Made by a program: the position numbers and the translations under genes. The notes under the pieces are model-generated. The model was not told where the DNA came from. It did not search any database and saw only the letters and a program-made list of their open reading frames with translations. Below are positions 1 through 33,101 of a DNA stretch of 33,101 nucleotides, piece by piece. The first letter of the stretch is position 1. Every line of letters starts with the position of its first letter. The DNA comes from a bacterium (GTDB lineage: Bacteria > UBP4 > UBA4092 > JAOAEQ01): assembly GCA_026416715.1 (NCBI GenBank), contig JAOAEQ010000030.1, positions 1-33,101 on the forward strand. Reading direction: 5' to 3'.

Positions 1-425
1 CAAGTCAGATTTTCGCTCTTTTTAACCGTCGCGGTTTTAACCTCAATAAACCGTGGGGTTATCGTATAGGTTCTGCCCATTTTAACAATCGACCCGGCAA
101 CAATGGTTTCAACCCCGAGGATTTTCCCGATTTCAACCGCGCTTTTCGGGTCAATTAAATCAGTCATCTGCAGTTTCTGCTCTTTTAATACTTTAGCTAA
201 TTGCTGGCGTTCAACCACCTGATATTTTTCCGATTTCGTTAATGCCGATAGTAGAATTTCAGCTACTCCTCGACCGAGAGTAGTATCGATACTTCCGCCG
301 ATAGCTTCAAAATCGAGTACCGCAATTTTCGGGAGTACCGGTTGCGAAGTAGTTTGTCCAACATTTAAAGTAACAAAACCAAAAAGCAAAATAACCAAAC
401 TTGAAATTAATTTCGGTAAGTCCAT
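1..425 (-). CDS. CsgG-family exported protein, 3' end outside window
   Basis: I translated this frame by hand; it is open from an ATG at 425 to the window edge, so the C-terminus is missing (about 141 residues visible). The first 20-25 residues form a hydrophobic signal peptide (MDLPKLISSLVILLFGFVTL). No lipobox cysteine is visible. The mature part begins LPKIAVLDFEAIGG and continues with VVERQQLAKVLKEQ, LIDPKSAVEIGKILGV and IVAGSIVKMG. This is the usual order of the CsgG/FlgO-like fold, in which a periplasmic or outer-membrane-associated domain recognises or assembles envelope components. A Shine-Dalgarno AGGAAAG lies just upstream of the ATG. CsgG relatives range from the curli secretion pore to small unassigned proteins, and no curli genes are in view, so the exact role is open. 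Confidence 0.75.
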   Translation of the reverse strand, partial: MDLPKLISSLVILLFGFVTLNVGQTTSQPVLPKIAVLDFEAIGGSIDTTLGRGVAEILLSALTKSEKYQVVERQQLAKVLKEQKLQMTDLIDPKSAVEIGKILGVETIVAGSIVKMGRTYTITPRFIEVKTATVKKSENLT

Positions 426-746
426 TTTCGCTTTCCTATCTCAAAAAATATAGTATGAGTATAGCACTATCAGGTTCAATTTTGCAAATATTTCATCTAT
501 CTAAAGTAGATGTGTTTCTTATCTATATCAAGCAGTGTTATTGTTCGCGAATAGAATAATCGAGTTTGAATTGACGATACTAAATTGTAATCAAGTTTGT
601 AAATCAAGTCACTACCGCAAAATATTTTAATTCTTTTTCGCATAAATAAGTTGACATATTTCAGAATTATATGATACAAGTTAAGTGAAAAAAACAAAAT
701 CGTAAATCCCACGATTACGTTCGGGGTGAAGGAGGTGAATAACCAA
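426..746. other. Intergenic region between divergent genes
   Basis: About 320 bp of AT-rich DNA between the CsgG-family gene (minus) and the TM2 gene (plus). I see no convincing coding frame. It should carry the promoters of both flanking genes; one candidate is listed separately for the plus strand. Confidence 0.6.
651..678 (+). promoter_or_regulatory. Candidate sigma70-type promoter for the TM2 gene
   Basis: A perfect -35 hexamer TTGACA (651-656) is followed after 16 nt by GATACA (673-678), a weak -10. The TM2-protein start codon lies about 70 bp downstream. The -35 is strong and the -10 poor, so this is only a candidate. Confidence 0.35.
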
Positions 747-1022
747 ATGAGTGGAGAAACGCCGCCATCTTCAGCTCCAGCATCATCGGGTCCGGCTCCC
801 GGACAAAAAGATTGGTTAGTTGCATTGATACTTTCGATATTATTAGGTGGCTGGGGTGTAGACCGATTTTATTTAGGATATATTGGACTCGGTATAGCAA
901 AAATCGCAGTAACGATTTGTACCTGCGGTATCGGCGGGTTAATCTGGTGGATTTATGATATAGTCCAGATTGCAACCATGAAAATGGTCGATGCGAACGG
1001 GCAACCGTTATATAAGAAATAG
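747..1022 (+). CDS. TM2-domain membrane protein
   Basis: A 91-residue protein. The N-terminal 25 residues are rich in Pro, Ser and Ala (cytosolic linker). They are followed by a TM2 domain: hydrophobic segment LVALILSILLGGWGVDRFYL, the GVDRFYLGY turn with its conserved Asp-Arg-Phe-Tyr-Leu-Gly, and a second segment with CTCGIGGLIWWIYDI. A longer frame opens at GTG 726, but the Shine-Dalgarno AAGGAGGTG (729-737) lies inside it and is ideally spaced for ATG 747, so I choose 747. TM2 proteins are two-helix inner-membrane proteins of unknown function. This one heads a stretch of similar small membrane proteins reaching to 4135. Confidence 0.88.
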   Translation: MSGETPPSSAPASSGPAPGQKDWLVALILSILLGGWGVDRFYLGYIGLGIAKIAVTICTCGIGGLIWWIYDIVQIATMKMVDANGQPLYKK

Positions 1023-1103
1023 GGTAAAGTAAAAGGATATAGTTTGCGAGGGGAATAGTTCTCAAACATATTCGGGCTATTCCCCGATTTACTTAATAGG
1101 GTA

Positions 1104-1520
1104 ATGAGGTTAATCCAAGTTCAACCTGTTAATGACCGAACTCAAAGTTGGACGATATTCGCCATATTGACCGTGGTGATGGTAGTAGCATATTTCTGGC
1201 ATCCGAATGACCAAGGAATAGTCTTATGTTATTTCCGTTATTTAACCGGATTACCCTGTGCGGGTTGCGGGTTAACCCGGTCATTAAGTGCGTTCGCTAA
1301 AGGACAGTTCCTAACTTCATTTCAATACCATCCGTTTGGTCCGCTGGTTTTCTTAATTGGTATTGGCTTATGGCTTCGTGCAATAGTAGAATTATTCAAT
1401 CAAAAAACGGTTACGATAGTACTTTCCGAAAAAACTAAACGACGATTGATTCCGCTGTTTATCATTTTTATCATTTCATTCTGGGCGTATCGAATTATTG
1501 ATACTTTATCACATAGATAG
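1104..1520 (+). CDS. DUF2752 membrane protein
   Basis: A 138-residue protein with about three membrane segments (residues roughly 17-33, 73-93 and 111-130). The signature is CYFRYLTGLPCAGCGLTRSL, the CPxCGxTR-type motif of DUF2752, followed by an aromatic/His patch (FQYHPFGPLVFL). The function of the family is unknown; the paired cysteines could bind metal or form a disulfide. It lies 81 bp after the TM2 gene on the same strand and its stop is only 14 bp from the end of the convergent DUF2085 gene. No clear Shine-Dalgarno precedes ATG 1104. Confidence 0.85.
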   Translation: MRLIQVQPVNDRTQSWTIFAILTVVMVVAYFWHPNDQGIVLCYFRYLTGLPCAGCGLTRSLSAFAKGQFLTSFQYHPFGPLVFLIGIGLWLRAIVELFNQKTVTIVLSEKTKRRLIPLFIIFIISFWAYRIIDTLSHR

Positions 1521-1534
1521 ATATACACAACCTT

Positions 1535-2026
1535 TCATTTTCTTACCTGTTGGTTAATAAAACAGCTTAAAAGCGTTAATCCAGTACCGAAACCAGCTAA
1601 ACCGCCAGTAGTTACCCGCACCCAGTTGTTGCCGGGATACCACCCGAGAAATTGCAGCAGGCAGTCGAAACTAAACGGGATAAGTAAAATGAGAAAATAA
1701 CGTAGCGGGAAGTTGTTGAGCCAGGTTCGCCAAAGCGGAAACGATATCGCTACTAACCAGAACGCAAGATAAAACCCGCTACATCTCGCGCATAATCCCC
1801 AAGGGTGGCCGAAAAAGGAAAAACTACGTTCTGGTAATTGATGACAGCAAAGCCTACCAAGCGCATAGAGCGGTTGTGATATAAAGGAAAGATTGAACAC
1901 AGCAAAAAGTGGAGCGCTAAGGATAATTACCGCAAGGATAGTTAATACAATCGAGATAAGCAGCGGTAACCACGGAATTAATGGACGTAAGATTCGTTCA
2001 GTTTGTTGCCAGAATGTATTTCTCAC
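1535..2026 (-). CDS. DUF2085 membrane protein
   Basis: A 163-residue polytopic membrane protein (about four helices) starting at GTG 2026. It carries the DUF2085 signature: CCHQLPERSFSFFGHPWGLC, immediately followed by ARCSGFYLAFW. The conserved Cys-His, Glu-Arg-Ser and CxRCxGxY elements resemble a metal or heme ligand set, but no biochemical role is established for the family. It converges on the DUF2752 gene, another Cys-motif membrane protein. No obvious Shine-Dalgarno is present, so the exact start is less certain than the family call. Confidence 0.82.
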   Translation of the reverse strand: MRNTFWQQTERILRPLIPWLPLLISIVLTILAVIILSAPLFAVFNLSFISQPLYALGRLCCHQLPERSFSFFGHPWGLCARCSGFYLAFWLVAISFPLWRTWLNNFPLRYFLILLIPFSFDCLLQFLGWYPGNNWVRVTTGGLAGFGTGLTLLSCFINQQVRK

Positions 2027-2167
2027 TGCAACGATACGAGATGAATAGCCCCAGGCTTGAGCTCGAGACTATATAGTGGATACAAAATCTTGGGGTTTTA
2101 CCCAGCATCACCTGATTCAGCGAAGGTTGATATCCACAAAAGATATTGACTTATGGTAAATTAGGTA

Positions 2168-2581
2168 TTAACCTTGTTTTTTTGCTTGGTCCATCACCAT
2201 CTTACCGGAGATAACTCCGCAGATAATATTTTGGACTGGAATAATGAGATACGCGAATGACCCTAATCCACAGGTGCATATCGAGAACATAAATAATAGA
2301 ATACATTCTACTATCACAATAAGAATATATCCAACGAGAAACATGATGCCTTTATTGGTTTCGCCGATATAAATCCAGCCGATACCGAGGAAACCGAATA
2401 ATGCCGGGAGTAGTTCGAGTAACATCGCTATCGTTGGGTCACGTTTCGGTGCCGGTGCCGGAGCAGCTTGTGGAGGCGGTGAAGCGGTTGGTTGGCTAGT
2501 CGGCGGCTCGACTTTGGTTCCGCAATTCGGGCAGAACTGCGCGCTACTATCAACCTGAGTTCCACATGATGGACAAAACAC
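2168..2581 (-). CDS. Zinc-ribbon TM2-like membrane protein
   Basis: A 137-residue protein. The N-terminus is a zinc ribbon with two CxxC pairs (FCPSCGTQ and FCPNCGTK). A Pro/Ala-rich linker of about 30 residues follows, then three membrane segments with a TM2-like turn (GIGWIYIGETNKG) and a CTCG-containing helix. The frame is open from ATG 2611, but the Shine-Dalgarno GGAAAGGAGA (complement of 2589-2598) lies inside that extension and is well spaced for GTG 2581, giving the N-terminus MFCPSCGT. The function is unknown. The zinc ribbon would be cytoplasmic. Confidence 0.8.
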   Translation of the reverse strand: MFCPSCGTQVDSSAQFCPNCGTKVEPPTSQPTASPPPQAAPAPAPKRDPTIAMLLELLPALFGFLGIGWIYIGETNKGIMFLVGYILIVIVECILLFMFSICTCGLGSFAYLIIPVQNIICGVISGKMVMDQAKKQG

Positions 2582-2680
2582 AGATGAATCTCCTTTCCGT
2601 AAAATAATCATTTATTATTTATTATTTAAAAGCCCATTGTATAGTGAGTTCTTCCAGAACCCTGAGTTGAACTATGTACC

Positions 2681-2998
2681 TCAGGTTCCGCCACTAAATA
2701 ATGCCATTCCCCCGAAAAATACCAGGTATAAGAATCCTATAATAACGCTAATAATAAGAAATATTGTGCCGATAATTCCCATAATCATTCCCGCGAGCGC
2801 AAACCCTTTACCTGCAGGAGAAGATAATCCGGCTTGAATTCGCTTTAATTCACCGGAACCGATAATCCACGCCGCAATTCCTAATGGAGTGCAGCAAGCG
2901 ATACTTAGTATACCCAGGACTAAAGCGGTGGTTGCTTCCGAACTCGCTTTATCCGATTGAACTGGAGAACTGAATTGTGGTTGAGGGGAAACGTTCAT
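2681..2998 (-). CDS. DUF4190 small membrane protein
   Basis: A 105-residue protein: a polar N-terminus of about 20 residues, then ATTALVLGILSIACC and a second hydrophobic segment (GFALAGMIMGIIGTIFLIIS). The TALVLGILS...GIGS.GELKRI.AG...GKGFALAGMIMGI arrangement is typical of DUF4190, a two-helix family of unknown function. An AGGAAAGGAT Shine-Dalgarno precedes ATG 2998. It lies between the zinc-ribbon TM2-like gene and the B-box-like gene, all on the minus strand. Confidence 0.85.
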   Translation of the reverse strand: MNVSPQPQFSSPVQSDKASSEATTALVLGILSIACCTPLGIAAWIIGSGELKRIQAGLSSPAGKGFALAGMIMGIIGTIFLIISVIIGFLYLVFFGGMALFSGGT

Positions 2999-3028
2999 AT
3001 TGTTATCATATCCTTTCCTAACAATTTT

Positions 3029-4135
3029 TTAGCGCAATTGCGCTAGATTGGTTAAATCTATCTGATTGGCATATCCATATAAAACTGTAGTATCAGAGAT
3101 ATTCTCACCTTTGATTTCAACGACATACCGTCGGTCAACCTCAATCGCTAATTCTGCAGTTCGCGTAGCGTATTCCATTTTTTCTATCGCTGGGTATCCA
3201 AAGGTTGGTAGGGGCACCAATTTCAAATATCCATCTGCATTCGAATAGAGTGACGGACGATGGAATTTCCGATACATTCGCGGATTCCGGCCATAATCAG
3301 AAATGGTGATGATAATTTTACTTCTCTCACGTGGATTAAGGTATTCTCGTTCTGCGCGGGTATAGAGATAATTTTCCTGTTCGAAATTTCCGGAATTAGT
3401 TCGGCTAATTCGCCAGCCGGAAATTGGTTTCGGGAGAAATGGTTCTAATTTCGTATATTCAATCGGCTGAACCGGTTTCGGTGGCGGGATGATTCCTGAA
3501 GGACGATTGACTGGTTCCTGCGAAGCCGGTAGTTCAGAAGCAGGCGGGGTTGAATTTGGTTCAGCGGAACTCGGTTCGGTTTGTGATATATCAGGTGATT
3601 CTGCCGGTTGCGGTTTTTCAGCTTCTGCTGGTTCCGTTGCGGATTCTCCTTCACCGGATGTACTCTCTTCAAGTGTTTCATCTGCCGTTGTATCTTCACC
3701 GAGAGATGATTCCGAGTCCGATTTTGCGATTTGCTGTTCAACTGCCGGTTTGAGTTTCGGCACGAAATATTTCCACGCGAAATAAAGTGCGCCAATCGCT
3801 AAAGCCGTGAAAACGAGAAATAATATGATGCCAATAATAGCCCATTTCAAACAACCGGATTTCTTTTTATCGGTCGGTGCTGAAGTCGGTGCGGTTGATT
3901 GCGATACAGGTGACGGTATAACCGGAGTCTGCGGCGGGGTCGCAAAGGGCGGTTCACTAGTTGATGGAGAAGATTCTGCTGGTGCAGATATTGCAGAAGC
4001 AGCTTGGATTTTTTCTGCGCAGGGTAAACAATAATTTTTTCCATCGATTACGGTTTTACACTCTGTACAGAAAAAATTCTGGCAACTGATACACATTGCC
4101 ACCGCTTCCCGGTCAATATGATTTCGACATTGCAT
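3029..4135 (-). CDS. B-box-like zinc-finger membrane protein
   Basis: A 368-residue protein. Residues 1-40 hold a Cys/His cluster (CRNHIDREAVAMCISCQNFF, then CTECK, YCLPC) matching the B-box-type zinc finger seen in many bacterial membrane proteins. A Ser/Pro/Thr linker follows, then one transmembrane helix at about 97-118. Next is a long low-complexity Glu/Ser/Pro/Thr spacer (about 130-225) and a compact C-terminal domain of about 140 residues containing PISGWRISRTNSGNF and ERSKIIITISDYG. The topology should be zinc finger inside and C-terminal domain outside. Shine-Dalgarno AGAAAGGTGG supports ATG 4135. I do not recognise the C-terminal domain. Confidence 0.75.
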   Translation of the reverse strand: MQCRNHIDREAVAMCISCQNFFCTECKTVIDGKNYCLPCAEKIQAASAISAPAESSPSTSEPPFATPPQTPVIPSPVSQSTAPTSAPTDKKKSGCLKWAIIGIILFLVFTALAIGALYFAWKYFVPKLKPAVEQQIAKSDSESSLGEDTTADETLEESTSGEGESATEPAEAEKPQPAESPDISQTEPSSAEPNSTPPASELPASQEPVNRPSGIIPPPKPVQPIEYTKLEPFLPKPISGWRISRTNSGNFEQENYLYTRAEREYLNPRERSKIIITISDYGRNPRMYRKFHRPSLYSNADGYLKLVPLPTFGYPAIEKMEYATRTAELAIEVDRRYVVEIKGENISDTTVLYGYANQIDLTNLAQLR

Positions 4136-4285
4136 AGAAAAACCACCTTTCTGAATTGTAGAATTAGTAAGGATAATAGCATATCAAGTCAAAATATTCA
4201 ATGTAAAATTTTCAATTATCAGTTTAAAATGGAAAACGATGTAGTTTGCGGATAGGAAATTAATAATGGTACAATTATTGATACG

Positions 4286-5020
4286 ATGGAGAATCAATTG
4301 GAATCATTCCAAAGTTGGGTATCAGAAAAACTTGGGTTTACCTTATCCGCTAAACAGATTGACCAATTCCGAAAATATCTCGAACTATTACAAGAATGGA
4401 ATCAGCAGGTTAATCTGGTCGCTGATGCGGCTGCGGAAACCGTAATTCAACGGCATTTTCTGGACTCATTAACCTGTCTGCAAAGTGGGATTATTGAAGA
4501 TTCAATTACTCTACTTGATATCGGTGCTGGAGCTGGATTTCCAGGAATCCCATTAAAAATTGTTATTCCACAAATACGACTAACCTTGATTGAATCAATT
4601 CAAAAGAAGTGTCGGTTTCTTGATGAAGCGGTTAATACACTTGAATTAGCGCAAACGGATATCCTCTGCGACCGAGCGGAAAAACTCGCGCGACTCACTC
4701 AGTATCGGGAACAATATAAGGTAGTCGTAACTCGTGCATTAGCGCAATTACCGGTCGCCGTTGAATTAGCGTTGCCCTTTGTTCAATTACAAGGAACTTA
4801 TCTTGCCATGCTGGGTAGCGATGCAGATGAACAGATAGCTAAATCGAGAATAGCTATCTCATTATGTGGCGGGATGATTGAACAACTAATTCCAATAGAT
4901 ATTCCGAATTCGGATAGACAACGATATCTGGTTCTGATTAAGAAATCGGTACATACTTCGCAACAATATCCACGTCGCGCTGGTATCCCGCAAAAACGAC
5001 CGCTGGTTATTTCTAGCTAA
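4286..5020 (+). CDS. rsmG: 16S rRNA (guanine-527-N7)-methyltransferase RsmG
   Basis: A 244-residue protein of normal length for RsmG/GidB. It uses S-adenosylmethionine to methylate G527 of 16S rRNA. The SAM-binding loop LLDIGAGAGFPGIPLKI is textbook RsmG, and VVTRALAQLPVAVELALPFV matches the later conserved block. The N-terminal helix set (LELLQEWNQQVNLV) and the RHFLDSL motif are also present. ATG 4286 lies close behind a possible -10 (TACAAT, 4270-4275), so the mRNA leader may be very short. It appears to be transcribed alone, with an intrinsic terminator downstream. Confidence 0.96.
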   Translation: MENQLESFQSWVSEKLGFTLSAKQIDQFRKYLELLQEWNQQVNLVADAAAETVIQRHFLDSLTCLQSGIIEDSITLLDIGAGAGFPGIPLKIVIPQIRLTLIESIQKKCRFLDEAVNTLELAQTDILCDRAEKLARLTQYREQYKVVVTRALAQLPVAVELALPFVQLQGTYLAMLGSDADEQIAKSRIAISLCGGMIEQLIPIDIPNSDRQRYLVLIKKSVHTSQQYPRRAGIPQKRPLVISS

Positions 5021-5110
5021 TACCTATTCAGATACCTATTTCAGAGCAAGTTCTCCATTGGATAGTTTGCTCTATAATCCTAAATAAATCAATAGAGAAC
5101 ATTTTATCAT

Positions 5111-5142
5111 AATCAGGTTCACTGATGGTAAACCTGATTTTT
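5111..5142 (+). terminator. Intrinsic terminator after rsmG
   Basis: A perfect 9-bp stem, AATCAGGTT (5111-5119) with AACCTGATT (5131-5139), loop of 11 nt, running into TTTTT (5138-5142). It lies 90 bp after the rsmG stop and 100 bp before the LolC/E start, so it should separate the two transcription units. Confidence 0.75.
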
Positions 5143-5243
5143 CTGTTATATCACAATGCATCAATTTGTGGTTATTTCTCTTATCGTGCTACAATTAACT
5201 TTATTTTAAATTTAATATTAACTTGGAGAACCTGTTGGTATCT

Positions 5244-6458
5244 ATGCGCTACGAATGGTTTATCAGTCTCCGTTATCTTAAAGCGAAACGAAAACAAACG
5301 TTTATTTCGATTATCACGCTTATTTCCGTTGCTGGGGTAACTCTTGGCGTGATGGCGTTAATCATCGTTATTGCGGTAATGAACGGATTCGACCGTGATT
5401 TACGGACTAAAATTCTCGGCACGAAATCGCATATCGTCATTATGTCCGCTGATGAAACCGAATTACCGCAATATCGAGAGGTGCTCGCGCAGGTTAGAAA
5501 AGAACCTGGAGTGGTTTCTGCGGCACCGTTTATCAGTATCCAGGGGATGCTCCAGTCAGATATAACTATGCAAGGGGTTGTGTTGATGGGGATTGACCCG
5601 AAATATGAAGCGCAAGTAACTGATATCGGTAAAAATATTATCCAAGGGCAATTACCGCGGTTAGGAACCAATGATATTGTTATCGGGAAGGAATTAGCGT
5701 TCCATTTGGGGGTAGGGCTGGGGAGTCAGGTAATCGTTTTTTCGAAAGTAGTTCAGACCGCATTGGGGTTGGTTCCGAGAACTAGCATCTGTAAAGTATG
5801 TGGTATATTCGATTCCGGAATGTATGAATATGATTCCGGATTAGCGTATATTCCGCTGGATTTAGCCCAAAAGTTTTTCGATATGGCACCAGATAAAGTT
5901 ACCGGAATAGAAGTTAAAGTGAACGATATCTATCAAGCGAAAAATATCGCTACGCGAATGACCCGAAATTTAAGCAACCGATATCTAATCCGGAGTTGGG
6001 ATGTGATGAATCGCGAACTTTTCTCCGCGTTAAAACTCGAAAAAACGGTTATGTTTATTATTCTTTCGCTAATTGTGGTTGTAGCTGCATTTAATATTAT
6101 CAGCACTTTGATTATGGTGGTTATGGAGAAAAATAAGGATATCGCAATTCTAAAAACGATGGGCGCAACCCAACGCAGTATCTCGTTTATCTTTTTACTT
6201 GAAGGACTGGTTATCGGAATCATTGGAACCATACTCGGTGCACTCGGCGGTATAACCACCTGTCTCGCATTAGACAAATATAAGTTTATTTCATTACCGC
6301 AGGATATTTATTATATTTCAACCTTACCAGTCGAAATCGAACCGGCAACGGTTATTTTGATTATGGTCAGTGCGATTATGATATGTTTAGTTGCAGCGGT
6401 ATATCCGGCTTGGCAAGCGGGTCGGTTAGACCCGATTGAAGCGATTCGATATGAGTAA
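5244..6458 (+). CDS. LolC/LolE-type lipoprotein-releasing permease
   Basis: A permease of about 404 residues. In the Lol system the permease and LolD extract mature lipoproteins from the inner membrane and hand them to LolA. The N-terminal RYEWFISLRYLKAKRKQTFI and first helix (ISVAGVTLGVMALIIVIAVM) are typical. A large periplasmic MacB-like domain follows (about 45-260), then three C-terminal helices with KNKDIAILKTMGATQ before the second and DPIEAIRYE at the end. The frame opens at TTG 5223; GGAG at 5225-5228 would also suit TTG 5235, but family N-termini favour ATG 5244. Only one permease gene is present, so it probably acts as a homodimer or with a partner elsewhere. Confidence 0.9.
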   Translation: MRYEWFISLRYLKAKRKQTFISIITLISVAGVTLGVMALIIVIAVMNGFDRDLRTKILGTKSHIVIMSADETELPQYREVLAQVRKEPGVVSAAPFISIQGMLQSDITMQGVVLMGIDPKYEAQVTDIGKNIIQGQLPRLGTNDIVIGKELAFHLGVGLGSQVIVFSKVVQTALGLVPRTSICKVCGIFDSGMYEYDSGLAYIPLDLAQKFFDMAPDKVTGIEVKVNDIYQAKNIATRMTRNLSNRYLIRSWDVMNRELFSALKLEKTVMFIILSLIVVVAAFNIISTLIMVVMEKNKDIAILKTMGATQRSISFIFLLEGLVIGIIGTILGALGGITTCLALDKYKFISLPQDIYYISTLPVEIEPATVILIMVSAIMICLVAAVYPAWQAGRLDPIEAIRYE

Positions 6459-6536
6459 TGCTTAATGTTCACTGGTCAATTTAAAATGTTACTGTTGCAT
6501 CGTTAATTGTACATTTTATTTGTTTCATTAAATTCT

Positions 6537-7220
6537 ATGTCTTTACTAGAAGCAATTAACCTGCATAAACGGTATCGGTCAGGTCATATCTGGATTGAGG
6601 TGTTGAAAGGGATACATCTCGCAATTGAATCTGGAGAAATTATTTCGATTGTTGGCCCATCCGGTGCAGGGAAAAGTACCTTATTACATCTGCTCGGATT
6701 TCTTGACCGACCGACTGCTGGTGAAGTTCGATTGGATGGACAAGAAGTATTATCCTTATCCGATTCCGCAATTGCAAGTATCCGAAATAAACGAATCGGG
6801 TTTCTCTTTCAATTTCATCATTTACTACCCGAATTTACCGCTGCAGAAAATATTATGCTCCCGCAACTAATCGCTGGAAGAAATAAGAAACAAGCGAAAG
6901 AAAAAGCTACTTACCTATTAGAACAGGTCGGATTACCGGATCGAGGACATCATAAACCAGGCGAACTTTCCGGAGGTGAGCAGCAGCGGGTAGCGTTAGC
7001 GCGAGCGCTCGTTAACGACCCGGCAGTAGTTCTGGCGGATGAACCGACTGGGAATCTGGACGGTGCTACCGGAGCGAAGATGCTGGAATTGCTCTGGCAT
7101 TTGAACGAACAGAATAAACAAACATTTGTCTTAGTTACCCATGATGAAACGATAGCACATCAAGCGCATCGGTTAATTCGTCTGGTTGAAGGACGGGTTG
7201 TTGAAGAGAAAAAATTATGA
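6537..7220 (+). CDS. lolD: LolD-type ABC transporter ATP-binding protein
   Basis: The ATPase partner of the preceding permease, 227 residues. It shows Walker [10 protein letters not shown], the Q-loop region [19 protein letters not shown], signature [15 protein letters not shown], Walker [14 protein letters not shown] and the switch His in VLVTHDET. This motif set is that of the LolD/MacB/FtsE class. The frame is open from TTG 6507, but the family N-terminus ([13 protein letters not shown]) fits ATG 6537. There is no clear Shine-Dalgarno. It follows the permease by 78 bp on the same strand, so the two are likely co-transcribed. Confidence 0.93.
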
Positions 7221-7323
7221 TATTATATTTATCGAGAAGAAACTAAAAAACTGAAGCACGAAAAAACGGAAATTCTGGGATTCTATTGTAAGTAAATTTT
7301 TAGAGAGAGGGGAAGTGTTCCGA

Positions 7324-8226
7324 GTGCAGAAACAAAAACCAAAGAAGCAGCAATATATATATTTAAATGGAAAATTGGTGCCGAGAGAAGAAGCGAAAGT
7401 ATCTGTTTACGACCATGGGTTGCTCTATGGCGATGGTGTGTTTGAAGGGATTCGGATTTATAACGGTCGCGTATTCAAGTTTGATGATCATCTTAAACGG
7501 TTATATCGTTCAGCGCGAGCGATTATGCTCGAAATCCCGCTTTCCTATGACCAGTTGAAGGAAGCGACGTTGATGACTATTCGCGCGAATAAACTGCGGG
7601 ATGGATATATTCGGTTGGTGGTAACTCGGGGTGAAGGAGATTTAGGATTAGCGCCGTGGAAATGTCCGAAACCATTTATTTTTATTATTGTGGATACCAT
7701 CGGATTATATCCGGAAGAATATTATACCAAAGGATTAGAGATTATCACGGTTCCAACCCGGCGGCATATTCCGGAAGGATTGAATCCGAACATTAAATCA
7801 TTGAATTATTTAAATAACATCTTAGCGAAAATAGAAGCAAAACATGCTGGCGTACAGGAAGCGGTGATGTTGAATTCTGAGGGATATGTAGCGGAATGTA
7901 CCGGAGATAATATTTTTATTGTTAAAGATGGAGTATTAATGACTCCGCCAGCTTATATGGGAGCGTTAGATGGAATTACAAAAGCAACGGTAATCGAATT
8001 AGCAACCAAGATGAACATCGAAACGAAAGAATATATATTGACTCGATTCGATTTATTTAATGCGGATGAATGTTTTCTGACTGGCACCGCTGCAGAAGTT
8101 GTCCCCGTGGTTAAAATCGACCAGCGGATTATCGGTGATGGTAGTCCCGGTCCTTTAACACTAAAACTGATTAGAGCATTTAGAAGATTAACCCAGCGGG
8201 AAGGGGTGCCGGTATATACAAAATAA
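7324..8226 (+). CDS. ilvE: Branched-chain amino acid aminotransferase
   Basis: A class IV (D-amino-acid aminotransferase fold) PLP enzyme of about 300 residues that interconverts branched-chain 2-oxo acids and Val, Leu or Ile with glutamate. Visible landmarks are YLNGKLVPREEAKVSVYDHG, GDGVFEGIR, the PLP lysine in NIKSLNYLNNILAK (about Lys158), the glutamate in GYVAECTGDNIF, and LTGTAAEVVPV near the end, typical of IlvE rather than pabC or D-alanine transaminase. GTG 7315 and GTG 7324 are both possible starts; the GAGAGAGG stretch just upstream fits 7324 slightly better. leuC and leuD of the same pathway lie about 23 kb away. Confidence 0.9.
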   Translation: MQKQKPKKQQYIYLNGKLVPREEAKVSVYDHGLLYGDGVFEGIRIYNGRVFKFDDHLKRLYRSARAIMLEIPLSYDQLKEATLMTIRANKLRDGYIRLVVTRGEGDLGLAPWKCPKPFIFIIVDTIGLYPEEYYTKGLEIITVPTRRHIPEGLNPNIKSLNYLNNILAKIEAKHAGVQEAVMLNSEGYVAECTGDNIFIVKDGVLMTPPAYMGALDGITKATVIELATKMNIETKEYILTRFDLFNADECFLTGTAAEVVPVVKIDQRIIGDGSPGPLTLKLIRAFRRLTQREGVPVYTK

Positions 8227-8354
8227 ATGCCAAATCCACAATCCAAATGTCAAATATACCGATACGAGCATAAACAGATTAAAGAATTAAAGGCAAAATT
8301 AGCAAGTAACTATTTTCAAGGTTAAAATGTAAATGGAATATTGAACTTTGAATT
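8227..8354. repeat. Word-repeat intergenic segment after ilvE
   Basis: Directly after the ilvE stop comes a chain of near-identical words (CCAAATCC, ACAATCC, AAATGTCAAAT), and just before the next start codon another (TTGAACTTTGAATT). These low-complexity words resemble those at 15049-15081, 25996-26027 and 29425-29460. Confidence 0.45.
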
Positions 8355-8867
8355 ATGATTTTGTGTGATATATGTAAAAAAGCACAGGCGACATTCCACC
8401 GAACGAATATAGTCAATAATCAGATAACTGAAATCCATCTCTGCCAGAGTTGTGCGGAAAAAGAAGGTATGGAAATTGCCGGATTAGTTAAATTGAATAT
8501 CGAAGATGCGTTAGCGAGTTTGTTGAATTATATTGCTGCAGAAGATAAAAACGGTGGTCAGATTGGTAAAGAAAAAAATCTCGTTTGCCCGCGATGCCAG
8601 TTAAGTTTCACGAAATTCAGCGAACTCGGTCGGCTCGGTTGTCCGGAATGTTATACGACGTTTGCTGCAGAACTTGAACCGCTTTTGCGTCGGTTACATG
8701 GTAGCTGTGACCATCAGGGGAAAATGCCACCGCACGCGAATCGGCTGGTCGAATTGAATAAAGAACTCCATGAATTACGTCGGCAGTTACAACTGGCATT
8801 AAAAGAAGAAGATTTTGAACGCGCGGCACAACTTCGGGATGCAATTAAAAAGGCAGAGATGATTTAA
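8355..8867 (+). CDS. McsA-like zinc/UVR-domain protein
   Basis: A 170-residue protein with two CxxC pairs at the N-terminus (CDICKKAQ, CQSCAEKEGM), two more in the middle (VCPRCQLSF, GCPECYTTF) and a UVR helix pair at the C-terminus (LQLALKEEDFERAAQLRDAI). This is the layout of McsA, which in Firmicutes activates the protein-arginine kinase McsB and modulates CtsR/ClpC. Neither mcsB, ctsR nor clpC is next to it, so the partner is unknown. The UVR motif is shared with UvrB/UvrC. Its stop codon overlaps that of the convergent flavoprotein gene. Confidence 0.85.
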   Translation: MILCDICKKAQATFHRTNIVNNQITEIHLCQSCAEKEGMEIAGLVKLNIEDALASLLNYIAAEDKNGGQIGKEKNLVCPRCQLSFTKFSELGRLGCPECYTTFAAELEPLLRRLHGSCDHQGKMPPHANRLVELNKELHELRRQLQLALKEEDFERAAQLRDAIKKAEMI

Positions 8868-10129
8868 CACTGCTTCGTAGCCGCACTTTTCCCAGCAAGG
8901 TAACCGGTACTAAATGCCATCTGGAGATTATATCCACCGGATTTCCCGGTTACATCAATTATTTCTCCTGCAAAATATAATCCGTTAATTCGCTTCGACT
9001 CCATCGTTTTTGAATTGATTTCTTCAATAGCAATTCCACCAGCAGTAACCATAGCTTCTTCCAGCGGACGGAGTCGCGTTATCGTAATTGGGAACTGCTT
9101 GATATATTTGATTATGTTGATTCGGTCAGGTTTCGTTATTTGGGATACCGATTTCACGGGCGGAACTTTTGCTCGTTCTAAAATAACTGCGATGATTCTC
9201 TGCGGTAATAGAGCGGATAATGCGGTCTGGATCTGCTGTTTTGGATGTTCGAGAAATAACGAACGAAACCGATTGTCTAGACTGGATACTGTTTCACCAG
9301 GACATAAGTCTAAATTCAGCGATACTAACCCCTGATGTAGGAGAGAACCGAGGAGTTCGCTATTATCCAGTATAATCGGACCGGAGAGGCCAAAATGCGT
9401 GAAAATGATATCTCCCTGAACCTGCAGTTTTTTAGGGTTCGTTTGGGTAGTCAATCGAATGTTATTAAGCGAGATACCTTTCAATTGTTGAATCCAAGGT
9501 TCAGCGGTTTCTACAGGGACTAATGCGGGACGCAACGGGTTAACTTGAATGTTAAGTTGTTGTGCTATTGTAAATCCATCTCCGGTTGACCCGGTTGCTG
9601 TATATGATTTCCCGCCTGTACATAGAATTACTGCTGATGCTGGATAAAAACGATGATCAACCGTTGTAACGCCAATAACCTTATTCGATTGTTTTATAAC
9701 TTTGGTTACTCGAGAGTTATATACAATCTGCACATGATTTTCAATCAGATAGCGATGTAATGCTTGAACAACCTCCGCGGCGTTATCCGATTTCGGGAAT
9801 ACCCGGCCATCAGGCTCGGTCTTCGTCTTAACTCCAAGCGATTCAAAGAACCGGATGGTATCCCAGTTCGAAAAAGCAGTGATTGCAGAATATAAGAATT
9901 TCCCAGTTTTTCCGTATCCAAGGATGAACGAGCTCATAGCTCGTTCATCCCTGGTCAAGTTACACCGTCCGTGTCCGGTTAATCCGAGTTTCAGACCCAA
10001 TCGGCTATTTCTTTCTAGCAGAATAACTTTAGCGCCGAATTTCGCTGCGGTTCCAGCGGCGAGCATCCCTGCCGGACCGCCACCAATAACCAGTATTGGT
10101 TTAACAATGTTGACATGCGAAAACGTCAT
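8864..10129 (-). CDS. BaiN/HI0933-family FAD-dependent oxidoreductase
   Basis: A 421-residue flavoprotein. The N-terminal FAD-binding Rossmann motif is VIGGGPAGMLAAGTAAKFGA, followed by the family block KLGLTGHGRCNLTRD. Later landmarks are ILCTGGKSYTATGSTGDGF, GDIIFTHFGLSGPIIL and the C-terminal MVTAGGIAIEEI...GLYFAGEIIDVTGKSGGYN. This matches the HI0933-like family (aminoacetone oxidase or BaiN annotations); the true substrate is generally unknown. Residues 61-69 are encoded by a perfect 13-bp inverted repeat (see 9918-9954). The 3' end overlaps the convergent McsA-like gene by 4 bp. Confidence 0.9.
   Translation of the reverse strand: MTFSHVNIVKPILVIGGGPAGMLAAGTAAKFGAKVILLERNSRLGLKLGLTGHGRCNLTRDERAMSSFILGYGKTGKFLYSAITAFSNWDTIRFFESLGVKTKTEPDGRVFPKSDNAAEVVQALHRYLIENHVQIVYNSRVTKVIKQSNKVIGVTTVDHRFYPASAVILCTGGKSYTATGSTGDGFTIAQQLNIQVNPLRPALVPVETAEPWIQQLKGISLNNIRLTTQTNPKKLQVQGDIIFTHFGLSGPIILDNSELLGSLLHQGLVSLNLDLCPGETVSSLDNRFRSLFLEHPKQQIQTALSALLPQRIIAVILERAKVPPVKSVSQITKPDRINIIKYIKQFPITITRLRPLEEAMVTAGGIAIEEINSKTMESKRINGLYFAGEIIDVTGKSGGYNLQMAFSTGYLAGKSAATKQC
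9918..9954. repeat. Near-perfect palindrome inside the flavoprotein gene
   Basis: GGATGAACGAGCT (9922-9934) and AGCTCGTTCATCC (9938-9950) are perfect inverted arms of 13 bp around a 3-nt CAT. Beyond one A.C mismatch (9921/9951), three further pairs extend it to 9918-9954. It stays in frame in the host gene. Confidence 0.85.
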
Positions 10130-10149
10130 GGTGTTAGGAGTGGATTAGA

Positions 10150-10923
10150 TTATAAGGAACTGCTCATCATTTCCGATACCGTAACGAATTTATAGCCGTG
10201 CGATTTAAGTTCATGAATTATCTCCGGTAGCGCTGTTACTATTTGATCATGGTCATCATGACAGAGGATGATAGAACCGTTTCGAACTGAGTTTAAAATA
10301 TTCTTTTTAATGGCAGCGATTCCTGGTCTCGACCAATCCCGAGAATCGACCGACCAGAGTACTACATCGAATTTCCGTAACGCAAGTTCTGCTAATGACC
10401 GGCCATTGAATACCCCCCATGGCGGACGAAACAAAACCGTATTTGTTCCAGTTAATTTCTGAACAATATCCCGCGTTCGCTCAAGTTCTTGTTTGATTTT
10501 TATAGACGGTACTTTGGTTAACATAACATGGGAATAAGTATGATTACCAATTTCATGTCCAGCGAGATGGATTTGTTTAACTAATTCTGGTTGCTGCTCC
10601 GCATGGTGCCCGATTAAAAAAAATGTTGCCCGTACTTGTTCCTGTTCTAATATTTTCAACACCTTGGGTGTATATTTCGGATTCGGACCATCATCAAACG
10701 TCAATGCAATATATTTATTCTGATTATTTCCTGCCCAGATTACACGCGTATTGATTCCTTTTAATAAGGCTTCGTATAAACGATAATCAATGATACTATC
10801 GAAACTCAACGGTGGTGGATACATTGCTTTCTGAGCAAAATTAGTATCTTTACTTAAGGATAAAGAAAAACTCAATAAGATAAATAAACAAGCAGGGATC
10901 TTGATTTTATTACCCAATTTCAT
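10150..10923 (-). CDS. Exported polysaccharide deacetylase (NodB domain)
   Basis: About 257 residues. The N-terminal signal peptide has a hydrophobic core (ACLFILLSFSLSLS). The NodB homology domain follows with motif 1 IALTFDDGPNP (catalytic and metal Asp), motif 2 EIGNHTYSHVML (two metal His), motif 3 LFRPPWGVF, motif 4 DVVLWSVDSRDW and a C-terminal ILCHDDHD in place of the commoner LLHD. These enzymes N- or O-deacetylate chitin-, peptidoglycan- or acetyl-sugar-type polymers outside the cytoplasm. Two ATG codons are adjacent (10926, 10923); AAAGGGAGA is better spaced for the second. The PIG-L-type gene ends 27 bp upstream on the same strand. Confidence 0.92.
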   Translation of the reverse strand: MKLGNKIKIPACLFILLSFSLSLSKDTNFAQKAMYPPPLSFDSIIDYRLYEALLKGINTRVIWAGNNQNKYIALTFDDGPNPKYTPKVLKILEQEQVRATFFLIGHHAEQQPELVKQIHLAGHEIGNHTYSHVMLTKVPSIKIKQELERTRDIVQKLTGTNTVLFRPPWGVFNGRSLAELALRKFDVVLWSVDSRDWSRPGIAAIKKNILNSVRNGSIILCHDDHDQIVTALPEIIHELKSHGYKFVTVSEMMSSSL

Positions 10924-10953
10924 CATTATCTCCCTTTCGTTAAATTCATTTGA

Positions 10954-12327
10954 CTATTTAATTTTAATAATTCTCCAAGCTGCCCAGTCTAATGGTACTT
11001 CTGTTAAATAAGTCCTAGCACTGGTTAATATTTGCTGGGGATCGCCAAGTATATGTAACGGAATATACATTGTAATTTCCTGCGGAGTTCGGTTGATTTT
11101 AACTATATTAAGAGGTAGTAAAGTATTTTGGTCGAAAATTTGATGCCGTAATAACCCAAAATTAATATGCAGTTTCGGCATCGAAGCGAAATTTCGGTCG
11201 TGTCGATATCCAAAAACATATACGGATACGCTAACCGTTTTCCCGATAGAACGAGAAAGTTTAATTGTTAACACAAGATTATTTTGCGTATCGATATGGA
11301 TTAGCCGCTGTTCAACACCAATATAATCTAACTGCTCAATTTCAGTAAGCTGTTCGGGTATATCTAATGGTTGAGAGTTGCCCTTGGAAACCATAGTCGG
11401 AACTGAATTTGGGTTTAAAAACAGCGTCGGAAAATCACCAAATACTTCATTATTCCGAACAAACGAAATCAAAAGTGAGCGATGAGATTCATATTGTGTT
11501 TTATGTTTGTTTAATGCAGCAAGTTTGTGGAATATCTCGTCAGGTTGCAAATGATATTGATGCCAGACGATCTCCTGCTGCAATACGTATGGCATAACCA
11601 GCGGTTGGTTCGGTATGTATTTTCTTGGTTTAGGCCAATTCTTATAATGAATTAGATAAGGATAAAGTGACGGCTGGATTTCGTCGTGTAAATTCCATAA
11701 CGCAATTTGCGTGAATAGATATAATGCTTGATGGTCTGGATTAAAATCAGCTGGATGCGAAAGGAATATCTTAGTCGGTTTATATTCACGAAGAATGGCG
11801 GTGATATCTTTGAGTATCTCATCTCCTTTATAGAGTGCTCCCGGACGAAATGCGTTCGGATACGGTACGGCGGTAACTCGGGTAAACATACTTTCCGCAA
11901 CTGGACTTTTGTTCCAATGGGATAACCAGATACGCAGGGTTCGAAAATCGGGATATCCTAAAAAAGTTATCTGATTCGCGGGGATACCTAGCATTGCATC
12001 CGCTTGAATTGCTTCCTCATGTCGAATTAATCCCATTTGTTTAACCGCTTTCGGTAACAATACCGGATGTTTTCGATAGACGAAAAATGACCATTCATTG
12101 TTATCGCCATAGGTTAAAAAGACAACGCGGACGGGAACCCGTAATTTTACTGCAGCTTGGATTATTCCAGCACACCCAAGTACTTCATCATCCGGATGCG
12201 GAGCAAGAATTAGGATTCGGTCGGAGTGGGAAAGCGTCAAATTCGTCTGAGCGCATAATCTTGTAATGAAGGTTATGCAAAATAACACTAAGCTAAGAGG
12301 ACTCAAAGAAAATCGTAGATTGACCAT
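10954..12327 (-). CDS. Exported PIG-L/LmbE-family deacetylase
   Basis: A 457-residue protein with a signal peptide (hydrophobic LSLVLFCITFITRLCAQ) and a PIG-L fold: ILILAPHPDDEVLGCAGII near residue 35 supplies the zinc-binding His-Pro-Asp-Asp, and IFLSHPADFNPDHQALYLF supplies the second His motif. Family members remove N-acetyl groups from GlcNAc-type substrates. Residues after about 270 form an extra domain I do not recognise, roughly doubling the usual length. It lies directly upstream of the NodB-type deacetylase, so both may act on the same exported glycan. Confidence 0.88.
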   Translation of the reverse strand: MVNLRFSLSPLSLVLFCITFITRLCAQTNLTLSHSDRILILAPHPDDEVLGCAGIIQAAVKLRVPVRVVFLTYGDNNEWSFFVYRKHPVLLPKAVKQMGLIRHEEAIQADAMLGIPANQITFLGYPDFRTLRIWLSHWNKSPVAESMFTRVTAVPYPNAFRPGALYKGDEILKDITAILREYKPTKIFLSHPADFNPDHQALYLFTQIALWNLHDEIQPSLYPYLIHYKNWPKPRKYIPNQPLVMPYVLQQEIVWHQYHLQPDEIFHKLAALNKHKTQYESHRSLLISFVRNNEVFGDFPTLFLNPNSVPTMVSKGNSQPLDIPEQLTEIEQLDYIGVEQRLIHIDTQNNLVLTIKLSRSIGKTVSVSVYVFGYRHDRNFASMPKLHINFGLLRHQIFDQNTLLPLNIVKINRTPQEITMYIPLHILGDPQQILTSARTYLTEVPLDWAAWRIIKIK

Positions 12328-12395
12328 AATTCCATTTGTTTTAAAACAGTGTAATAATCAATATTTAGGTTTTCATCGCGGCACCTCAGTGTTCA

Positions 12396-13049
12396 TTATA
12401 ACTTTTTACCAAAAATATAATAGGGTAAATCGTAGCCGAAATGATAGTGTAAACAAGTCAATTTAGTTGAATATAATAATTCAAATCCCATTTTCTGAAA
12501 AAAAAGTTTCGCTGATTCTGAAACGGTTCCAAAATGAACTCCAGGAATATTGTTTGATTTTAAATACGTTATGTAATATCCAAGTAGTTTACTACCGATA
12601 TTGCGTCCCCGATATTGTTTATCCAAATTGATATGCAACGTAGCCGGATATTCTTTAGAATAATCGGGAATACGAAATTCGCCTTTCATTAAGCTAAGGA
12701 AGATATGCCATAGTAAGCGGACAGTATTCCCGTGAAAAATTGTTCCGGTTTTTATTCCACGAACGATAACGTTCGGGAGAATCCTTTTTAGATACCCAAT
12801 GCGTACTTTCCGGATGTCTGTTGACCCAATAAGATATCCGACAACTCGCGGGTTGTCCATGGCGACAAAACACGATTCCGGTTCATAATCAGTAAAATAA
12901 CGGGTTAAGATGTCGGCAAGAATATCTTCATTATCAATAAATAGATTATGCGGTTCCTCCAGAAACGCAGTCATACAACTGATTCTGCGAACCGACTCGC
13001 GATCGATTGGTTGATAGTTACGGATGACAATAGTATTCAGTTCCATCAT
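12396..13049 (-). CDS. GNAT-family N-acetyltransferase
   Basis: A 217-residue protein. The acetyl-CoA-binding motif A is LHINLDKQYRGRNIGSKLLG, with the R/QxxGxG/A-type pyrophosphate loop, followed by GVHFGTVSESAKLFFQKMGF, the usual motif B. The N-terminal part (ESCFVAMDNPRVVGYLIGST) matches the central beta strands. The acceptor substrate cannot be told. A short GTAGG precedes the tandem ATG codons. It lies 69 bp upstream of the PIG-L-type gene and could be co-transcribed with it. Confidence 0.85.
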   Translation of the reverse strand: MMELNTIVIRNYQPIDRESVRRISCMTAFLEEPHNLFIDNEDILADILTRYFTDYEPESCFVAMDNPRVVGYLIGSTDIRKVRIGYLKRILPNVIVRGIKTGTIFHGNTVRLLWHIFLSLMKGEFRIPDYSKEYPATLHINLDKQYRGRNIGSKLLGYYITYLKSNNIPGVHFGTVSESAKLFFQKMGFELLYSTKLTCLHYHFGYDLPYYIFGKKL

Positions 13050-13240
13050 AACCTACAATTTCTTCAACAATTAGCAAACAACAGAAAACATGCTGATACG
13101 ATATAAAAATTTTAACATTGCGTATCTGATTTGAACAAGATAATGGTTCGGTAGGATATCATATTTGAAATTAGGTTTACCTCTTGCAGAATTAGTTCCT
13201 TTGATGTTAAGTTGTATGTATTTGAATGAAAGGGTTTTAT

Positions 13241-13732
13241 ATGGGCTATATTGATAGAAATCTGGTTGCAGGTGAGCACGTGGTATTTCGCACTAAACTG
13301 CATTGGATTATCTATACAAAATCAATCATTTTATTGATACTCGCGATTCTTGTATATTTATTAGGTATGTTTTATCCAATAGTTGAGGATATACGCAGAT
13401 TCTATTATATCATTGCTAGCGTTTTAATTTTTCTTTCGGTAATTTTGTTTATTCCAGCGTGGTTGAAATATATATCATCCGAATTCGGGGTAACTACTAG
13501 CCGGGTGTTGATTAAAGTCGGATTTATCAGCCGGAACTCGTTTGAGCTATTGATATCTAAAATCGAAGGAATTGGCGTTGACCAGAGTATTCTTGGCAGG
13601 ATTCTTAACTACGGCACAATTATTGTTAGCGGAACCGGTGGAACCAAAGAATCGTTCGCATTAATAGCTAAACCGCTAGAGTTTCGGAAAAAAGTACAAG
13701 AACAGATTATTTCTCTACAAACACTGAAATAA
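13241..13732 (+). CDS. Bacterial PH-domain (YdbS/YdbT-like) membrane protein
   Basis: A 163-residue protein. After a short N-terminal stretch (RNLVAGEHVVFRTKLHW) come two transmembrane helices (about 27-45 and 57-79) and then a bacterial PH domain (FGVTTSRVLIKVGFISRN, ISKIEGIGVDQSILGRILNY, GTIIVSGTGGTKESF). The family is often annotated bPH2 or DUF304; its role is unknown. The frame opens at ATG 13226, but GAAAGGG (13228-13234) lies inside it and is spaced for ATG 13241. Confidence 0.85.
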   Translation: MGYIDRNLVAGEHVVFRTKLHWIIYTKSIILLILAILVYLLGMFYPIVEDIRRFYYIIASVLIFLSVILFIPAWLKYISSEFGVTTSRVLIKVGFISRNSFELLISKIEGIGVDQSILGRILNYGTIIVSGTGGTKESFALIAKPLEFRKKVQEQIISLQTLK

Positions 13733-14204
13733 AACGACTCCGGAAAAAGACATAAACTTTTTATTCTAGTCGGTTAAATTTGATAACGGTAAGGATGAAA
13801 ATGATTATGCGGAATTAAAATTTCCGCATACGCGACTATTAAATTTGGGATTATACTTGTTTGTCAAACCCAGTAAAAAACATAAATGGGATTTCTTCTC
13901 TTAACATTGGTTTTTCCCCAAAATATTCGGAGTTAAACGCATTAAACTCCCATCAACCATTCAAGGACGAGAAGTGGTTTGCTGGACTTCTGAAGAATCT
14001 ATCGTCAGACAACTTATGGCAAACAATAGGATTACTGCATTATTGTTTCAGTTAGATGAACTGGTTCAAAATAATAACGGCGAATTTCTCGTTAACGATA
14101 ATGGGATACCCCTGCGATTTCCGCTCTTTTTCTAATCGGTATGCTCATTTATCTCGGGTGCGATATGATTAAAGAGTTAAAATAACAGCTTCGCTCAGAA
14201 GATA
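13733..14204. other. Long intergenic region with a hairpin and a short ORF
   Basis: About 470 bp between the convergent PH-domain and valS genes. It holds a 9-bp perfect hairpin (TATGCGGAA at 13806-13814 with TTCCGCATA at 13822-13830, 7-nt loop) that lacks a T-run, and a short protein-like frame ending at 14135. Otherwise I see no gene. Confidence 0.55.
13974..14135 (+). pseudogene. Short ORF or gene remnant
   Basis: A frame of 53 codons from GTG 13974 to TAA 14133-14135, with AAGGA about 6 nt before the GTG. The same frame is open back to 13905 but without a normal start codon upstream. The translation (EESIVRQLMANN, LLFQLDELVQNNNGEFLV) has the hydrophobic/charged pattern of a real protein rather than random sequence. 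It could be a genuine small protein or the 3' remnant of a decayed gene. I recognise no family. Confidence 0.3.
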
Positions 14205-16862
14205 TCATCTTTTCGAGAATAGGGATAGTTTCTCCTGCAGTTTTCCGAGTTCATTAGTTAACTGGGTGAATTTATCTTTTTCTTTTTGGACTACTGCTGC
14301 TGGTGCTCGGTGGATAAACGATTCATTTTTTAATTTGTTTTCAACAAAGGCTATCTCTTTTTTCAGCTTGTCAATTTCGGTTTGCAGCCGTTTCCGTTCA
14401 GTTTCTATCAGTTCTGTTGGCATCGGAATATAGACATCTATATCATCAACAATAGCCGTTGAAACCGTTTTAGGTAACGATACCTGTTCAGTAATCTGTA
14501 GTTCGGATATAGGAACCAATGTCTTTATGTAGTGAGCATACTGATGTAATAAATTGCGTTTCGCTGCATTGTTCGATTGAATTAATACTTCTGATTTCAT
14601 CGCTGGCGGAATATTCATTTCACTTCGAATATTGCGAATACTCACGACAACGCGCATCAGGATATCCATATGAGTTTCTGCAGCGGCATCAACTAAATTC
14701 ATGTCATATCTACACCAGTCAGCAATCATGATACTTTCAGTTTCTTTCTTTATCGGAAGCTGCTGCCATATTTCTTCTGTAATGAATGGCATGAACGGAT
14801 GCAATAAACGTAAAGTATTATCGAAAACATAGATAGCTACCGATAACGCGGTGTTTTTTTCTTCATTCGTTCCGCGCAACCGCGGTTTAATCAACTCTAG
14901 ATACCAATCACAATATTCATGCCAGATGAATTGATACAGTGCATGCGCAGCTTTATCGAATTCATAGTCGGTTAACCCTTCATCAACCTTTTTTGCCGTG
15001 GTATTCAACCGACTGCGTATCCATCGGTCAGCTAACGATAGCTTATCCATTTCGGATTTCGTATTTCGGATTTCGGATTTCTCGTCTAGATTCATGAGAA
15101 CCAAGCGGGATGCGTTCCAAATCTTATTCGCAAAATTCCGGTATCCTTCAATTCGTTCTTCAGAAAGATTAATATTCCGGCCTTGTGCCGCTAATGCGCA
15201 GAGCGTAAACCGAACCGCATCGGTTCCCTGCTGTTCCATGACTTCGAGTGGGTCAATAGCGTTTCCGAGCGATTTGCTCATTTTTCTTCCGGTAGCGTCT
15301 CGGACTAATGCATGGATATAAACATCTCGAAATGGAACATCGTTGCGAAACTTCAATCCCATAATGATCATACGCGCAACCCAGAAGAAAATAATATCAT
15401 ACGCGGTAACCAGAACTGATGTGGGATAGAATACTTTTAAATCTTTCGTTTCTTCCGGCCAGCCGAGGGTAGAAAATGGCCAGAGCGCGGATGAGAACCA
15501 GGTGTCGAGAATATCTGGGTCTTGCGTAATCAGTCCACTTCCGCAATGGACGCAGACAGTCGGGTCAGTTCGGGTAACCGTTTCGTTCCCGCAGGTATCA
15601 CAATACCAGACCGGTATCCGATGACCCCACCATAACTGACGGGAAATACACCAATCCCGAACATTTTCCATCCAGTGGTAGTAGGTTGTCGTCCAGCTCT
15701 CCGGATAAAACCTGATTCTTCCTTGTTTAACTGCAGCAATAGCCGGTTCTGCTAGCGGTCGCATTTTGACGAACCATTGCAACGAAAGATATGGTTCGAT
15801 AGTCGTATGACAGCGATAACAATGTCCGACTTGATGGAGATAATCTTCTGTTTTCTCTAACAGTCCTTCAGCTTTCAAATCTTCAACCACTTTTTTCCGA
15901 GCCGCATATCGGTCTAGCCCAGCATATTGTACTCCGTTGTCGTTAATCATTCCGGTGGTAGTAAACACATTGATTTGGAGCAGACGATGTTTCAATCCCA
16001 CCTGGAAATCGTTCGGGTCATGGGCAGGTGTGATTTTTAATGCGCCAGTACCGAATTTCGGGTCAACATAATCATCCGCAATAATTGGTATCGGTCGTTT
16101 TAATAAGGGGAGAATTGCAGTTTTTCCAATTAAATCCTGATACCGTTCGTCGTTCGGATGAACCGCAACTGCGGTATCACCGAGCATTGTTTCTGGTCGA
16201 GTCGTTGCTACGGTAATAAACCGATTCGTGCCATGTACCGGATATTTAATATAATACAAATATCCTTTCGTTTCTTTATGTTCAACTTCATCATCGGATA
16301 ACGCGGTATGACATCGCGGACACCAGTTGATAATATAATTTCCACGATAGATTAATCCTTCTTCATAAAGACGGACGAACACTTCTCGAACTGCACGGGA
16401 TAACCCTTCATCCATCGTGAACCGAGTACGCGACCAATCGCAAGAACAGCCGAGTTTTTTCAGCTGATTGATTATCGTTCCGCCATATTGTTCTTTCCAT
16501 TCCCAGGCGAGTTTTAGGAATTCTTCCCGACCGATATCTTGTCTCGATTTCCCTTGTTCTTTCAACTTGCGTTCGATAACATTATGCGTCGCGATACTCG
16601 CATGGTCAGTTCCTGGCAACCAGAGGGTATTAAATCCTTGCATGCGTTTCCAGCGAATCAGTACATCTTGTAAGGTATTATTAAATGCATGACCGATATG
16701 CAGGATTCCGGTAATATTCGGTGGCGGAATGACAATCACATACGGTGGTTTATCGGAATGTTCATCCGCATGGAAATATCCTTTATCAACCCAGAATTGA
16801 TACCATTTAGCTTCGGTAGATTTCGGGTCATATTTTGTGGTTAAATTAGCTGGTTGCGCCAT
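14205..16862 (-). CDS. valS: Valyl-tRNA synthetase
   Basis: A class I synthetase of about 885 residues that charges tRNA-Val. It has the HIGH motif (ILHIGHAFNN, about 55-58), the editing-domain stretch TTRPETMLGDTAVAVHPND, ITPAHDPNDFQVG, a zinc-type CPRC and later CDTCGNE...CVHCGS, the KMSKS loop (GRKMSKSLGN, about 527-531), the anticodon-binding domain and a C-terminal coiled coil (LQTEIDKLKKEIAFVENKL). The frame opens at TTG 16874; ATG 16862 (MAQPANL) fits better. Around residues 594-605 an extra loop is encoded by a simple dispersed repeat (see 15049-15081). Confidence 0.97.
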   Translation of the reverse strand: MAQPANLTTKYDPKSTEAKWYQFWVDKGYFHADEHSDKPPYVIVIPPPNITGILHIGHAFNNTLQDVLIRWKRMQGFNTLWLPGTDHASIATHNVIERKLKEQGKSRQDIGREEFLKLAWEWKEQYGGTIINQLKKLGCSCDWSRTRFTMDEGLSRAVREVFVRLYEEGLIYRGNYIINWCPRCHTALSDDEVEHKETKGYLYYIKYPVHGTNRFITVATTRPETMLGDTAVAVHPNDERYQDLIGKTAILPLLKRPIPIIADDYVDPKFGTGALKITPAHDPNDFQVGLKHRLLQINVFTTTGMINDNGVQYAGLDRYAARKKVVEDLKAEGLLEKTEDYLHQVGHCYRCHTTIEPYLSLQWFVKMRPLAEPAIAAVKQGRIRFYPESWTTTYYHWMENVRDWCISRQLWWGHRIPVWYCDTCGNETVTRTDPTVCVHCGSGLITQDPDILDTWFSSALWPFSTLGWPEETKDLKVFYPTSVLVTAYDIIFFWVARMIIMGLKFRNDVPFRDVYIHALVRDATGRKMSKSLGNAIDPLEVMEQQGTDAVRFTLCALAAQGRNINLSEERIEGYRNFANKIWNASRLVLMNLDEKSEIRNTKSEMDKLSLADRWIRSRLNTTAKKVDEGLTDYEFDKAAHALYQFIWHEYCDWYLELIKPRLRGTNEEKNTALSVAIYVFDNTLRLLHPFMPFITEEIWQQLPIKKETESIMIADWCRYDMNLVDAAAETHMDILMRVVVSIRNIRSEMNIPPAMKSEVLIQSNNAAKRNLLHQYAHYIKTLVPISELQITEQVSLPKTVSTAIVDDIDVYIPMPTELIETERKRLQTEIDKLKKEIAFVENKLKNESFIHRAPAAVVQKEKDKFTQLTNELGKLQEKLSLFSKR
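15049..15081. repeat. Word repeat inserted in valS
   Basis: Tandem degenerate copies of ATTTCGG/ATTTCGT over 33 bp, in frame on the minus strand, encoding KSEIRNTKSEM just before the conserved LSLADRWI. The same repeat style occurs in the intergenic regions of this window. Confidence 0.7.
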
Positions 16863-16909
16863 AATCGATAGCAAAAAAATCCCATTGCTTTTGAAAAATT
16901 TAATACTAC

Positions 16910-16939
16910 ATTATACTATAAACTCCCGCCGACTGTTAG
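16910..16939 (-). promoter_or_regulatory. Candidate valS promoter
   Basis: On the minus strand a perfect -10 TATAAT (complement of 16910-16915) stands 18 nt from CTAACA (complement of 16934-16939), a four-of-six -35. Transcription would begin about 40 nt before the valS start. Confidence 0.4.
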
Positions 16940-16965
16940 TCAGGATATTAGTTTGATATCTGGTA

Positions 16966-16995
16966 TTGACGTAGGTTGATAGCCTACGCTACTAT
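16966..16995 (+). promoter_or_regulatory. Candidate promoter containing a palindrome
   Basis: TTGACG (16966-16971) and TACTAT (16990-16995) are 18 nt apart, upstream of the flavoprotein start at 17039. The inverted repeat CGTAGGTT/AGCCTACG (16970-16977 with 16981-16988, one G.T pair, 3-nt loop) fills the spacer. The palindrome may be a dispersed element rather than an operator. Confidence 0.4.
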
Positions 16996-17038
16996 ATTTT
17001 GCACGAAATATCTATTCCAAATACACCGGAGTTATCGA

Positions 17039-17593
17039 ATGAAAAAAATATTAGGTATCGTGGGTAGTCCACGAAAGAACGGGAACACCGATATTTTAGT
17101 TTCCAAAATCATCGAAGGCGCAAAGAGTCAAGCAGCGAAAACCGATACGGTTTATCTCGCTGATTTGGATATCCGAGAATGCGATGGATGCCACGTTTGC
17201 TGGAAAGGGAATCCGTGTAGTAAACAGGATGATATGAACGCGATATATTCAAAAATTATTGATAGCGATATTATTATTTTCGGTACGCCGGTATATTGGT
17301 ATGGACCGACTGCATTGATGAAAATGTTTATCGACCGGTTCGTGTATTTCAACTGCCCTGAAAATAGAAAGAAGATTGTAAGGAAACAAGCGATTATTGC
17401 GGTTCCGTTTGAAGAAGATAATCCTGCTACTGCATCGCTAGTAGAAACCTTTTTCGAGAAATGTTTCGATTATCTTCAGATAGAACTAATCGCAAAACTT
17501 ATTGTAGGTGGGGTTACCCGAAAAGGCGAAATCCTTAAGGAAAAAGACCGAATTGCGGAAGCGTATGAACTTGGGAAAAAAATTAGTGAGTAA
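17039..17593 (+). CDS. Iron-sulfur flavoprotein / NADPH-dependent FMN reductase family
   Basis: A 184-residue flavodoxin-like protein. The FMN phosphate loop is GSPRKNGNTDIL near the N-terminus. ECDGCHVCWKGNPCSKQDDM follows, a CX2CX2CX5C cluster resembling the compact [4Fe-4S] motif of archaeal-type iron-sulfur flavoproteins. FGTPVYWYGPTALMKMFIDR is the usual FMN-ring-contacting block. Members shuttle electrons from NAD(P)H or ferredoxin; the acceptor is unknown. The frame is open from 16976, but CCGGAG just upstream and the family N-terminus (MKKILGIVGSPR) support ATG 17039. Confidence 0.9.
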   Translation: MKKILGIVGSPRKNGNTDILVSKIIEGAKSQAAKTDTVYLADLDIRECDGCHVCWKGNPCSKQDDMNAIYSKIIDSDIIIFGTPVYWYGPTALMKMFIDRFVYFNCPENRKKIVRKQAIIAVPFEEDNPATASLVETFFEKCFDYLQIELIAKLIVGGVTRKGEILKEKDRIAEAYELGKKISE

Positions 17594-17732
17594 CGACGAT
17601 TCACGCTATTGAGATAAGTAAGCTTATCATAGTAAGATAATCAAACAAATATTATGGAAATAATCGCCGTGATTCATCTCCGAAATTTGCATTTTTAAAT
17701 AAAATGGTTTTGTATATCTATCGTATATCTTT

Positions 17733-18326
17733 ATGATAATCGGGTTAGTCGGAACAATCGGTTCAGGAAAAGGCGTTTGCGCGGAATATTTGGTTCAAAA
17801 AGGATTTGAATATTGTTCGTTATCCGATGAGATTCGCGCAGAGCTTAAATCTCGAGGTATGCCGGAAACCCGGGAATTACTAACGGAAATCGGCAATGAG
17901 CTACGCGCTAAATTCGGCCCCGCGATACTTGCCGAACGGGTATTAAGCCGGCTGGTTCCTGGGAAAAATTATGTGGTAGATTCTATTCGTAATCCTGAAG
18001 AAGTGAAAGCATTGCGAACTCGTGAAGATTTCGTGCTTATCCGAATAGATGCGCCGGTACAACTTAGATTCAACCGAATTCAAGCAAGAGCACGACCGGG
18101 AGATGTGCAAACCTTCGCTCAATTCCTGGCACAGGAAAAAGCTGAATCTGAAAGTCCCGACCCGAATCGTCAGCAGTTGCAAGCTACCGCAGAAATGGCA
18201 GAATTCACCGTAATCAATGATTCTACGCTAGAGGAGTTGTATAGACAAATTGATACCCTATTGGAAAAGATTAATAATATGAAGAGAGATAAGCCGCAAA
18301 TAAACGCAGATCAGTCGCAAAAGTAA
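17733..18326 (+). CDS. P-loop (deoxy)nucleotide/dephospho-CoA kinase-like protein
   Basis: A 197-residue kinase of the AAA_18/CoaE-like type. Walker A is GTIGSGKG (7-14). Then come SLSDEIRAELKSRG, a Walker-B-like NYVVDSIRNPEEV and a lid with RFNRIQARARPGD. The protein stands next to a dCMP-deaminase-type gene, and similar uncharacterised kinases often do, so a deoxynucleotide kinase role is plausible; dephospho-CoA kinase is the alternative. The last 15 or so residues (MKRDKPQINADQSQK) are encoded by a dispersed repeat and are probably not part of the ancestral protein. No clear Shine-Dalgarno precedes ATG 17733. Confidence 0.8.
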   Translation: MIIGLVGTIGSGKGVCAEYLVQKGFEYCSLSDEIRAELKSRGMPETRELLTEIGNELRAKFGPAILAERVLSRLVPGKNYVVDSIRNPEEVKALRTREDFVLIRIDAPVQLRFNRIQARARPGDVQTFAQFLAQEKAESESPDPNRQQLQATAEMAEFTVINDSTLEELYRQIDTLLEKINNMKRDKPQINADQSQK

Positions 18327-18354
18327 GATTGATCTGTGTCTAGCTGCGGCTAGA
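18290..18354. repeat. Palindromic repeat across the kinase stop codon
   Basis: Nested inverted repeats: CAGATCA (18307-18313) with TGATCTG (18330-18336), an outer GCCGCA near 18292 with TGCGGC (18345-18350), and TCTAGC/GCTAGA (18339-18344, 18349-18354). They span the kinase stop (18324-18326) and end 7 bp before the next start codon. Confidence 0.65.
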
Positions 18355-18360
18355 AATGTT

Positions 18361-18879
18361 ATGGCAAAGAAGAAGATAAATATGGCGCAGAAACAGGAGA
18401 AACATGTTCGGCCGGATTGGGATGAATATTTTATCAATATTTCACGAGAAGTGGGAAAACGAGCGACCTGCGACCGTGGTCGGTCGGGTGCGGTGATTGT
18501 GAAAGATAAACGAATCCTCTGTACCGGTTATGTCGGTGCGCCAGTCGGATTACCGCATTGCGATGAAATCGGGCATTTATTTAAAACGGTATATCGCGCA
18601 GATGGAACGAAATCCGAGCATTGTGTTCGAACCACGCATGCGGAAATGAACGCCATAGTTCAAGCGGCACGATACGGTATTGCTATCGACGGGGCGACCA
18701 TCTATTGCCGGATGACCCCGTGTCTCGATTGCGCGAAAGCAATAATCAATGCTGGAATTAAACGGGTAGTCTGTGAGAAAAGATATCATGCTGACCAGGA
18801 TACCGTTAAGTTTTTCAAACAAGCAGGAATAGAACTCAAGATACTATCTGAGGAAGTAGAAACATATCCGCGAATGTAA
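18361..18879 (+). CDS. dCMP deaminase-type zinc enzyme
   Basis: A 172-residue cytidine/deoxycytidylate deaminase. The zinc site is complete: TTHAEMNAIVQAA (His93, catalytic Glu95) and MTPCLDCAKAIINAG (Cys121, Cys124). The N-terminal WDEYFINISREVGKRATCDR and VIVKDKRILCTGY, plus the CDEIGHLF insertion with extra Cys/His, match dCMP deaminases, which make dUMP for thymidylate synthesis; ComEB is a near relative. ATG 18361 or 18382 could be the start. A repeat fills the gap to the upstream kinase gene. Confidence 0.92.
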   Translation: MAKKKINMAQKQEKHVRPDWDEYFINISREVGKRATCDRGRSGAVIVKDKRILCTGYVGAPVGLPHCDEIGHLFKTVYRADGTKSEHCVRTTHAEMNAIVQAARYGIAIDGATIYCRMTPCLDCAKAIINAGIKRVVCEKRYHADQDTVKFFKQAGIELKILSEEVETYPRM

Positions 18880-18884
18880 TACCC

Positions 18885-18925
18885 CAAATGCTCAATATAA
18901 ATTTATGTGTTGAGAGTTGCATTTG
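18885..18925. terminator. Candidate hairpin between convergent genes
   Basis: CAAATGC (18885-18891) pairs with GCATTTG (18919-18925), with a further TCAA/TTGA inside. It sits in the 51-bp gap between the convergent dCMP deaminase and GT-C-like genes, where a bidirectional terminator is expected. No strong T-run is visible. Confidence 0.35.
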
Positions 18926-18930
18926 TATAT

Positions 18931-20577
18931 TTAGGATTTATGTTGCCAAAATCTAAAGGTATTCTGACATCTTGTAATGAGCTCAGCATTTGATGGTATA
19001 TCCTTTACGTAGATAACATATCCATCATCGTAATAAACTTTCACCCAGCCAGCGGTTTTCGCTAACGTTCTGTCGAGCAAACTATCTTTGCTAATGATAA
19101 AATAATTTATGTTGTATTTCTCTAACACCTGTTGCCAGCCATCCCAGACTTCGGTAACGGTATAGAAATCTTTTAAGAATTTACTGCCGAAAATATCAAA
19201 TCGATTATCGGTAAACACCAGATGTTTTGGGTATAACCGCCACATCAGGTATCCAGAAGAATTTATCTCATTGAACATATTTCCGGTAAAATCATTAGCG
19301 AGAATAAAATCAGCTGCGTAAACTGGATAGTCTCGAATCCTGAATCCCGGCCCTTGAATGGTTTCGAAGTTCAACTTAATTTGCCCTTCAATAAAAAGGA
19401 CGTAACTAAAAACCAGAATTATTAGAACACTCGCGATGATTTTATTCCATTCAAATTTATGTGGTTTACTAGCAGGAGCAAGTTCTGCCATAATATCACT
19501 CGGTTCCTCAACTGATAAGGATGCGGTTCCCTCGTTCCGATTTTTAGCATCGGATAGAGTACCTTTGCTCATTGTCCAGAGATTCTGCCAGGTTAACGCA
19601 AAATGTTTGCCGACAATCGGGGCAGCGATAATCCCAAATAACGGCAAATGTCGAACATGATTTAATGATTGATGTAAAAAGAAAATAACCAAGATTAAAT
19701 CTGTTGGAGTGACTGCGGTTAATGACCAAGCGAACGAGATAATCAGGAGGAGAATCAGGAGTTCATAAAAATGGGTATAATGGAAATCCGGGGATTTAAG
19801 TTCGCCGATACTCTCGACCAGCGTTTTATCTTTCATAACGTCAATCGTTAACTTAAATACTTTATATCCATATGGATTAATTAGCGAAGCGAGAAGGACG
19901 AGGAGAAGGATAATCGCTAGTATTTTTGTTTGCTCGGTTGGTAGCGGTTGCCGTAATATTTTACTGTTCAACTTTGCAATAAGATTACCGACCAGAAAAC
20001 TGCCGACCAAGATAATTCCCAGAATTGCGCCGCCGTGCAAGTTAACCCAGAATATCATTAAGATAGGAAATAATGCTAGGTAGCGTATAGCGATTTTTTT
20101 ATCAGGTTTATCGGTTATTGAATAGAGGAGAAATAAATAGCTGGCCATCAGCAGATAGCTAAAAATCGGCGGCCGGGGATAAAGCGTATGTCGAGAAGCC
20201 AACGCTGCTATCAAGGTAACCAGTAAAGCGATATACGGATTTTTTGCACGGTTGCGAACAACGAAGAATAATATCGCAAAAGTAGCAACAATAATTATTG
20301 ATTTAAAAAAGATAAATCCTTTAATTCCAATCGTATCATAGACCAGAAAGAAGATAACCTGTGCAAGCCATTCGTGATTAACCCACGGTAAATCCAATGA
20401 AGTATATGCGAAAATATCATTTTGTGGTAATGCTCGATGTTCAACGATATACTCACCGGTTCGAAGGTGCCACCATTCATCAGTACTGGTGCGAATCGCA
20501 TAGAACGAGATTGAAAATACCGTTAGCATTACAATGATAAATAATCCTGTTAACCAACCTCGTTCTTGGGCAGACAA
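18931..20577 (-). CDS. Polytopic GT-C-like membrane protein
   Basis: About 548 residues with some ten hydrophobic helices. A short soluble C-terminal part follows (VFTDNRFDIFGSKFLKDFY, INYFIISKDSLLDRTLAKTA). After the first helix comes TSTDEWWHLRTGEYI, an acidic loop of the type found in GT-C-fold enzymes and their uncharacterised relatives, followed by LPQNDIFAYTSLDLPWVNHE. Such proteins use lipid-linked sugars or remain unassigned; I cannot name the substrate. The frame opens at TTG 20583, but GGGAGGAGGG (complement of 20585-20594) is too close for it and suits TTG 20577. Confidence 0.72.
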   Translation of the reverse strand: MSAQERGWLTGLFIIVMLTVFSISFYAIRTSTDEWWHLRTGEYIVEHRALPQNDIFAYTSLDLPWVNHEWLAQVIFFLVYDTIGIKGFIFFKSIIIVATFAILFFVVRNRAKNPYIALLVTLIAALASRHTLYPRPPIFSYLLMASYLFLLYSITDKPDKKIAIRYLALFPILMIFWVNLHGGAILGIILVGSFLVGNLIAKLNSKILRQPLPTEQTKILAIILLLVLLASLINPYGYKVFKLTIDVMKDKTLVESIGELKSPDFHYTHFYELLILLLIISFAWSLTAVTPTDLILVIFFLHQSLNHVRHLPLFGIIAAPIVGKHFALTWQNLWTMSKGTLSDAKNRNEGTASLSVEEPSDIMAELAPASKPHKFEWNKIIASVLIILVFSYVLFIEGQIKLNFETIQGPGFRIRDYPVYAADFILANDFTGNMFNEINSSGYLMWRLYPKHLVFTDNRFDIFGSKFLKDFYTVTEVWDGWQQVLEKYNINYFIISKDSLLDRTLAKTAGWVKVYYDDGYVIYVKDIPSNAELITRCQNTFRFWQHKS

Positions 20578-20738
20578 AATCAATCCCTCCTCCCTGAATT
20601 TGCCAGAGTTAATAATTAATCATATAATTTATTATGGATACATTATACATAACAACCCCGCAAACACGAAAATATAAACGTATGAAATAGATAATTTTAA
20701 TTACGTAGTGTTGTTAATGGGCGTACGTGGTTACATAT

Positions 20739-22160
20739 ATGAAAATTGAACGAGCATTACTCATCAATCCGCCATCCGGCTTATACCGTCGGGATGATCG
20801 TTGTCAGTCAAAAGTTGAAGACCAGACCGTTGCGGTTATCTTTCCACCGATTGAACTCGCTTATTTAGCGGCGATACTCGAACAGCAGGGGGTTATCTGT
20901 CAGATTCAAGATTATCCGGTTACCGGTAGCGATTGGGATATTTTTCGGGCTCATCTCCATCAATTCCAACCGCAGATGCTGGTGATTAATGCAACGACGC
21001 CGACAATGGTAACCGATTTACAATCCGCAACGATCGCTAAGTCCGTTGATCCGGAGATAATCACTGTTGCTCGCAGTGAATATTTCAGCTTTTACGACGA
21101 GCGAGTATTGAACGATTTTCCCCACGTTGATATTCTTCTCCGCGGAGAAGCAGAATTGACTATCGCTGAACTAGTCACCGCATCTGATTTACGTACTGTC
21201 TCGGGAATAACATTTCGTAGCGAAAAAAATGAGATTATTCGAAATCCTGACCGACCGTTACTAGCTAATTTAGACATACTGCCGTTTCCGGCACGACATC
21301 TACTCGATAATCGGTTGTATCGCAGTCCGGAAAATGATGAACCGATAACCGTTATTCAAACCAGTCGAGGGTGTCCCGCTCGATGTATCTTCTGTTCAGC
21401 GCCGCTCGTTGCCGGATATAAAGTTCGGATGCGGAGTCCAGAAAATGTTGTCGCTGAAGTTGAAGAATGCGTAACCCAATTCGGAATTAAAAATTTCCTG
21501 TTCAATGCGGATACATTCACCTGGGATAAAAATTGGGTGATTGATTTATGCCGGAAATTAGTTGCTATGAACTTAGATATTCGCTGGGGTGCAAATTCCC
21601 GAGTTGATACCGTTGATTTAGAGATGCTACAATGGATGAAAAAAGCGGGATGTTGGGTGGTTGGATATGGGATAGAAAGCGGGTCGCAGGAACTCCTTAA
21701 TAAAATGAAAAAAGGGATTACGCTAGATAAAATTCGAACGGCAATTAGCCTAACGAAACAAGCGAAATTAAAGACGCACGCGTTCTATGTTTTCGGACTC
21801 CCTTGGGAAACTGAAACAACGATTCGAGAAACGATTCGGTTAGCGAAAGAACTTGATACCGATTTTTTCGATTTCAATATTGTTTATCCGCTGCCGGGAA
21901 CCGAGCTGTATGCCCTTGTCCAGGAAGAAAATCTTTTCGTGGTATCCGATGCGAGTCAAGCGAGTTACGCTACCCCAGCGGTTCGGTCTTATTCGCTTTC
22001 ACCGAAACAGTTAGAGAAATATCGAAAATCAGCACTCTGGCAATTGTATCTCCGTCCGCATTATATTTTCCGCACTCTTTTTACTGCAGGTAGTCCTCGA
22101 ATTATGTTAAACTATCTTCGTTTTGCGTATCGTCGAACACTAAATCTACTGAAAAATTGA
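20739..22160 (+). CDS. B12-binding-type radical SAM protein
   Basis: A 473-residue protein of the BchE-like class. The N-terminal domain (ALLINPPSGLY, PPIELAYLAAILEQQG, MLVINATTPTM) has the cobalamin-binding fold, although the usual GGxH(P/A)T strand is replaced by VARSEYFSFYDERVL, so B12 binding is doubtful. The radical SAM core has TSRGCPARCIFCSAP (Cys212, 216, 219 hold the 4Fe-4S cluster), then WGANSRVDTVDLEML, GYGIESGSQELLNKMKKG and FYVFGLPWETE. ATG 20739 is preferred over GTG 20727. The product is unknown; neighbours suggest lipid or glycan modification. Confidence 0.9.
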   Translation: MKIERALLINPPSGLYRRDDRCQSKVEDQTVAVIFPPIELAYLAAILEQQGVICQIQDYPVTGSDWDIFRAHLHQFQPQMLVINATTPTMVTDLQSATIAKSVDPEIITVARSEYFSFYDERVLNDFPHVDILLRGEAELTIAELVTASDLRTVSGITFRSEKNEIIRNPDRPLLANLDILPFPARHLLDNRLYRSPENDEPITVIQTSRGCPARCIFCSAPLVAGYKVRMRSPENVVAEVEECVTQFGIKNFLFNADTFTWDKNWVIDLCRKLVAMNLDIRWGANSRVDTVDLEMLQWMKKAGCWVVGYGIESGSQELLNKMKKGITLDKIRTAISLTKQAKLKTHAFYVFGLPWETETTIRETIRLAKELDTDFFDFNIVYPLPGTELYALVQEENLFVVSDASQASYATPAVRSYSLSPKQLEKYRKSALWQLYLRPHYIFRTLFTAGSPRIMLNYLRFAYRRTLNLLKN

Positions 22161-22319
22161 GAGCTATCTAACTATACACACAGTTTACAATCTAATATCG
22201 GAAGAACTAAAGTTCAGAAACCGACGACTAACGTCTCGTAGAACATAGATTTTCTAACCAACATTAGTTGAAGGTTATATAACTTTAGCTAGCCTTATTT
22301 AAATCTATTAAAGACTCTT
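22161..22319. repeat. Intergenic string of short palindromic words
   Basis: Within 159 bp I count GAAC-TAAA-GTTC (22204-22215), GACG-ACTAA-CGTC (22223-22235) and CAAC-ATTA-GTTG near 22260, several with an A/T-rich centre. The start codon of the following hydrolase closes the segment. No ORF or clear terminator is present. Confidence 0.5.
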
Positions 22320-25169
22320 ATGAACTTGAATAAACGTCAATTCCGTTTTCCCCCTGTAGAATATCGAAGTGCACCGTTCTGGTCTTGGAATGATAAACTT
22401 GAACCGCAGGAATTAGTTCGGCAAATTAACGAAATGAAACAGCAGGGACTCGGTGGATTTTTTATGCATGCGCGTAGCGGATTGATTACACCATATCTTT
22501 CGAAAGAATGGATGGCTTGTATTCGCGCTGCGGTTAAAGCTGCGAAAAAGAATAAGATGTTCGCCTGGTTATATGATGAAGACCGATGGCCAAGCGGGTT
22601 TGCTGGCGGAATTGTTCCAAAGCTATCGAAGAGTTATCGGATGAAAGCGCTCGAATACAACGCTAAAACCAAACGATTTAAAATAGTAACAATGCCGATG
22701 AACAATCCGTGGTTTAACCATACCTGTTATGTAGATACTTTGAATCCGAAAGCAATCGCTGCGTTTATCCATAGCACGCACGAAGCATATGCCCGAGTTT
22801 GCGGCGCCGAGTTCGGGAAAACTATTCCCGGCATTTTCACCGATGAACCAAATTACCATCTTGATAATTTTTCAATACCAAGTGTTCCTTGGACAACTGG
22901 ATTTCGGCACTATTTCAAAACGAAAAATGGGTATGACCTTCAGCCGCATGTGATATCGTTATTCTTAAATAAAGGAAACTATTATCAGGTTCGGTTCGAT
23001 TATTGGAAAACAGTTGCCAGTTTGTTTGTTGAAGCATATACCAAACAGATTTATGATTGGTGCGAGCAACACGGTCTCCAATCTACTGGACATATGCTAT
23101 GTGAAGATAACCTGATGATACAGACGAAGTGGATAGGTTCAGCGATGCCGCATTACGAATATATGCAGCAGCCGGGTATAGACCATTTAGGACGAAATAT
23201 CAACGATATCATGACGGCAAAACAGGTTGGTTCCGTAGCGAGCCAACTTGGGATTAAACGGGTTTTATCCGAGATGTTTGGATGTAGTGGGCAGAACATG
23301 AGTTTTTTAGACCGAAAATGGATTGCGGATTGGCATTTTATCCATGGGATAAATTTTATAAATGAGCATTTATGCCTATATTCAATGAAAGGAAGAAGGA
23401 AACGGGATTATCCACCAAACCTATATTATCAGCAACCGTGGTGGAAGTATAACCGGTTCATTCAGGATTATTTCGCACGATTGAGTTATGTTCTTTCGCA
23501 AGGGGAACGGGTTAATTCCGTTCTGGTTTTACATCCGATTGGCAGTGCGTGGAGTGTATATACACCATTGGATAAAAAGGCAGTCGAAACTTATAACACG
23601 GCTTTTATAACGTTAAGTCAGAATTTATTAGCTGCCCATTGGGATTTTGATTATGGCGATGAAACGATTCTTGCAAAATATGGAAAGATTGATGGGAACC
23701 GATTCTGTGTTGGAAAACAAAAATATCAAGTGGTAATTATGCCACCAAGTTTAACCTGGCAGGAAAGTACCGTTGACTTATTAAACCAATTCCTTGCAGC
23801 GAATGGGAAAGTGGTTAAAATACCGCCATATCCGAGCTTGGTTGACGGTAAAAAAGATACAGCGATTAATCGGATTCTAGTCCGGTCGGTACCTGGTTCA
23901 CTCGAGTGCGATACCATAGATAAAATATTATCGCAATTCATTGAAAAAGAGATTACTATATTCGACTTGCAAGGAAAAAATATTCCGGAAATCTGGTATC
24001 ATCATCGGAAAATCGGCAAAACGGACTTCTACTTTTTTGCGAACACCAATCACGAGCGAGCATATGAAGCAGAAGTTCAAATCGCACAAACTGGTTCTTG
24101 GGAATTATGGGACGCCTCTACCGGTGAAATTACTCCTTTATGCACAATGCAAACCAACAAACAAACGCGAATTCGGTTACCATTTATTCCCGCCGGGTCA
24201 TATCTACTCCGGTGTAATCCAGAATCAGGCAACTTCAGCCGGATTCGACTCAAACAGTCATTACCTTCAAAAATTATCCGTAACATTGCCTTAGCTTCGA
24301 AATGGAGATACATTCGGCAGACTGAAAATGCGCTTACTCTGGATTACTGTCGATATCAACTCAACTCGAAACGTTGGAGTGCACGAATGCCAGTGATAAA
24401 AGTTTACGAGTTAATACGGCAACAGAGTATCGGGACTGCGTTTAAGATCCGATATAATTTCGAAGTCGGATTCCAGCTAACATCGGGTCAACGAGTATGG
24501 CTGGTAGTAGAGACACCGGAAAAATATCATATAACAGTTAATAGCCAAAAGGTATCTCAATTTCAGTTGAAAGACTTCTGGTATGATATCAGTTTTAAGA
24601 AAATCGATATCAGCGCGTTCATCAAGTTTGGGAATAATACGATTGAGTTAGCTGGTAACGTAGATAAAGAAACGGAAATAGAAAGCTGTTATCTCATTGG
24701 CGATTTTGCAGTTCAATCGACTGTTGATAACTCGTTCAAATTGGTAGATGAACATTCGTTTCTCCGTTCCGGGGATTGGGTGAAACAAGGATACCCATTT
24801 TATGCCGGGTCGATTGTCGTGGCGCAAGAAATTAAACTTGATATCAAACCGAAACAGCAAATATACCTAGAATTCGATAGAATCGATGCAACGGTTTGCG
24901 AGGTATGGGTTAATCAGGAAAAGGTTACTACCTGGTATTGGTCGCCATATACAGTTGACGTAACCAAGTATCTGAACAAGCGGGGAAACCAACGGATTGA
25001 ATTGAAGTTGGTTAATTCGTTACGGAATTTATTAGGGCCGCATCATCATCAACAGGGGGAATTATTGTTCGTAGGTCCCGGTAGTTTTCGCGATTGGAAC
25101 AACTGGACGGATAAATATCATTTCGTTCCCTTTGGAATCAAAGGCGGGAAACTAGTAATTTATCAATAA
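22320..25169 (+). CDS. GH106-like glycoside hydrolase (alpha-L-rhamnosidase type)
   Basis: A 949-residue enzyme. The N-terminal TIM-barrel part has YRSAPFWSWNDKLEPQELVR, GGFFMHARSGLITPYLS, WLYDEDRWPSGFAGG, IPGIFTDEPNY, STGHMLCEDNL and VLSEMFGCSGQNM, a run typical of the GH106/alpha-L-rhamnosidase-like family, with acidic residues in the last three placed like catalytic or metal-binding ones. C-terminal beta-sandwich domains include PFYAGSIVVAQEIKL and CEVWVNQEKV...WSPYTVDVTKYL. There is no signal peptide, so it should work in the cytoplasm on imported oligosaccharide or on a precursor. The true substrate is not determinable. Confidence 0.85.
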   Translation: MNLNKRQFRFPPVEYRSAPFWSWNDKLEPQELVRQINEMKQQGLGGFFMHARSGLITPYLSKEWMACIRAAVKAAKKNKMFAWLYDEDRWPSGFAGGIVPKLSKSYRMKALEYNAKTKRFKIVTMPMNNPWFNHTCYVDTLNPKAIAAFIHSTHEAYARVCGAEFGKTIPGIFTDEPNYHLDNFSIPSVPWTTGFRHYFKTKNGYDLQPHVISLFLNKGNYYQVRFDYWKTVASLFVEAYTKQIYDWCEQHGLQSTGHMLCEDNLMIQTKWIGSAMPHYEYMQQPGIDHLGRNINDIMTAKQVGSVASQLGIKRVLSEMFGCSGQNMSFLDRKWIADWHFIHGINFINEHLCLYSMKGRRKRDYPPNLYYQQPWWKYNRFIQDYFARLSYVLSQGERVNSVLVLHPIGSAWSVYTPLDKKAVETYNTAFITLSQNLLAAHWDFDYGDETILAKYGKIDGNRFCVGKQKYQVVIMPPSLTWQESTVDLLNQFLAANGKVVKIPPYPSLVDGKKDTAINRILVRSVPGSLECDTIDKILSQFIEKEITIFDLQGKNIPEIWYHHRKIGKTDFYFFANTNHERAYEAEVQIAQTGSWELWDASTGEITPLCTMQTNKQTRIRLPFIPAGSYLLRCNPESGNFSRIRLKQSLPSKIIRNIALASKWRYIRQTENALTLDYCRYQLNSKRWSARMPVIKVYELIRQQSIGTAFKIRYNFEVGFQLTSGQRVWLVVETPEKYHITVNSQKVSQFQLKDFWYDISFKKIDISAFIKFGNNTIELAGNVDKETEIESCYLIGDFAVQSTVDNSFKLVDEHSFLRSGDWVKQGYPFYAGSIVVAQEIKLDIKPKQQIYLEFDRIDATVCEVWVNQEKVTTWYWSPYTVDVTKYLNKRGNQRIELKLVNSLRNLLGPHHHQQGELLFVGPGSFRDWNNWTDKYHFVPFGIKGGKLVIYQ

Positions 25170-25171
25170 AA

Positions 25172-25265
25172 TCTAATCTGTATAACCACAGATTAACCCA
25201 GATGGACACGGTAAATCGGTGTAAAATGTAATTTTGTTTATAGTAATCTGTGTAATCTGCGTTGT
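25172..25265. repeat. Dispersed-type repeat between the hydrolase and GT2 genes
   Basis: It begins 2 bp after the hydrolase stop: AATCTGT (25175-25181) and ACAGATT (25188-25194) form a perfect hairpin, followed by CCCAGATGGACACGG, ATCGGTGT and GTAATCTGTGTAATCTGCG. The repeated AGATTAA/ATCTGTG wording resembles the segment at 18290-18354. It runs up to the GT2 start codon. Confidence 0.55.
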
Positions 25266-25266
25266 C

Positions 25267-25995
25267 ATGATTTATATTTGTTTACCGGCATATAACGAAG
25301 AAAAAAGTTTACCGAAATTGTTCGATAAATTTATCAGACTAATTGAAGCTGAACCAGGTGAATATCGGATTATTTTGGTTAATGACGGAAGTCGGGATAG
25401 AACGCAATATATTGCGGAACACTATCAGTCGCAATTACCGCTCGAGATAGTAACCCATCCTGAGAATCGCGGGTTAGGAGAAGCAATTAAAACTGCATTC
25501 AAAGCAGCGATAACTCACGCGCAAGATGATGATATTATCGTCAACCTTGATGCGGATAATACCCACGACCCGAATGTTATCCCGCGATTAATTGAACAAA
25601 TTACCGCCGGAGCGGATATCGTTATAGCATCTCGTTATCAGCCGGGCAGTAACCAGATTGGGGTTCCCGTGCTACGTCGGATTTGTAGTTGGGGCGCGCG
25701 ATATGTTTTTCGATTTTATCTTCCGATAAAATCGGTTAAAGATTATACCTGCGGATATCGGGCGTATCGCGCAAGGTTAATTAAACAAGGGTTTGCTGAA
25801 TATGGCGATGCGCTCATCGAAGCGAAAGGGTTCGCTTGTACCGACGAACTCCTAATTAAACTAAGCCGATTGACTACGAAAATTTCGGAAGTACCGTTTA
25901 TACTGCGCTATGACCTTAAAGATAGCCCGAGTAAAATTAATATTCCGAAAACTGTTTTCGCTACACTCAAACTTCTTTGGAAAAACCGCAGATAA
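25267..25995 (+). CDS. Family 2 glycosyltransferase
   Basis: A 242-residue GT-A protein without membrane helices. MIYICLPAYNEEKSLPKLF is the usual start of GT2, IILVNDGSRDRTQ the nucleotide-sugar Asp motif and IIVNLDADNTHDPNVI the DxD metal site. IVIASRYQPGSN and DYTCGYRAYRA resemble polyprenyl-phosphate mannosyl/glucosyltransferases (DPM1-like), which would make a lipid-linked sugar donor for GT-C enzymes such as the 18931-20577 product. An upstream extension to TTG 25234 is repeat-derived, so ATG 25267 is chosen. Confidence 0.9.
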   Translation: MIYICLPAYNEEKSLPKLFDKFIRLIEAEPGEYRIILVNDGSRDRTQYIAEHYQSQLPLEIVTHPENRGLGEAIKTAFKAAITHAQDDDIIVNLDADNTHDPNVIPRLIEQITAGADIVIASRYQPGSNQIGVPVLRRICSWGARYVFRFYLPIKSVKDYTCGYRAYRARLIKQGFAEYGDALIEAKGFACTDELLIKLSRLTTKISEVPFILRYDLKDSPSKINIPKTVFATLKLLWKNRR

Positions 25996-26027
25996 CTCAA
26001 CTCCAAACTCCAAATTCAGAATTTTTG
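25996..26027. repeat. Word repeat after the GT2 stop
   Basis: Immediately after the stop: CTCAACTCCAAACTCC, AAATTCAGAATTTTTG. The same CCAAA-word style recurs after ilvE and in the prepilin leader at 29425-29460. Confidence 0.4.
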
Positions 26028-26113
26028 TGTTTAGTCAGTACATTCTGACGGATGATGTAATCTTGTCCTAACTTTTTAATGAAAATAAACAATAGGTAGG
26101 TAGTATTATGGAA

Positions 26114-26189
26114 TGGAGCTGACGGTCGGATTCGAACCGACGACCTGCGGTTTACGAAACCGCTGCTCTACCGACTGAGCTACATCAGC
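26114..26189 (-). tRNA. tRNA-Thr (anticodon CGT)
   Basis: A 76-nt cloverleaf on the minus strand with encoded CCA (complement of 26114-26116). The acceptor arm pairs GCTGATG with CGTCAGC (one G.T pair). The D arm has GCTC/GAGC, the anticodon stem GCGGT/ACCGC encloses loop TTCGTAA (anticodon CGT, reads ACG), and the T arm is GTCGG-TTCGAAT-CCGAC. It lies alone between GT2 and MacB-like genes. Confidence 0.95.
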
Positions 26190-26269
26190 ATTATCCTAAA
26201 AAAAGAACGGCACCATTTATTACATAAAATAGAATATCATAATTTTTATTAGGTGTCTAGATTGGAGAA

Positions 26270-26292
26270 TATGCGCTGAATAGCTGCGCATA
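26270..26292 (-). terminator. Hairpin right after the MacB-like permease
   Basis: TATGCGC (26270-26276) and GCGCATA (26286-26292), perfect 7-bp stem, 9-nt loop, beginning 3 nt after the permease stop codon. It lacks a T-run, so it may be a dispersed palindrome or a weak terminator. Confidence 0.35.
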
Positions 26293-26295
26293 ATG

Positions 26296-27486
26296 TTATT
26301 CGTAGCGTAACGCAACTATCGGATCGAGTAACGCTGCTTTTCGTGCCGGATATACACCGAAAAAAATGCCGACGATAACAGAAAAAACCACCCCAATAAG
26401 TATTGCGGTTAAAGGTATTTCGATATGAAAATCAGCAAAAGTTGCAATGAGATAGGTTACCGTATAACTGAATACAATTCCAACTAATCCACCGGTAAAT
26501 GAAATCGCTACCGCTTCAATTAAGAACTGTTTTAGGATATCAATAGGTTTTGCACCGACCGCTTTCCGTATTCCGATTTCTCGAGTTCGTTCCGTGACGG
26601 AAACCAGCATAATGTTCATAATTCCAATCCCGCCAACTAATAGCGAAATCGCACCGATACTCGCGAGCATTGCGGTTAGAATAGCGGTTATACTTTCGAG
26701 AATACTTAAAAATTCACCCTGACTTTTAACCGAGAAATCGTCTTCATCAAGCCGACGACGAAGTAGCCGTTTAACTTCATCCATAGCTTTTGGTATATCT
26801 TCTGTTTTCGGCGTGGTGAGATAAATAAACGATATATTGGTTAGCCCAAATAAATCCTGCGCTGCCGTTAATGGGATGAACACAGTATCATCCTGATTCT
26901 GGTCGAAAATATACCCTTTTTCTTCCATAATTCCGATAACCCGGAATTTGCTCCCTTTAATCCAGATAGATTTTCCCAGCGGGTCAAGTCCGCTGAATAA
27001 GTCTTTCCATACCGCTTGTCCAAGCACACATACCCGGCGGTCAGAATCGAGATGACTTTTCCCAAAAAATTCGCCCCGGACTGGTTTCCATTCTCGGCAA
27101 TCCTGAAATTCTGGGGTGGTGCCAACAACCAGCGTCGTTTTCCGAACGCGACTGCCATATTTGACAATTGCAACATTGAAAATTCCCGGCGCAACTTTCA
27201 GATGATAACTATTGCGGGATTCAAGCATTTCAGCATCGCGATATTTCAATCGATTAACCGGTGAAACCGGTCCCATTCGGTCAACGTTACCTGGCATAAC
27301 GACAAAGAGATTTGTGCCAAGGCCTTTAATCTGCGAGGTAATCATTTTGCGAACCGTTAGTGAGATACCGAGAAGTAATACGACTGCTGCGACGCCAATA
27401 ATAATTCCGAGCATCGTTAATGAGGCGCGAAGTTTATTTGCGGTGAGTCCTTCAAGAGCTAGTCGGGTACTTTCGATTAACTGCAT
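26296..27486 (-). CDS. MacB-like ABC transporter permease
   Basis: About 396 residues. The first helix block LTANKLRASLTMLGIIIGVA is the hallmark of the MacB/FtsX superfamily. A periplasmic MacB_PCD domain follows (VVMPGNVDRMG, YRDAEMLES, GKSIWIKGSKFRVIGIM). Three C-terminal helices include VGGIGIMNIMLVSVTERTREIGIRKAVGA and the DPIVALRYE tail. The frame opens at TTG 27501; ATG 27486 fits the family better. No ATPase or membrane-fusion gene is adjacent, so it is an orphan here. It is a different subgroup from the LolC-type permease at 5244. Confidence 0.9.
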   Translation of the reverse strand: MQLIESTRLALEGLTANKLRASLTMLGIIIGVAAVVLLLGISLTVRKMITSQIKGLGTNLFVVMPGNVDRMGPVSPVNRLKYRDAEMLESRNSYHLKVAPGIFNVAIVKYGSRVRKTTLVVGTTPEFQDCREWKPVRGEFFGKSHLDSDRRVCVLGQAVWKDLFSGLDPLGKSIWIKGSKFRVIGIMEEKGYIFDQNQDDTVFIPLTAAQDLFGLTNISFIYLTTPKTEDIPKAMDEVKRLLRRRLDEDDFSVKSQGEFLSILESITAILTAMLASIGAISLLVGGIGIMNIMLVSVTERTREIGIRKAVGAKPIDILKQFLIEAVAISFTGGLVGIVFSYTVTYLIATFADFHIEIPLTAILIGVVFSVIVGIFFGVYPARKAALLDPIVALRYE

Positions 27487-27585
27487 ATTTTCAAAATGCA
27501 AACTATTTAACGCGGAATCAGACGGTTATAACTAACGCATTTTAGTCCCTTTGTATCTGTTAGCATCCGTTTATAAAAGTTATCG

Positions 27586-28536
27586 TTATAATTCTTTTTT
27601 CATTACCACATACCGTCTGGATTCTTTAAATCCGACTTTAGAATAGACTACCGATGCTTTATCGTCAGTCCATAGGAGCCAAGCGTTATGGTGACCACGA
27701 TTGCGCATCTGTTCAATCGTTCGCGCTAAAAGCACCTGTCCGATTCCTTTCCCTTGGTATCGATCACTGACCCCAAACGGGCCGAAATGCTCTTCTTCAT
27801 ATTGACAATACCCGATAATTTCATCGTCTCCTTTAATCGCGAGGAATATCTGTTCTTCTTTAAATCGACCGTAGGTTAATAGCGTCAAATTTTCTCGCGC
27901 AATCCGAATCCAATTTCCGGGCATATCTTTTCGCATAAATTCAAGATACGGGATAAGGTATTTCCGTTCATATTTCTGAATCCGTATTCCTTCCTGGAGT
28001 AACCGCTTTTCCGTTTCAAGAATTTTTTCTGGAATAGTAAACTGCCAGATATGCGCGTCCATCGATAACGGTCGTGCAGTGATTTTAAATCCGACTTTTT
28101 CGAAAAATTGCACCGCTTCCGGATACGCATGAATGTCTATGCCCGGAACGAAATAATTCGGTGCATAGGTAGCAATCGCAATAATTTTTCGGTTCCGCGC
28201 TTTAAAAAACGATTCAACTGCAGTCCATAATTTCAAGCCGATTCCCCGATGCCGGAAATCTGGGTCAACGCCAGCTGCGGTAATCCATCCCAGGTCTTCG
28301 AGCATTCCCGCTCCTTCGAGCGGAACGCGGAACACTACACCATACATAAATCCTACTAATTGACCTGACTCGGTTTTTGCGACTTGCAATCCGTCAATAT
28401 CGAAGTTGGGGTCAAGCAGAATTTTCCGTTCGAATATATCCAGTGTAATTCCGTCTATCGGCAAGCAGCGATTCCATAACGCGATTAATTTTTCAGTATC
28501 TTTATAACAAAATGGTGCAACTGATATGGATTCCAT
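27586..28536 (-). CDS. Double-GNAT acetyltransferase-like protein
   Basis: A 316-residue protein with two GNAT folds. The first half has VDPDFRHRGIGLKLWTAVE (acetyl-CoA loop) and AVQFFEKVGFKI. The second has GVSDRYQGKGIGQVLLARTI and ASVVYSKVGFKESRRYVVMKK. Tandem GNATs include mycothiol synthase and aminoacyl-transfer enzymes, but nothing here ties it to one. Shine-Dalgarno AAAGGAGT supports ATG 28536. The MacB-like gene follows 99 bp downstream on the same strand. Confidence 0.88.
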   Translation of the reverse strand: MESISVAPFCYKDTEKLIALWNRCLPIDGITLDIFERKILLDPNFDIDGLQVAKTESGQLVGFMYGVVFRVPLEGAGMLEDLGWITAAGVDPDFRHRGIGLKLWTAVESFFKARNRKIIAIATYAPNYFVPGIDIHAYPEAVQFFEKVGFKITARPLSMDAHIWQFTIPEKILETEKRLLQEGIRIQKYERKYLIPYLEFMRKDMPGNWIRIARENLTLLTYGRFKEEQIFLAIKGDDEIIGYCQYEEEHFGPFGVSDRYQGKGIGQVLLARTIEQMRNRGHHNAWLLWTDDKASVVYSKVGFKESRRYVVMKKEL

Positions 28537-28907
28537 AAACCAAAACTCCTTTTTTGCATTTTTTATAGATATCGGGTTAAACCCAAAGTATGACTATATT
28601 TTATTACCCGAGCTGAATTTATCTCGATGTATATCGAGGCTCGGAGCAAAGCAATATGTTGGTTTATCTTGTTATAGTGTTATTATATTAAATGAATGAT
28701 TAATATTATACCGTAATTTGCGAGTTTGCAAAGATATAGATAGAGTTCACCGATGATTCTAACGGATACGAACGGAGGTGTGGAATTTAGAATGACTTAG
28801 CGCTAAGGTAAAAAATTGATACTTTACGCCAGAGTTATGTATATGGATTCAATGAATCAAATCCCTAGAAAAAGTCATTTTTATGAACGCGGGTATAGGA
28901 ATTTACA
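28537..28907. other. Intergenic region with a small hairpin
   Basis: About 370 bp between two minus-strand genes. I see the 6-bp hairpin CTCGAT-GTAT-ATCGAG (28623-28638) and a GATTC-AAT-GAATC palindrome near 28848. Neither is followed by a T-run on the minus strand. I see no convincing coding frame. Confidence 0.5.
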
Positions 28908-29465
28908 CTAGAGCGTTCGGATATTTCGAGACCACCAAGATGATTCTGCAGTTAAGTAGGAGTATGTGCTCCCCGGGATAGCTACACTAATTCGAACAAA
29001 CACGGCGGCAACGGATGAACTATTGAACGTGGTATTATAATTATAATCACAACGATAGATACAGTTAAAACCGGTAACATATTTTGCAATCGGGATACCC
29101 CCAGAGTTTAACGTTCCGGTAAAAGGAGAGACTCGGCGTATTGTACTGTCTGTTGCTCTATAGTAATGCACGGTTGATAATCCATATCCATTATCACTAT
29201 ACGTGGTGCAGACGAAATAGGTGCTACTTATAGAGCCAAAATATAAGGTTTTTTGGATATCCTGACCAATTCTATACATGGCGGTCGAGATTTCTTTTTG
29301 TGCGGTAGTTTCCTGTTCGCCGACATAGAGCATTTGCGTCGATTTCGCAAATAAATCGACGATTGGAATAAGAATAACCAATAAAATTGCGGCAACTATT
29401 GCTACTTCCGGTAGTGTCATTCCTGTATTTTTGGATTGTAGATTTTGGATGTTGGATTTATGCAT
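28908..29465 (-). CDS. Prepilin-type protein (PilW-like)
   Basis: A 185-residue type IV prepilin. A 15-residue leader ends at Gly before MTLPEVAIVAAILLVILIPI, so PilD cleavage would expose Met with the required Glu+5; the rest is a globular domain (GQDIQKTLYFGSIS). The small size and polar C-terminal domain suit a minor pilin of type IV pili or a type II secretion-like system. It starts 4 bp after the stop of the PilV-like gene, with AGGAGG inside that gene, so the two are translationally coupled. Its leader is encoded by a dispersed repeat. Confidence 0.82.
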   Translation of the reverse strand: MHKSNIQNLQSKNTGMTLPEVAIVAAILLVILIPIVDLFAKSTQMLYVGEQETTAQKEISTAMYRIGQDIQKTLYFGSISSTYFVCTTYSDNGYGLSTVHYYRATDSTIRRVSPFTGTLNSGGIPIAKYVTGFNCIYRCDYNYNTTFNSSSVAAVFVRISVAIPGSTYSYLTAESSWWSRNIRTL

Positions 29466-29469
29466 TGCG

Positions 29470-29934
29470 TTATATTCCTCCTATACTCATTTGCGTCTGA
29501 TACGAACAAATCGGATTTCTAAATTTCGGGTCGGTTGTCGGGCGTCCGTATAAGTAAACATGGCAGGTAAAGGTGGTAATCCCGGTTGTCGTATCGTCGG
29601 AGCGAATCGTTTCGATTTCAAATGATGTATCAGCGCTGGAAGGATGTCGTGGATGAATTACCGTATCCACAGCATAGGTTCCTGTTGCAGGATTATATAC
29701 CGTATAGGCGGTAGTATCATTAGCATTATAAATCCCGAACGCTTTGATTACCTCCATTTTATCTCTCCCGATATGGGCAGCAGTAACTACATATTCATTC
29801 TTTTTCGTATAATATTTTCCCCAGAGAACCGCACTATATACCGCAACAATACCTATTACCAAGATAAGTGCTGCAACTAATACTTCAACTAAAGTAAACC
29901 CAGCGTATAATGGTTGTTTTTGAATTGAATTCAT
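29470..29934 (-). CDS. Prepilin-type protein (PilV-like)
   Basis: A 154-residue prepilin. The cleavage motif is YAG followed by FTLVEVLVAALILVIGIVAV, a perfect type III-style N-terminal helix with Glu5. The mature domain (KYYTKKNEYVVTAAHIGRDK) is the PilV-like arrangement in which a repeated YxxxxNxYVxTAAxxxR element follows the helix. GGGGGTG precedes ATG 29934. It is the second gene of the pilin operon and overlaps the ribosome-binding site of the third. Confidence 0.88.
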   Translation of the reverse strand: MNSIQKQPLYAGFTLVEVLVAALILVIGIVAVYSAVLWGKYYTKKNEYVVTAAHIGRDKMEVIKAFGIYNANDTTAYTVYNPATGTYAVDTVIHPRHPSSADTSFEIETIRSDDTTTGITTFTCHVYLYGRPTTDPKFRNPICSYQTQMSIGGI

Positions 29935-29987
29935 AATAAATTAACACCCCCAAGGTTTTTCGTTGAGAGAGATATTTGATAGTGTGT

Positions 29988-31130
29988 TTACATACTATAT
30001 GGTAATTCTCGCCAGCTTTTTGAAGCTATCTGTTTCCGACTCGTAAACCTACTCATATCAAAACCTAACGGTGGATTCAAATGAACATCCGGGTCGAACT
30101 GATAACTCCCTGAAGGGAATCCGTTGATATCAGCTCCCATACATACAATAACGCCATCAATGTCTGTTCCCTGACCATTTTTCGCATAGATACCTGAACA
30201 ATATACTGCGCCACCGCGAACGATTAAAGTTGCGTTTCCCGTGGATTGGATAATACGTCCTGCATTCGGATTCGTCGTCCATGTGCTAAAATTATCAGTC
30301 GCTGTGGTATCAATACAGGCTAACGAGACATAATTCATACGGGTGGTATTTTGATTTATGGTTATATTGCTTTTATCAATGGTAATATTCCCGCCGACAG
30401 AAATTAACGTTCCATTTACGGTCAATCCATCCGAAACCATAATTGAACCTTCGACATAAATTAAGCCCGTAAATGTTCCTCTAATTGTACATACATTTCC
30501 ACTCCAACTATACGTTAAACCTGCCGTTGAACCGATGGTGGTTGTTCGAGAAAGGAAACAATTTGGCGATGTCGTTGAAATTTGGTAATATGGAGTCCAT
30601 TTCCCTGTTGAATCAAGAGTATACCTCGGAATATATTGCTTATTATATACCGGTCCATTAGTCGTCGAATTATATCCAGGAGGATAAGTGGTCGGGTCAT
30701 TTCCAGCAGGAATAGTATTCCCCCCACCCCAGATCATATGGTTCCACGGACTATCTCCAGGAATAACTTGAACTAACACGATTCGGTGCACTGACCGAAG
30801 TCGAGTTACTGTCCCTCTCGAAGAGGCAATAGCATACGTTCCGGTTCCCCGGGAATAATATGCATAATATCGGCAATTAGCGAACTGTGCGGTATCCAGT
30901 GACCCGGTTAGATAGATATTATTTGAAGTATCGGCACTAGCGATAACCCGATTTAATCCAGCTTCTGCGGTATATAACGCTTGGGCGTAATCGTGATAAA
31001 AATATGCTTGTTCCGAAGTGAAATAAGCGAATCCGATTAATGTCATCGCTAATACGAGCATGAGTAAACACATCATCACGGCGAGAACCAACGCACTACC
31101 TGTTCGGTTGGATTTAGTAATATTGTACAT
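29988..31130 (-). CDS. PilX-like minor-pilin/assembly protein
   Basis: A 380-residue protein beginning MYNITKSNRTGSALVLAVMM. One N-terminal helix is followed by AQALYTAEAGLNRVIASA, the AEAGL block of PilX-like proteins that lack the classic FTLxE motif. The rest is a Gly/Asn/Thr-rich beta-type region (GLIYVEGSIMVSDGLTVNG, ATLIVRGGAVYCSG) that may form a beta-helix outside the cell. Shine-Dalgarno AAAGGAGG is ideal for ATG 31130 rather than the earlier in-frame start at 31157. It is the first gene of the pilin operon. Confidence 0.78.
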   Translation of the reverse strand: MYNITKSNRTGSALVLAVMMCLLMLVLAMTLIGFAYFTSEQAYFYHDYAQALYTAEAGLNRVIASADTSNNIYLTGSLDTAQFANCRYYAYYSRGTGTYAIASSRGTVTRLRSVHRIVLVQVIPGDSPWNHMIWGGGNTIPAGNDPTTYPPGYNSTTNGPVYNKQYIPRYTLDSTGKWTPYYQISTTSPNCFLSRTTTIGSTAGLTYSWSGNVCTIRGTFTGLIYVEGSIMVSDGLTVNGTLISVGGNITIDKSNITINQNTTRMNYVSLACIDTTATDNFSTWTTNPNAGRIIQSTGNATLIVRGGAVYCSGIYAKNGQGTDIDGVIVCMGADINGFPSGSYQFDPDVHLNPPLGFDMSRFTSRKQIASKSWRELPYSM

Positions 31131-31180
31131 AAATTCCCTCCTTTTTAGATTTATCAAGACGGAAAATCAAATAGCATGCG

Positions 31181-31201
31181 ACTTAACCTATCTTGTTAAG
31201 T
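31181..31201. promoter_or_regulatory. Inverted repeat overlapping the pilin promoter
   Basis: ACTTAAC (31181-31187) and GTTAAGT (31195-31201) form a perfect 7-bp repeat with a 7-nt centre. It covers the end of the -10 and the expected start of transcription, the position of an operator. No regulator gene is adjacent. Confidence 0.4.
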
Positions 31202-31227
31202 TTAGCTTAAATCCGAACTATTGTCAA
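31199..31227 (-). promoter_or_regulatory. Sigma70-type promoter of the pilin operon
   Basis: On the minus strand TTGACA (complement of 31222-31227) and TAAACT (complement of 31199-31204) are separated by exactly 17 nt; -35 six of six, -10 four of six. It is about 70 bp upstream of the PilX-like start. Confidence 0.65.
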
Positions 31228-31394
31228 CTTTTTTACAAGCTATTTTTCGCTTAATTATTACATTGAGCATATTTTATGCCATAGTTTATTCCAGCTAACT
31301 CTAAAATTCTCAACGCTTATCCATCGAGTTTGCTTATTCGGAGTACAAAATTGATACCAAAACAATTGAAATATATCCAATTTGCAATCTTGAG

Positions 31395-31439
31395 CGGAGC
31401 AGAATGAGAATTGAACGGTTCAATTCTCATTCTGCCCCG
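31395..31439. repeat. Large near-perfect palindrome
   Basis: GCAGAATGAGAATTGAAC (31399-31416) is the exact reverse complement of 31418-31435, giving 18-bp arms around a single G. Past one A.C mismatch (31398/31436), three more pairs carry it to 31395-31439. It is not followed by a T-run and lies beyond the leuD terminator. Confidence 0.9.
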
Positions 31440-31462
31440 GTATTGCTCCCTTTTCACACAAT

Positions 31463-31500
31463 AAAAAAAAGCCATACATAATTTTTCAATCATGTATGGC
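31463..31500 (-). terminator. Intrinsic terminator of the leuCD operon
   Basis: GCCATACAT (31471-31479) and ATGTATGGC (31492-31500), perfect 9-bp stem with a 12-nt loop. On the minus strand it is followed at once by eight T (complement of 31463-31470). It begins 27 nt after the leuD stop. Confidence 0.88.
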
Positions 31501-31526
31501 AAATTAATTTATTTCTAAAATTGGGG

Positions 31527-32036
31527 CTACGTAATTTTCTGTTTCACATAGTTCATTAACCCGCCCGCTGCAATGAGCGACTGCATAAATGGTGGGAAAC
31601 TTGCTGCTTGGTAGGTTTTCCCCGAGGTATGGTTTGTAATGGTTCCGGTAGATAAATCTACTTCTACTTCGTCACCGGTATTAATTCCCGCAACTGCGTC
31701 CGGACATTCCAGTATTGGTAACCCGATATTAATCGCATTCCGATAGAATATTCGTGCAAAGCTTTTCGCAATAATACAAGAGATTTTCGCTGCTTTAATT
31801 GCAACCGGCGCATGTTCCCGCGAACTGCCACATCCGAAATTATCCCCAGCAACAATAATATCTCCTGGTTTAACTCGGTGAATAAACTCGGCATCAATAT
31901 CTTCCATACAATGCTGGGCAAGTTCATCCGGGTCAGATGTATTCAGGTATCGTGCCGGAATAATTTCATCGGTATTTACATTATCTCCATATTTCCACGC
32001 TTTACCTTTAAATTGCAGTTTATTGTTCATGTTCAT
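31527..32036 (-). CDS. leuD: 3-isopropylmalate dehydratase small subunit
   Basis: A 169-residue swivel-domain subunit of the short, archaeal/HACN-like type. It shows [18 protein letters not shown] near the N-terminus, the conserved [16 protein letters not shown] substrate-binding loop and [18 protein letters not shown]. With LeuC it isomerises 2- to 3-isopropylmalate in leucine synthesis; homoaconitase activity is possible in this subfamily. ATG 32036 or 32030 may be the start; neither has a Shine-Dalgarno. It lies 44 nt after leuC, and a word-repeat fills that gap. Confidence 0.93.
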
Positions 32037-32046
32037 AAACCATTTT

Positions 32047-32079
32047 GGTACTAAGTACTTGGGTTTGGGTACTTGGTAC
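32047..32079. repeat. Palindromic word repeat between leuC and leuD
   Basis: GTACT-A-AGTAC (32048-32058), TTGGGTTTGGG, then GTAC-TTG-GTAC (32069-32079). The element abuts the leuC stop (32080-32082) and fills nearly the whole leuC-leuD gap. Confidence 0.7.
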
Positions 32080-33101
32080 TTACTTAACCTCCTCTGGGGA
32101 ACCTATCCGGCCGAGAATAGCGCTCGCTGCAGCGATTGCCGGATTGGAGAGATATACTTCACTTTTTGGATGTCCCATTCTACCGACGAAATTCCGGTTG
32201 GTAGTCGCAATAGCGCGTTCACCTTCCGCAAGAATGCCCATATGTCCACCTAAACAAGGACCACAAGTCGGCGTGCTAACCGCAGCGCCAGCATCAATAA
32301 AAATTTCAAGCAATCCTTCATTCATCGCTTGCCGATAAATCGCTTGCGTCGCCGGAAAAATGATACATCGCACATACGGATGGACTCGTTTTCCTTTAAG
32401 AATCTGCGCTGCAATCCGTAAATCTTCCATTCGCCCGTTAGTGCAGGAACCGATAACCGATTGGTCAATTAGGATAGTGCCAACCTGACTAATCGGTTTG
32501 GTATTCGATGGTAAATGCGGAAACGCTACCTGTGGTTCTATTTTGGTTACATCATATTCTTTAATCAAACAATAGTGAGCATCAGGGTCGCTCTGATAAA
32601 CGGTATAGTTCCGTTTCGCGCGTGGTTTGACATATTCAAGGGTAATTTCATCCGGAGCGATGATTCCATTTTTCCCCCCTGCTTCAATGGCCATATTACA
32701 CATCGCTAATCGACTATCCATCGAAAGCATCCGTATCGTTTCGCCGGTAAACTCCATCGATTTATATAAAGCGCCATCGACGCCAATATCACCGATTGTA
32801 TATAGAATTAAATCTTTTCCGCTAACCCATTTCTGCAGTTTCCCGTAGTAAATGAATTTTATCGATTCCGGAACCTTGAACCACGCTTGACCGGTAATCA
32901 TCGCAGCGGCTAAATCAGTACTGCCTACTCCGGTAGAAAATGCCCCAAGCGCTCCGTAAGTGCAGGTATGCGAATCCGCACCGATTATCGCATCTCCTGG
33001 TAGCACTAGCCCTTGTTCTGGAAGTAACGCATGTTCAATTCCCACCTGGCCGACTTCAAAATAGTAGGTTAATTGCTGTTCGCGCGCAAACTCACGCAAT
33101 A
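32080..33101 (-). CDS. leuC: 3-isopropylmalate dehydratase large subunit, 5' end outside window
   Basis: About 340 C-terminal residues of the aconitase-fold subunit; the frame is still open at the window edge, so roughly 80 N-terminal residues are missing. Seen are the [20 protein letters not shown] block with its first cluster Cys, [19 protein letters not shown], and [18 protein letters not shown] carrying the other two [4Fe-4S] cysteines, then [20 protein letters not shown]. The short form and this motif spacing suit the LeuC/HacA-type subfamily partnered with the small LeuD downstream. Its last codons contain AGGAGG (complement of 32088-32093), which would suit a closely following start codon. 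Confidence 0.94.

Follow-up and report, generated by a model that had tools for sequence, protein, structure and literature searches.

The window, by which we mean the whole 33,101-nucleotide stretch of bacterial DNA that was analysed, contains six open reading frames at positions 747-4135, encoding in order a TM2, a DUF2752, a DUF2085, a zinc-ribbon TM2-like, a DUF4190 and a B-box protein. An earlier sequence-only reading had described them as adjacent small membrane/zinc proteins with no enzyme among them, four of them carrying Cys motifs; the open reading frames bear this out, the Cys motifs are present, and Pfam finds no enzyme domain in any of the six proteins. The TM2 and DUF2752 genes lie on the forward strand and the remaining four on the reverse strand, the pair and the block converging across a 14-bp gap; the six genes are therefore not a single transcription unit.

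The TM2 gene (747-1022, forward strand) encodes a 91-residue protein that belongs clearly to its family (Pfam PF05154, 2.9e-14; 53.4 bits against a cut-off of 27.9) and is a core component in what follows. Its Pro/Ser/Ala-rich N-terminus is followed by a two-TM hairpin with a DRFY loop, the motif 'GVDRFYLG' lying between the helices; of two candidate starts, the ATG at 747 is preferred to the GTG at 726 because a ribosome-binding site, GGAGGTGA, lies at 731-738. Within the 81-bp gap that separates this gene from the DUF2752 gene sits an inverted repeat on the forward strand (1050-1085, GGGGAATAG...CTATTCCCC; RNA fold -24.2 kcal/mol, z -3.4), whose two arms, as exact sequences, occur nowhere else in the window. 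Since no clear T-run was seen at the repeat, it may act in processing or attenuation and not as a plain terminator.

The DUF2752 gene (1104-1520, forward strand) encodes 138 residues with three TM helices, and is assigned to PF10825 with a wide margin (1.3e-17; 64 bits against a cut-off of 27) and by its C...CxxCG core. The core lies in the first loop, as C42...C52xxC55-G56-x-T-R, and C42, C52, C55 and G56 are invariant across 37 diverse homologues. The loop is poor in Lys and Arg and is thus predicted to be extracytoplasmic, probably correctly. A few lineages that keep the pairing with TM2 have Glu or Asp in place of the CxxC motif's second Cys, which does not fit a thiol-disulfide switch and speaks against the redox sensing that had been proposed for the island. 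The near-invariant Cys triad may form a metal or a structural site, with which the Glu/Asp variants would be compatible. Single-sequence structure prediction gave poor models for DUF2752 and for the B-box C-domain (pLDDT 57.6 and 32.7), and a search for relatives in the PDB gave none that was convincing.

On the reverse strand, the gene at 2168-2611 encodes a 147-residue protein consisting of a zinc ribbon (Zn_Ribbon_1, 1.1e-9), a Pro/Ala linker and a TM2-like membrane domain. Against PF05154 the protein stays below threshold (0.003; 18.2 bits against 27.9), so that it is related to TM2 by profile only (hhalign 91%). The CTCG motif, previously said to recur in several helices, was found in two, those of the TM2 protein ('TICTCGIGG') and the zinc-ribbon protein ('SICTCGLGS'); given the profile relationship, the common motif fits a shared TM2 ancestry. 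The DUF4190 protein (2681-2998, reverse strand; 105 residues, helix 'ACCTPLGIAAWIIG') falls narrowly within PF13828 (2.2e-9; 37.4 against 35 bits). In profile comparisons DUF4190 is a relative of the CD225/CCC (IFITM-type) families, with hhalign values of 97% for DUF4190-CCC, 96% for CCC-CD225 and 89% for DUF4190-CD225, while unrelated pairs stay below 4%. The window's genome nonetheless has no curated match to CD225/dispanin itself (PF04505), and against the CCC motif membrane protein model (NF040945) the DUF4190 protein scores 0.054, far under the cut-off.

The linkage of these families was surveyed in 192 unlike genomes, counting genes within 3 kb as linked. DUF2752 was linked to TM2 in 6 of the 13 other genomes that have both (0.03 expected, P 2e-13), to DUF4190 in 4/14 (P 7e-8) and to CD225 in 3/5 (P 1e-7), whereas the control membrane family GtrA was linked to it in 0/13. 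A genome of the same class as the window's (G001) has a tandem CD225-DUF2752-DUF4190 array, and among 73 genomes from 17 families of one other phylum, 57 have TM2 next to DUF2752, always on one strand (57/57) and in both gene orders (51:6). More generally, a small multi-TM gene adjoins 20/39 diverse DUF2752 genes, compared with 18/143 control genes (P 1e-6). By Pfam and NCBIfam, which are independent of our own models, such neighbours (61 in all) include 15 DUF4190, 15 CCC, 10 TM2, 6 DUF4234, 5 DUF4870 and 4 CD225 proteins. All 49 of 49 DUF2752-neighbour pairs share a strand, a count which, like the paralogue and M48 counts below, leans on local HMMs built from sequences of the same loci. DUF2752 was nowhere seen fused to a partner. 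The core linkage recurs in unrelated genomes and is thus more than a product of chance, and the window's own TM2-DUF2752 pair has the same arrangement, adjacent and co-directional; its DUF4190 gene, contrary to the usual arrangement, lies on the strand opposite to DUF2752.

Taken at the level of gene neighbourhoods, the linkage shows DUF2752 to be inherited beside, and co-directionally with, a small hairpin membrane protein drawn from an interchangeable set. The partners (TM2, CD225/CCC/DUF4190 and DUF4234) look interchangeable because subfamilies of DUF2752 track the type of partner and because paralogues in one genome pair differently. At 61 places in a second phylum, TM2 and CD225-type partners (31 vs 16) never occur together (P 7e-7), and the residue that follows CGx in DUF2752 tracks the partner, with CGxQR accompanying CCC in 14/14 cases. 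On the DUF2752 tree the TM2 label requires 10 changes compared with 30 when shuffled, and the CD225-type label 8 compared with 19, on a partner tree that is weakly resolved (132 columns); the P values take no account of common descent. In each of three genomes (G325, G267 and G286), one DUF2752 paralogue is paired with CCC and another with TM2.

These observations bear on the view that the arrangement reflects genome architecture only, unrelated small membrane proteins accumulating side by side and persisting by lineage inertia. About half of the DUF2752 genes in diverse genomes have no recognised adjacent partner, the partners come from several unrelated families, and the weak support of the partner tree would also suit such a view. 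It is, however, difficult to reconcile with a control family that is never linked, with strand sharing in every pair, with the occurrence of both gene orders, with identical pairings in many phyla and with paralogues that have different partners, and we consider it unlikely.

The other two genes behave differently. The DUF2085 protein (1535-2026, reverse strand; 163 residues with a C-H-Q...CxRC motif) is a secure member of PF09858 (8.9e-24; 84.2 against 25 bits), and of the 10 other genomes that carry it alongside TM2, DUF4190, CD225 or DUF2752, none shows it linked to them; its neighbours are inconsistent, and it is absent from the same-class genome with the CD225-DUF2752-DUF4190 array. We therefore rejected it as a member of the system, and also rejected distant homology to DUF2752, with which it shares a similar C...CxxC layout (hhalign 0.2%). 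The last gene (3029-4135, reverse strand) encodes 368 residues comprising a B-box zinc finger, one TM helix, a Pro/Glu/Ser linker and a C-terminal domain (about residues 223-368). Its product has no curated Pfam match (ANCHR-like B-box, 0.044) and does not itself reach PF00643; residues ~1-50 align with zf-B_box proteins elsewhere, among them homologues that do reach it. Those homologues lie on other contigs than DUF2752, relatives of the C-domain (L157, L159) are found on unlinked contigs and have lipoprotein-like signal sequences, and a genome scan with the protein gave one weak match. It is likely a lineage-specific neighbour, and both proteins are probably bystanders or local additions.

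The expectation of linkage in distant phyla thus held for TM2, DUF2752 and DUF4190 (and its relative CD225) and failed for DUF2085 and the B-box protein, which argues for a conserved core rather than a six-gene system. The original proposal of a single envelope complex or metal- or redox-sensing system made up of all six genes had in its favour six adjacent genes without an enzyme, four of them with Cys motifs. With two of the six unlinked to the others elsewhere, DUF2085 missing from the related array and the CxxC Cys replaceable by Glu or Asp, we regard it as very improbable.

We suggest instead that four of the six genes, whose families are adjacent in many distant bacteria, probably cooperate in the cell membrane. 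The explanation we favour, with moderate confidence, is that the island is a lineage-specific version of a widespread and apparently undescribed module with DUF2752 as its hub, which would organise or monitor the membrane. The partner is TM2, DUF4234 or a member of the CD225/CCC/DUF4190 superfamily, and some loci add a DUF4870 protein (Tic20-like) and an M48 metalloprotease; the window has the TM2-DUF2752 pair together with the second TM2-type (zinc-ribbon) and DUF4190 proteins on the opposite strand. Hairpin and DUF2752 may form a heteromeric membrane complex, in which the outside Cys loop of DUF2752 would be a metal-bound or structural knob and zinc ribbons, where present, might dock other proteins. 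The likeliest task would be the organisation or surveillance of the membrane and of its proteins, that is, bilayer state or membrane-protein quality control, a role consistent with the non-enzymatic partners, with M48 in some loci and with the membrane roles of animal CD225 and TM2 proteins.

In a more specific form of this explanation, the DUF2752-hairpin pair would regulate membrane proteolysis or supply it with substrates, the M48 protease being encoded within the operon in some loci and apart in others. An M48 gene adjoins DUF2752 in six of ~100 loci from two phylum-level groups: TM2-DUF2752-DUF4870-M48 occurs in four genomes of one phylum, a fifth genome of that phylum has DUF2752-DUF4870-M48 close to the end of a contig, and CD225-DUF2752-M48 occurs in another phylum. 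Notch signalling in animals involves TM2D proteins at its gamma-secretase step (PMC8714088), and IFITM3 is reported to modulate gamma-secretase (PMC7661164). The M48 loci are nevertheless few, positions 1-20000 of the window hold no M48 gene, so that the M48-associated form is not seen here, and the animal links concern another class of protease and may be unrelated; we thus view this form as possible but doubtful.

A further reading, in which IFITM-like proteins form the basis of an anti-phage defence module, draws on the block to virus entry by animal CD225 proteins and on the restriction of influenza virus in human cells by mycobacterial IFITMs (PMC4488726). The core proteins, however, have no PADLOC match (one weak match, in the B-box linker region, probably reflects composition), and the loci include one plasmid only and no viral contig, on which ground a mobile or phage origin was also rejected; in PHROGs only the TM2 and zinc-ribbon types matched, plus one weak DUF2085. 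We judge defence to be extremely unlikely.

A search of 5.39 million papers gave none that mentions DUF2752 or DUF4190, and the core of DUF2752 and a small hairpin membrane protein is real and apparently undescribed. CD225 (IFITM) and TM2 proteins matter for antiviral immunity and for the genetics of Alzheimer's disease; as both families are paired with DUF2752 in a conserved and exchangeable manner, it offers them a concrete and testable partner in ordinary bacteria. We speculate, as a distinctly long shot, that in bacteria the CD225/IFITM and TM2 hairpin families have DUF2752 as their common partner, in an ancient membrane-state or protease-control device. If true, DUF2752 would be the missing partner that explains how these hairpins work, the animal relatives of both families being linked to proteolysis within the membrane and to membrane traffic.

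Among known systems, the TM2D proteins of animals possess a signal sequence as well as an extracellular region; bacterial TM2 proteins are short, often carry a zinc ribbon and are paired with DUF2752, which is not known from animals. The window's TM2 protein shares with TM2D1-3 the two-TM hairpin and DRF(Y) loop (PMC8714088). The M48 peptidases (HtpX/Oma1 type, PF01435) are membrane-linked proteases that recur next to DUF2752, but theirs is a minority association and none was found in the window's first 20 kb. Phage-shock-protein envelope-stress modules likewise group small membrane proteins that are not enzymes, some of them bearing zinc ribbons, but the main text of the PSP survey mentions none of TM2, CD225, DUF2752, DUF4190 and DUF4870, and identity with PSP was rejected on that basis (PMC11237479). 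With CD225/dispanin (IFITM), whose bacterial members are stated to be unstudied in function (PMC4488726), the window's DUF4190 protein shares no direct family match by PF04505 or NF040945; the likeness lies in the profile relationship (hhalign 89-97%) and in the place beside DUF2752 that CD225 itself occupies in the window's class and in other phyla.

All six open reading frames claimed at 747-4135 by the sequence-only reading are real and lie where it placed them. They make up two convergent gene groups and not a single operon. On the plus strand, TM2 (747-1022) is followed by DUF2752 (1104-1520), both assigned by Pfam; a strong 12-bp RNA hairpin between them (1050-1085) lacks a clear T-run and is a possible attenuator or processing site. 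The minus-strand order is the B-box protein (3029-4135, where Pfam finds a B-box-like N-terminus below cut-off), DUF4190 (2681-2998), a zinc-ribbon protein with a weak TM2 match (2168-2611) and DUF2085 (1535-2026), the last three also by Pfam; the four genes are in turn about 30, 69 and 141 bp apart. rsmG, and then an FtsX/MacB-type permease gene, flank the island on one side. Further along (8355-8867) lies an McsA-like zinc protein (CDICKKAQATFH.., with UVR-like C-terminal helices), beside which no mcsB, ctsR or clpC was recognised. The window's genome also carries a tandem pair of small 'PGLGHIYVGAY'-type proteins (L009, G000:C2, 6161-7000), the one at 6650-7000 with a weak TM2 match, near two NAD-synthase-like genes.

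The proposal that the six genes form one envelope complex or metal/redox-sensing system is not supported; what is real within the island, and apparently undescribed, is a module of DUF2752 and a small hairpin membrane protein of TM2, CD225/CCC/DUF4190 or DUF4234 type. Linkage within 3 kb was counted, window excluded, in 192 distant genomes from about 170 families, where DUF2752 occurs in 39, TM2 in 35, DUF4190 in 30, DUF2085 in 17 and CD225 in 7. DUF2752 was linked to TM2 in 6 genomes (0.03 expected), to DUF4190 in 4 (0.05 expected) and to CD225 in 3 (0.01 expected), while for the control GtrA, a small membrane protein family of similar frequency, the count was 0 of 13 genomes with both; DUF2085 was linked to none of the four families in this survey. 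The window's phylum comprises two species in the comparison set, G001 being its only other genome there. G001 has a tight cluster of zinc-ribbon-CD225, DUF2752 and zinc-ribbon-DUF4190, its TM2 gene is located elsewhere and DUF2085 is absent; DUF2752 and DUF4190 are thus kept together in the closest relative, with the rest of the island gone.

TM2 and DUF2752 are both present in 73 of 148 genomes from a second phylum (that of G063) and are adjacent in 57 of these, spanning 17 families, and on the same strand in all 57; the order is DUF2752-TM2 in 51 and that of the window, TM2-DUF2752, in 6. In 60 regions of 6-12 kb from this phylum, holding 61 DUF2752 genes, the neighbour is TM2 at 31, CD225-type (CCC or CD225) at 16 and DUF4234 at a few, and the TM2 and CD225-type partners are mutually exclusive (P 7e-7). 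Three genomes have DUF2752 paralogues of which one adjoins CCC and another TM2. The motif after the DUF2752 CxxC tracks the partner type: CGxQR in 14/14 CCC-paired copies, mostly CGxG or CGxT in TM2-paired ones. Partner labels cluster strongly when mapped onto a tree of 102 DUF2752 proteins (22 changes vs 51 in shuffles), and the starred branches alone force at least 3 changes for the TM2 label and at least 3 for the CD225 label. One hub with exchangeable partners is, we infer, the pattern expected from a functional pair.

Across 37 diverse DUF2752 sequences, C42, C52, C55 and G56 are invariant. Lys/Arg per residue is 0.20 at the N-terminus, 0.23 in the helix 2-3 loop and 0.07 in the Cys loop, so that by the positive-inside rule this loop is predicted to lie outside the cytoplasm. 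In a few lineages with TM2 still adjacent, Glu or Asp takes the place of the last Cys, which argues against an obligatory thiol-disulfide switch and speaks for a putative metal or structural site.

Six loci have an M48 metallopeptidase gene 1-2 genes away from DUF2752 and co-directional with it. The arrangement is TM2-DUF2752-DUF4870-M48 in four of them (G063, G302, G207 and G244); G311 has DUF2752-DUF4870-M48 at the start of a contig, and G008, from a different phylum, has CD225-DUF2752-M48. An HMM built from four of the six found no further M48 genes in 100 regions. M48 is the only recurrent enzyme seen near DUF2752, and it favours a role of the module in membrane-protein quality control, which does not extend directly to the window. 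The G008 locus (L116, 5657-10978) is operon-like and sets kinase signalling beside the module. It comprises two Ser/Thr kinases, of which Pfam confirms one and the start of the sequence the other, along with zinc-ribbon CD225, DUF2752, M48 and an LEA_2 protein.

DUF2085 has no constant neighbours, and profile comparison finds it unrelated to DUF2752. In G007 (L112, 1-1806) it comes immediately after an rsmG-like gene and a YidC-like one; in the window, rsmG is about 2 kb from it. The B-box finger is modular: elsewhere it forms the N-terminus of RDD, DUF4870-like and DUF4190/GYF_2 proteins, whose genes are on contigs other than those with DUF2752; these proteins are of kindred design to the window's B-box protein. 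The C-terminal domain of the latter (3032-3469, minus strand) belongs to a small family without a Pfam model, with relatives, apparent lipoproteins, in two genomes (L157 and L159; G046 and G080).

The 61 small multi-TM proteins adjacent to DUF2752, each of which may match several families, match DUF4190 (15), the NCBIfam 'CCC motif membrane protein' (15), TM2 (10), DUF4234 (6), DUF4870 (5) and CD225 (4); about 9 carry zinc ribbons. Zinc-ribbon Yip1 proteins also precede DUF2752, in G004 (L149) and in G059 (L134, 8354-10796), where the Pfam Yip1 protein is the nearest of three tandem zinc-ribbon proteins upstream. In the literature searched, largely outside subscription journals, DUF2752 and DUF4190 are unmentioned, and a PSP survey makes no mention of these families. 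The hairpin loop of animal TM2D proteins lies inside the cell (PMC8714088), and the function of bacterial IFITMs has been called unstudied (PMC4488726). Profile comparison (hhalign) relates the window's zinc-ribbon protein to TM2 (91%) and groups DUF4190, CCC and CD225 (89-97%), the remaining family pairs falling below 4%; by this evidence the window's DUF4190 protein is a distant relative of the IFITM/dispanin proteins.
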